The notes beneath the pieces were generated by a model, which had not been told where the DNA came from, made no database searches, and saw only the letters and a list, made by a program, of their open reading frames with translations. A program made the translations under genes and the position numbers. 47,535 bases of DNA from Candidatus Kuenenia stuttgartensis (lineage in GTDB: Bacteria; Planctomycetota; Planctomycetia; Pirellulales; UBA1268): assembly GCA_945891385.1 (NCBI GenBank), contig CAMDDJ010000022.1, positions 1 to 47,535 on the forward strand, written 5' to 3'. Of this stretch, positions 1 to 47,535 are shown in pieces. Each line of letters starts with the position of its first letter. Positions within the stretch are counted from its first letter, which is position 1.

Positions 1-60
1 CGATTTGGGCCGCGATTGGGACGGAGGTTGCCGATGTGACGAGCCGGCAATCTGGGAAGG

Positions 61-143
61 GAGGCGAGCGGGTCGGCGAACGCCCGCGGAGCAACTGGGG
101 CGTATCTTCGCCCGCGACGCGACTTTTGCCGCCCCCGAGCCGG
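61..143. repeat. Dispersed palindromic element, copy A
   Basis: About 83 bp. The left arm (63-77) is degenerate relative to copy B, and the right arm gccgcccccgagcc lies at 128-141. An internal segment can fold as gggcg/cgccc around a six-base loop. It is highly similar along its length to copies B and C, which lie elsewhere in the window. Confidence 0.75.
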
Positions 144-260
144 TGCAGCTTGCTGTCCCGTGGACAAAGCCTTCCATGGCCTTTGTCCACTTCGGCGACC
201 GCAGGAAACGCCGAGGGTTTCCTGGGTCGCCAGTCGCCGCTTCCTGCGGCTCACCAGAGG

Positions 261-343
261 GAGGCTCGGGGGTCGGCGAACGCTCACGGAGCAATCGGGG
301 CGTATCCTCGCCCGCGACGCGACTTTCGCCGCCCCCGAGCCGG
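261..343. repeat. Dispersed palindromic element, copy B
   Basis: The left arm ggctcgggggtcggc (263-277) is the reverse complement of the right arm gccgcccccgagcc (328-341), with a one-base bulge. Inside are two smaller hairpins: gctc-acg-gagc, and gggcg/cgccc with loop tatcct. This gives a multi-branch fold similar to REP/BIME-type elements. It lies just beyond the 3' end of flhB. Confidence 0.8.
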
Positions 344-378
344 CATAGCCCGGTTGTGGACAAGGCTCGGGGGTCGGC
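328..378. terminator. Hairpin at the flhB 3' end (arms of two repeat copies)
   Basis: The right arm of copy B (328-341) and a further left arm (364-378) are reverse complements separated by about 22 bases, making a strong GC hairpin that begins at the flhB stop. There is no T-run, so termination is inferred from position and stem strength only. It may work as a bidirectional or mRNA-stabilising structure. Confidence 0.4.
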
Positions 379-1091
379 TACTGACGGCTGCGTTGTTGGT
401 GGAGGAGCCGCACGCGGGGATCGGCCTGCATGTCCTTGGCTTCCTCGGCGAGTTCCTGCGGCGTCATCCGAATCCGACGCTCGAATCGCCGCCGCGCGAG
501 AATCCATTCCGCCGCCGCCACCAGCGCGGCCCCGGCGACGAGCCACACGAGCGCCTGCCAGGCGGCAGTACCGGCCGCGGCGGGCGCGATATCGAGTCCC
601 GCGACGAGCAGTTTCCGCAGCGGGCGGCTCGCAAGGCTGGCGGCAGCAATCAGAACCCCAAGTCCACAGGCTGCGGTCGCGACCGACCCAAGCGAAGCCA
701 GCGAGAGGATCCGGCCGAATCCCCGGATCGGATCGATGCGGCGGAGATCGAAACCCGCCCGGTCCGGTCTCCAGCTGAAGCCGTCGCAGGCGAACCGGAC
801 AAGCAGCCCAGCCGCGGCGGATACGGCCGCCAGCCAGACCGTGGGCCAGACGAGCGGCAGCGGCACGGGCCACGGAATCTCGCCGCCGGTGGCGATCGCA
901 GCAGCCGAGGCGCGGAAGGCATCGGTCGCCGCGGGAAGGGTGGAACGGGCCCAGCCCGGCAGCAGCAATACGGCTACAGCGGCCGCCGCCGCCCAGGCCG
1001 GAAGGGCCGCGGTCGGCGCGAGGCCTTCCCGTCGGGCGGCTTCCCGCCGTCTGGGTGTCGCCGGGATCGTGCGCTCCGATGTGTCGGCCAT
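378..1091 (-). CDS. flhB: FlhB-like export protein lacking the autocleavage domain
   Basis: Inner-membrane export-gate protein of the flagellar type III apparatus, 237 residues. The N-terminus (ERTIPATPRRREAARREGL) is the usual FlhB basic leader. Four hydrophobic segments follow, with the FlhB loop SWRPDRAGFDLRRIDPIRGF between the second and third, and then the linker MTPQELAEEAKDMQADP. FlhB proteins normally run to about 350 residues and continue into a cytoplasmic domain that self-cleaves at NPTH; here a stop comes right after the linker, at the edge of the palindromic repeat cluster. It is last in an operon, 18 bp after fliR. Identity is clear. Whether the short form is functional, a natural variant or a truncation by repeat insertion is open. 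Confidence 0.85.
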   Translation of the reverse strand: MADTSERTIPATPRRREAARREGLAPTAALPAWAAAAAVAVLLLPGWARSTLPAATDAFRASAAAIATGGEIPWPVPLPLVWPTVWLAAVSAAAGLLVRFACDGFSWRPDRAGFDLRRIDPIRGFGRILSLASLGSVATAACGLGVLIAAASLASRPLRKLLVAGLDIAPAAAGTAAWQALVWLVAGAALVAAAEWILARRRFERRIRMTPQELAEEAKDMQADPRVRLLHQQRSRQ

Positions 1092-1109
1092 GCCGTAAGC
1101 CCGCCCTGG

Positions 1110-1907
1110 TTAGGGGCCGTCCTCCAAGAGCCCGCGTTCGAGCAGAGGCCGCACCGCCGCCGCAAAGCCCTCCGTCCAGCCACCGGCACCAGCCACCACG
1201 GCCGCCAGGAGCACGAGCGAGGCGGCGGCCTGGAGCGTGCCCGGCCCCGCGACGAAGTGAACGCTCCGCAAGCAGAGCGCCGTCGCGACATGGAAGGTGA
1301 TGACGGCCGTCACGGCCGGGAGCGCGAGCGCGATGGCCAGCGACAGCGCGGCCGTGGGCAACGACACGACGGCCTCGGCGAACCGCTCACGTCCGAACGC
1401 CGCGGCGACGGCCCCGATCGGCAACCGCTGGACGCTGTCGACGAGACCGGCGACAAGCACGAGATGGCCACCCGCCGCCAGGAATCCCGCCACCGCCAGC
1501 CAACCCGCCAGCCGGGCCGCGCCGCCTTCGCCGGTGGGCTCGTCGCCGCCGAAATCGTCGGCCCAGGCCAAGCCCGACACGCTTCCGAGTATCGCTCCTG
1601 CCCACGACGCGGCAGCAAAGGCAACGGCCACCGCGAGCCCCAGCCCCAGCCCCGCGATCGCTTCGCCGGCCACGAGCAGGAACGGCGTGCCGGTCTCGAT
1701 CGGCTGAGCAGCGGCTCCCGGCAGCGCGGCCGCGGCCAGGGCGAGCGCGGCTGCCGCGGCGATTCTCGGCCCGAGCCTGGGGAAGCTGGCGAGGCCGCCG
1801 GCCGCCACGGCCGCGGCCATCCGCACGAGGACGGCGAGCGCCACCAGCGGATCGATGGCAAGCAGCGGCGCGAGTGAGTGATGCAACACGGCGGGGATGG
1901 CGGGCAT
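1110..1907 (-). CDS. fliR: Flagellar export protein FliR
   Basis: Polytopic inner-membrane protein of 265 residues, the usual FliR length, rich in alanine and leucine. Assignment rests on position (fliP-fliQ-fliR-flhB order), length and the FliR-like pattern in which long hydrophobic helices are separated by short polar turns, including the segment AGEAIAGLGLGLAVAVAF that matches the family's conserved GExxxGxxxG core. In the family it forms the export gate core with FliP and FliQ. The start lies 7 bp after the fliQ stop, consistent with coupled translation. Confidence 0.85.
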   Translation of the reverse strand: MPAIPAVLHHSLAPLLAIDPLVALAVLVRMAAAVAAGGLASFPRLGPRIAAAAALALAAAALPGAAAQPIETGTPFLLVAGEAIAGLGLGLAVAVAFAAASWAGAILGSVSGLAWADDFGGDEPTGEGGAARLAGWLAVAGFLAAGGHLVLVAGLVDSVQRLPIGAVAAAFGRERFAEAVVSLPTAALSLAIALALPAVTAVITFHVATALCLRSVHFVAGPGTLQAAASLVLLAAVVAGAGGWTEGFAAAVRPLLERGLLEDGP

Positions 1908-1914
1908 GGCAGCC

Positions 1915-2169
1915 TCACGGCCCGACGGTGACGAGCCGGAAGAGTTCCGCCAGTCGCTCCACCATCCAGGGCAGTGTCCAGACGACGACGAAGCCCACCG
2001 CCACCAGCCGGGGGATGAATCCGATGATCGGCTCGTGGATGCCAGTAGCCGCCTGAACGAACCCGGCGAGGAGCGCGATGGCGAATCCCGCTACGAGCGC
2101 GGGCACCAACGCGAGGCCACCGGCCAGGATCGCTTCCCGCACGAGTTCGACGAGTTGGACTTCGGTCAT
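1915..2169 (-). CDS. fliQ: Flagellar export protein FliQ
   Basis: Small inner-membrane protein of 84 residues with two hydrophobic hairpin helices. The central stretch (FAIALLAGFVQAATGIHEPI, about residues 29-48) matches the FliQ/SctS signature in which a glutamine-containing helix precedes the loop. Family members surround the FliP/FliR pore. It lies between fliOP (12 bp upstream) and fliR in the same operon. Confidence 0.9.
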   Translation of the reverse strand: MTEVQLVELVREAILAGGLALVPALVAGFAIALLAGFVQAATGIHEPIIGFIPRLVAVGFVVVWTLPWMVERLAELFRLVTVGP

Positions 2170-2181
2170 GGCAGGAGAAGA

Positions 2182-3717
2182 TCAGGCGACGGCGAAGCCG
2201 CCGAGCAGGGTCTTGACGATCAAGGTCCACCCGTCGGCGGCGACGAACACCAAAAGTTTGAGGGGCAGCGAGACGAGCGTGGGAGGAAGCATCACGAGCC
2301 CCGTGGAGATGACCAGCGTCGCAACGAGGATGTCGAGCACCAGGAAGGGAAGCAGCAGGCGGAAGCCGATCGTGAAGGCGGTCTCGAGTTCGCTCACGAG
2401 GAACGCGGGCAGCAGCGACTCGAGCGGCACGTCGTCGTAGCTGGCGACCTGTCGCGATCCGGCCGGATGCCGGGAGAGAAACAGAAGCATCGTGTCGCGG
2501 TTGCCGGCCTGTTCGATCTGCGCCGCCATCCACCGCCGGATCGGCAGGCCACCCTGCTCGAAGGCGTCGCCCGCCGCGAGCCGGCCCTCCTGGTAGGGCT
2601 TCACCCCCGCGTTCCAGGCCTGCGTCCAGACCGGCCACATCACGAGCGCCGAGAGAAAGATCGCCAGCGAGGCAAGGATCTGATTCGACGGCACCTGGGC
2701 CGCGCCGAGCCCCTGCCGCACGAGCGCCAGCACCACCGACATCCGCACGAAACAGGTGGTCATCAGAAGCACGGCCGGCGCGAGCGTGGCCACGCCCAAA
2801 AGCAGCATCGAGGGAAGGACCGCGGCCAGCGGCCGCTCGCCGAGCAGGCCGGCCGGCAGCCAGGATTCGCCGATCGGCAACGCGGCTTCTCGAACCGAAG
2901 CCGCACCGTCGAGGCCATGCGCTGGGTGCGCGGGAGCGGGTTCGGGCGGGACCGGTTCGACCGTTGCGAGGCCGGTGGGCTCGGGTGGCAACGCCGCGAC
3001 CACCGCGGGCGCATTGGCGGCAGCCGCGTCCCCCGCCCGGACCGCAGCGGGAACGATGACCGCGAGGAGCACGGCCCCACGCACGAAGCCCGACCAGGCC
3101 GACGATGCCTGCCGCGGCGCGGCTCGCGCCACGCAGGCGGCCGCGAGTCGCTCCGTCAGGGCCGGGTCGTCGATCTCGGCCAAGGTCTGGCTCCCGGACG
3201 ACGACAGACCGACGAGCAGAGTCCGCGGTCCGAACCGAACCACTCGCACGGCATGGCTCCCGCCGAGGGAAGCCTCGCCGAGCACGTCGAAGACCTCGAC
3301 CGGTAACGTCCGTGCCCGGCGGCCAGACACGAGCCGAAAGGCCACGAGCACCCCAAAGGATCCCAGGATCGCGGCCAGAACGGTCCAATTCGGGCCGGGC
3401 CGTACGGCGGTGGCAGAACTGCCGCCAGCTTCGGCCGGAACGTTCAGGCTCACGGGATCGAGGAGTCCTGGAGTTGGGCGATCGGGAGCCGCGAGACCCG
3501 CGGGCCGCACGGCTGAATCAAGCACGGCATGCGGCCGGACCTCCGCCGCCAACGTTTCCTCGTGGAGGGTTGGAAGCGGAGGCATGGGCAACTCGTCGGC
3601 AGACGCCGCGGGCAGACCCCCGCCGAGCAGTGCGGCGGCCAGGAGTCTGACGACCGGCCCTGCCCGCTGCAGCGATCGGCTCGTTCCGCATGCGGCCACG
3701 CCAGGCAGACTCATCAT
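2182..3717 (-). CDS. fliP: FliO-FliP fusion export protein
   Basis: A single 511-residue frame with no stop joins two export proteins. Residues 110-200 look like FliO: a membrane helix (WTVLAAILGSFGVLVAFRLV) followed by a small beta-rich cytoplasmic domain. Residues 290-511 are FliP, with RMSVVLALVRQGLGAAQVPS, the following NQILASLAIFLSALVMWPV, and the C-terminal LLPFLVLDILVATLV and LPPTLVSLPLKLL motifs. FliP's usual cleavable signal peptide survives inside the fusion (about 211-230, ending AVRAGDA), so processing could release FliP. An in-frame GTG at residue 212 could also give separate FliP, but I see no good ribosome site. The start at 3717 gives an ATGA overlap with fliF; a longer frame starting further upstream is fliF's shadow. 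An N-terminal signal-like segment lies at residues 20-40. Confidence 0.85.
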   Translation of the reverse strand: MMSLPGVAACGTSRSLQRAGPVVRLLAAALLGGGLPAASADELPMPPLPTLHEETLAAEVRPHAVLDSAVRPAGLAAPDRPTPGLLDPVSLNVPAEAGGSSATAVRPGPNWTVLAAILGSFGVLVAFRLVSGRRARTLPVEVFDVLGEASLGGSHAVRVVRFGPRTLLVGLSSSGSQTLAEIDDPALTERLAAACVARAAPRQASSAWSGFVRGAVLLAVIVPAAVRAGDAAAANAPAVVAALPPEPTGLATVEPVPPEPAPAHPAHGLDGAASVREAALPIGESWLPAGLLGERPLAAVLPSMLLLGVATLAPAVLLMTTCFVRMSVVLALVRQGLGAAQVPSNQILASLAIFLSALVMWPVWTQAWNAGVKPYQEGRLAAGDAFEQGGLPIRRWMAAQIEQAGNRDTMLLFLSRHPAGSRQVASYDDVPLESLLPAFLVSELETAFTIGFRLLLPFLVLDILVATLVISTGLVMLPPTLVSLPLKLLVFVAADGWTLIVKTLLGGFAVA

Positions 3718-5192
3718 GCCGCCTCCCGCCGCGCAGGAAGCTGCCCCGCATCGACTGCTCGGTCGTGCTCTCCAACCTCGACGCCGGCGAAGTCCACGGC
3801 AGCTGTCCGCCGCCGCGGCCTCTGGCCGGATCCCGCTGCCTGTGGCCGGAGCACGAGCCACCCGAGCGCTGCCGCTGCGACCGCGATCACGCCCAGCCAG
3901 ACCTCGCGGGGCACCTCGGCCCCCTGGCCGGCGAGGATGGCCTTCCACGCCGCCTCGAGCGAAACCGGTGGACCGGAAGACCCGCGGCCTACGAACAACG
4001 GCTGCTCCGCGGCTGCATCGGCCACGCCGCCCGGGGTGGCCGTACCTGGCAGCCGTTCGGAGTAGCGTGTGACGGTCACGCGTCGGCCGGACGGCAGTCG
4101 GGTCGGAGGCAGCAGCGCGAGCACATGGTCGCGAAGCTGGTCTTCGGTGAGGCCCCCGCCCGGCTCGCCGGCGGCCCGTTCATCCCGCAGAAACGCATCA
4201 GGTACGGCGAGCGACACGAGGATCGTGGCCGGTGCGTCGGGATCGGCCGCCGTCGATTCGATCGGGGTAGGGTTGGACTCGGTATCAGGCTGGTTCGCCC
4301 CGACCTCGGCCGGCGTGTTGGCGCCGGCGACCTGCTGTGCCGCCTGCACCGACGGCAGACGCGGCCTGTCAGTCGGCGGCATGGCGAACGTGACCGTCAC
4401 ATCGACGACGGCACCGCGAATGAACGACACCGCCTGGCGAACCTTGGTCTGCAGGTGTCGCTCGTGGGCGATCCGCCGCGCGAGTTCCGGATCGGCGGAG
4501 GCGGCGGTGGGATCGCTGGCAAGCGGCCCGGCGAAGACCTGGCCGCTGCGAAGATCGGTGACGGCCACCTGCTCGGCCTCCAGTCCGGCGATCGAGGCTG
4601 CCACCAGCACCCGGATCGCCTGCACCCGAGCCGGCTCGAGTTCGACGTCGGCCTGGGTGCGGATGTTGACGCTGGCGGTGCGGGCCGGTGCGGCAGACAG
4701 GCTGCCGCCGGACCGCTCATCGACGTCGTAGAGCACGGCAGCCCGTTCGATGCCGGGCATCGAGCAGATCACGTGGGCCAGTTCTTCCTGGACGGCCACC
4801 CGCAGCATTTCCTCCTGCACGGCGCGGCTCTGCCACGGGCTGTTTTTCTCAAGGGCCCGGCGGAGGCTGCTACCAAATTCACGGGGCAAGGCCTCGGCAT
4901 CCACGAGCGCCCGCATGTAGGCACTCTGCCGCTGCCGCGGCACCCAGACTCGGCCGGCCTCGGTGCGATGGTCGGTGAGTTGACCGCGGTCGAAGGCCGC
5001 CTCGACGATCGCCATCTCCGAGGATGGCAGGATCGTGCCCGGCAGCAGTTCCACCTCCTCGCTGATCGGCCGATCGCGGAGCAGCCAGGCGGCCCAGGCC
5101 AGCGAGGCCGCCACCAGCCCGATGCCGACGACCTGAGCGGGGGTCACCCGCCGAGCGGAGGCCGGGGCCAGGGAATCGCGGCGTTCGAGCAT
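3714..5192 (-). CDS. fliF: Divergent FliF (MS-ring) protein
   Basis: 492 residues with the FliF layout: membrane helix near residues 20-38, a periplasmic ring-building (YscJ/FliF-like) region, a low-complexity linker, a further domain, a second helix near 431-448 and a cytoplasmic tail. Family-like stretches are KNSPWQSRAVQEEMLRVAVQ and ELAHVICSMPGIERAAVLYD, which correspond to the FliF ring-building motif preceding ESLDGVxxARV. Two helices and this length favour FliF over the shorter lipoprotein SctJ of injectisomes. The conserved FliG-binding tail is not recognisable by eye. First of the coupled fliF-fliOP-fliQ-fliR-flhB set; it overlaps fliOP by ATGA. Confidence 0.75.
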   Translation of the reverse strand: MLERRDSLAPASARRVTPAQVVGIGLVAASLAWAAWLLRDRPISEEVELLPGTILPSSEMAIVEAAFDRGQLTDHRTEAGRVWVPRQRQSAYMRALVDAEALPREFGSSLRRALEKNSPWQSRAVQEEMLRVAVQEELAHVICSMPGIERAAVLYDVDERSGGSLSAAPARTASVNIRTQADVELEPARVQAIRVLVAASIAGLEAEQVAVTDLRSGQVFAGPLASDPTAASADPELARRIAHERHLQTKVRQAVSFIRGAVVDVTVTFAMPPTDRPRLPSVQAAQQVAGANTPAEVGANQPDTESNPTPIESTAADPDAPATILVSLAVPDAFLRDERAAGEPGGGLTEDQLRDHVLALLPPTRLPSGRRVTVTRYSERLPGTATPGGVADAAAEQPLFVGRGSSGPPVSLEAAWKAILAGQGAEVPREVWLGVIAVAAAALGWLVLRPQAAGSGQRPRRRTAAVDFAGVEVGEHDRAVDAGQLPARREAA

Positions 5193-5252
5193 GGGTTATT
5201 GGTCTCCGGCCATTCAATGGCGTCGATGGCGACAGGTCCGCGAGGTGCTGGT

Positions 5253-5777
5253 CTAGGCAGCCATTCCCCGCGCGCGGCGCTGCGGAATCCGCAGCGTCAC
5301 GGCGAGTCCGCCCTCGGGGCAGGCAGCCAAAGCCACCTGGCCGCCGCAACGTTCGGCGAATGCCCGTGCCTTGGTGAGCGCTAGCGCCATCGCGGGGAAC
5401 TCGTCTGCGGACTCCGTGGCGGAATCGGCCACCTCGATCTCGATCGCGGTGCCGGTGTCGACGCTCGTCACGACGACTTCCGAGAAACGCCGACGGTCCG
5501 ACGCCGCCCCGCGGGCGAGGGCGGCGGATTGGCAGGCCGCCCGAAGCAACGGCAGGAGCACGGCCCGCAGCGAGTCGGCGTCGAAGGCCGTCGCATGCCC
5601 CTCGGCAATGTCGATCTCAACCGGAACGCTCGGCAACGACCGGGTGCGACGCTCGGCGGCGGCCTCTGCGACAAGGTCCTCGATCAGTCGACGCAGCCCG
5701 GTCTGTTCGCCACTCCCGCGGAGGGGCAGGAGGCGGGGTTCGTCGTCGGTCTGAGAGAAGTCGGGGGCATCGTTCAT
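5253..5777 (-). CDS. Degenerate histidine-kinase-like ATPase domain protein
   Basis: 174 soluble residues resembling a stand-alone HATPase_c domain. LRAVLLPLLRAACQSAA matches the N-box region, EIEVADSATE the G1 region, and FAERCGGQVALAACPEGGLA the G2/C-terminal strand that usually reads as GGxIxxxSxxGxGxxxxxxLP. The N-box asparagine and the DxGxG glycines that contact ATP are absent, so kinase or ATP binding is doubtful. Phosphoacceptor and membrane parts are missing. It is preceded by AGGA five bases before the ATG. It lies 60 bp upstream of fliF on the same strand and might regulate the export operon; that role is inferred from position only. Confidence 0.55.
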   Translation of the reverse strand: MNDAPDFSQTDDEPRLLPLRGSGEQTGLRRLIEDLVAEAAAERRTRSLPSVPVEIDIAEGHATAFDADSLRAVLLPLLRAACQSAALARGAASDRRRFSEVVVTSVDTGTAIEIEVADSATESADEFPAMALALTKARAFAERCGGQVALAACPEGGLAVTLRIPQRRARGMAA

Positions 5778-5837
5778 GGGAATCCTTTCCCTTCGCAGGT
5801 GCCGAGCGCCAAGTCGAAGCGGCCGATCGGCGACGGT

Positions 5838-6512
5838 TCAGACCGCCCGATGTGGCTGGAGGTTGGCTGGTGTGCCGCAGATCTCGTCCATGAGCCAGCG
5901 ATTCACGTCGGCCAGCGTGCCCCGAGAGAGCATTCCGCCCCGCTGGTAGATCCGCATCGCCAGGGTGGCGCCGGCAGCGTGGAACAGGCGGAGCGTACGG
6001 TCGGTTGTGGCGGCGTCGGCCTGCACGGAGTCGGCCCGGCAGCAGAGCAGCATCGGCATCCGGCGGATGGCGTCGAGCCGACCGAAGACAGGCTCACCGA
6101 GCGGGAAGTTGCCCCCCAACGACACGGCCCCCGCGAAAGTATCGGGATGACGGCAGGCCTCCCGAAACGCCGCAGTGCCTCCCGCCGCATGGCCCACCAG
6201 CCAAATCCGCCGCGCATGCACGCTGAGCCGATCCCGCACCCGGTCGATCGCCCGCCACATGGCTGTCTCACCGGCAGCCGGCTGAACCGCAATGTAGTTT
6301 CGCAGGCTGACGCGGGTCATCGCCCGGCCGAGGTCGAACCGGCTCGCGGCGCCGGGGAGCCAGACGAGCAGCGGGTAGTCGTAGCCTGGCTCGTAGCCCT
6401 GGGGCACGAAGACCCGCGAGTCTCCGGTCCAATCGGCCAGGAATCGCCCGGTTGCTTCGATAACCGGGGGCCGACTGCGGCGAACGCTCTGGACGGAAGG
6501 CGTGCGACCCAT
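5838..6512 (-). CDS. Alpha/beta-hydrolase-fold protein without serine nucleophile
   Basis: 224 residues similar to dienelactone hydrolase/PHB-depolymerase-like esterases: DSRVFVPQGYEPGYDYPLLVWL is the first strand, IWLVGHAAGGTAAF the nucleophile elbow and FAGAVSLGGNFP the following strand. The elbow reads G-H-A-A-G-G where the family has G-H-S-x-G-G, so the catalytic serine is alanine and hydrolysis by the usual mechanism is not expected. A longer frame begins at 6647, but AGGAG eight bases before the ATG at 6512 decides the start. No signal peptide is evident. It may be a non-catalytic binding protein; function unknown. Confidence 0.7.
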   Translation of the reverse strand: MGRTPSVQSVRRSRPPVIEATGRFLADWTGDSRVFVPQGYEPGYDYPLLVWLPGAASRFDLGRAMTRVSLRNYIAVQPAAGETAMWRAIDRVRDRLSVHARRIWLVGHAAGGTAAFREACRHPDTFAGAVSLGGNFPLGEPVFGRLDAIRRMPMLLCCRADSVQADAATTDRTLRLFHAAGATLAMRIYQRGGMLSRGTLADVNRWLMDEICGTPANLQPHRAV

Positions 6513-6561
6513 GGGGGAAACTCCTGGCTTCGCTCTCTCCGGCAGTTCGCCGGGACGCGGG

Positions 6562-6590
6562 TTTGTAACGGAACCCCCCGCGGCGGACAA
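6562..6590 (-). promoter_or_regulatory. Candidate sigma-70 promoter for the hydrolase gene
   Basis: On the minus strand, TTGTCC (6585-6590) is followed after 17 bases by TACAAA (6562-6567), each matching four of six consensus bases. It lies about 50 bp upstream of the chosen start at 6512. This is prediction from pattern only. Confidence 0.35.
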
Positions 6591-6724
6591 CGCCAGCGGG
6601 GTCGGCGAATGCCGCCGTTGGCAAACCGGGAAAGACACGCAAAACACGGGCTCCAGGGGCCCTGAAAAACCATCGGGCAGGGGCTCTGCGGCAGCGGAAG
6701 CCGGGTGCTGTCACATTCGGCGCC

Positions 6725-6807
6725 GAGGCTCGGGGGTCGGCAAACGCTCGCGGAGCATCGGGGCGTATCCTCGCCCGCGACACGACTTTTGCCGCCCCGC
6801 GAGCCGG
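6725..6807. repeat. Dispersed palindromic element, copy C
   Basis: Same element as at 261-343: left arm ggctcgggggtcggc at 6727-6741, internal gctcgcggagc and gggcgtatcctcgccc hairpins, and right arm gccgccccgcgagcc at 6791-6805. It begins 12 bp beyond the mdh stop codon, repeating the 3'-end placement seen at flhB. Confidence 0.8.
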
Positions 6808-6818
6808 CGATCCACCAC

Positions 6819-9191
<2,373 letters not shown>

Positions 9192-9195
<4 letters not shown>

Positions 9196-10154
9196 CGGAT
9201 GTCTCCGGCGGAAGGCTCGGCAGCCTGCGCGGCAACCTGCCGCCAGGCTGCGGCAATCGGTTCGGGCTCGAAGCCCTCGAGCGCGGCCTCGAGAGCGGGG
9301 GCATCCGCCGGCCGGTTCCGGCGGCGACCTCGCCCTCTGCCCAAGAATCCGAACCCCAGCGCGGCCACCATGCCTGTCAGAGTACCAGCGGCGAGCAGCC
9401 CCAGCGACCAATCCCCGGGGTTGGCCGCCACGGGCGACGCTGGCGGCCGGATCGCTGTAGAAGCCAGGATCAGCGGCGCCACCCGCACGCCGTCGCCCGC
9501 ACGGTACGCCGCGGTTTTGAGGAAGTAACCGTCGATGATCACCGACTCCCGGATCGAGAGCCCCGTGGGCATGCCGACGGGAAGGTCGAGCAGGTGCACG
9601 ATCACGGGGGCCGCCGGCCCGACAGCCGGCTCGAGCCAGCCCTGCCAATAGCAGCCGCCCTCCCGGGTTTCGGCCGGGGCATCGAGTTGTTCGAGCCGTC
9701 GCAGCGTACCCCGCATCCGCACCGGCCGCCCCCGATAGCTCCTTGGCATGGCCAGCAGTTCACCAAGTGAAACCTCCGGGGCCGGCGGCCGGGCGGAATC
9801 ACCGGCCTCCGCCCGGAGCGTGGCACGGACCTCGTTCCAGGCTGCATGATCCGCGGCGCGGAAGAAGGCGACGTCGCGAACTCGGCCGAGCGACTCGGCC
9901 GACGCGGCGAGCGAACCGTCCGAGGGAGGCGATGTCACACCCTCCGACGGAGCGATCACCACGGTGCCGGCCGCGGGCCGCTCATCGGCGAAGAACTCGA
10001 TGCGGGTATCGATCGGCCGCTCGCCGGCGGCTGGCGGAGGGCCGTCGGAACGCGTGAGCCATTCCAGCGCGAGGATCACGAGGATCGCCGGGGGCATGAA
10101 CCGCCAGAAGAGCCGGCGGTACTCGGTGCCAGCGAGGAAGTTCCTGGATGTCAT
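9192..10154 (-). CDS. Unknown membrane protein sharing a GMPTG motif domain
   Basis: 320 residues: one membrane helix near 17-33, an extracytoplasmic part, a second helix near 250-272 and a cytoplasmic tail. The middle reads like an OB-fold-type strand pattern (YRGRPVRMRGTLRRLEQL, then YWQGWLEP, IVHLLDLPVGMPTG, ESVIIDGYFLKTAAY). The last part is shared with the downstream gene. The start at 10154 is supported by GGAGG nine bases upstream; the 135 residues that would precede it in the longer frame have shadow composition. No family name can be given. Position next to oxidase genes suggests envelope or respiratory assembly, as inference only. Confidence 0.65.
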
Positions 10155-10281
10155 TAGGAGCGGCCTCCGTGACGGAGCAGCACGGCGACAACAGCGACAA
10201 TCGCCGGCGCACGTCCGGCGAGATGGTACGGACACCTCCGGCCTGTCGGCACGGACACACACAAGCGAAGCCGCGACGGGT

Positions 10282-10347
10282 GCCGCCCCCGAGCCGATGA
10301 TGCACGGAGCATCGGGAGGCGAGCGGGGCGGCGGATGCTCACGGAGC
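10282..10347. repeat. Palindromic element arms, copy D
   Basis: The right-arm sequence gccgcccccgagcc (10282-10295) is followed by a small hairpin (atgc-acgga-gcat) and then the left-arm form ggcgagcggggcggc (10318-10332) and gctcacggagc. Arm order is the reverse of copies A-C and matches the 328-378 arrangement. It overlaps the last codons of the small CxxC protein gene and sits at its 3' end. Confidence 0.65.
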
Positions 10348-10620
10348 GGCCGACTCAGCGTGCGGGTGAGCTGCTCCGAGTTGCTCGGCCCGCTTCTGCC
10401 GCCGCATCTCCCGCCAGACGTAGGCACCAAACGAACCGGCGAGCGTGAAGGGCATCGCGAGCATGAACAGGATGCTGTAGAAGTAGCCGCGGGCCATGTT
10501 GAGCCCCGCCGGATCGGACGTGTTGACGCCGTCCTTGCAGTTCGGGCAACCGAACGCATCGGCGGCGACCACCACGGCCGCGACGAGCGTCACAACGAGA
10601 ACGAATCGAAGGCGTCTCAT
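10339..10620 (-). CDS. Small membrane protein with a CPNC motif, oxidase cluster
   Basis: 93 residues: signal peptide or first helix (about 6-22), then FGCPNCKDGVN (Cys25, Cys28), a second helix near 46-69 and a basic tail. The CxxC just outside the membrane could bind copper or act as a thiol pair. Its position immediately after the DUF420 and Sco genes suggests a role in oxidase copper delivery or assembly, which is inference. No established family recognised. The last codons lie within repeat copy D. Confidence 0.65.
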   Translation of the reverse strand: MRRLRFVLVVTLVAAVVVAADAFGCPNCKDGVNTSDPAGLNMARGYFYSILFMLAMPFTLAGSFGAYVWREMRRQKRAEQLGAAHPHAESAAP

Positions 10621-10627
10621 ATTTCTA

Positions 10628-11089
10628 TTATACGGCGACTGCCTGAGAAGGCAGGTGGTAGAGCATGAAATAGATCACGACGCCGGTCACCGACACGTAT
10701 AGCCAGATCGGCATGGTCACCCGGCCCAGGCGGCGGTGGGCCTCCCACCGGCCCTTCCAGGCCAGGAAAAACATTCGGAAGGCGAGAATGGGCACGGCCG
10801 CGGCCAACACCACGTGGGTCAGGAGGATCACGTAGTAGGCGATCCGCAACGATTCGGGACCGGCATACTTCCGGCTGCCTTCCAACCAATGATAGGTGAG
10901 GTAGCAGACGAGAAACACGGCCGAGGTCGCGAAGGCCGCCACCATCGCCGCCCGATGGGCCCGCCAGTTGCCCCGGAGAATGAACACCCACCCGGCCACG
11001 AGCAGCACCGCCGCGATCGAATTGAGCGCCGCATTCACCGTTGCCAGTGGATGCGGCCCGGTCGCGGTCGCCAGACACGCTGAAGTCAT
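10628..11089 (-). CDS. DUF420 family membrane protein, probable oxidase assembly factor
   Basis: 153 residues with four helices. Histidines at helix ends (YHWLEGSRKY, LLTHVVLA, WEAHRRLGRV) are typical of DUF420 proteins, which include the Gram-positive oxidase assembly factor CtaM. The start at 11089 overlaps the Sco stop codon (ATGA); the frame extending further upstream is a shadow of sco. A second DUF420-like gene lies at 42521-43039, away from the oxidase cluster. Confidence 0.75.
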   Translation of the reverse strand: MTSACLATATGPHPLATVNAALNSIAAVLLVAGWVFILRGNWRAHRAAMVAAFATSAVFLVCYLTYHWLEGSRKYAGPESLRIAYYVILLTHVVLAAAVPILAFRMFFLAWKGRWEAHRRLGRVTMPIWLYVSVTGVVIYFMLYHLPSQAVAV

Positions 11090-11712
11090 CCGCCCGCTCC
11101 GTCGGTCGGCTTGACCGGTTCGGCCAGCACCTCGCGGATCAGTTCGGCGAGTAGCTTGGCCCGGTCTGGATCGGTCAGCGAGTAGCCGCCCCTGAGTTTG
11201 CCGCCGCGATCGAACACGACCCCCTTTTCGGCGTGGACGCCGAGTTCGACGGGAAGCTTGAACCGCTGGGTTCCGACCCGGGTGATCTCCTTCAAGTCGC
11301 CGGTGAGGAATTTCCACCGAGCCTTGTCGGCGTCGAACCGTTCGGCATAGCGACGGAGCACCTCGGGCGTGTCGTTTGCGGGGTCGCAGGTCAGGCTGAC
11401 CACCATGAAGTCGGGGTCGTCGATCTCCCGCAGGATCTGCGCGATCGCCTGATTCTCCCGGAAGCACGGGCCGGGACAGTTGGCGAAAAAGATCGCACCG
11501 AGCCACACCTTGCCGGCTAGTTCGTCCGAGGAAAAGGTCGCACCATCCTGGTCGGTAAACCGGAACGGCGCTGCGGCATCGACCTGGGCAGTCTCCGGAT
11601 CAGGCTCCGGCTTTCCCACCACGACGGTGGGCTCCCGATCGGCACAGCCCACACCCACCAGCATCAGAACGCAGGCAAGCAAACCGACGCGGCAGGGGAA
11701 GACGATCGACAT
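11086..11712 (-). CDS. sco: Sco/SenC copper chaperone lipoprotein
   Basis: 208 residues. A lipoprotein signal (LACVLMLVGVGC) precedes a thioredoxin-like Sco domain with GAIFFANCPGPCFRE, where CxxxC binds copper, and a distal histidine in ELGVHAEKGVVFD. Members deliver copper to the CuA centre of oxidase subunit II, outside the inner membrane. DPANDTPEVLRRYAERF is the typical middle helix. It lies between ctaF and DUF420, overlapping the latter by 4 bp. The start at 11712 was chosen because it precedes the signal sequence directly. Confidence 0.9.
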   Translation of the reverse strand: MSIVFPCRVGLLACVLMLVGVGCADREPTVVVGKPEPDPETAQVDAAAPFRFTDQDGATFSSDELAGKVWLGAIFFANCPGPCFRENQAIAQILREIDDPDFMVVSLTCDPANDTPEVLRRYAERFDADKARWKFLTGDLKEITRVGTQRFKLPVELGVHAEKGVVFDRGGKLRGGYSLTDPDRAKLLAELIREVLAEPVKPTDGAGG

Positions 11713-11750
11713 GGCGACTTCGGACTTCGTTTTCGAGCGGGGAGATTTCG

Positions 11751-12185
11751 TCAGTGAGCGGACGACTTCGAACGCCCGCCCTCCCCTGCCCGTTCCAGGA
11801 GCAGAACGTCGGATGGGCGGGCCATGTGGAGGGCCCGCTCCTGCGACACCATTCGATTCCGCAACCCGATATCGGGGATCAGCATGATCACCAGAAACAG
11901 GGCCATCATCGCCGCAGGAATCGTAAGCACGTACTTCCAGTTGGCCTCCCACCAGACGTGCATGAAGAACAGCACGACGAGCATCGCTTTGGTGCAGGAG
12001 ACGGCAAGCATGAAGGCCCAGCCCACCTGGGGCTGATCCCGCCAAGGCCAGGCCGCCGAGTAGGTGAAGAACGACATCGTCGTCAACACGCAGAGGGCGA
12101 GAAACACGGCGAGATACTTGCCGAGTCCGCCATGAGCATGGTCGTGGCCGGCGGTGTCGTCGTGCTGGGCTGCATGGTCGGACAT
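11751..12185 (-). CDS. ctaF: Cytochrome c oxidase subunit IV (caa3/bo3 type)
   Basis: 144 residues. The histidine-rich N-terminus is followed by three helices in the CyoD/COX4 pattern: YLAVFLALCVLTTMSFF, then AFMLAVSCTKAMLVVLFFMH, then YVLTIPAAMMALFLVIMLIP. The KAMLVVLFFMH segment is the family signature. It is an accessory subunit helping assembly of subunits I-III in the inner membrane. It lies between subunit III and Sco. The long charged C-terminus (about 40 residues) is unusual. Confidence 0.85.
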   Translation of the reverse strand: MSDHAAQHDDTAGHDHAHGGLGKYLAVFLALCVLTTMSFFTYSAAWPWRDQPQVGWAFMLAVSCTKAMLVVLFFMHVWWEANWKYVLTIPAAMMALFLVIMLIPDIGLRNRMVSQERALHMARPSDVLLLERAGEGGRSKSSAH

Positions 12186-12224
12186 GATAGCATCTCGAAG
12201 GGGAACCGCCGAAGACGGCTTGAA

Positions 12225-13220
12225 TCAGAATAGATAGAGCAGGGGAAACAAAAAGATCCACACGAGATCGACGAAATGCCAGTACAGCCCGGCATTCTCG
12301 ATCATCCCGGCGTTCTTGGGCCCGAGCGTGTAACCGAGCAGCACGGCGAACACGATCAGCCCGACCACCACATGGACCGCATGGAATCCGGTCAGGAGGA
12401 AGTAGGTGCTGGCCCACATATTGCCGCCAGGAATCACGATCGGCAGTTGGAGCCAGGGAAAGACATCGTTGATGCCCTGGGCATGACCGCCATGGGCCTC
12501 GCTCCCGGGCCCGTCGGCCGGCAGCGGCATGATCTGGTCGGCGACGACGGCCATCTCGAAGGCCTGCTGGTTGGTGTCGGCAACCATCGTCCGTACCTGC
12601 TGGAGGGCGGCTCGGGCTGCCACCTCCTGCTCGGTCAGGTCGGCCGCAGGGGTGTCGTCGAGTTGCTTCAGCCGGTCAATGATGGCGGGCTCGCCCAGTC
12701 GGGCCCGGACCGCCGATCCATAGTACAGATCGGGCCGCTCGTAGATTCGGCCATGGGGGGCGGCGGGATAGATGCCGTGGGAGAACTTGGCCTGATACTC
12801 GTAGCCCTTCACGCCGAGGAACAACGCTCCCAGCAACAGCGTGGTCAGCATCCAGAACTTCGCCAGTCCGGTTTTGTTGGCCCGGGCCGCCTCCAGGGCG
12901 AGCACCACCGTGACGCTCGAGCAGATCAACACGAAGGTGTTGAAGGCACCGATTGGCTCTGAGAGGTGAACATGATGGGGCTTGGGCCAGACGGCGGCTC
13001 CGAACCGGAGCACGATGTAACTCCCGAGCAAGGCGGCGAAGAACATGATCTCCGTCGAGAGAAACAGCCACATGATCAGCTTGCCCCGCGACAACGGCAG
13101 GCCAGGCTGGTACTGGAGTTTGAGATGCCCGTGGTGACCGTCGTCATGGTGACCGTCGTCATGGTGACCGTGGTCGTGATGGCCGTGGTCGTGAGGAACG
13201 CTGATAGCGGGAGAACTCAT
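12225..13220 (-). CDS. ctaE: Cytochrome c oxidase subunit III with a large insert
   Basis: About 331 residues. [20 protein letters not shown] and [20 protein letters not shown] are standard subunit III helices, and [18 protein letters not shown] with [19 protein letters not shown] form the conserved C-terminal half. Between them, after helix 3, lie about 100 hydrophilic residues (from about [14 protein letters not shown] to [10 protein letters not shown]) that ordinary subunit III lacks. The N-terminus is a run of His/Asp/Gly repeats. A start at 13232 is possible, but GGAAGG just upstream of 13220 favours the shorter form. Upstream of ctaF in the cluster. Confidence 0.9.
13130..13196. repeat. 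Short tandem repeats encoding the His-rich tail of subunit III
   Basis: Units close to gtcatggtgacc repeat several times in a row, giving the HHDDGH/HHDHGH repeats of the subunit III N-terminus. Such repeats can vary in number between strains; that variability is inference. Confidence 0.7.
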
Positions 13221-13300
13221 GTAGCCTTCCAAATGCAGAAACCAAGACTCAGAACGTATGGAGATGCTGATTCAAAAGCGGAACACGCGCCGAGAAGAAC

Positions 13301-14272
13301 TCAGGCCGGACCTCCGAACACGATCGCCGCCGTCAGGACCCCAAGCAGCGAACCCAACGACACCAGCAGGAGACACCGAGCCGATTCATCGTCGCGACGA
13401 ATCGCAAAGCGGATGCTCGCCAGAAGATACACCGAGCCCGCGACGGCTGCCGCCAGGAACATCCGGATGCTTCCCGACGGCACAGCCAACACGAGCCCGG
13501 CGGGCAGCATCGCCAGGGCGGCTGCCAGGGCCTGGCCGCCGGCCCGCAGACCGCTGGGATCAACCACCGTCAGCATCCGGGCCCCGGCGGCGGCGTAATC
13601 GGAGCGATAGAGCCACGCGATCGCCATGAAGTGGGGAAACTGCCAGAGGTAGAGCACCGTGCCCAGGGCCGCGACGGCCAAGGCCGCACGGGTGTCGCCG
13701 GCTGCGAGCCGGGCGGGCCCGTCAGCCGCCAGCCAACCGATCGCCACCGGAAGCGCCCCTGCCACAGCACCCACGGCTGTGTTGAGGGGCGTGATCCGCT
13801 TGAGGGGTGTGTAGGCAAGGACATACAGCAGCCAGGTCGCCGCCGCTGCCGCCGCCGGCTGCCAGCCGACAGACAACACGGACACCGCCAGGCCGGCGGC
13901 AAGCGTCAGAAACGCGAGTCTCCAACCGGCAGACGGGCTCAATCGGCCTGCCGCAAGCGGCCTGCCGGCTGTCCGGGGCATCAACCGGTCGGTGTGCCGC
14001 TCGAGTATCTGGTTGGCGATGCTCGAACTGGCGGCCACGAGCGTTGTCCCCACCAGAAGACCGGCCAGCGGGAGCAGATCGTCGGGCCGGCCCGCCGTGA
14101 GCCAAGCCGCTGCCACGACCGTGACAAGGACCATGACGGCAATTCGCGGCCGAACCAGGCTGGAAACATCGGAGAGGACGGCCGAGCCCCGCCGGGCCGC
14201 GAGCGGATCAAGGAACGCCGCAGCGGGAACGTCCGTCGGAGTGAGTTCGGCGGCCAGCGTGGGAGGGGTCAT
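13301..14272 (-). CDS. ctaB: Haem O synthase (protohaem IX farnesyltransferase)
   Basis: 323 residues, UbiA prenyltransferase family. It transfers farnesyl to haem B to make haem O for the oxidase. Visible motifs are the first aspartate-rich region NQILERHTDRLMPRTAGRPL (the usual NxxxDxxxD/MxRTxxRPL form, with the first positions changed to ILERHTD) and the second YTPLKRITPLNT, followed by LYLWQFPHFMAIAWLYRSDY. Multiple membrane helices. The start at 14272 overlaps the ctaA stop (ATGA); an extension upstream is a ctaA shadow. Confidence 0.93.
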   Translation of the reverse strand: MTPPTLAAELTPTDVPAAAFLDPLAARRGSAVLSDVSSLVRPRIAVMVLVTVVAAAWLTAGRPDDLLPLAGLLVGTTLVAASSSIANQILERHTDRLMPRTAGRPLAAGRLSPSAGWRLAFLTLAAGLAVSVLSVGWQPAAAAAATWLLYVLAYTPLKRITPLNTAVGAVAGALPVAIGWLAADGPARLAAGDTRAALAVAALGTVLYLWQFPHFMAIAWLYRSDYAAAGARMLTVVDPSGLRAGGQALAAALAMLPAGLVLAVPSGSIRMFLAAAVAGSVYLLASIRFAIRRDDESARCLLLVSLGSLLGVLTAAIVFGGPA

Positions 14273-15330
14273 ACGAGCGCCTCCCGCAAGCCCGCCGCGG
14301 TCCGTCTGACGCCGGGCTTCGCATCGGCCGCGGTTACTCCCCGCCCAGCAGCCGCGATCGCGACCACCACGCCGACTGCGAGAATCAGCATGCCGAGAAT
14401 GGCGTGTGCCGTGACGATCACTGCCGCCGATCCACTCCGGGCGACGATCGCCTCCGATAGCCGCCAGGCGTCGGGAAGGACGGCAGAGGGCAGTCCGTAC
14501 TTCGCCACCCATGTGGCACCGCCCAAGAGAAGCTGAGCCGAGACAAGCCCGGCAGCGGCGGCAGACCAACGGTGGGCGGCGCGATTGACCGACCGCCAGG
14601 TCGCTGCTGCTATCGCGTAGGCCAACGCCGCGACGACCAGCCCAATCAGAATGTGAGTGCCCACAAGTGCATGAAACACGGGCGGTGTGGTGGCCGGGTC
14701 GAGGTGCCGCAGCTGGGCGCCGGCGACGAGTTGCCCGTAGGCCGCCACGGGGAGCGTGGCGGCCAGCGAAAATGCCGCACTGGGCTGATCGACGCCCGCA
14801 GGCCTCCGCGTAAGAACCGCCAGTGCCACGGTCACGGCGAAGAAAAGTGGCCCGGTGCAGGCATGCACCTTGGCCACCGTCGTGTCGTCGAGCAACACCC
14901 GCGCGCCGCCAAGGACTCCTTGGACCACGACGAGGACCACGGCCGCCACGGCAAGCCAGCGAACTCGCGGACCAACGGGCCAGAGCCAGGCGGATACCGC
15001 GAGGGCGATCGCCACCAGGCCGGCGGTCGCACCTAGCAACCGGTGTCCGTGCTCCAGAAACAAGTCCCACGGCCCCCCCAGCCACTCGGCCAGCGGGAAC
15101 AGGAACATGTTGTGCCCATACGTGCCGGGCCAGTCAGGAACCGCCATCGCGGCTTCGTAGGTGGTGACGAGCGCGCCGAACGACAGCAGCACGAATGTGA
15201 CCGCGACGAGCACGGAGGAAAGAACGCGGGGAACGTTCCACCGCGACTGACCGCCGCCCCTCGCGAGCGAGCCACGATCCACCGCCGCGTCACGAAGTGC
15301 CTGGGGCTTCCCACGATCGGCGTTCAGCAT
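14269..15330 (-). CDS. ctaA: Haem A synthase (COX15/CtaA family)
   Basis: 353 residues and eight or so helices. It oxidises haem O to haem A for the oxidase. Visible are VPDWPGTYG in the first extracytoplasmic loop, LEHGHRLLGATAGL with paired haem-binding histidines, VLLDDTTVAKVHACTGPLF, and FHALVGTHILIGLV and VTAHAILGMLIL as later histidine helices. The start at 15330 (MLNADRGKP) was chosen because AAAGG lies upstream and the residues before it are arginine/proline-rich shadow. It sits 10 bp after ctaD and overlaps ctaB by 4 bp. Confidence 0.9.
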   Translation of the reverse strand: MLNADRGKPQALRDAAVDRGSLARGGGQSRWNVPRVLSSVLVAVTFVLLSFGALVTTYEAAMAVPDWPGTYGHNMFLFPLAEWLGGPWDLFLEHGHRLLGATAGLVAIALAVSAWLWPVGPRVRWLAVAAVVLVVVQGVLGGARVLLDDTTVAKVHACTGPLFFAVTVALAVLTRRPAGVDQPSAAFSLAATLPVAAYGQLVAGAQLRHLDPATTPPVFHALVGTHILIGLVVAALAYAIAAATWRSVNRAAHRWSAAAAGLVSAQLLLGGATWVAKYGLPSAVLPDAWRLSEAIVARSGSAAVIVTAHAILGMLILAVGVVVAIAAAGRGVTAADAKPGVRRTAAGLREALV

Positions 15331-15340
15331 GAAGTGCCTT

Positions 15341-17146
15341 TCAATGGGCGGAAGCCGCCGCGGCAGCGGCCGCCGCATTCGGCGGATCCGTCTGCATCAG
15401 GTGATCCTTCTCCACGCCCGGCACCGAATATTCATACGGGCCTCGGTAGACCACCGGTTGCACGTCGAAGTTCCCGTGGCCAGGGGGGCTCGGTGCCGTC
15501 CACTCCAGGCCGTTTGCATTCCAGGGATTCCGGCCCGCCACCGGTCCGTAAAACATGCTCCAGAAGAAGTTGACCGCAAAGATGATCTGACTCGCGACCA
15601 TGCCGATCGCGCAGTAGGTCATGAAGGCATTCATCGGCTGGAGATGGTGGAAGGTCTCGTAGTGATAGGCATCGGCAAGCCGACGGGGAAACCCGACGGC
15701 CCCGAGGATGTGCATGGTGAAGAACGTGCCGTTCAGAAAGACGAAGGTCAGGAAGAAATGCACCTTTCCCCAAAACTCGTTCATCGTGCGGCCGAACATC
15801 TTGGGAAACCAGAAATAAATCGCAGCCCAGACTCCCATCGCAGTGCCGGCAAAGAGCACGTAGTGGAAGTGCGCCACGATGAAATACGTGTCGTGGATGA
15901 AGATGTCGACGGGGGTGGCCGCCATGAAGATGCCCGACAGGCCGCCGATGATGAACATCGAGACGAATGACAGGGCAAAGAGCATGGCGGTCGTGAACTG
16001 AATCCGCCCGCCCCAGACCGTTCCAAGCCAATTGAAGGTCTTCACGGCGCTCGGGAGCGCGATCATCATCGTCGACACCATGAAGGTGATGCCGAGGGCC
16101 GGGTTCATCCCGGACATGAACATGTGGTGCCCCCAGACGATGAAGCCGAGGCCGGCGATACCGGCGATCGAATAGACCATCGGCCGGTAGCCGAACAATG
16201 GCTTGCGGGCAAAGCAAGTGAGGATGTCACTGACCATGCCCATCGCGGGCAAGATCATGATGTAGACCGCCGGGTGGCTGTAAAACCAAAAGAGGTGCTG
16301 CCACAGGAGCGGCTGCCCGCCGCCCGGCCCCGCCACGGCATTGTTGACGATATTGTTCTCCGGCGTGAAAAACCCGGTGGAGAACATCCGGTCCGACATC
16401 TGCATGAAGCCCGCGGCCGTCAACACAGGCAAGGCAAACGCCTGGAGCACCGCCGTGATGAACATGGCCCAGATCGTCATCGGCAACCGGAACATGGTCA
16501 TGCCCGGGGCCCGCATCAGGATGATGGTCGTCATGTAATTGACGCTTCCGAGCATCGACGACACACCGACGAACGTCAGTCCGATCAGCCAGAGGGTCTG
16601 TCCCCAGCCACTGCCCGGCGAAGATGCAACGTTCGTCGAGAGTGGCGGATAACTGGTCCAACCACTCGATGCTGCCCCGCCCTCCACGAAAAAACTGGCT
16701 CCGAACGCGATGAAGGCCGGCCACATGAACCAGTACGACAACATATTGAGCGTCGGGAAGGCCATGTCGTCGGCCCCGATCATCAACGGAATGAGGAAGT
16801 TGCCGAAGGCACCGGCGAGGATCGGGATGATCACGAGGAAGATCATCACCGTCGCGTGCATCGTGAAGAGCATCGTGTAAAACTCGGGCGACATCTGCCC
16901 GCCCTGTTGGGCGAACAACTTGCCGACCACCGGCACGTCGGACCACGGCCACGCAACTTGCCACCGCACGGCAAGGGCCAAAAGACCACCGATCAGAAAC
17001 CAGAGCAGAGTCGAAAACAGGAACTGCAGACCGATGACCTTGTGGTCCTTGGAGAAGACGTAGGTCGAGAGAAACGTTGATACCGAGTGCTGGCTGGCAG
17101 GCGGATGGCCGTGCTCTGTCGAGACTGGTGCTGTTACGGTGCTCAT
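15341..17146 (-). CDS. ctaD: Cytochrome c oxidase subunit I, A2 type
   Basis: 601 residues, catalytic subunit of the aa3-type haem-copper oxidase. Haem ligands are His97 (FTMHAT), His426 and His428 (VAHFHY); CuB ligands are His291, His340 and His341, with Tyr295 for the His-Tyr cross-link. The helix VI motif reads FWFYSHPAVYI, where A1 enzymes have glutamate in GHPEVY; tyrosine-serine at this place is the published signature of the A2 subfamily. All expected ligands are intact. Second gene after ctaC in the ctaC-D-A-B-E-F-sco series. Confidence 0.97.
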   Translation of the reverse strand: MSTVTAPVSTEHGHPPASQHSVSTFLSTYVFSKDHKVIGLQFLFSTLLWFLIGGLLALAVRWQVAWPWSDVPVVGKLFAQQGGQMSPEFYTMLFTMHATVMIFLVIIPILAGAFGNFLIPLMIGADDMAFPTLNMLSYWFMWPAFIAFGASFFVEGGAASSGWTSYPPLSTNVASSPGSGWGQTLWLIGLTFVGVSSMLGSVNYMTTIILMRAPGMTMFRLPMTIWAMFITAVLQAFALPVLTAAGFMQMSDRMFSTGFFTPENNIVNNAVAGPGGGQPLLWQHLFWFYSHPAVYIMILPAMGMVSDILTCFARKPLFGYRPMVYSIAGIAGLGFIVWGHHMFMSGMNPALGITFMVSTMMIALPSAVKTFNWLGTVWGGRIQFTTAMLFALSFVSMFIIGGLSGIFMAATPVDIFIHDTYFIVAHFHYVLFAGTAMGVWAAIYFWFPKMFGRTMNEFWGKVHFFLTFVFLNGTFFTMHILGAVGFPRRLADAYHYETFHHLQPMNAFMTYCAIGMVASQIIFAVNFFWSMFYGPVAGRNPWNANGLEWTAPSPPGHGNFDVQPVVYRGPYEYSVPGVEKDHLMQTDPPNAAAAAAAASAH

Positions 17147-17212
17147 GGCGTTGCTCCGGGAGATGTCGTCCGGTTCGAGAATGTGCGTGGATGAAATTCT
17201 GAATGGAGAAAG

Positions 17213-18010
17213 CTAGCGGACAGCCATCTCGCCAACCGCTTCGGCGACGGGCTGCGTGGCTTCCTGCTCGGAATACTTGCGGTCCAGCCAGGCGTCGAAC
17301 TCGGGTCGAGACACGAAGGTGATCCGGCCCTTCATCTTGTAATGGCCCCAGCCGCAGAGTTCGGCGCAGACGATGTCAAAGCCGCCGGTCTCGGTGGCAC
17401 GGAACCAGACGGGAATCTTCATGCCCGGGACGGCGTCCTGCTTGATGCGAAGGTTCGGCAGAAAGAAACTGTGGAGGACGTCCATACTCTTGAGTTGCAC
17501 GAGGATCTCCTCGTCGACCGGCAAATGGAGGTCGTTCACAAGATGAAGGTCGTCCGCGGTGCCGAGCACACCGTCTCGCCCGGGGTAGCGAAGCCGCCAT
17601 TCGAACTGCCGGGCGACCACTTCGACGGTCGGTGGCATATCCGGCCGCCGCATCTTCACGTTGGCCCAGGCATTCATCTGATAGATCGCGAGAAACAGGA
17701 GCGTCGCGGCCGGGATGATGGTCCAGACCACCTCGAGTGTGTGGCTTCCCTGGATATAGGTTGCCTTACGCTCTCCCCGGGCGGCGTCGTACTTCCAGAT
17801 GAACCAGAAAAGAAGCAGTTCGGTCGCGATAAAGACGACCCCGGTGAGGGCGAGGATGAAATAGAAGAGCGAATCGATCTGGTAGCCGTGTGCCGAGATG
17901 TCCTTCGGCAGCCAGACGTTGATCGCGGGGGCGACCGCAAACACCGCCACTCCGAGCACCGGAACGGCCAAAAAAACCAGGCCCCAGAAGATCCCACCGA
18001 GTCGGTTCAT
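17213..18010 (-). CDS. ctaC: Cytochrome c oxidase subunit II with CuA site
   Basis: 265 residues: two membrane helices (about 8-30 and 50-72, with a further hydrophobic stretch at 95-110) and a periplasmic cupredoxin domain. CuA ligands are visible as His180 (DVLHSF), Cys215, Glu217, Cys219, His223 and Met226 (CAELCGWGHYKM). VARQFEW is the aromatic electron-entry strand. No fused haem c domain, so electrons must come from a separate carrier, plausibly the dihaem cytochrome encoded upstream, with which it overlaps by 4 bp. Confidence 0.96.
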   Translation of the reverse strand: MNRLGGIFWGLVFLAVPVLGVAVFAVAPAINVWLPKDISAHGYQIDSLFYFILALTGVVFIATELLLFWFIWKYDAARGERKATYIQGSHTLEVVWTIIPAATLLFLAIYQMNAWANVKMRRPDMPPTVEVVARQFEWRLRYPGRDGVLGTADDLHLVNDLHLPVDEEILVQLKSMDVLHSFFLPNLRIKQDAVPGMKIPVWFRATETGGFDIVCAELCGWGHYKMKGRITFVSRPEFDAWLDRKYSEQEATQPVAEAVGEMAVR

Positions 18011-19287
18011 TGGTCGCTCGTCTCCTGCGCTGCAAGGGCCCCGGCCACGTTCGACTGGACGGCCATGCTGCGATCGACACCCAGTTCGCCATCGAAGTCA
18101 TACGGCAAGGACCGCACGTAATTGACGATGTGCCAGATTTCCTCGGGCGATACGGTGCCCGCGGCGGCCGGCATGGGCGCACCGTTGATGCCCGCGTGGA
18201 TCCTGTAATACAGATCGAGCGGCCGGCGCCCGCCGCGGTAGATTCCCTTCCTCAGATTCCGGGGCGGGATGGTGCGCGGCTGGAGCGCGTCGCCATCAAG
18301 TACGTCGTGGAAGTCGGCGATCCACCGATGCTCGGCCGGTTCGAGCTCGTTGCCGGCGAGGCTTGCGAGCTTGGCCTCGATCTTCACTATGTTTTTGCTC
18401 CAGTCGTCGTAGTCGTTGGCCTGGCCGTCGCCAAGCCCCGTCACGCCATGGCACTTCACACAGTTGGCCCGGTCGCCGTAGAACAGTTCCTTCCCCTTCG
18501 CAACCGACGCAGCGAGGTCGAGATCTGCCGGTGGCTCCGGCACGTCGATCACGGCGTCGGCGGCCGAGGCCCACTTGTCGGCAATCGGCTGGAGGATCTC
18601 ATCGACGAGGAACTCGCGAGTTTCGGGCAACTTGCCCTCGTCCTCGTCGTCGAGTTCAAAGTAGTACCGCATCAATGCCAATTCGGTTTCGCCGCGGATC
18701 GATAGATATTTCACATACTCGACGAGGGCGTCGACCTGGGTCGGGCTGAGCAGAGCGAACGAAGGCATCGATGTTCCGGCGATTCCGTTGTGAAGCACAT
18801 GAACCAGATCGCCATGCGTTGGCTTGTCGGCCCGCTCCGTGCTTTTGAACTTGAAGACGCCGGGACGGTAGTCACGCGGGTAGGGGTTCAGGAACGCCGC
18901 GGTAGGCCCGAGACCGTCGCCGGTGATGCCGTGGCAGTGCACGCAATGTTCCCGATAGAGCCCGTTCTTGCGGCCCACGATGTCACTCCGGACAGGACCG
19001 GCAGCCAATTGGAGCTTGCTGCCGTCGAGTCCGGCCTCGGGGAGGCAGACTGGCTCGTCGGGCGTACCGAACATGGCAGCCAGGATGGTGGCTACCTGCC
19101 GCTGCTGTTCGGTTGTCAGGGCCTGCTCGGCCGCGATCGAATCCTTCTCGGCCGTGGGGGAGATCGCCTCGACCATGTTGAGCCGAAAGGCAGCCGGCGG
19201 CGTCGGACTACACCCGGTGGCAATCAAGCCGGCCAGGATCGCAGCAATCAGACAGGGACGGCGTGAAGATTTACTGGATGTGCTCAT
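18007..19287 (-). CDS. Dihaem cytochrome c lipoprotein
   Basis: 426 residues. A lipoprotein signal (LAGLIATGC, Cys26) anchors it outside the membrane. Two cytochrome c domains have haem motifs CVHCH (115-119) and CVKCH (276-280); likely axial methionines are Met174 (GTSMPSF) and Met372 (GAPMPAA). The haems are separated by an acidic linker. Downstream ctaC overlaps by ATGA, so it is probably the electron donor, or a tethered subunit, of the oxidase. The start at 19287 directly precedes the signal sequence; the 44 residues before it are shadow. Confidence 0.9.
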   Translation of the reverse strand: MSTSSKSSRRPCLIAAILAGLIATGCSPTPPAAFRLNMVEAISPTAEKDSIAAEQALTTEQQRQVATILAAMFGTPDEPVCLPEAGLDGSKLQLAAGPVRSDIVGRKNGLYREHCVHCHGITGDGLGPTAAFLNPYPRDYRPGVFKFKSTERADKPTHGDLVHVLHNGIAGTSMPSFALLSPTQVDALVEYVKYLSIRGETELALMRYYFELDDEDEGKLPETREFLVDEILQPIADKWASAADAVIDVPEPPADLDLAASVAKGKELFYGDRANCVKCHGVTGLGDGQANDYDDWSKNIVKIEAKLASLAGNELEPAEHRWIADFHDVLDGDALQPRTIPPRNLRKGIYRGGRRPLDLYYRIHAGINGAPMPAAAGTVSPEEIWHIVNYVRSLPYDFDGELGVDRSMAVQSNVAGALAAQETSDQ

Positions 19288-19322
19288 GGAAAACACGACT
19301 CGTGAATTCAAAGAACGTTGCC

Positions 19323-20240
19323 TCAGATGCCGAGCGCCGACGCGGGAACTTCGAGTGTGCCGAGATCCTTGACCTCGTCCTGCTCGAGCGTGATCACAAA
19401 CCGGCCCTTGCTGGTCCACTTCAGCGAAGGCTGGTCGAGACCAAGACCACCGTTGGGTCCGGTGGACCGGGCATGCCAGACCTGGAACTCGATCGGCTCA
19501 CCGGCGGGCAGATCCTCCAGTTGGAACGAGCCATCCGCCGAGGAGACCGCTACATAGCCGTCCTTGCGGAAGACGGCATACGCCTTCATCCAGGGATGGA
19601 TGTTGCAGGTGACCGAGACGGGCATTCCCGTTTCGCGATCCGGCGTGTAGACCGCCCCGCCCCCGGACGGGATTAACTGGTTGAAACTTGTACCGGAGAT
19701 ATTCGTGTTGTGGCCAATCGGATCGCTGTTCCGCACGTCGACCGGCTGGCCGACTCTGGCCACAAACACCGGAGAGAGAAACTCGCAGTTCTTCTGGTCG
19801 AAGACCAACTGCTCGGCTGGCACCGGATCCTTGACACGGCTGGCCTTCCGGACGAACACGACGACGTCAGCAAGCCCTTTGGTGGAGGCGTCTATTCGGA
19901 GCGATTGGTCGTAGAGTTTCATGCCGTCTTTCGAACAAACAGCCGTATCCTTGTCGACGATCAGAGCTGCCGGCTGGGTAGGATCCCCGCCGAACACAAA
20001 ACGTCCCTTGAGCGACGCCCACCCGGAACCGGAGGAGGCAACTACCGCGGTTTCGGCGGCCGGCTCAACCCCGGCACCGAGCAACTCACGCAGGGCTGCG
20101 ACCGCCTCCTGGCTCACCGCCGGGCCCGCCACTCGCACGGGGCCGCAGCCCGCCGCAAGCAAGCCTGCTACGCATACGACCGATCGCAGCAACGACCAAG
20201 TTCCGGACCACTCCATCGCGACGTCTACTCCCACGTTCAA
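19323..20240 (-). CDS. Cupredoxin-like lipoprotein (paralogue of upstream gene)
   Basis: About 305 residues. A lipoprotein signal (CVAGLLAAGC) is followed by LKGRFVFGGDP, a plastocyanin-like fold with NSDPIGHNTNI and VTCNIHPWMKAYAVF, giving His, Cys, His and Met as a probable type-1 copper site, then DGSFQLEDLPAGEPIEFQVW. Annotated relatives are often called methylamine-utilisation or carboxypeptidase-regulatory-like proteins. The first 65 residues of the mature part are unlike the paralogue. The start at 20240 gives ATGA overlap with the previous gene; 20216 is an alternative. Possible mobile electron carrier between bc complex and oxidase (inference). Confidence 0.8.
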   Translation of the reverse strand: MNVGVDVAMEWSGTWSLLRSVVCVAGLLAAGCGPVRVAGPAVSQEAVAALRELLGAGVEPAAETAVVASSGSGWASLKGRFVFGGDPTQPAALIVDKDTAVCSKDGMKLYDQSLRIDASTKGLADVVVFVRKASRVKDPVPAEQLVFDQKNCEFLSPVFVARVGQPVDVRNSDPIGHNTNISGTSFNQLIPSGGGAVYTPDRETGMPVSVTCNIHPWMKAYAVFRKDGYVAVSSADGSFQLEDLPAGEPIEFQVWHARSTGPNGGLGLDQPSLKWTSKGRFVITLEQDEVKDLGTLEVPASALGI

Positions 20241-21013
20241 TCGAACAGTTTGGCGTCGAGAACGATCTCACCGAGATCGTTGGCGCCGGCTGCGATCTTC
20301 ATCTTCTTCCTGCCCTTCGACACCTTTTCAGCCTTGCCGCCGACCGTCATCTCGCCGATGTAACCGGCCTTCTCATGCCAGAATTGCAATTCGACCTCCC
20401 CGGCAGGCAGGTCGGCGATCTCGAAACTGCCGTCAGCGGCGGATACGGTCGCATAGGGATTGTTCCGAACCACGATCCAACCCTTCATCCAAGGGTGGAT
20501 GTTGCAGGTCACTTGCGCCGGCACTGCCTCGTCCGACGAGAACTTCGTCGTGACTTGGCCGCTGGCCGGGATCAGGTTGTTTGACGGGGCGTTCTTGACA
20601 GTCGCGATATTGCTGTTGTGCCCCACCGGATCGGAATTCTTGATCGTGAGTTCCTGACCAACCTGCACAAAAAGCACATGCGGTTCGAACCGGCAATTGA
20701 GATTGTCGAGCACCGGCTTGGCTGCCTTGGCAGCTGCCTCGAGTTCCGGCTTCACCTTCACCTTTTTGTCTCGCACGAAGACCACGACGTTGGCAACACC
20801 CCTGTTGTCACCCACAACGACTTCTTCTGAGACGAGATTGTGCTTGCCACAAACCTCCACGTCCTTGTCGATCGTGAGAGCCGGGGAGGCCGGCGCGTTA
20901 CCCCCGAAAACAAACCGACCCTTGAGCGTGCCCCATTCGTCCGCCATCGCGGACGAAACAATCGACGCCGCAGCCAACGTGAGGGAAAAAACAAACGTGA
21001 CGCGATGCAGCAT
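20237..21013 (-). CDS. Secreted cupredoxin-like copper protein
   Basis: 258 residues with a signal peptide (about 1-23, ending SSAMADEW). The main body matches the next gene: LKGRFVFGGNAP, NSDPVGHNSNI, VTCNIHPWMKGWIVV and DGSFEIADLPAGEVELQFWH, giving His/Cys/His/Met copper ligands. Cysteines in VEVCGKHN and NLNCRF may form a disulphide. The start at 21013 is supported by GGAG seven bases upstream and the signal peptide; the longer frame to 21088 adds residues unlike a leader. It lies between the octahaem cytochrome and its lipoprotein paralogue. Confidence 0.82.
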   Translation of the reverse strand: MLHRVTFVFSLTLAAASIVSSAMADEWGTLKGRFVFGGNAPASPALTIDKDVEVCGKHNLVSEEVVVGDNRGVANVVVFVRDKKVKVKPELEAAAKAAKPVLDNLNCRFEPHVLFVQVGQELTIKNSDPVGHNSNIATVKNAPSNNLIPASGQVTTKFSSDEAVPAQVTCNIHPWMKGWIVVRNNPYATVSAADGSFEIADLPAGEVELQFWHEKAGYIGEMTVGGKAEKVSKGRKKMKIAAGANDLGEIVLDAKLFD

Positions 21014-21095
21014 GACAAAACTCCGGAACGCGGCGGAAAGGTTGAAACGGTCGAATCCACCGATGGTCGGCGGCAAGGACATCCTCATGACTTCA

Positions 21096-24000
21096 CTATT
21101 CTACTGCCGTGGCCCCGGCCGGGGAGCCGAGTGCCGCGGCGTCGGTCGGGGCCGGACCGTTGCCATCGGCCGGTTGAGCCGGCGGAGAACCTGCCGCCGC
21201 GGCATCAGCGGCCGGCTGGGGTGATGCCGGCGCTTGGAGGAAGGCCTCCAAGGAAAGGTTTCGCTTGGCGAACAGATCGAAGTGCATCAATAGGTCAGTC
21301 AGGGCATCCAGTTGCTGCTCGCTTGTGCCAGCGTAGAGGTCCTGGCTGACGGGAGCACCGTAGGGAATGTTCACAGGCATGCCTGTGTACGGCAGGAACC
21401 GCTTCGGGTTTGCGATCCAGTCGTGGACATAACCCGGCCGCAGCCGCTCGTGAACACGCTCCAACTGCGGCGCCAATGCCTTGGGGTTGCCAGGCGGGGC
21501 ATAGTCACCCACCAGGTGGCACTTTACGCAGTAATTGTTGTTGGTGACGATCTTGAGGGCACCCTCAAGATGACCAGGCTGCGCCGTTTCCTTGGCGGCA
21601 ACCGCCGTCTCGTCGAGACGAGGATCGGCCACGTAGGGATAGTCAGCGCCGTCGACGGCCGCGAAGTAGTCGACCATCTTGGCGGCCTGATCGGAATTCC
21701 AGGTGAACTTCGGCATCCGGAGCACCGCCGGCGGACGAATCGTGTGCGGATTGAGCAGGAATCGGTGCAACCAAGCCGACTGTACCTTTTGGCCTTCGCC
21801 CACGAGCGAAGGTGGTAGCCAACCCCAGGCGTCCTCAGGCTTGACGTTGGGATTGATCTCCTTCTCGTCGGCGATCACCACCGGGTAGAGCAGGCGAGCC
21901 AAGTCACCGCCCCGCCCCGCGTAATGGCTACCCGCATCGAACGCCTGTTCGGGAACGATCAGATTCGGGCCGCCAACCAAGCGTGGCTCACCGTCGACCA
22001 GCGCGTCTCGCCACAGCGTAAACGGCCGATGACGCACCGACTCTTCGTCGTCTTCTTCAATCGGCACGCCATCCTCGTCAACCCACTGGGGCCGGCCCGT
22101 CTCGGGATCGAGCACCTGACTGCCCACCAGCGAGGCATGCCGCAGCCCCGCCGCATCCGCAGCCAGCGAATCAGTGATCTGCTGGGGCGTGAAATGGGGG
22201 GCGAGGAACGGATAGTCCGGGGTCTCAGAAGACTCGCCCAAGGCCCCTGGCCTGAAGGCGATATCCCAACGATCCATCTCCAGGGCATGGCAGCCACCGC
22301 AGTTGTACTGCTCCGCCACCACGAGGCCGTTGAGCCTCGCCTGCTCCCTCGGCCCGGGCGTGTGCACAAACTGCGGCGGCGGCGGCTCGGCCACGAGGCC
22401 CAGCACAAAGGTCATGACGGCCTCCCGCTGCTCGTCATCAAAGGGAAACTGCGGCATTCGGTACCGCTCGTTGTAGGTCTTGTTTTCGACCTTCTTGTAG
22501 TCATAGCTCCGCGGGGCGCGCAACTTTTGCCAGAGAAATCCTTCGCGCTCATGGCCCAGCAGTTTTTCAACGAAATAGCCGGTGTTGGGATCGAGGTTCT
22601 CGAGGTCGACGTGCGGTTCGTCGCCCCGCATCACGTACGCAAGGTCGGACGGGAAATCCGGGTCTCCCGACTGAGTCCCGACCGCCTCGGAGCCGTGCGG
22701 CGAGTGACCATCCTGGTGATCGGCATGGCCGCCATGACCATGCGCGTCGGCAAGTTGGTGCATCACGAAGTGTGACACCTGTTCAAAGGCAATCCGCGAC
22801 GACTCCTTGCGGCCCCAGTCCGCGAGCGCCGCCCCGGCCGGCTTCGCGTCCTCGAAGCCAGGAATGTCGTGACAGGAGTAACAGGCGAGCTTTCCGATCG
22901 TCTTCTTGCCCACGTAGTTCAGCAACGTCGCGTCACGGTCAGGTCCATCGAGGCCCACGAGCATCGACTCGTCTCCCTTGATGCCCGCCTGCTCGGGTGA
23001 GAGCCCCGAGGTCAGAACAGCCTTGGCCCGCACTGCCGGAAACCTTTCCTTCAAATACATGAGAGCCAGCTCATCGAGCGCCTCACGCTCCGTCGCCGAG
23101 AGTGACTCTGAAGGAATGTCGGTGGGCCGCCAGTCCTCGGTCGACTGCAGCAGGTACGCCGTCGCATCGGCTGCCGGGTCGGCTATCCGACCGTCAGGGA
23201 GTTGCTCCGGCTCGAGCAACACGTTCGGCATGTTCGTTTTGGAGTGATACCGGGCAGGCTCCCGCAGCCAGCTGTAGAGCCAAGCCTGCCCCTGCGGTTG
23301 GGGTGCCAGCTTCGCTCCGATCCGGGACAGATTTGGGCCATGCGAACTCGTCGCCTCGGGGAAGTCGGCGTGCTGGTGGCAGGCCAGACAGCCCCGGAGC
23401 TGGAACACCTTTTTGCCGCGGGCGACGTCGGCCTCGGCGGTGATGCCAGCAAAGGGCTCCACAAACTCAAACGGTTGGCTCGTTGCGGTCAGGTAGTGGA
23501 TCATCGAGCGAATTTCGAGCGGCTCGTACCGCTGCGATTCTTCCAAGCCCTTCCCTTCAAGATGCTCCCATAGCCCAAAGAACCGCGGCATCTTGGTCGA
23601 CGGACGGAAGTCCTGCGGGTTTTGCAACCATGAGTAGAGCCAGTCGAACCCAACCTTGGCGGAGAGGTGTCGGAGGCTCGGCCCCACCTTGGGGAAGGTG
23701 CCGGGCGTCTCCGGGTCCTTCAGCATCGCGGCAAGCTCGTGGGTCCGCGGCAAAAGCTGCCCCTCGGAACCGGCCTCGGCGTCGGCCAGGATCGCCTCTC
23801 GCAGGCGGGCTCGCGAGTCGCGTCCATCGGGACCGCTCCGGACGTCCTTGGCCCAGCGGACCGCATTTTCTCCCACTCCGGCAAGCCCCGGATCGGCGGC
23901 AACGGCCGCAGCCACTTCGTGATAATTCGGAGCGAGCCGCAAATCGGGTCCGATTCGCTTGTCTGGCCCGGCCCATCCGTTGATTTCGTGGCAGCCGTAG

Positions 24001-25724
24001 CAGCCGTACTGCCGGACCAGTTGGTAGCCCTCGACAAGCTTGGGGGCGGGCGGCTCGGGGAATTTTTGGCTTGGCTCGAGGTCGACGACCTGGTGATGGC
24101 ACTTGAGGCAGCTCGACTCCTCAAACCTCTCGGGCAGCATCGGCAGAATCCAGTGATGGTTGTTGAACCAACCGTATTCGGCGTGCCATTCGTGCCCGAC
24201 CTTCGGCGAGTTCGGAGCGTGTGACGCCCACTTGAAACTGGTCGAACTCCCCTGCCCTTGGTGACAGATCGTGCATCCGAAGTCCTTCATCGGATGGGGG
24301 CTGGAATCACTGACAAACAGATCGAGCCGCGGATGGGTCGCGTAGGGCTGGGGCACGCCACGACGAATTTTCAGAGTCAAGGGCTCGCCCCAGGCGGGAG
24401 TCTCGAGGAGGGCGGTCGCAGCCATCTGCTTCCCGGAGATTCTCAGACCAGCCACTTCTTCGATGACGTCGCCCGGCATCAGCCCAGCCATCGCCGCGGC
24501 GGCGGCCGGCTCCGGCTCTTCGTCGTATGCCACCGGCGTGGCCGGAAGGACCACGTTCACCGTCGCGTCGTCGGCTGCGAAGACGCCCCGTTCAGCCAGC
24601 CGGAGACCGTACACCGCCTGCAAAGCATCGTCGGCCGCTCCCTGCGCCCGCGCCTCGTCGATCAACGTTCGTGCGGCGTCGGCAGCCGGCGTCTGCAACG
24701 CGACCTCGATGGTTTCGGCGTCTGGGTACGCCGGATCCTGCGGACTGCCCGGACGAGATTTATCCATCCCGCGGTGGCAGGTGATACACCGGTCGAATCG
24801 AGCGACGTCGCGAAAATTATTGTTGAGCGTCAACTGGGGAAGCCAGAGCTGCTCCACCCGGAGCGGTCCGTTGAACGCGTCGAGCACCGGCAATTCGAGC
24901 GCCGTCTTGCCCACATTTGACCGCCGCTGCTCCAACGTTTTTTGGAGCAGGCCGAGCTTGATGCGATGGTCCGCCACCGCCTTCGCGGCGACGTCCTCAG
25001 CGGCAAGCAGTTGCGTCACCAACGATTCGAGCGACTTTCGATAGGTGTTGGACTGCTGGAACGCGAGCGTCGCGGCGGAAACCTCCTGCCGCTTCGAGTC
25101 GGCAACCGCAAGAAGACTGGCCTGGCGGTCGGCCGGGGCGTCACTCGAGACCGCCAACTCATAATCGGCTCGGTTCTTATCGAGTTCGGCCTTCCTGAGC
25201 TTCAGGGCGCCGGCAAGGTTGTCCTCACGAAATCTCGCTCGCCGAACAATGTCTCGCATCCGCTCCATCAGATCGCCGCGGAGGGCGAACCGCTTCTCTG
25301 CGAACCGCTCGGCCTCGGCACCATCCGCATCCTGCTCGATCTGCTCCGACTGATCGCGAAGCTGTTTCAGCGCTTCGATATCCTGGGCGAGCAAACCGGC
25401 AGCCTCTCGGTCGTCGGCGTGATTCGATGCCAATCCCACGAACTCTTCAGCGAGCGTTGGATCGAGCGGGGCCCGGCGGGCCTCGGCCAACGCCTTGGCC
25501 AACTCCGCCCCCTCAGCGCGGTACCCTGCCAGATCTTGCTGGGCGATCCGAGACTCGGCGGCCCAGGTCTCCAACTCACGGAATCCGCGGGCGTATTTCT
25601 TCCACGGCCGGTCGTGGTCGGCGACCAGCATCATGCCCGTGGCAGCCAAGAGGCACAGGGCCGCCACGGCGAAGGCCACATGGAGAATTTTGAGGTTCCA
25701 CCAAGTCTGTTCGTTCGCAGGCAT
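21096..25724 (-). CDS. Giant octahaem cytochrome c with coiled coil and PDZ-like domain
   Basis: 1542 residues. An N-terminal membrane anchor (about 11-34) is followed by a charged coiled-coil region (about 45-270). Eight CxxCH motifs start at residues 313, 484, 539, 575, 779, 948, 1142 and 1399. A PDZ-like stretch (AGLMPGDVIEEVAGLRISGK, about 413-455) lies between haems 1 and 2. Haems 4-8 are each followed by a W-L-x3-L-x2-P...MP segment (for example WLYSWLQNPQDF...KMP, ending at 712; then 832, 1090, 1337, 1449), so five are probably ordinary His/Met cytochrome domains. Haems 1-3 lie in a histidine-rich part and may be bis-His. A His-rich loop lies at 995-1010. It directly follows the cytochrome b genes and probably serves as the c1/f subunit. 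Confidence 0.92.
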   Translation of the reverse strand: MPANEQTWWNLKILHVAFAVAALCLLAATGMMLVADHDRPWKKYARGFRELETWAAESRIAQQDLAGYRAEGAELAKALAEARRAPLDPTLAEEFVGLASNHADDREAAGLLAQDIEALKQLRDQSEQIEQDADGAEAERFAEKRFALRGDLMERMRDIVRRARFREDNLAGALKLRKAELDKNRADYELAVSSDAPADRQASLLAVADSKRQEVSAATLAFQQSNTYRKSLESLVTQLLAAEDVAAKAVADHRIKLGLLQKTLEQRRSNVGKTALELPVLDAFNGPLRVEQLWLPQLTLNNNFRDVARFDRCITCHRGMDKSRPGSPQDPAYPDAETIEVALQTPAADAARTLIDEARAQGAADDALQAVYGLRLAERGVFAADDATVNVVLPATPVAYDEEPEPAAAAAMAGLMPGDVIEEVAGLRISGKQMAATALLETPAWGEPLTLKIRRGVPQPYATHPRLDLFVSDSSPHPMKDFGCTICHQGQGSSTSFKWASHAPNSPKVGHEWHAEYGWFNNHHWILPMLPERFEESSCLKCHHQVVDLEPSQKFPEPPAPKLVEGYQLVRQYGCYGCHEINGWAGPDKRIGPDLRLAPNYHEVAAAVAADPGLAGVGENAVRWAKDVRSGPDGRDSRARLREAILADAEAGSEGQLLPRTHELAAMLKDPETPGTFPKVGPSLRHLSAKVGFDWLYSWLQNPQDFRPSTKMPRFFGLWEHLEGKGLEESQRYEPLEIRSMIHYLTATSQPFEFVEPFAGITAEADVARGKKVFQLRGCLACHQHADFPEATSSHGPNLSRIGAKLAPQPQGQAWLYSWLREPARYHSKTNMPNVLLEPEQLPDGRIADPAADATAYLLQSTEDWRPTDIPSESLSATEREALDELALMYLKERFPAVRAKAVLTSGLSPEQAGIKGDESMLVGLDGPDRDATLLNYVGKKTIGKLACYSCHDIPGFEDAKPAGAALADWGRKESSRIAFEQVSHFVMHQLADAHGHGGHADHQDGHSPHGSEAVGTQSGDPDFPSDLAYVMRGDEPHVDLENLDPNTGYFVEKLLGHEREGFLWQKLRAPRSYDYKKVENKTYNERYRMPQFPFDDEQREAVMTFVLGLVAEPPPPQFVHTPGPREQARLNGLVVAEQYNCGGCHALEMDRWDIAFRPGALGESSETPDYPFLAPHFTPQQITDSLAADAAGLRHASLVGSQVLDPETGRPQWVDEDGVPIEEDDEESVRHRPFTLWRDALVDGEPRLVGGPNLIVPEQAFDAGSHYAGRGGDLARLLYPVVIADEKEINPNVKPEDAWGWLPPSLVGEGQKVQSAWLHRFLLNPHTIRPPAVLRMPKFTWNSDQAAKMVDYFAAVDGADYPYVADPRLDETAVAAKETAQPGHLEGALKIVTNNNYCVKCHLVGDYAPPGNPKALAPQLERVHERLRPGYVHDWIANPKRFLPYTGMPVNIPYGAPVSQDLYAGTSEQQLDALTDLLMHFDLFAKRNLSLEAFLQAPASPQPAADAAAAGSPPAQPADGNGPAPTDAAALGSPAGATAVE

Positions 25725-25781
25725 GGGTCAGGTCGCCTCGAGGGCTTTCCTGGGAGGGTCCGCCAGCTTCACCAGCCGGCT

Positions 25782-27107
25782 TTAGAAGTTCAGTGAAATT
25801 TCCGGAATGCTCACGATGTACCGGAGGTTCATGGTCCACCGGAGGGCCATCTTGAGGGGAAGAGAAAGCATCAAGAGCATCAAATTTGCCATGATCATGT
25901 AGCGAATGAATCCCATCTTCGCGAACATTCCGCGAAAGACCGTGACTGCGAGCAGAGGCGGCAGGACCACCAGGTACAAGCCAAGAGCCACCAGCCCGGG
26001 GGCTTCCCGTAAGAAGATTGTTCCCAATTGGGAGTACCACGGAGCCCCGGAGACCGCTCGCGGCAACGGTTGATCGAGCCAGTTGACCCAAAACATCTGA
26101 TTGAGGTCGACGTTGTTGAGCACCTCGACTTTGTACGGCGTCCAATATTCGAACGGACCGTAAAAGTTCCAATTTGGGCCGCGAAGAAAGGTGCCCAAGA
26201 TGATCAGCGTGATCCAGAGCACCAGAAAGCCGAACTGGTAGGTGAGATACGCGAATTTCCGTTCGGCGATCGAGTAATACCCGTTTCCTGCCTTGTTGTA
26301 ATCGAGGTAGGGCATCGCCATCAGGCCGAACACAACGAGGCTCGGCAGCACCACGCCCGCATACCAGGGGTCGAAGTACACGAGCATTTCCTGAAGCCCG
26401 AGGAAGTACCACGGGGCCTTGGATGGATTCGGGGTCTTCACGCTCGACGCAGGCTCTTCGAGCGGCGCGGGCAGGCAGATGGCCCACACCAGCAGGAACG
26501 CCGAGACCGCCACCATGCAGATCAGTTCGGTGTAGACGAGATCAGGCCAGACGAGCACCTTTTCGTCGGCGAGTTTCTCCATCGGCGGCTCGCCCCGGGC
26601 GATCCGGTCGTCATTGACGACGGCCTGCTTCGTCGCCACCCAGGTGAAGAACGCGAGCAAGAACACCAGCCCCACGATCGGCACGTTGTCGGGCTTCATC
26701 ACGATCAGGGCGAAGTTTTGATCCGCCATCGCGAGGCCCAAGAGCACGAGCGCACCGTTGAGAATCGACCAGGCCACCATCGGGCGGACAAAAAACCGCC
26801 GAAAGACGAATAGAACCGTGAACAGCGCGACCGTACCGAGCGAATAGACCACCGGCCCTGACAAGGCGTTCACAAGCGACCGAACCGAGTCTGGCAGGGC
26901 CGGCACCCATGCCGGCGATGCCGACATCGCCAGGCTCGCAAGCACCATCATCGCCCCGGCGAACACGGTCCAGAACACGGCCCATCCCACACTGCCCTGC
27001 CGGCGCCAGAGCAGGAAAGCAAAGACGCCGTTCACCAGGGCGATGAGGGTGTAATACCCGCCCAGGAAGCCGGACGTGTCACGAAGAAAAAAGGGATCGG
27101 AATGCAT
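25782..27107 (-). CDS. Cytochrome b subunit IV-like protein with extra N-terminal helices
   Basis: 441 residues, about three times a b6f subunit IV. Five helices (about 18-35, 42-62, 86-102, 110-126, 141-158) precede the subunit-IV-like part. The Qo-site segment is PNPSKAPWYFLGLQEMLVYF (226-245), with PWY where b6f and bc1 have PEWY. Later helices lie at 250-268, 288-306, 371-390 and 400-418. The ATG at 27107 has GGGAG eight bases upstream; a GTG at 27131 overlapping the cytochrome b6 stop is the alternative. With the 257-residue partner it forms the quinol-oxidising cytochrome b. Confidence 0.85.
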   Translation of the reverse strand: MHSDPFFLRDTSGFLGGYYTLIALVNGVFAFLLWRRQGSVGWAVFWTVFAGAMMVLASLAMSASPAWVPALPDSVRSLVNALSGPVVYSLGTVALFTVLFVFRRFFVRPMVAWSILNGALVLLGLAMADQNFALIVMKPDNVPIVGLVFLLAFFTWVATKQAVVNDDRIARGEPPMEKLADEKVLVWPDLVYTELICMVAVSAFLLVWAICLPAPLEEPASSVKTPNPSKAPWYFLGLQEMLVYFDPWYAGVVLPSLVVFGLMAMPYLDYNKAGNGYYSIAERKFAYLTYQFGFLVLWITLIILGTFLRGPNWNFYGPFEYWTPYKVEVLNNVDLNQMFWVNWLDQPLPRAVSGAPWYSQLGTIFLREAPGLVALGLYLVVLPPLLAVTVFRGMFAKMGFIRYMIMANLMLLMLSLPLKMALRWTMNLRYIVSIPEISLNF

Positions 27108-27127
27108 GGGGGGAGCTCCCGCGGCCT

Positions 27128-27901
27128 TCACAACGGTCCGCTGATGCCGCCGTCCTTTCGCACCCGCCAGAAGTGGATAGCCAGCAGCAGGGCCACCGCC
27201 AGCGGGATGGCGATGCAGTGCAGCACGTAAAACCGGTTGAGCGTTTCCTCACCCACGAAACGGGCCCCGAGAAGGCCGAACCGGGCGTCGGAGGCGTCGG
27301 TGATCATGTCGATGCCACCGATCGTCAAGAGTTGCTGCCCCGGGCCCTCGTACCCCAGGAACGGCGTAGCCCGAGCCATGTTCGAACCGACCGTGATGGC
27401 CCAGATTGCGAGCTGATCCCACGGAAGGAGGTAGCCGGTGAACGACAGCAGCAGCGTGAGCAGCAGCAGAATCACGCCGATCACCCAATTGAACTCACGG
27501 GGCGGCTTGTAGCTCCCGGTCAGAAAGACCCGGTACATGTGCAGCCAGGTGGTGATCACCATGGCGTGCGCACCCCAGCGATGCAACTCTCTCAGGATGC
27601 CGAGACTCGTCACATCGCGGAGCGCGAGAATGTCGTTGTAGGCCCACTCCAGGGTCGGCCGGTAGTAGAACATCAGGAGCACGCCCGTAACCGTCTCCAC
27701 CATGAAGAGGAAAAACGTCACGCCGCCCATGCACCAGGTGAACGACAGAGCAATGCCTTGCTTCTTGATCGAGACCGGGTGGAGATGGAGAAAGAAATTC
27801 GTGAGCATGACCACGATCCGATTTCGCCGGTCAAGCGGCATCGGATGACGGAAAATGCTCTTCCAAATCTGGGAATTACGAATCGTCTCGCCAATCGCCA
27901 T
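27128..27901 (-). CDS. petB: b6-type cytochrome b with probable haem c-i cysteine
   Basis: 257 residues, four main helices. Haem ligands are His107/His121 (LHRWGAHAM...WLHMYRV; 14 apart) and His228/His243 ([11 protein letters not shown]...AIHFWRV; 15 apart, the b6 spacing). Cys57 in [11 protein letters not shown] aligns with the b6 cysteine (YCLGGIT) that covalently holds haem c-i near the Qi site. The Qo-side segment [16 protein letters not shown] is present. Second gene after Rieske, 21 bp apart. Carries electrons across the inner membrane from quinol. Confidence 0.92.
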
Positions 27902-27922
27902 GAACGTGCCAACGCCCCTTTC

Positions 27923-28966
27923 TCAGACCGTGACAAAACTATCGGGATCGGCCCACTGGCCGAGTTCTTCATGAAACGTTCGGCTCTTGTCGACCTCGAG
28001 TTGCCCGTCGTCGGCAATTCGAATCGCGTATCGCTCGAGCGGCCTGGGGGCCGGTCCCTCGAAATTGACTCCATCTTTGTAGAAGCCGCTGCCGTGGCAT
28101 GGGCACTTGAACTTCTGCTCTGCCTCGAGCCAACTCGGCGTGCAGCCAAGATGGGTGCACACGGTCTTCAGTGCATAAATCTGCTGCAGGCCCTGCACGT
28201 CGCCATTGACGACCCAGACGCCGTACTGGGCGACGAACTTTGTTTCAACCTTGCCTGACGGAAACCCGTCCTTCGCCCCGACCTTGAACTTGCTCGGGGG
28301 CTCGGCCAGCACGTTGGGAAAGAAAAAACGGGCGAGCCCGAGCGAAAACAAGCCGCCGGTCACGGACAGGGCGGTAAAGCCGATCGCCATGAACGATCCA
28401 GTGGCAATTTCCAGGAAACTCCGCCGATCTTCGCCCTCGGCCTTGGAAGACACCTTCGTCACGGGCCTGGTAGGCTTCGGCGGAACAGCCCGCGCCACCG
28501 TCTTTTCGGCGGGTGGCTTTGGCTTGGCGGCTGCGGGCCGAACGGGAGCCTCCGCCTTGCTGACTGGGCCCGGCTTCGCCGCGGCTCGAGCGGCGGCGAG
28601 AATGCTGGCCGTGTCACGCTGCACGCCAGCCCGGCCGGCAGCCGTCGCCGCCGGCGGCTTGGGAGCGGATGGCTTGGCGGCCGCGGGTTTTGCCGTGGGC
28701 TTTTCGGCCTCGGCAACGGCCTTGGGCGGAGACGAAGGCTCGTTTTTGGCCCGCGCCATCGCAAGAATGTCCGCCACGCTCGGCCGCCCCCCTGCCGCAG
28801 TGGCAGGGGCCTTCGATGCCGCGGGCACCGGCTTGTGCTCCTCGCTAGCACCCGAGGTATTGGCAACAACCTCGGGTACGGGCTCCGGCGAAGGCGACGC
28901 CTTCCCGTCTTTGGCTCGTGCAGCTGCCAAAATCTCGGCAACCGACAACTTCTTCTTGTCTGCCAT
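27923..28966 (-). CDS. petA: Rieske iron-sulphur protein with repeated N-terminal extension
   Basis: 347 residues. The C-terminal part is a Rieske domain with CTHLGC (Cys270, His272, Cys275) and CPCHGSGF (Cys288, Cys290, His291), preceded by a membrane anchor (about 191-215) after EDRRSF. The first 180 residues are a cytoplasmic Ala/Pro/Lys-rich extension holding three copies of a 13-14 residue motif: SVAEILAAARAK (8-19), SVADILAMARAK (63-74) and DTASILAAARAA (118-129). Typical Rieske proteins have a short tail here. The start at 28966 has GAGG upstream; the longer frame crosses the leader palindromes. First gene of the respiratory operon. Confidence 0.92.
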   Translation of the reverse strand: MADKKKLSVAEILAAARAKDGKASPSPEPVPEVVANTSGASEEHKPVPAASKAPATAAGGRPSVADILAMARAKNEPSSPPKAVAEAEKPTAKPAAAKPSAPKPPAATAAGRAGVQRDTASILAAARAAAKPGPVSKAEAPVRPAAAKPKPPAEKTVARAVPPKPTRPVTKVSSKAEGEDRRSFLEIATGSFMAIGFTALSVTGGLFSLGLARFFFPNVLAEPPSKFKVGAKDGFPSGKVETKFVAQYGVWVVNGDVQGLQQIYALKTVCTHLGCTPSWLEAEQKFKCPCHGSGFYKDGVNFEGPAPRPLERYAIRIADDGQLEVDKSRTFHEELGQWADPDSFVTV

Positions 28967-29027
28967 CGTGTGCCTCACCGGACAGATCAGGATGTCCGAC
29001 CAAGCTGCCGGAACCTCACGGGCTCCG

Positions 29028-29049
29028 ACAGAATTGTGCGGAATTCTGT
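29028..29049. promoter_or_regulatory. Perfect inverted repeat in the petA leader, site 2
   Basis: acagaatt at 29028-29035 and its exact complement aattctgt at 29042-29049 are separated by six bases. It lies 62 bp upstream of the petA ATG and 43 bp (centre to centre) from the next palindrome. Could be a second operator or an RNA hairpin in the 5' leader. Confidence 0.55.
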
Positions 29050-29070
29050 GTTTCGACCGGGATTCCGCAG

Positions 29071-29092
29071 GTTCGTGATTTTTTTCACGAAC
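29071..29092. promoter_or_regulatory. CRP/FNR-like palindromic operator, site 1
   Basis: gttcgtga (29071-29078), six thymines, then tcacgaac (29085-29092). The GTGA-N6-TCAC core has the geometry of CRP/FNR-superfamily sites. It begins just downstream of the -10 box at 29101-29106, where bound protein would overlap the start of transcription and probably repress. Regulator identity is inference. Confidence 0.6.
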
Positions 29093-29100
29093 TCCTTCTA

Positions 29101-29128
29101 ACTGTATCGATACCAGCCTCACTGTCAA
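29101..29128 (-). promoter_or_regulatory. Sigma-70 type promoter for the respiratory operon
   Basis: On the minus strand TTGACA (29123-29128, perfect -35) is followed after 16 bases by TACAGT (29101-29106, four of six -10 matches). Predicted start of transcription is near 29093, giving a leader of about 127 bases before petA. Confidence 0.55.
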
Positions 29129-29155
29129 TGTCAGGCGGCGGAGGCGCACCAGGGT

Positions 29156-29175
29156 TGGGGCTGCTTCCAGCCCCA
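29156..29175. other. Hairpin upstream of the petA promoter
   Basis: tggggctg (29156-29163) and cagcccca (29168-29175) pair perfectly around the loop cttc. Without a T-run on either side it is not a convincing terminator. It may lie in the purD leader if that transcript starts upstream. Confidence 0.4.
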
Positions 29176-29331
29176 GCAGATCGCAGCTTTTGCCCGATTT
29201 TTGGCCCTTCTCGGCACTGTGACCGCGAATCGGCCATCGGTTCGGTACAACCTTGGCCCAGGGAGCGGAAGCCGTTTCCTGGTTCCGTATGTGCCCTGCT
29301 GACTGAGCCCCCGCTGAATAAGGAGCTGGTA

Positions 29332-30693
29332 GTGACGCAATCCCGACGGGTTTTGGTCGTCGGAGGCGGTGGTCGTGAGCACGCCCTCGCGTGGAAACTC
29401 TCCCGAGACGGAGCAGAGGTGTTGGTCGCCCCCGGCAACGCCGGCACGGCTGCGATCGCGGAAAACCTGCCCGTCGCCGTGGATGACATCCCGGCGCTGG
29501 TGGCCCTGGCCCGGGATCGACGGGTGGATCTCACGGTCGTCGGCCCAGAGGCACCGCTCGTGGCTGGGATCGTCGACGCCTTCGAGGCGGCGGGGCTGCG
29601 AATCTTCGGGCCGACAGCCCGAGCCGCCCAACTCGAGGGTAGCAAGCTCTTCTGCAAGAAGATCCTCCACCGCGGCGACGTTCCCACGGCGATGTTTCGT
29701 GAGTTTCGCTCGGCGGCCGCCGCCCACAAATACCTCGAGTCGCGAGAGGACACGCCCGTCGTCGTCAAGGCCGACGGCTTGGCCGCCGGCAAGGGCGTGT
29801 TCGTCTGCGCCGATCGCGAGGCGGCGCTGGCTGCGGTGGCCACCCTCGCCGACGACCCGCAATTCGCGACGGCAGCCGGCGGCATCCTCGTCGAGGAGCG
29901 ACTTGATGGCGTCGAGGTGAGTGTCATGGCCATCACCGACGGCCGGACCATCGTCACGCTTCCGCCGCTTCAGGATCACAAAGCGGCCTACGACGGCGAT
30001 CAGGGGCCAAACACCGGCGGGATGGGCGCCTACTGCCCCACGCCCTTCGTCGACGCGGCGTTACTCGCCGACATCGAAGCTCGGATCCTGGTCCCCACGG
30101 TGCATGCCATGCGGCGGGCGAAGGTTCCGTTTCACGGTGTGCTCTTCGCCGGCCTCATGCTCACCTCCCAGGGACCGAAGGTGCTCGAGTTCAACGCGCG
30201 ATTCGGCGACCCCGAATGCGAGGCCCTGCTCGTGCGGCTTGAATCCAGCCTGCTCGACCTTGTTGATGCCACGGCCGATCGGCGGCTCGAGACCGTTCCG
30301 CCCCCAACCTGGCGGCCCGGGGCGAGCGTCACCGTGGTGATGGCGGCCGAGGGTTACCCTGCCGCTGCTCCCAAAGGCAGACCGATTCGCGGCCTCGACG
30401 CGGCAGCGGCGGTCGAGGGCGTGCACGTGTTCCACGCCGCCACCCGCCTGGCCGACGGAATCCCGGTGACCGACGGGGGCCGGGTGCTGGCCGTGACCGC
30501 CGTGGATGACTCGCTGGCTCGGGCCAAACTGCGGGCCTACACGGCCGTGAAAGAGATCCGCTGGCCGGGCGGCTGGTGCCGCAAGGACATCGCCGACAAG
30601 GGAATCCGTCGCGAACGGGAAATCCTCGCCTCCGAGCCCGATGCCGATGCCGGCGTCCCACGTCCCCTGGCCGAGACGGGAGATCCGGCATGA
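29332..30693 (+). CDS. purD: Phosphoribosylamine-glycine ligase
   Basis: 453 residues, ATP-grasp enzyme joining glycine to 5-phosphoribosylamine in purine synthesis; cytosolic. Visible are VVGGGGREHALAWKL (N domain), VGPEAPLVAGIVDAF, IFGPTARAAQLEGSK, VKADGLAAGKGVFV (ATP-grasp lid), PLQDHKAAYDGDQGPNTGGM and FNARFGDPECEALL (metal/ATP residues). The start is GTG at 29332 because AAGGAG lies six bases before it; the open frame upstream to 28918 crosses the regulatory region. It overlaps the Gfo/Idh-like gene by ATGA. Confidence 0.95.
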   Translation: MTQSRRVLVVGGGGREHALAWKLSRDGAEVLVAPGNAGTAAIAENLPVAVDDIPALVALARDRRVDLTVVGPEAPLVAGIVDAFEAAGLRIFGPTARAAQLEGSKLFCKKILHRGDVPTAMFREFRSAAAAHKYLESREDTPVVVKADGLAAGKGVFVCADREAALAAVATLADDPQFATAAGGILVEERLDGVEVSVMAITDGRTIVTLPPLQDHKAAYDGDQGPNTGGMGAYCPTPFVDAALLADIEARILVPTVHAMRRAKVPFHGVLFAGLMLTSQGPKVLEFNARFGDPECEALLVRLESSLLDLVDATADRRLETVPPPTWRPGASVTVVMAAEGYPAAAPKGRPIRGLDAAAAVEGVHVFHAATRLADGIPVTDGGRVLAVTAVDDSLARAKLRAYTAVKEIRWPGGWCRKDIADKGIRREREILASEPDADAGVPRPLAETGDPA

Positions 30694-31745
30694 GACTGCG
30701 GGTCGGCATCGTCGGCCTCGGAGACCAATGGGAAGCCAGGCACCTCCCGGCATTGCGGGCTCTCGCAGACCGGTTCGAGGTCAGGGGGATCTGCGAGCAG
30801 GTGGCACACCGCGCCCAGCGGGCCGCGGCTCAGCTCGGCACGGCGGCTGTCGACGGCTTTCGAGCCCTCACGGCCCGCGATGATATCGACGCGATCCTGC
30901 ATCTCGCCGACCAGTGGTACGGCGCGACGCCGATCCTGGCGGCCTGCGACCACGGCAAGGCCGTCTATTCGGCCGCCTCGCTGCCTGTCGATGCGGAGGC
31001 AGCGCGGGCGATCCGCCGGCGGGTGGAGGGCTCGGGAATCGCCTTCATGGCCGAACTCCCACGGCGGTATGCCCCAGCCACCCTGCGGCTCAAAGAACTC
31101 ATCGCCACGAGGCTGGGACCGCCGAAGATGCTCTTCTGCCACCGACGGGCTCCGCAAGCAAAGGCCCGCCCGGAAGACGCATCGGGCGAGAATCGCGACC
31201 TCGTCGAACTCGTCGACTGGTGCCGCTATGTCGCGGGCGTGGAGCCCACGAGCGTGGTCGCCGTGCGGCACGCCGAACCCCCGGGGACCGCGACGGCCGA
31301 CTATCGGATGATGAGCCTCGACTTCTCGACGACCGGACGGCCTGGCGACGGGCCGCTGGCACAGGTGAGTTGCGGCTCCTACATGCCGCAGACGTGGGAG
31401 GAGGCCGTCGGCTTCCGCCCACCGGCAGCGTTGCAGGCCGCCTGCGAACACGGCATCGCGTTCGTCGATCTGCCTTCTAGCCTCGTCTGGTTCGACACCG
31501 CGGGCCGGCACCAGGAGTCGCTCGACAGCGAACGACCGGTGGGCGAACAGATGCTCGTCCACTTTCACCGCCGCGTGACCAGCCTCGTCCGCAGCATGAG
31601 CGGCCTTGACGACGCCCTCCGCGCGATTCAGATCGTGCAGGCCGGCGAAACCAGCCAGTCCGAAGGCCGCCGCGTCTGGCTGCCAGAGGAGGGCTCGTCA
31701 AAACTCGCTCTGGCGGCTCGACGTGTGCCGCCCCCGAGCCTGTGA
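30690..31745 (+). CDS. Gfo/Idh/MocA-family protein lacking the EKP motif
   Basis: 351 residues. The N-terminal Rossmann fold (VGIVGLGDQWEARHLPALRA, 5-24) and DIDAILHLADQWYGATPILA are typical of the family, followed by the C-terminal sheet domain. The usual EKP motif, whose lysine is catalytic, is replaced by YSAASLPVDAEAA, so a normal oxidoreductase reaction is doubtful. The last residues (RRVPPPSL) are encoded by a palindromic-element arm at 31727-31740. It overlaps purD by 4 bp, and its relation to purine synthesis is unclear. Substrate unknown. Confidence 0.75.
   Translation: MRLRVGIVGLGDQWEARHLPALRALADRFEVRGICEQVAHRAQRAAAQLGTAAVDGFRALTARDDIDAILHLADQWYGATPILAACDHGKAVYSAASLPVDAEAARAIRRRVEGSGIAFMAELPRRYAPATLRLKELIATRLGPPKMLFCHRRAPQAKARPEDASGENRDLVELVDWCRYVAGVEPTSVVAVRHAEPPGTATADYRMMSLDFSTTGRPGDGPLAQVSCGSYMPQTWEEAVGFRPPAALQAACEHGIAFVDLPSSLVWFDTAGRHQESLDSERPVGEQMLVHFHRRVTSLVRSMSGLDDALRAIQIVQAGETSQSEGRRVWLPEEGSSKLALAARRVPPPSL
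31727..31740. repeat. Palindromic element right arm, copy E, inside a gene end
   Basis: gccgcccccgagcc is identical to the right arms at 128-141, 328-341 and 10282-10295. Here it supplies the final codons (PPPS region) of the Gfo/Idh-like gene, followed at once by its TGA. Only one arm is clear. Confidence 0.55.
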
Positions 31746-31765
31746 GCCAGGCCCCCGAATGCGTT

Positions 31766-32839
31766 CTATCCGAGGGCCGCAACCACGAGGTCGCCGACGG
31801 CCTTGGTCCCATACCCCATCTTGCCCGCCGCCTGGCTTTGCATTTTCGTGCCGGTCACATGGGCGACGGCCCGGTCGATGCGGGCGGCTGCGGCAGGCTG
31901 GCCGCTGTGTTCGAGCAGCATCGCCATCGCGTTGATCGCAGCGATCGGATTGATCTTGTCGGTGCCGGTGTACTTCGGCGCGCTGCCTCCCATCGGCTCG
32001 AACATACTCACTCCGCCGGCATCGGGGTTGAGATTGCCCCCCGCGGCCACACCCATACCGCCCTGAAGGATGCCACCGAGATCGGTGATGATGTCACCGA
32101 ACATGTTGGTGGTCACGATCACGTCGTAGGCATCCGGATTCTTCACCATCCACATGCAGCAGGCATCGACGTGGTTGTAGTCGGTCTTCACGTCGGGGTA
32201 GTCCTTCGCCACCTCCTGGAACGTCCGCCACCAGAGGTCGTGGCCGAAGGTCAACACGTTCGTCTTGGCGACGAGCGTGAGCGTCTTCTTGGGACTGTTG
32301 CGCTTCCGGGTGTAATCGAAGGCCCAGCGAATGCACCGCTCGCACCCCTTGCGGGTGTAGACGGCCTGCTGAACGGCCACTTCGTCGGGCGTCCCCTTCT
32401 TGAGATAGCCGCCGACTCCGCAGTAGAGGTCTTCGGTGTTCTCGCGGACGACCACGAAGTCGATGTCGGCCGGGCCGCGGCCCGCAAGCGGCGTCTCGAC
32501 GCCGGGGAGCAGCTTCACCGGCCGGAGATTGATGTATTGATCGAGCTTGAATCTCAGATCGAGCAGCAGCCCCTTCTCCAGGATGCCGGGCGCCACCTTG
32601 GGGTGCCCGATCGCTCCGAGGAAGATCGCGTCTTTCGATCGCAGCAGATCGAGCCCGCCCTCGGGAATGATCTCACCGGTGGCGAGATACCGATCTCCGC
32701 CCCAGTCCAGCGACTCCACCTCGAAGCCGAAGCCTTCGAGGGCGGCCACCGCCCCGAGCACCTTGATCGCCTCGGCCGTCACTTCCGGTCCGGTGCCGTC
32801 CCCGGGAATCGCGGCGATCTTCAGCGTGCTCTCAGCCAT
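31766..32839 (-). CDS. leuB: 3-isopropylmalate dehydrogenase-like beta-decarboxylating dehydrogenase
   Basis: 357 residues. AAIPGDGTGPEV (9-20), LDQYINLRPVKLLPGVETPL, VVRENTEDLYCG, the lysine/aspartate pattern of the family, DVIVTTNMFGDIITDLGGIL and MFEPMGGSAPKYTGTDKINP are visible. The LRFKLDQYINLRP substrate region follows actinobacterial LeuB more than isocitrate dehydrogenase. Relatives also include tartrate and homoisocitrate enzymes, so the substrate is probable, not certain. It converges with the Gfo/Idh-like gene, 20 bp apart. A possible -10 TAGAAT lies at 32886-32891 on the minus strand. Confidence 0.85.
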   Translation of the reverse strand: MAESTLKIAAIPGDGTGPEVTAEAIKVLGAVAALEGFGFEVESLDWGGDRYLATGEIIPEGGLDLLRSKDAIFLGAIGHPKVAPGILEKGLLLDLRFKLDQYINLRPVKLLPGVETPLAGRGPADIDFVVVRENTEDLYCGVGGYLKKGTPDEVAVQQAVYTRKGCERCIRWAFDYTRKRNSPKKTLTLVAKTNVLTFGHDLWWRTFQEVAKDYPDVKTDYNHVDACCMWMVKNPDAYDVIVTTNMFGDIITDLGGILQGGMGVAAGGNLNPDAGGVSMFEPMGGSAPKYTGTDKINPIAAINAMAMLLEHSGQPAAAARIDRAVAHVTGTKMQSQAAGKMGYGTKAVGDLVVAALG

Positions 32840-32979
32840 CGTGACGGTAGTCTCCAGCAGTGGATGTCGGAATCACAGAGCCGCAATTCTACCGGCCCCG
32901 CCGCCCACCGCCAGAACCTTGGCCAAGGCCCGGCATCGCCCCGCCGCCATCGAGAGGAATGGCCCGCCGGCCGCTGCAA

Positions 32980-33303
32980 TCAGTTCTGACTGAAGTTCAA
33001 TTGCGTGCCCGACTTGAGCCCGAGCGGGTTCTTCACGAAACGTTGCCGGCAGGCGTCGCAGAGGTCGAACCGCATCGAGCGAGCCGCATCCTGATCCATT
33101 CGAGGATCGTCGCAATCGTCGAGCTGCTCGAGCAGGTCCTGCATTTCCTCGAGATGATCGGCCTCGGCCTCGATCCCCTCGAGGTCGTCGCACGGACAGC
33201 CGCCATCTTCGACGGCAGGAAACACCTCGATCTTGACGACATGCCTCACATCGGAGTGCAGATGGATAGGCCGCTGACAGATGTCGCAGGAGTAATGAAT
33301 CAT
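32980..33303 (-). CDS. Small zinc-ribbon-type protein, unknown function
   Basis: 107 residues. CDIC near the N-terminus (6-9) and CDAC near the C-terminus (about 82-85) bracket an acidic middle section with a CPC pair; together they could make one zinc ribbon. The start at 33303 is favoured by GGAAGGA six bases upstream; the 105 residues preceding it in the longer frame are arginine-rich shadow. Divergent from the HNH gene. No family named; possibly a regulator or metal-handling protein. Confidence 0.65.
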   Translation of the reverse strand: MIHYSCDICQRPIHLHSDVRHVVKIEVFPAVEDGGCPCDDLEGIEAEADHLEEMQDLLEQLDDCDDPRMDQDAARSMRFDLCDACRQRFVKNPLGLKSGTQLNFSQN

Positions 33304-33443
33304 CGGTTTCCTTCCGGCCTGAAGGGCAGATGGTCGCCGCGAACCGAACGGTCGGCGGCTGCCACTTCGTATGAGAAAAGTGTGACGACAACTGACAGGC
33401 AAGGCAAGCGACGGATGCCGCCATTTCCTGACCGGACTGCGAC

Positions 33444-33473
33444 TTGGCGTTCTCCGACGCCGCCAGGTAGACT
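33444..33473 (+). promoter_or_regulatory. Weak candidate promoter for the HNH gene
   Basis: TTGGCG (33444-33449), 18 bases, then TAGACT (33468-33473). Four of six matches in each box; 41 bp before the ATG at 33515. Confidence 0.3.
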
Positions 33474-33514
33474 CCGGGCGTCTGCAGGGATCGTTCGCTC
33501 GGAGGCTTCCGGCC

Positions 33515-34153
33515 ATGTCCGCGATTGCCGTGCCCGCCCCCTCCCTGGGCCTCAGCGTCCTGGTGCTCAACCGGTCATTCGTGGCCGTGCACGTCACCAA
33601 CGTCCGGCGGGCGATCACGCTCCTGTTCCGGGATCTTGCGGAGGTCGTGGATGTCGAGGAAGGCCACTACGGAGCCTACTCCTTCGAATCCTGGCGGGAA
33701 CTCTCAGCCCTCCAGGCGACCCTCTGTGATCCCGATCACGACTGGATCCGAGGTGTGGGGTTCGACCTCCGCGCGCCGCGGGTGATCCGATTATTGGATT
33801 GCGATCGCGGGCCACGGCAGGGGCTGCGTTTCAACCGCCGCAACGTCTTCGCCCGCGACGGGAATCAGTGCCAATACTGCGGCCGGCACTTCCCTCTGAG
33901 CGAACTCTCGCTCGACCACGTCGTGCCTCGGAGCCAGGGTGGCGTGACGAGTTGGGACAACATCGTCTGCGCCTGCGTGGCCTGCAACGTCCGCAAGGGT
34001 GGCCGCACTCCGACTGAAGCCCGGATGCAACTCATTCGCCACCCGGTCAAGCCGAAGCGCAGTCCGCTTTTGGCCCTGAAGCTCGGCAACCCGAAGTACG
34101 CCAGTTGGAAGAACTTTGTGGACCGAGCCTATTGGACGGTCGACCTCGACTGA
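33515..34153 (+). CDS. HNH endonuclease family protein
   Basis: 212 residues. The C-terminal half is an HNH module: zinc knuckle CQYCGRHF, LSLDHVVPRSQGG, WDNIVCACVACNVRKGGR, with the N and H residues of the family placed as expected. The N-terminal half (VLVLNRSFVAVHVTNVRRAI) is typical of a widespread stand-alone bacterial HNH protein whose physiological role is unsettled. GGAGG lies nine bases upstream of the ATG. No restriction or toxin partner is present, so a housekeeping role is more likely than defence. Confidence 0.88.
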   Translation: MSAIAVPAPSLGLSVLVLNRSFVAVHVTNVRRAITLLFRDLAEVVDVEEGHYGAYSFESWRELSALQATLCDPDHDWIRGVGFDLRAPRVIRLLDCDRGPRQGLRFNRRNVFARDGNQCQYCGRHFPLSELSLDHVVPRSQGGVTSWDNIVCACVACNVRKGGRTPTEARMQLIRHPVKPKRSPLLALKLGNPKYASWKNFVDRAYWTVDLD

Positions 34154-34191
34154 AGTCAGGGCCGCGTCTTCCCCCAGCGTTTCGCCGCGGT

Positions 34192-34473
34192 TCACTCACC
34201 GCCACAGAGCGGATCTTTCTTCTCGGTGATCACCGGAAGTTGCGGTGACATCTCGGCGTTGAGTTCCTTGAAGTCCTTCCACTCAGCCGGCAGGTTGTCT
34301 TCGTGGAAGATCGCCTCGACCGGGCACTCGGGAACGCAAGCCTCGCAGTCGATGCACTCGTCGGGGTGGATGTACACCATCTTGTCCCCCTCGTAGAAGC
34401 ATTCCACCGGGCAGACCACGACGCAGTCGGTGTACTTGCAGGCGAAACAAGGCTCGGCGACAACGTGCGTCAT
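34192..34473 (-). CDS. fdxA: 7Fe-8S (FdxA-type) ferredoxin
   Basis: 93 residues. Cys9, Cys17 and Cys21 (C-x7-C-x3-C-P) fit the [3Fe-4S] cluster with an extra Cys12 in the place that often carries aspartate or cysteine; [12 protein letters not shown] gives the second, [4Fe-4S] cluster (Cys40, 43, 46, 50). Soluble, small electron carrier. It is preceded by the strong promoter at 34558-34586. Converges with the HNH gene. Confidence 0.93.
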
Positions 34474-34557
34474 GTCCGGAAACTCCTGGGAAAAACGTGG
34501 CCTTCGAGGCGGGTCTCAACGAGAGGACTCAGGCAGACCCTGGGTCCGCCGCGCGGC

Positions 34558-34586
34558 ATCCTAGGGGCGTCTGAAATGCCTGTCAA
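34558..34586 (-). promoter_or_regulatory. Strong sigma-70 promoter for fdxA
   Basis: On the minus strand TTGACA (34581-34586, perfect) is followed after exactly 17 bases by TAGGAT (34558-34563, four of six). The predicted leader is about 78 bases. It shows that this genome uses the ordinary housekeeping promoter pattern. Confidence 0.65.
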
Positions 34587-34638
34587 CGATTGAGGAATCG
34601 GCAGATTCCGGGTGATTCCTGAGCCAGACCGAATGGCG

Positions 34639-34668
34639 TTGGAGCGGTCGGCCTACCACCCCTATGAT
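34639..34668 (+). promoter_or_regulatory. Candidate promoter for the sigma factor gene
   Basis: TTGGAG (34639-34644), 18 bases, then TATGAT (34663-34668, five of six -10 matches), about 58 bp before the GTG start. Confidence 0.4.
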
Positions 34669-34725
34669 TTCCCGGATTCAGCCGGTTTTTCGGCCTCGCG
34701 TCGGGCCCCGGGAGGATGCAGCGCC

Positions 34726-35361
34726 GTGTCGAAGCCCCCTCCTGCTGCCACCACGCTCGTTTCCGCTGCCGACCGTCAGCTGCTCGATGCCTGTCTTGCC
34801 GGCGACGAACGGGGCTGGGAGGCGTTCATCGACCGCTTTGGCGGGCTCTTCGGCGGCGTGGCGGCGGCCGTGGCCCGCCAGGGTGGTCGCAGCCTGCCGC
34901 CCTCCGAACGCGACGATCTCGTGGGGGAGATGGTGCTGGCGTGTATCGCCAACGACGGGGCAACGCTGCGTTCCTTCGCCGGACGAGCGAGCCTGGCCAC
35001 CTACCTGACGGTGATCGCCCGCCGCGTGGCCCTGCGACGATTCCGGCGGGAATCGACCGCATGTTCCCCCCGATCCGATCACCTGGCCGCAGATGCGGTG
35101 GCCGGGCGGCCTGGAGACGCACCCATGCGGCTCGACGATCGCGACCAGATCGAGACGCTGCTCGGCAAGCTCGACCGCGACGAGGCCCGACTCGTGCGTC
35201 TGCACCACCTCGAGGCCCGAAGCTACGGAGAAATCAGCCGAGCCACCGGCCTTCCTCTCGGCTCGATCGGTCCGGCGCTCTCCCGGGCGCGGGCCAAACT
35301 CCGCCAGTTCGCGGAGACGTCTGCTCCGCCCGCCAGGCCTACTGGGCCGGCGGACCGATGA
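34726..35361 (+). CDS. ECF-like RNA polymerase sigma factor
   Basis: 211 residues. Region 2 is recognisable as ACLAGDERGWEAFIDRFGG...DDLVGEMVLACIANDGATLR...SLATYLTVIARRVALRRFRR, and region 4 as LDRDEARLVRLHHLEARSYG followed by EISRATGLPLGSIGPALSRA, a helix-turn-helix. The start GTG at 34726 has GGGAGG ten bases upstream; the open frame extending to 34612 crosses the predicted promoter. It converges with and overlaps the LolA-like gene by 23 bp. Probably a lineage-specific sigma factor; no anti-sigma gene is adjacent. Confidence 0.85.
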   Translation: MSKPPPAATTLVSAADRQLLDACLAGDERGWEAFIDRFGGLFGGVAAAVARQGGRSLPPSERDDLVGEMVLACIANDGATLRSFAGRASLATYLTVIARRVALRRFRRESTACSPRSDHLAADAVAGRPGDAPMRLDDRDQIETLLGKLDRDEARLVRLHHLEARSYGEISRATGLPLGSIGPALSRARAKLRQFAETSAPPARPTGPADR

Positions 35362-36253
35362 CAACGGTCGGGTCGGCGAGGTCGACCGGCTCGTAGCCGG
35401 GATAGGCCGGCATCTGCCAGAGTTGTGCCGGATCCGGACTTGCGCCGTTGACGGTGACGGCCGAGAGTTCGAGCTTGAAGTCCACGCCCGATGCCGGCCA
35501 GGAGACCTCGACGAGATGGGGCACGGCCGCGCCCGAGGGCGGATCGACCCGATACCGGCTGGTTCGGACGCTTGCCAGCCGCTCGCCCGCGATCGTGAAG
35601 AGATGCTGCTCGGCGACGAGCCCGGTCGTACCGTCGAGAATCGTCGACTTCAGGAGTTGACCGTCACCTGCATCGATCCGACTGCGGATCTCGATCCGAC
35701 CGTCCGCCTGGGGATACGGGCCGTCGTGGGCGTCTTCGGGGCGAAAGTTGACGAGGCCGAGCAATTCCGGCATCCAGTCGGCGCGGATCGGCAACAGCCG
35801 GCGAGCCTGCGATCGGGCATAGTGCTCGTGGCGACAGAAGGCGATGATCGGAGGCTGGTGCTGCCTCAGCCAGAGCCAGAAGAGGTCGTCGTTGCTGCCG
35901 ATGTCGAGTTCCGGGCCGGTCAACGAGGTCTGGGCTTGGAGCCGGAACCGCCGCGGTGGCTCACAGGCGACGCGGGCCGACAGCCGAGGCACGCCCGGCA
36001 CGACGAGCACAGCCTGGGTGCACATCAGACTGCGAACCCGTTGGGTGTTGTCGTGCACCGCCGCGATCACCTGATCCAGCGACGGCTGGGGTGGCAGCGC
36101 CCGGGGAAGCGGCATCGTGCCGACCTGGTACCCACGGAGCACCCCGGGGCAGGACGCGCCGCTCGACGCCACGGCTCCTACCAGGAGCAGCAGCACCACG
36201 CCCGGCGACACGGCCGCCGATCGCGTCGCCGAACCGAATGGCGAAGTCTTCAT
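35339..36253 (-). CDS. LolA-like lipoprotein
   Basis: 304 residues. A lipoprotein signal (VVLLLLVGAVASSGASC, Cys35) is followed by a domain resembling outer-membrane lipoprotein carrier folds (VRSLMCTQAVLVVPGVPRLS, RRFRLQAQTSLTGPELDIGS, DLFWLWLRQHQPPI). Planctomycete genomes have many such proteins of uncertain function; lipid or lipoprotein handling is inference. It overlaps the upstream small gene by ATGA, and its end overlaps the sigma gene. Confidence 0.7.
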   Translation of the reverse strand: MKTSPFGSATRSAAVSPGVVLLLLVGAVASSGASCPGVLRGYQVGTMPLPRALPPQPSLDQVIAAVHDNTQRVRSLMCTQAVLVVPGVPRLSARVACEPPRRFRLQAQTSLTGPELDIGSNDDLFWLWLRQHQPPIIAFCRHEHYARSQARRLLPIRADWMPELLGLVNFRPEDAHDGPYPQADGRIEIRSRIDAGDGQLLKSTILDGTTGLVAEQHLFTIAGERLASVRTSRYRVDPPSGAAVPHLVEVSWPASGVDFKLELSAVTVNGASPDPAQLWQMPAYPGYEPVDLADPTVVIGPPAQ

Positions 36254-36732
36254 GCGGCATCCCCCGACCAGAGCAGGGCGGTCAGCCGGGCCGCGACCGG
36301 CGGAGCGGCGAGTGCCGCGGGATCCGAGGCCGTCATTCGATACTCGCTGCCACGGCGGCGGCAGGAAAAGACGAGCACCGACGCATCGTCGGGTGCCGGC
36401 CCTTCCAATTTCAACACCCGCCGCCGGACGAGTTGCAACGCGAGGAGATACCGGACGGCCTCGTCAGGCTCGCTACCCTCGAACGCCTCGAGAGCGTCGA
36501 GCAGCACCTCGACCGGTGCGAGCGTCGGACCAGCAGCCGAAGGAGCCGGACAGACCGACCGCCACCAGGCGATCGCCTCGGCCGGCGGTCCGTCCCAGGC
36601 GTCCGGCGCCACATCGATGCGAAGCAGGCCGTCCGGAGTCCGCACGATGGTGGAATAGAACACATCCCCCGGGGTGAACCCGCGGCCCGTTCGGCTACAA
36701 ACCGTCTGCGGTCGATGGAGTTTGAGATCCAT
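36250..36732 (-). CDS. Conserved-looking hypothetical protein coupled to the LolA-like gene
   Basis: 160 residues without signal or membrane helix. TVCSRTGRGFTPGDVFYSTI at the N-terminus has a Cys and Gly pattern reminiscent of a small zinc or nucleotide motif; later parts are alpha-helical (LQLVRRRVLKLEGPAP). No family recognised. The start at 36732 is uncertain because no good ribosome site is seen. The downstream overlap (ATGA) couples it to the lipoprotein. Codon composition is that of its neighbours. Confidence 0.55.
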   Translation of the reverse strand: MDLKLHRPQTVCSRTGRGFTPGDVFYSTIVRTPDGLLRIDVAPDAWDGPPAEAIAWWRSVCPAPSAAGPTLAPVEVLLDALEAFEGSEPDEAVRYLLALQLVRRRVLKLEGPAPDDASVLVFSCRRRGSEYRMTASDPAALAAPPVAARLTALLWSGDAA

Positions 36733-36868
36733 GACGATCCAGGTGAGCCGCGGACGTGATCCCGGGGCACGGGAACATCCGGCGGCGGGGGGAGTCCAGA
36801 GGTCCGGGACGTATAGAACGGGCACCGCCGGGCCACAAGCCGCATCCCGGCCGGCATGTCCGTCCGCG

Positions 36869-37780
36869 TCACACTGGGGGATCTTCGTCGGACGACGACG
36901 CAGTCTGGGCAAGGCTGGCGAGCACGAGGTCCGCCACGTCGAGCATCCCGCCCGCGTCGTGCGATCGCACGACGCGATCCGCCACCCGCTGGAGTTCCGG
37001 TCGGCCGTTGCCCATCGCGATCCCGAGTCCCGCCCCACGGACCATCGGCAGGTCGTTGACGTCATCACCCACCGCACAGATCTCCGCCGGACCGAAGCCC
37101 CAGGCCTCGGCCAACCGAATCACGCCGGTCCACTTCGTGACACCGGCTGGGGCGATTTCGCAGAGCCAGTCGGAATACCTCGGACTCCGGATCGTGTGCA
37201 GCGACAACTGACCCGGAAACCGTCGATCCAGGTCGGCTTCGAGTTGCTTCATCGCCTGCTCTCCCCCCATCGCGAAGCCGGCGAAGGACTCGGCCGGTGG
37301 TCGGAGGTGCAGATCGGGAGCCACCCGGGCGAGGCTGCGATTGCGCTCGAGGTATTCGGCGAAGCCGCTGCCACGAGCGAGCTGCTCGTCCGGCAACCCG
37401 CGGCAGTGGAAGTCGTAGCCGGCGGCGAAACTGTCGGTGTAGACGACCGGCTCGTGGCCTGCCGCCACGATCGTCGCCAGCACCTGCTCGAGCACACCGG
37501 CCGCGAATTCAGCGCGATGCAGCGTGGCATGATCGGCCGGCCGCTTCACCAGTCCGCCAGAGGCGGTCACCAGCGGCTCCGTGAGGGCCAGTTGCCGGGC
37601 GATCGGGAGCGAGTCTCGGTAGCGACGGCCCGTCGCCAGCATCACCCGCACGCCCGCCGCCTGCATCTGTTCAACGGCCCGCCTGGCGGCTTCTGTCACC
37701 TGGTGCCGGGTGTCGGTGACGGTGCCGTCGATGTCGAGGACGACGAGCTTGATCCGGCCGTGAGGTGATGCATCGACCAT
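36869..37780 (-). CDS. HAD-superfamily Cof-type phosphatase
   Basis: 303 residues, Cof/YidA-like (class IIB cap). VVLDIDGTVTDT holds the nucleophile and acid aspartates, VRVMLATGRRY is the second motif, and ICAVGDDVNDLPMVRGAGL the acidic fourth motif that binds magnesium. The cap domain lies in the middle. The substrate is likely a small phosphorylated sugar or cofactor; it cannot be named. Divergent from the small Rieske gene, 24 bp apart. Confidence 0.88.
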   Translation of the reverse strand: MVDASPHGRIKLVVLDIDGTVTDTRHQVTEAARRAVEQMQAAGVRVMLATGRRYRDSLPIARQLALTEPLVTASGGLVKRPADHATLHRAEFAAGVLEQVLATIVAAGHEPVVYTDSFAAGYDFHCRGLPDEQLARGSGFAEYLERNRSLARVAPDLHLRPPAESFAGFAMGGEQAMKQLEADLDRRFPGQLSLHTIRSPRYSDWLCEIAPAGVTKWTGVIRLAEAWGFGPAEICAVGDDVNDLPMVRGAGLGIAMGNGRPELQRVADRVVRSHDAGGMLDVADLVLASLAQTASSSDEDPPV

Positions 37781-37804
37781 GCGGCGTATGGTACACCTGA
37801 CGGC

Positions 37805-38146
37805 ATGAGTGACACACATGCCGCAGGCGGCGGGCCGACGTTTACCCGCGTGGCCTCCGAGGGCGACATCCCGGCCGGGGAAGGCCGAACCTTCGAGGTG
37901 GCCGGGCGGCTCGTGGCCGTCCTCTTCGACGGCGGCTCGTACCACGCCATCGACGACCTCTGTCCGCACATGGGCGCTTCGTTGGCCTCGGGGCCGTTCG
38001 CGGACGGCGTCGTCACCTGCCCCTGGCACGCCTGGCGGTTTCGCGTCTGCGACGGGGCCTGGTGCGACAACGAAAAACTCAAGGTCGCCGTCTTCCCGGT
38101 GCGCGTGGTGGACGGGCAGATCGAGGTCGCGGTCAGTCCAGCGTGA
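37805..38146 (+). CDS. Small Rieske ferredoxin (NirD/dioxygenase-type)
   Basis: 113 residues. CPHMGASLASG and CPWHAWRFRV give the C-x-H and C-x2-H ligands of a [2Fe-2S] Rieske cluster; the protein lacks the disulphide cysteines of respiratory Rieske proteins. Soluble. Probably a ferredoxin for an oxygenase or reductase not encoded here. Its 3' end overlaps the convergent hydrolase gene by 14 bp. Confidence 0.88.
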   Translation: MSDTHAAGGGPTFTRVASEGDIPAGEGRTFEVAGRLVAVLFDGGSYHAIDDLCPHMGASLASGPFADGVVTCPWHAWRFRVCDGAWCDNEKLKVAVFPVRVVDGQIEVAVSPA

Positions 38147-38831
38147 ACGAGCCTCCGGGCACGAGCACCCGCGGCTCGGCGAGGCCTTCCTCCCGCACCC
38201 GCGCGGCCCAGGCCTCGGCATCCTGCTCGATCGGCGGCCAGGTGTCGTAGTGACAGGGAACGACGACCGCGGGACCGAGTAGCCGAATCGCCTCGAGCGA
38301 CGCGTCCGGCCCCATCGTGAACACGTCACCGATCGGGAGGATCGCCAAATCGAGCCGGCGGCCCGCACGGGGCCGGCCGATCCGCTCCATGTCGCTGAAG
38401 ACACCCGTGTCTCCCGCCACATAGATCCGCTTGCCGGCCACGTCCAGCAGCCAGCCGGCTGGATTGCCGCCGTAGCTCCCGTCGGGCAGGCTCGAGGAGT
38501 GGAAGGCGATTTCCATGGCGGCGGTGCCCCCCGGCACCGCCACCCGGCCGCCGTGATTCATCGGCTGCGCCGTCGTCACGCCGTGCTGGCCCAGCCAGTT
38601 GGCGATCTCGAAGGCACAGCAGACCTTCGCCCCGGTTCGCGTGGCGATCGCGGCGGCGTCGGCCATGTGATCGAAGTGGGCGTGGGTGATCAGGATCGTG
38701 TCGCAGGCCACGTCGGCCGCCTTCATGCTCGCGGTGGGACACTCGTCGAGAAAGGGATCGATGAGAATCGCGCCGGCACCGGTGTCGATCAAGAAGGTCG
38801 AATGGCCGATCCAGGTGAGCGTGACGGGCAT
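38133..38831 (-). CDS. Metallo-beta-lactamase-fold hydrolase (UPF0173-like)
   Basis: 232 residues. The family metal motif is HAHFDH; GHSTFLIDTGAGAILIDPFL (10-29), VAGDTGVFSDM and VVPCHYDTWP complete the L-ascorbate-lactonase/UPF0173-like pattern. Soluble zinc or iron hydrolase; the substrate is unknown. Convergent with the small Rieske gene, with overlapping 3' ends. Confidence 0.88.
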   Translation of the reverse strand: MPVTLTWIGHSTFLIDTGAGAILIDPFLDECPTASMKAADVACDTILITHAHFDHMADAAAIATRTGAKVCCAFEIANWLGQHGVTTAQPMNHGGRVAVPGGTAAMEIAFHSSSLPDGSYGGNPAGWLLDVAGKRIYVAGDTGVFSDMERIGRPRAGRRLDLAILPIGDVFTMGPDASLEAIRLLGPAVVVPCHYDTWPPIEQDAEAWAARVREEGLAEPRVLVPGGSFTLD

Positions 38832-38894
38832 CGGCAGTCTCCGGACAGCGAAGGGCGAAAAAGGAACGACGTGAGGCCGCTGAGTGTAAGCGGA

Positions 38895-40100
38895 TCAGGT
38901 GGGGGATGCCTGCGTTGATTCCGCGACACGCAGCCGTTCTTCCACCGCCGCCGACAGGGCCAGCAGTTGCAGCAACTGGCCGAGGGCATGCTCGTCGATC
39001 CGTGGGAGCCGGATCGTGATGGCGGCAGGCTCGGCCGCGCGGCCCGATGCACGATGGACGCCGGTGGCAGCAGGGGCGAGCCCACCGCCCGAGTCACCGG
39101 GATCGGCCGGCGACGGCCAGTCCCGCCGCGGCATGCCGCCCTGGATGCGGGTGACGGCCGCCGCATCGGCGAGCCTGGTCGGCCGCAGCCGGTGATACCA
39201 GGCTGCCAGCTCCGCGAGGGATCGGTCCTCGACGGCAAAGCGTCGGCCGGGCCGCCCAGCTCCGGCCTCCCGGAAGCTGACTGCCGCATCGAGGAGCACC
39301 GGATTGACCGTCGGCGGCGCCTCGGCAAACCGCACGACCATCGCGTGGGCGCCTTTGAGCAGCTGCACGACGTCGATGCCGGCGATCGCGGCCGGCAGGA
39401 GGCCGGCTGCGGTGAGCAGGCCGAGCGGCCCGTCGAGCGGAGCGGACGCCGCGAATCGCTCAGCCTGGCCGATCGCGCTGGCCAGCCGTTCGAGTTCGCT
39501 CCCCGGCGTCGCAATCGTCAGGAGTTGAGGCCCGTCGTTGCCATCGGCCGCTCTCGCCCTCGCTGCGAGGAGGAGCCGAACGATCGCCAGAGTCGCCGGA
39601 TCGTCCCGCGGCTCATCGGCCGCAAGAACGGTCCAGCGGTCGAGAAGGTCGCGACCCGGAGGTCGACCGGGCGGCGCGACGACGTCGAGGAGTCCTCGCA
39701 GTTCGTCCGGGCTCGAGTCGCCGTCGAGCCAACTCAGCCGCGGCCGACCCCCGCGGTCGCCTCGAGCCAAGTGGTCGTGAAACGGATGGCAGCAGGCGGC
39801 GGCCAGCAGCCGGGTGCCGGGACCGAGCCCGCCGCCGGCGACGACCACCACGCGGTCCACTGCCCCGCGGATCCGGCTGGCCGCCTGGAGCACGGCGAAC
39901 AGTCGGCTTTCAGGCCGGCGGGTGTCGTATTCGACGAGCATGCTCGGGGCGATGTCGAGTGCCCCGGGAGCGGCGAGCACCTCGGCACGGGCCCGTTCCA
40001 GCGATTCGGCCTGGGTTTCGACGTTCCAGGACGGACCGTCCCCGGCCGCCACATCCAGCACGAGCGGGTCGGTCGGTGGGCGGGGCCGAATGACTGTCAT
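38895..40100 (-). CDS. Divergent glucose-6-phosphate-isomerase-like protein
   Basis: 401 residues. RVVVVAGGGLGPGTRLLAAA, SWLDGDSSPDELRGLLDVVA, SELERLASAIG, GPLGLLTAAGLLPAAIAGID and VQLLKGAHAMVVRF follow the order of Pgi segments, and the C-terminus (RIDEHALGQLLQLLALSAAV) matches the Pgi tail. The Pgi segment normally written as TDLHSxGQ is missing, replaced by an Arg/Pro-rich linker, and the catalytic Glu/His pair is not apparent. It may be an inactive paralogue or a different sugar isomerase. Divergent from apgM, another sugar-phosphate enzyme. Confidence 0.6.
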   Translation of the reverse strand: MTVIRPRPPTDPLVLDVAAGDGPSWNVETQAESLERARAEVLAAPGALDIAPSMLVEYDTRRPESRLFAVLQAASRIRGAVDRVVVVAGGGLGPGTRLLAAACCHPFHDHLARGDRGGRPRLSWLDGDSSPDELRGLLDVVAPPGRPPGRDLLDRWTVLAADEPRDDPATLAIVRLLLAARARAADGNDGPQLLTIATPGSELERLASAIGQAERFAASAPLDGPLGLLTAAGLLPAAIAGIDVVQLLKGAHAMVVRFAEAPPTVNPVLLDAAVSFREAGAGRPGRRFAVEDRSLAELAAWYHRLRPTRLADAAAVTRIQGGMPRRDWPSPADPGDSGGGLAPAATGVHRASGRAAEPAAITIRLPRIDEHALGQLLQLLALSAAVEERLRVAESTQASPT

Positions 40101-40235
40101 CGGGGCGGCACGGGCCGCTGGTGGCGGCTCTCGGGAAAGGCGGTACTCTTGGTCCGACCGGGCTCGAAATCTAGCAGACCCCTCTGCGGCCCCGCCGCGG
40201 CCGCCCGAGCCCATCCACCCCCGGAGCCCTTCCCC
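40101..40235. promoter_or_regulatory. Divergent promoter region, Pgi-like gene/apgM
   Basis: 135 bp. For apgM a weak candidate is TTGGTC (40149-40154), 17 bases, TAGCAG (40172-40177); GGAG (40222-40225) is the apgM ribosome site. No clear operator is visible. Confidence 0.3.
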
Positions 40236-41441
40236 GTGATCGAGCACGACCTGGTTCGCGAACTGGCCGAGAAGAACTCCTCGAAGATCGTGATGCTCGT
40301 GGCAGACGGCCTCGGCGGCCTGCCCCTGAAGCCAGACGGCCGCACCGAACTCGAGACGGCCCGCACGCCGAACCTCGATCGGCTCGCCAGCCGGGGTACG
40401 AGCGGATCGAGCGTGCCGGTCCTTCCGGGGATCACTCCCGGCTCCGGCCCGGGGCATCTCGGCCTGTTCGGTTACGACCCGCTCGAATTCAGAATCGGCC
40501 GCGGCGCCCTGGAGGCCACCGGGATCGGCTTCGAACTCGGCCCCGACGACGTGGCGGCCCGGGGAAATTTCTGCACGCTCGACGCGGCCGGACTGATCAG
40601 CGACCGGCGGGCCGGGCGGATTCCCTCCGAGGAAAGCTTTCAGGTCGTGGAGCGGCTCCAGGCGGTCAAGATCCCGGGCGTCGAGACCTTCGTGCGGCCG
40701 GTGAAAGAGCATCGGTTCGTGGTCGTGTTCCGCGGAAAGGGCCTATCCGGTGCCGTGGCCGACACCGATCCACAGGCCACGGGCGTGGCCCCGCTCACCC
40801 CCCAGCCGCTCGACGCCGCGGCGGCCCGCACGGCCGAAGTGGCGGCCGAGTTCGTCCGGCAGGCCCGCGGGATTTTGGCCGACGAGCCCAAGGCCAACGG
40901 CATGGTGCTCCGCGGCTTCGCGGGCCGCCCTGCCTTGCCCTCGTTCGACGAGCTCTACCGGCTCAGGGCGGCGGCCATCGCGGTCTACCCGATGTACAAG
41001 GGGCTCGCCCGATTGGCCGGCATGACCCTCGTGGGTGAGGCCAAGACACTCGCCGAGCAGATCGACACGCTCGCCGGCTGCTGGAACGACTACGACTTCT
41101 TCTTCCTCCATTTCAAATACACCGACTCGACCGGCGAAGACGGCGCTTTCGATCGGAAGGTCGAGCGGATCGAGGAACTCGACGCGGCGATGCCGCGGAT
41201 CGAAGCCCTGGGGCCGAGTGTGCTGATCGTGACGGGCGACCACTCCACGCCGAGCAAGCTCCAGAGCCACTCCTGGCACCCGGTGCCCACACTGGTGGTG
41301 GCTGACACCTGCCGGCCGGACGGGCTCGCCGCCTTCTCCGAGCGAGACTGCCTGCGGGGCGGCCTGGGAATCTTCCCCGCCAAGCACCTGATGCTCATGG
41401 CCATGGCCCATGCCATGCGGCTGGGAAAGTACGGAGCCTGA
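40236..41441 (+). CDS. apgM: BPG-independent phosphoglycerate mutase, archaeal type
   Basis: 401 residues, alkaline-phosphatase superfamily enzyme converting 3- to 2-phosphoglycerate in glycolysis. VMLVADGLGGLP (first metal aspartate), GITPGSGPGHLGLFGYDP (nucleophile serine), IGRGALEATGIGF, GDHSTPSKLQSHSWHPVPTL (second metal set) and GIFPAKHLMLM are visible. The start is GTG at 40236, chosen by GGAG ten bases upstream; the longer frame is the shadow of the opposite-strand gene. Followed by tatC 30 bp on. Confidence 0.93.
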   Translation: MIEHDLVRELAEKNSSKIVMLVADGLGGLPLKPDGRTELETARTPNLDRLASRGTSGSSVPVLPGITPGSGPGHLGLFGYDPLEFRIGRGALEATGIGFELGPDDVAARGNFCTLDAAGLISDRRAGRIPSEESFQVVERLQAVKIPGVETFVRPVKEHRFVVVFRGKGLSGAVADTDPQATGVAPLTPQPLDAAAARTAEVAAEFVRQARGILADEPKANGMVLRGFAGRPALPSFDELYRLRAAAIAVYPMYKGLARLAGMTLVGEAKTLAEQIDTLAGCWNDYDFFFLHFKYTDSTGEDGAFDRKVERIEELDAAMPRIEALGPSVLIVTGDHSTPSKLQSHSWHPVPTLVVADTCRPDGLAAFSERDCLRGGLGIFPAKHLMLMAMAHAMRLGKYGA

Positions 41442-41471
41442 GGCCCGCGAACCGGCCGGAAGTTCATCCCC

Positions 41472-42545
41472 ATGCCCATCGCCACCGAGGACGACCTGTT
41501 TCAGTCATCGACGATGACGATCGGGGAGCACCTGGAGGAGTTGCGCAGCAGCCTGATCCGCGCGGCCGCGGGCTTGGTGGTGGGGGTGATGATCGGGTTT
41601 TTCGTCGCCCGCCCGGTCGTGAAGTTGGTCGAAGAGCCGCTCCGCCGGGCGTTGGGCGACTACTACAGCAAGCGGGCGCTGGAGACTGCCGCCGGCTGGA
41701 CCGGTTCGCCGCTCCCGTATTCCGAGGCTGAGATCCGCGACGCCATCGAAAACCGCGGGCTTTCGTTTGAGTTGCGAGAAGTTCATCCCGATCGGCTCGC
41801 CCAGGCGTTGAGCGGTCCCGCCACGACTGCGGAAACAACGACGGCTCGCCGGCCCGAGAACGGCGTGGCGGCCGCCGCCGTGACGGAACCAAGGAGCCAC
41901 TTCGACGAGAAGGGACTGGTGCCGGTTCTGCTCTGGCAGCCGCTGGCCCGCGATCCGCGGGTGAGCATCACGACCCTCAGCGCGCAGGAGGCATTCGGCA
42001 TCTACGTGAAGGCTGCCATCCTCGTGGGAATCGTGCTCGCGAGCCCCTGGATCTTCTACCAACTCTGGATGTTCGTCGCCGCCGGGCTCTATCCGCACGA
42101 GAAGCGGCTCGTCCACGTCTTCCTCCCCGCCAGTCTCGGCCTGTTCCTGGCCGGCGCCTTCCTCGCCTTCTTTTTCGTCTTCGACTTCGTGCTCGATTAC
42201 CTGCTGGCCTTCAACGAGTGGCTCGGACTCGACCCCGACCCACGGATCAGCGAGTGGATGAGCTTCGTGCTGGTGCTACCGGTCGGCTTCGGCCTGGGTT
42301 TTCAGCTCCCGCTGGTGATGCTGTTCCTCGAACGAATCGGCATCATGGACGTTGGGTCCTACGTATCGCAGTGGCGGCTGGCCGTGCTGATCATCTGCAT
42401 CGTCTCCGCCATCCTCACGCCGGCGGATCCCTACAGCATGCTCTTCCTCGCCGCTCCCCTCTGCCTGCTCTACTTCGGCGGAGTCGGCCTCTGCCTCTGG
42501 ACGGGACGCCGCCCGGCCGCTCAGGCCACGAAGGCCAGCCAGTAA
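41472..42545 (+). CDS. tatC: Sec-independent translocase TatC with a large periplasmic insert
   Basis: 357 residues, inner-membrane receptor for twin-arginine proteins (including Rieske proteins). The N-terminal HLEELRSSLIRAA and the six-helix pattern are standard, as are SPWIFYQLWMFVAAGLYPHE and PADPYSMLFLAAPL near the C-terminus. Loop 1 between helices 1 and 2 is about 100 residues longer than usual (about 62-162), low in hydrophobicity. It overlaps the convergent DUF420-like gene by 25 bp. No tatA is visible in the window. Confidence 0.93.
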   Translation: MPIATEDDLFQSSTMTIGEHLEELRSSLIRAAAGLVVGVMIGFFVARPVVKLVEEPLRRALGDYYSKRALETAAGWTGSPLPYSEAEIRDAIENRGLSFELREVHPDRLAQALSGPATTAETTTARRPENGVAAAAVTEPRSHFDEKGLVPVLLWQPLARDPRVSITTLSAQEAFGIYVKAAILVGIVLASPWIFYQLWMFVAAGLYPHEKRLVHVFLPASLGLFLAGAFLAFFFVFDFVLDYLLAFNEWLGLDPDPRISEWMSFVLVLPVGFGLGFQLPLVMLFLERIGIMDVGSYVSQWRLAVLIICIVSAILTPADPYSMLFLAAPLCLLYFGGVGLCLWTGRRPAAQATKASQ

Positions 42546-43039
42546 AAGACAAAGCCGGTGACGGCCGTCATCAGCAGATCGAGGGCGGCCAGCCGCGCCA
42601 TTCGCCGGTGCCGCGGACCATGGGTACCGGGCCTTGGTGGATTCGGAAACCGAGCGAGCGCCTCCCACACGACCCACGTCCAGAGCACGAAGGTGCTGAC
42701 GGCGAAGATCAGATGAATACCGAGGGCCCAGAGCACGCCGCCCGGCCAGAAGGGACTCGGCCGCGCCCGTGGCTTCCAGTCGCTGATGAGCCGCACATCC
42801 ACCTCGAAGACCAGGATCGCGACCGCGAGCGCGGCCACGATGAACAGCTGCAGCCGCTTGTGCAGCACGAACCGGCCGCCACGGGCCGCCTGCACGCTCC
42901 AGGCCAGCACCGGCAAGAGCGTCAGCAGCCCCACCAGCACCACGTCCATTCCGAGCGAGGCCCGGGAACCGAAGGGGGCGAGAAAACCGTCGATCCCCGG
43001 AAGAACGCCGGCAACCGGTTCAGCAGCGAGATCGTTCAA
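42521..43039 (-). CDS. DUF420-like membrane protein, second copy
   Basis: 172 residues with four helices. FVLHKRLQLFIVAALAVAIL, ALGIHLIFAVSTFVLWTWVV and HGPRHRRMARLAALDLLMTA carry the membrane-end histidines of the DUF420 family, as does the gene at 10628-11089. It is not linked to the oxidase genes, so it may assemble another oxidase or have a different job. A possible -10 TACAAT lies at about 43088-43093 on the minus strand. Confidence 0.7.
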   Translation of the reverse strand: MNDLAAEPVAGVLPGIDGFLAPFGSRASLGMDVVLVGLLTLLPVLAWSVQAARGGRFVLHKRLQLFIVAALAVAILVFEVDVRLISDWKPRARPSPFWPGGVLWALGIHLIFAVSTFVLWTWVVWEALARFPNPPRPGTHGPRHRRMARLAALDLLMTAVTGFVFYWLAFVA

Positions 43040-43186
43040 GCGGCGGGCTTTCGCAGGCGGGACGGACGAGACCTTTTTGGTACTGCATTGTACCCAAGCC
43101 CGGCGGACACCGGCGATGAATGCCCGCCGCAGGACCGATGTCGATGGGCTTCTGAGGAGCGGCGAGCCGGGTTACGATCCCAAGCC

Positions 43187-43272
43187 GGCCGAGTGGCGAA
43201 ACTGGCAGACGCACGGGACTTAAAATCCCGTATCCCGTAAGGGGTGTGCGGGTTCGATCCCCGCCTCGGCCA
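43187..43272 (+). tRNA. tRNA-Leu (anticodon UAA)
   Basis: 86 nt class II tRNA. The acceptor stem GGCCGAG (43187-43193) pairs with CUCGGCC (43265-43271), with discriminator A at 43272. The anticodon stem CGGGA/UCCCG encloses loop CUUAAAA, giving UAA. A long variable arm (CCCGUAAGGGG) and T arm GCGGG-UUCGAUC-CCCGC follow. CCA is not encoded. It lies alone between tatC/DUF420 and the chemoreceptor, where tRNA genes often mark integration sites, though no integrase is here. Confidence 0.95.
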
Positions 43273-43472
43273 TTCCGTGCGAATGCGTGGGCAATCAACG
43301 GGCGTCTCCGCGAGGGCGGAGCGGCCCGGGAACTGGCTCAAACGACCCCTTCGCCCCTCCAGGCGAGCCCTCCACGCCACCTTCACTCCGCCACACGCCA
43401 GCGAACGTCCGACGACGGCACCGAGCGGTCAAGCTGGGCAACTCGGGCGATGCAAGGCCGGGGTTGATTCGC

Positions 43473-43517
43473 CGGTAGCTCGGCCGGTATTCCCAAAGGC
43501 CCCTGAAGGGGCTCCTC
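43473..43517 (+). terminator. Possible terminator hairpin before the small lipoprotein gene
   Basis: gcccc-tgaa-ggggc around 43500 is followed by ctcctcgtgggtttt. A short stem with weak T-tail; low confidence. The rest of 43273-43472 holds nothing recognised. Confidence 0.25.
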
Positions 43518-43772
43518 GTGGGTTTTCGGCTCATGCGTTTCAGCGTTCGGCAAACCTCTTCTGCTCGCGACCAGCCCGTTCGGCGGCCGCCGGTCTGGCT
43601 GCCCTGGCTCGCAGCCCCGGCCTTTCTGCTCCTGCCGATCGGCGGCTGCGGCGCAGCGGCGAGCCTCCGGCACCGGCAGATCGCCACCGCCCAGCACGAC
43701 TCGGCCCGAGAAGCCGCGGCTCCCCCGCTCGTACCGGTGGCAACGATCGTGCCGCTTCCCGGCCCCCACTGA
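43518..43772 (+). CDS. Possible small lipoprotein
   Basis: 84 residues. PWLAAPAFLLLPIGGC is a plausible lipoprotein signal followed by 40 Ala/Pro-rich residues. No homologue recognised and no convincing ribosome site; 43533 is an alternative start. Same strand as the chemoreceptor gene 74 bp downstream. It could be chance. Confidence 0.35.
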   Translation: MGFRLMRFSVRQTSSARDQPVRRPPVWLPWLAAPAFLLLPIGGCGAAASLRHRQIATAQHDSAREAAAPPLVPVATIVPLPGPH

Positions 43773-43846
43773 CCCGACCGGCTAGCCCCGCCACCGGAAG
43801 CAAACTAGGTTTCGGGGAATCGCCCCCGTCCCTCGGAGCCCCGGCC

Positions 43847-45031
43847 ATGTCGCTGCGAATCAGATTGGCCCTCGGGGCTGCCCTCATCGCCTGCACCGCT
43901 GCCGCGGCGACCGCAGCGGTGCTCGTGATCGCCACGGGCTGGATGCCGCCAGGGGGCTGGCCCCGGCTGACGGCCGCCACGCTGCTGGCTGCAGCGGGCG
44001 TCGCCGCACCGGCTGCGCTGCTCGCCTTCCGGCTCGGCAGACGCATCGAGGAACCGCTCAGCGCGGCGGTCGCTGCGGCCGAAGCGATTGCGGCGGGTGA
44101 TCTCGGCCGCGGTTTGATGCTGGGAGACCAGGCTGAGACCGGCCGGCTTTTGGCGGCGTTTGTCGCGATGCAACATACCGTGGGCGGGCTCGTCGGCCGG
44201 ATCAAGGCCGCCGGTGAGCGGCTCAGGACGGTCGAAGCCGAAGCGGCCTCGGCCCTTGGAACACAGGAACGGGCCGTCGGGGGTTTCAGCAGTTCAGCGC
44301 ATGAGATCGCAGCGGCCGTGGCCGAGATCTCCGCCACCAGCGAGCAACTGCTCGAGGCGACCGGTGGGCTGATGGACGTCGCCCGCGACGCCGCCAGCGT
44401 GGCTGACGAGGGCCGCGGAGGCCTGGAAAGCATGACGGCCTCGATGCACCAACTCGACGAGGCGATGAACGCGTTCACCCGCAAGCTCGCCACGATCAGC
44501 CAGCGGGCCAGTGGAATCACGTCGGTGGTGACCACGATCGCGAAGGTGGCCGAACAGACCAACCTGCTCTCCGTCAATGCAACGATCGAAGCGGAAAAAG
44601 CCGGTGAATCGGGCCGTGGCTTCCGGATCGTCGCCCAGGAGATTCGTCGGCTCGCCGATCAGACGGCCCTGGCGACGAAGGACATCGAGCGGATGGTCCG
44701 CGACATGCAGGCGGCGGTGGCCGGAGGCACGATGGAGATGGATCGTTTCCGCAACGAGGTGAGCGGCCGGATCGGCGAGGTGGCCGAGGTGAGCGAGAAA
44801 CTCGGCCGGATCATCGAGCCTGTGCAGTCAGTGACCCGGTCGCTGGAGCAGGTTCATGAGGGCATGGAGGCTCAGTCGCAGGGTGCCCGCCAGATTCGTG
44901 ATGCGATGGAGTCGCTGCGGACCGATGCTTCCGAATCGGCCTCGTCCCTGACGGTACTCACCGACGCCCTCCGCCACCTCCATGGTGCGATCGCCGACCT
45001 CAACGCCGAAGCCTCACGCTTCCGGGATTGA
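43847..45031 (+). CDS. Methyl-accepting chemotaxis protein with no periplasmic sensor
   Basis: 394 residues. Two helices (about 8-30 and 41-61) are separated by only about ten residues, so no external ligand domain is present. A HAMP-like segment (62-115) and long signalling coiled coil follow, with the hairpin tip EQTNLLSVNATIEAEKAGES (236-255) and GRGFRIVAQEIRRLADQT. It should report cytoplasmic or membrane-state signals to CheA/CheW, which are not encoded here. The ATG at 43847 has GGAG upstream; the frame extending to 43244 crosses the tRNA gene. Confidence 0.92.
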   Translation: MSLRIRLALGAALIACTAAAATAAVLVIATGWMPPGGWPRLTAATLLAAAGVAAPAALLAFRLGRRIEEPLSAAVAAAEAIAAGDLGRGLMLGDQAETGRLLAAFVAMQHTVGGLVGRIKAAGERLRTVEAEAASALGTQERAVGGFSSSAHEIAAAVAEISATSEQLLEATGGLMDVARDAASVADEGRGGLESMTASMHQLDEAMNAFTRKLATISQRASGITSVVTTIAKVAEQTNLLSVNATIEAEKAGESGRGFRIVAQEIRRLADQTALATKDIERMVRDMQAAVAGGTMEMDRFRNEVSGRIGEVAEVSEKLGRIIEPVQSVTRSLEQVHEGMEAQSQGARQIRDAMESLRTDASESASSLTVLTDALRHLHGAIADLNAEASRFRD

Positions 45032-45049
45032 TCTCTCGTAACGACGCCA

Positions 45050-45958
45050 TCACCGGCGGGCGGTCCGGCCGGCCTGCCGCGTCGCCAGGAAGCGGCGCAG
45101 GCCGCTGACGACCTGCCGGGGTTCGCCGGCGGCGGGCTCGACGAACAGGGGCGTATGGCCGTCGTCGGTGACCACGATCTCGACGGTGTCGGCCGCGACG
45201 TCGGCTCCGCCCAGGAGTGCCTCCACGGCCTCGTCATCAGCGGAACGATGCTCGCCTTCCGAGGCGGGAACCTGGGCGACTTCGAAGTTTTCGCGGGCGA
45301 GCGACTCGAACTCGGGATCCTGCATCAGCGAGGCGACCCGGGTGGTGGCGGCGGCGTCTCCCTTGCGGGAAACCATGACGAGCACCGGCCGTTTCGATCC
45401 GCGGGCGGTCTCCACGGCGGCATCGAGCGAGTGGTGAACCGACCTCGGGCCAACGGTCGCCAGGCTCCGAGCAGGAAGATGGCCGTCGAGGGCGGCCACA
45501 TAGGTCGAGGCGGTCTGTCCGTGGTATCCGGGCTGGGCGGTGATCTTCGTTCCGTCCGGGGCGACGAGTACCGTGTTGGGAAAGGATCGCACCCCGTAGC
45601 GGACGCAGATCTTGGACCGAGCCTTCCGCTCCTCGAGCGAAATCCCCGCCTGGGGAAGGTCGATCATCAGGAGCACCACCCGGTCCTCCGCCCAGTCGAG
45701 AAAGGTTTCTGTCTCGAGCACGTTCCGCTCGAGGGTGCGGCAATGCTGGCACCAGTCGCTGCCGGTGAACACGACGAGGACGGGTCGACCGGTCTGCTCG
45801 GCGGCCGAGAGCGCTGCGGAGTAGTCGTCGAGCCACTTTGCTTCAGCCTGGGTGACCGTTGGCGCGGCCGAAATAACCAGGGCGAGGGCGAACGCCCTGA
45901 GCAGGCCGATCGGTCGAATACCGTTTTGACCCATCGTTACCGCAGCGTGACCACTCAT
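45050..45958 (-). CDS. Secreted thioredoxin-like protein
   Basis: 302 residues. A signal peptide (about 15-38, ALVISAAPTVTQAEA) is followed by a thioredoxin domain with VVFTGSDWCQHCRTLERNVL (active CxxC = CQHC) and FPNTVLVAPDG with the cis-proline. A second thioredoxin-like segment (RPVLVMVSRKGDAAATTRVA) in the C-terminal half lacks cysteines. Likely an envelope disulphide or redox protein. The start at 45958 has GGAG upstream; 45934 is the alternative. Converges with the chemoreceptor gene, 18 bp apart. Confidence 0.8.
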   Translation of the reverse strand: MSGHAAVTMGQNGIRPIGLLRAFALALVISAAPTVTQAEAKWLDDYSAALSAAEQTGRPVLVVFTGSDWCQHCRTLERNVLETETFLDWAEDRVVLLMIDLPQAGISLEERKARSKICVRYGVRSFPNTVLVAPDGTKITAQPGYHGQTASTYVAALDGHLPARSLATVGPRSVHHSLDAAVETARGSKRPVLVMVSRKGDAAATTRVASLMQDPEFESLARENFEVAQVPASEGEHRSADDEAVEALLGGADVAADTVEIVVTDDGHTPLFVEPAAGEPRQVVSGLRRFLATRQAGRTARR

Positions 45959-46230
45959 CGATGTGCTTCTCCGGATCGCCCAGTCCCTCTCTTCTCATCG
46001 GGTGGACACGATCCACCCCGCGAGGGCGCGTGGGCCAAAACACGCCCGAAAACCTAGCGATGCGGGCCGAACCTGTAAAACTGCGCGGCTTTTGCAGGCT
46101 ACGCAGAGCCCCCATATTCACCGAACTGCTCTCCGCGACTGGACTTAGGACTCATTCCTGTCCCCGGACGGCGAGCCGATCGGGCGTGCTGGGCTCCCGG
46201 ACACTCCCCTTCCTGCATCGGTCTCCGCCT

Positions 46231-46293
46231 GCAGCCGGCACCTTGCTGCACCCGCGGGCCGGCGGAGGCGGCGGCGGCCATGGATGGCCGGAG
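46231..46293. repeat. Local direct repeat, block 1
   Basis: Shares tgctgcacccgcgg, ggaggcggcgg and ccatggatggcc in the same order with the block at 46385-46441. Function unknown. Confidence 0.55.
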
Positions 46294-46305
46294 CCACCAA
46301 ACGCG

Positions 46306-46335
46306 GCGGGGCCCACCGGCTTCGGTGGGCCCCGC
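46306..46335 (-). terminator. Perfect 13-bp stem, likely porin terminator
   Basis: gcggggcccaccg (46306-46318), loop gctt, and the exact complement (46323-46335). On the minus strand it is followed by a short GTTTGG. Stem strength and position about 120 bp past the porin stop favour a terminator; the weak T-tail is a caution. Confidence 0.5.
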
Positions 46336-46384
46336 TCTCACGCTTGATCACTGGCCGGCAGGATGCCGGCCGCCTGCCGGCCCG

Positions 46385-46441
46385 GGTGCACCTTGGCTGC
46401 ACCCGCGGCCGGGGGAGGCGGCGGGGGCCATGGATGGCCCC
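46385..46441. repeat. Local direct repeat, block 2
   Basis: Second copy of the block at 46231-46293, beginning with gggtgcaccttggctgcaccc (itself a hairpin) and ending in ggggccatggatggcccc. Close to the porin stop codon. Confidence 0.55.
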
Positions 46442-46454
46442 GCCGCCGGGACAA

Positions 46455-47535
46455 TCAGAACTGCCAGATCGCGTCGCAGCCGCCGTAGAACTGGCCGTAC
46501 TCGTTGAAGTTGCCGAAGGGCAGCGGCCCAGCCGGATCGTCAGGCGAATACCAGTCGTACCGCAGTTCGGGCCGGATGATCCAGTTGCGGCTGCCCTGGG
46601 GCTTCCAGTTCAGACCCCAGGTCGCCTGCCAGAAGTTGCCCTGATAGCCACCCTGCGCCGGTCCGCCGAACAGGGCGTTGCGGATCGGGTTGATCACGCG
46701 GTAGCCGTTGTTGTCGCGAAACCATTCCAGCCGCATGCCACCCACGAGGTTGTCGTTGAAGGTGTAGAACATGTACTGGTTGATGCCGTACCAGAGGGCC
46801 GTCCCCGGCTGGGCCTGATTCAACGTGTCGGGAGTGTTCGCGTTGAACTGCCAGCCGTTGTCGTTCTGGAACACGTAGGTCAGCTTGTCGCTCAGCTCGT
46901 TGATGTACACGGTGCTGATCAGCGACCGATTGCCGATATTGGCCAGCCCGGACGGAGCGAACGAGCCAATCTCATTGCCACTCGAGACGGTCATCGTCAG
47001 AGCTTGGCTTTCGTCTGAGCTCTTCAGCGTGGCACCGCCGAGGAAGGCTGCATTGCTGTTCGCCCCCGGATAGCCAGGATTTGCGATCCCGAAGTAGTTG
47101 ATCGGGTCGCTGTAGTTGTCCCAGCCGTTGGTGATGCCGCCGTACACGGTGAGCTGGTCGTTCACCGTCCAGACGTCGAGCACGCCGGTGTGGGTAAACG
47201 GCTCCCCATACTGCATGGTGTAGGCATGCGTGTAGAAGAAGTTGCCGATGGCCGGCACCACTTCATACCCGATGATCGTGTAGAAGTGACCGAACTTGAC
47301 GGCGTGATCTCCATAGCCGACCTCGCCGTACATCTGCGGCAGGGCCAGACCGTAATACTTATTGCCCCAGCTCGGCGCTCCCCCCGCACCGGCCGCATTC
47401 GGCTGGTAGAAGAGATTGCCGTCGAGACCGCGGGCCGTCGTGAAGATGTAGTCGGTACCGTACAGCAGGTCGATGCGACCGCCCCAGTCCATGCCCCCAT
47501 CTTCGGTGTCGAGGAGCTTTTCATTGACCAGGTAG
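46455..47535 (-). CDS. BBP2-family outer-membrane porin (5' end beyond window)
   Basis: The open frame continues without stop to 47535, so the N-terminus is missing. GGRIDLLYGTDYIFTTARG, KYYGLALPQMYGEVGYGDHA, VKFGHFYTIIGYEVVPAIGN, VYGGITNGWDNYSDPINYFG and GLNWKPQGSRNWIIRPELRYD are the alternating beta-strand pattern of the BBP2/Porin_4 family, common in planctomycetes, and the sequence ends in aromatic WQF as expected for an outer-membrane protein. It is probably involved in passive uptake. The stop is followed by the hairpin region described above. Confidence 0.9.
   Translation of the reverse strand, partial: YLVNEKLLDTEDGGMDWGGRIDLLYGTDYIFTTARGLDGNLFYQPNAAGAGGAPSWGNKYYGLALPQMYGEVGYGDHAVKFGHFYTIIGYEVVPAIGNFFYTHAYTMQYGEPFTHTGVLDVWTVNDQLTVYGGITNGWDNYSDPINYFGIANPGYPGANSNAAFLGGATLKSSDESQALTMTVSSGNEIGSFAPSGLANIGNRSLISTVYINELSDKLTYVFQNDNGWQFNANTPDTLNQAQPGTALWYGINQYMFYTFNDNLVGGMRLEWFRDNNGYRVINPIRNALFGGPAQGGYQGNFWQATWGLNWKPQGSRNWIIRPELRYDWYSPDDPAGPLPFGNFNEYGQFYGGCDAIWQF

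Follow-up and report, generated by a model that had tools for sequence, protein, structure and literature searches.

A putative octahaem c-type subunit for a Rieske/cytochrome b6-type complex encoded beside a CuA oxidase in planctomycetes

The window, the whole 47,535-nucleotide stretch of DNA analysed here, contains an operon whose genes encode, in the order of transcription, a Rieske protein, a cytochrome b6-type subunit, a subunit-IV-type protein, the octahaem cytochrome octC, two cupredoxin-like proteins, a dihaem cytochrome c, oxidase subunits II and I, and haem-A synthesis. The labels of oxidase subunit II, cupredoxin B and the haem-A genes come from reading the sequences by eye.

27923..29149, minus strand: Rieske protein; closest solved structure Kustd1480 (PDB 9rk3)
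27128..27901, minus strand: cytochrome b6-type subunit; haem-b His pairs 107/121 and 228/243 (pairing by eye), Cys57 (haem cN site), His39
25782..27131, minus strand: subunit-IV-type C-terminal half of cytochrome b; Qo motif KAPWY (26406-26420), Glu202 at the haem cN ligand position
21096..25724, minus strand: octC, membrane-anchored octahaem cytochrome c of 1542 aa; putative c-type subunit of a Rieske/cytochrome b6-type complex
20237..21088, minus strand: cupredoxin-like protein A, amicyanin-like; candidate type-1 copper ligands His157, Cys195, His198, Met201
19323..20240, minus strand: cupredoxin-like protein B; His and CxxHPWM motif by eye
18007..19419, minus strand: dihaem cytochrome c with two class-I domains (Pfam)
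17213..18010, minus strand: cytochrome c oxidase subunit II; CuA motif CAELCGWGH (by eye)
15341..17146, minus strand: cytochrome c oxidase subunit I (PF00115 match)

The octC reading frame opens with ATG, encodes 1542 residues and has the ends given by an earlier sequence-only reading; its place on the minus strand is a point that reading had left out. As claimed there, octC immediately follows the cytochrome b genes in the order of transcription; 57 nt separate it from its upstream neighbour and 7 nt from its downstream one. The b6-type subunit finds its best PDB match in cytochrome b6 (2.7e-42) and the subunit-IV-type protein in b6f subunit IV (0.00038). Cys57 aligns with the cytochrome b6 cysteine of haem cN and is invariant in 91/91 rows, and Glu202 aligns with Phe40 of subunit IV, at the haem cN ligand position, and is invariant in 98/98 rows; by alignment, these are the residues of a haem cN with a Glu ligand. 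The Qo motif reads KAPWY in all 98 aligned rows, anammox-like relatives included, with the glutamate of PEWY replaced by proline in the alignment to b6f subunit IV. A canonical bc1 or b6f complex, with a mono- or dihaem c1, f or cc subunit and a PEWY-type Qo site, was rejected on the eight haems and on KAPWY.

Scores for cupredoxin-like protein A are all weak (E 0.019 to amicyanin), and protein B has no Pfam cupredoxin match. The host genome has two COX1 genes and a match to a futalosine-type menaquinone-pathway enzyme. It also encodes another Rieske/cytochrome b pair, of a more canonical type, that has PEWY and a fused dihaem c. A search for an NrfD-type alternative complex III gave no hit in this genome, which is 93.9% complete, so gene absences are not firm.

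Eight CxxCH motifs had been claimed for octC, and eight are there, starting at residues 313, 484, 539, 575, 779, 948, 1142 and 1399. When the protein is shuffled 1000 times, the mean number of motifs is 0.006 and the maximum 1. The motifs contain 16 of the 17 cysteines. Together with the predicted ligands and domains, they are laid out as follows.

25614..25703, minus strand: single N-terminal transmembrane segment, residues ~8-37 (hydropathy)
24855..25589, minus strand: helical arm, residues 46-290, low in Pro/Gly
24774..24788, minus strand: haem 1, CITCH (313-317), invariant in 89/89 rows
24357..24623, minus strand: PDZ domain, residues ~368-456 (Pfam match 403-455; earlier part by eye), between haems 1 and 2
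24333..24335, minus strand: His464, inferred distal ligand of a bis-His haem, invariant
24294..24296, minus strand: His477, inferred distal ligand of a bis-His haem, invariant
24261..24275, minus strand: haem 2, CTICH (484-488), by motif and conservation
24219..24221, minus strand: His502, inferred distal ligand of a bis-His haem, invariant
24096..24110, minus strand: haem 3, CLKCH (539-543), by motif and conservation
23988..24002, minus strand: haem 4, CYGCH (575-579), inferred His/Met with Met712 (23589-23591)
23376..23390, minus strand: haem 5, CLACH (779-783), inferred His/Met with Met832 (23229-23231)
22869..22883, minus strand: haem 6, CYSCH (948-952), inferred His/Met with Met1090 (22455-22457)
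22287..22301, minus strand: haem 7, CGGCH (1142-1146), inferred His/Met with Met1337 (21714-21716)
21516..21530, minus strand: haem 8, CVKCH (1399-1403), in a SoxX-like domain, inferred His/Met with Met1449 (21378-21380)

Axial ligands were assigned from an alignment of 89 octC rows, the window included, representing 88 distinct genes and restricted to complete ORFs with eight CxxCH motifs. This filter removed two of 51 complete ORFs from the first set of loci, both of them split genes (L089 and L101), and none of 39 from the second. All eight CxxCH histidines are invariant in 89/89 rows. The only other histidines and methionines that never vary in these rows are H464, H477, H502, M712, M832, M1090, M1337 and M1449. 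Since this gives 16 invariant ligands for eight haems with none left over, the simplest reading is that the first three haems of octC (1-3) would be bis-His and the other five (4-8) His/Met; we leave the pairing of distal histidines to individual haems unspecified. Ten additional loci were picked without the eight-haem filter, two of them duplicates of genes already aligned. All ten have the eight motifs; across the three sets, the motifs were found in 49/51, 39/39 and 10/10 complete ORFs. The eight new genes keep 127 of 128 ligands, and the sole one lost is Met1449, in the paralogue L156.

The five W-L..P..MP-like segments reported from the sequence are real, and their five methionines are the invariant ones. 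Conservation thus favors the proposed five His/Met domains, but the same reading had missed the three haems that look bis-His. In profile comparisons with uncalibrated E-values, the haem 4-8 blocks resemble one another, most pairs strongly, with the match between the haem 6 and haem 8 blocks spanning only 22 columns; the bis-His block has no convincing match to any of them. Against the PDB, the profile of the bis-His block finds weak matches only, the best at 8.6e-05 across 23 positions. An identity as SoxX (NCBIfam TIGR04485) was rejected. The whole-protein score of 75.1 exceeds the cut-off of 61, but we discount it because it is summed over stretches of a 1542-residue, eight-haem protein, whereas SoxX is small and monohaem. 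Octahaem cytochromes of the HAO/ONR type give a family match and have no His/Met relay domains; this identity was also rejected, as octC has no such match at the thresholds used and has five invariant methionines.

The N-terminal anchor is borne out as one hydrophobic segment. The coiled coil of about 225 residues proposed to follow it fares less evenly. A Pro/Gly-poor segment is indeed present, exactly 227 residues long in 40 of the 89 rows and 244 in the window, but its heptad period is not significant: it is matched by 553 of 1000 shuffles in the window and by 174 of 1000 in the 227-residue group. For this reason we call the segment a helical arm rather than a coiled coil. In two distant groups, one of 5 rows and one of 4, a period near 3.5 residues is significant, being reached by 6 and 10 of 1000 shuffles, respectively. 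The arm is short or missing in L115, L119, L124 and L158.

The PDZ-like stretch is weak in the window copy alone, with E-values against PDZ_6 of 0.031 for the whole protein and 0.0095 for residues 1-620, neither of which passes the curated cut-off. Across the family, however, PDZ_6 matches 45 of the 48 members of alignment A2, window included, at E up to 0.1 (best 3.5e-11), the octC family profile matches the DegP PDZ at 1.7e-9, and the domain passes the Pfam cut-off in L115, L158 and L103. The region between haems 1 and 2 that holds the insert is 108-147 residues long in the window's group (128 in the window), 141 in L115 and 143 in L158. In other relatives it is mostly 3-34 residues, with 67 in L136, 77 in L159 and 152 in L160. 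A simple PDZ motif occurs in 43 of the 54 rows that have a long linker. Pfam finds no PDZ match in the inserts of L159 and L160, and the long insertion of L160 was therefore rejected as a second PDZ origin; on a quick tree the long-insert label changes three times, with L160 counted despite being non-PDZ.

It is conceivable that the domain was inserted neutrally or has degenerated and binds nothing. In the 40-row group it is the least conserved part of the protein, with a mean pairwise identity of 0.56 compared to 0.65 for the arm and 0.75 for the haem part, and the window's copy scores below the Pfam cut-off. We also searched for a PDZ ligand by comparing the C-terminal tails of partner proteins between loci L031-L105, the PDZ clade, and the rest, and found no clade-specific tail motif on operon partners. 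The last residue of the Rieske protein is frequently V or A, and subunit IV frequently terminates in N followed by a hydrophobic residue; these endings occur in both groups, more uniformly inside the PDZ clade, so the tails show no differential PDZ-ligand motif. On the other hand, all rows of the window's group have retained a long insert, as have L115 and L158, and its PDZ character can be recognised in 45 of 48 members tested; it is lost or absent in L119, which belongs to the same taxonomic order. We consider a functionless insertion rather unlikely.

The first set of relatives of the operon was collected with one contig scan whose patterns reach close relatives only; it gave 72 loci, 71 of them planctomycete and one titled only 'bacterium'. 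Rieske, cytbN, cytbC and octC occur together in 57/72, 32/40 and 7/10 loci of the three sets. All 15 loci with an incomplete gene set in the first of these have octC starting ≤1.7 kb from a contig end; L125 and L133 likewise lie at contig ends, and L119 has no detected Rieske gene. The flanks, many of them too short, contain cox1 in 41/72, 15/40 and 4/10 loci. Across the phylum, 236 of 392 genomes match octC at E 0.001, some of which will be generic cytochrome c, and a stricter trihaem profile, built on the bis-His block, matches 165 of 393 at E 1e-10. The KAPWY motif, used as a DNA pattern, is found in 170 of the 393 genomes; the reversed pattern is absent among the matches listed. Both octC and KAPWY are present in 162 genomes, octC only in three (G072, G100 and G119), KAPWY only in eight and neither in 220. 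The two lie 1.36-2.55 kb apart in 31 genomes, a non-random sample hand-picked for having both on one contig, and far apart or on different contigs in G217, G020, G421 and G206. The conserved operon and the co-occurrence across genomes make it very likely that octC is the c-type subunit of the Rieske/cytochrome b complex, in the cytochrome c1/f place that the sequence-only reading had given it.

The arrangement is not without precedent. In Kuenenia stuttgartiensis Kustd1480-1485 (R/b-2), cytochrome f is replaced by an octahaem cytochrome c (PMC12954380), and an octahaem bc-like operon, noted in three lineages, is described for Nitrospina gracilis and Methylomirabilis oxyfera (PMC3578206). The window system is thus a variant of a published kind. 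Kustd1485 is described as large, with long helices reaching half-way round the complex and haems in twos and threes; the Kustd1480 Rieske potential is given as +335 mV, and PDB entries 9rk3 and 9rk4 are Kustd1480 and Kuste4569 (PMC12954380). The window Rieske protein matches 9rk3 with 131 bits (4.6e-37) and 9rk4 with 73 bits (1.9e-19), and it has the Ser/Phe pair of Kustd1480, conserved in the family at 1.00 for S and 0.98 for F (92 rows). One of our loci, L126, has Ser114, Phe116, His62, Arg266, Lys267 and Arg550 exactly at the paper's numbering, while L128, L129 and L130 fit the published numbers only partly, depending on the start chosen. Given this match in the partner subunits, the 956-residue eight-haem ORF of L126 should be Kustd1485 or a near twin. 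The window octC is 28-29% identical to the L126 and L130 proteins with all 16 ligands in common, and by this indirect route, through L126, we identify it as a homologue of Kustd1485.

The putative window complex resembles Kustd1480-1485 in its b6f-type split cytochrome b, its predicted haem cN with a Glu ligand, its Rieske Ser/Phe pair and, as its c-type subunit, a large multihaem protein that contains long helices and a transmembrane helix (PMC12954380), and it has all 16 axial ligands in common with its anammox-like relatives. However, the anammox-like octC has ~950 residues and no PDZ insert, compared to 1542 residues with PDZ in the window. The anammox-like version also carries an NAD(P) oxidoreductase, Pfam-supported in L126 and L130 and assigned by gene size and start only in L128, L129 and L124. 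This gene is missing from the window operon, where cupredoxins and a CuA oxidase follow instead, and the window operon is therefore a variant and not the anammox complex itself. The Nitrospina/Methylomirabilis operon, compared by description only, likewise combines a Rieske protein and a cytochrome b split into b6 and subunit IV with an 'atypical octaheme cytochrome c' (PMC3578206). Two other systems appear to work alike. In the actinobacterial bcc-aa3 supercomplex, the multihaem QcrC connects complex III with a CuA-type oxidase, no free small cytochrome c being involved, but that system has two haems and no cupredoxins (PMC8361435). Alternative complex III, with pentahaem ActA and monohaem ActE, provides a wire of bis-His and His/Met haems for menaquinol electrons, but it has no Rieske/cytochrome b, and its NrfD-type subunits were not found in the host genome (PMC5928083). 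What is new here is an aerobic variant that lacks the NAD(P)H module and lies beside an oxidase, the PDZ insertion, the ligand rule and the tight co-occurrence with KAPWY. In the open-licence literature we found no published description of the aerobic planctomycete version.

Our overall explanation, to which we give a probability of roughly 0.78, is that octC replaces cytochrome f/c1 in a b6f-like, menaquinol-oxidising complex of the Kustd1480-1485 kind and feeds the CuA oxidase; it may also replace part of the soluble carrier. Quinol would be oxidised at cytochrome b, and one electron would pass through the Rieske cluster into the octC haem chain, with its three bis-His haems in the first half followed by five consecutive His/Met class-I-like cytochrome domains. 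From there, electrons could reach the cupredoxins and dihaem cytochrome c encoded next door, and then the CuA oxidase; that octC feeds the cupredoxins and oxidase of its own operon is plausible. The helical arm may wrap or hold the Rieske/cytochrome b core, as modelled for Kustd1485 (PMC12954380), and the PDZ insertion probably binds a periplasmic partner or helps assembly. We infer complex formation, every electron step and the roles of arm and PDZ from gene content, ligand conservation, homology and co-occurrence. Bis-His haems are often low in potential, and such haems would fit poorly with a Rieske donor unless tuned upward. In alternative complex III they are reported to be tuned to -45 to +230 mV (PMC5928083).

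Instead of being a dedicated cytochrome f/c1, octC might serve as a periplasmic electron hub, fed by several periplasmic dehydrogenases or cytochromes in addition to the Rieske protein and handing the electrons on to cupredoxins and oxidases. Its haem number exceeds the needs of a short relay, and why so many should be needed is 'not entirely clear' to the Kuenenia authors either (PMC12954380). In addition, octC has no detected adjoining Rieske/cytochrome b, despite flanking sequence, in L123, L127 (= L155), L131, L157 and L158, so it may work apart from the complex; in L123, L131 and L157 it stands beside cupredoxin, dihaem and other multihaem genes. Yet 162 of the 165 octC genomes also have the KAPWY cytochrome b, and the spacing of 1.36-2.55 kb in the 31 hand-picked genomes with both on one contig also counts against a hub. 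We regard the hub as doubtful. Far less probable is an origin of octC as a fusion artefact or mis-assembly of separate cytochromes. The five class-I-like domains are alike, so growth by duplication or fusion is possible, but the conservation search found eight haems in 95 further distinct complete genes, which already refutes an artefact and leaves it a negligible chance.

The complex could also work in the uphill direction and reduce the quinone pool or support the formation of NAD(P)H, a role put forward for the anammox complexes. A pyridine-nucleotide oxidoreductase does lie between cytochrome b and subunit IV in L126 and L128-L130 (Pfam-checked in L126 and L130), and cytochrome b keeps, in 91/91 rows, the residue His39 that corresponds to His62, the proposed ligand of the interface haem. 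In the window operon, however, the genes for Rieske, the two cytochrome b halves and octC adjoin one another with no oxidoreductase gene, and a CuA oxidase follows instead, which makes reverse use very unlikely. The interface haem b at His62 is itself a model prediction, proposed to feed NAD(P)H formation in anammox bacteria (PMC12954380). Because the ligand is kept where the module is missing, we question that role.

If the main explanation holds, octC probably wires quinol oxidation toward an oxygen-reducing enzyme in many planctomycetes. At this point of the respiratory chain, one or two haems are the usual number. With 165 of 393 genomes, the octahaem subunit changes from an oddity of a few nitrogen- and methane-cycle bacteria to a widespread planctomycete design, and cultured aerobic planctomycetes should be easier objects of study than anammox enrichments. 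We raise more tentatively, as something we would not expect on present evidence, that a hard-wired menaquinol-to-oxygen supercomplex of octC, cupredoxins and CuA oxidase, with no free cytochrome c, operates across much of the phylum, with an older, general interface haem b and PDZ as a respiratory-complex dock. We know of no other case of a PDZ domain in such a role. The arrangement of three bis-His and five His/Met haems offers a testable ligand map for a subunit whose haem number is described as unexplained (PMC12954380).

Individual loci were also counted against the main explanation: L134 and L135 have Rieske and octC with no cytochrome b detected between them, L080 has the complex with no oxidase gene within ~10 kb downstream, and L156 is without Met1449.

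The PEWY glutamate, part of the usual Qo motif of bc1/b6f cytochrome b, is missing from the subunit-IV-type protein encoded next to octC (the octahaem cytochrome c gene). Here the motif reads KAPWY, which is invariant across the family, and a conserved QE follows within a few residues.

26406-26420, minus strand: Qo motif KAPWY, inside the subunit-IV-type gene (25782-27131)

In the cytochrome b6-type partner (27128-27901), His39 corresponds to the residue proposed to ligate the interface haem b of the anammox complexes. It is invariant (91 of 91 aligned rows) and is kept in the window protein even though no NAD(P)H module is encoded in the window operon.

The same genome encodes a second Rieske protein, together with a fusion of cytochrome b and a dihaem cytochrome c. 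In this fusion PEWY is intact, indicating that two different types of complex III occur in one genome.

L151 (elsewhere in the genome), 7450-10037: second Rieske protein and cytochrome b/dihaem cytochrome c fusion

At three loci of relatives (L123, L131 and L157), octC adjoins cupredoxin, dihaem and other multihaem genes, and no Rieske or cytochrome b gene was detected there.

Other features of the window are as follows.

11086-12417, minus strand, downstream of the oxidase genes: SCO1/SenC-type protein
37847-38083, plus strand: small ORF with a Rieske domain
43187-43272, plus strand: tRNA-Leu (taa)

Because the whole OctC protein (21096-25724) scores 75.1 against the NCBIfam SoxX equivalog model, above the cut-off of 61, automatic pipelines may mislabel octahaem proteins of this type as SoxX. 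Nine loci of relatives (L039, L040, L041, L055, L060, L066, L070, L075 and L088) carry the record title Candidatus Kuenenia stuttgartiensis. Their OctC proteins share 64-79% identity (best segment) with that of the window and are dissimilar to the anammox type; the nine titles look wrong.
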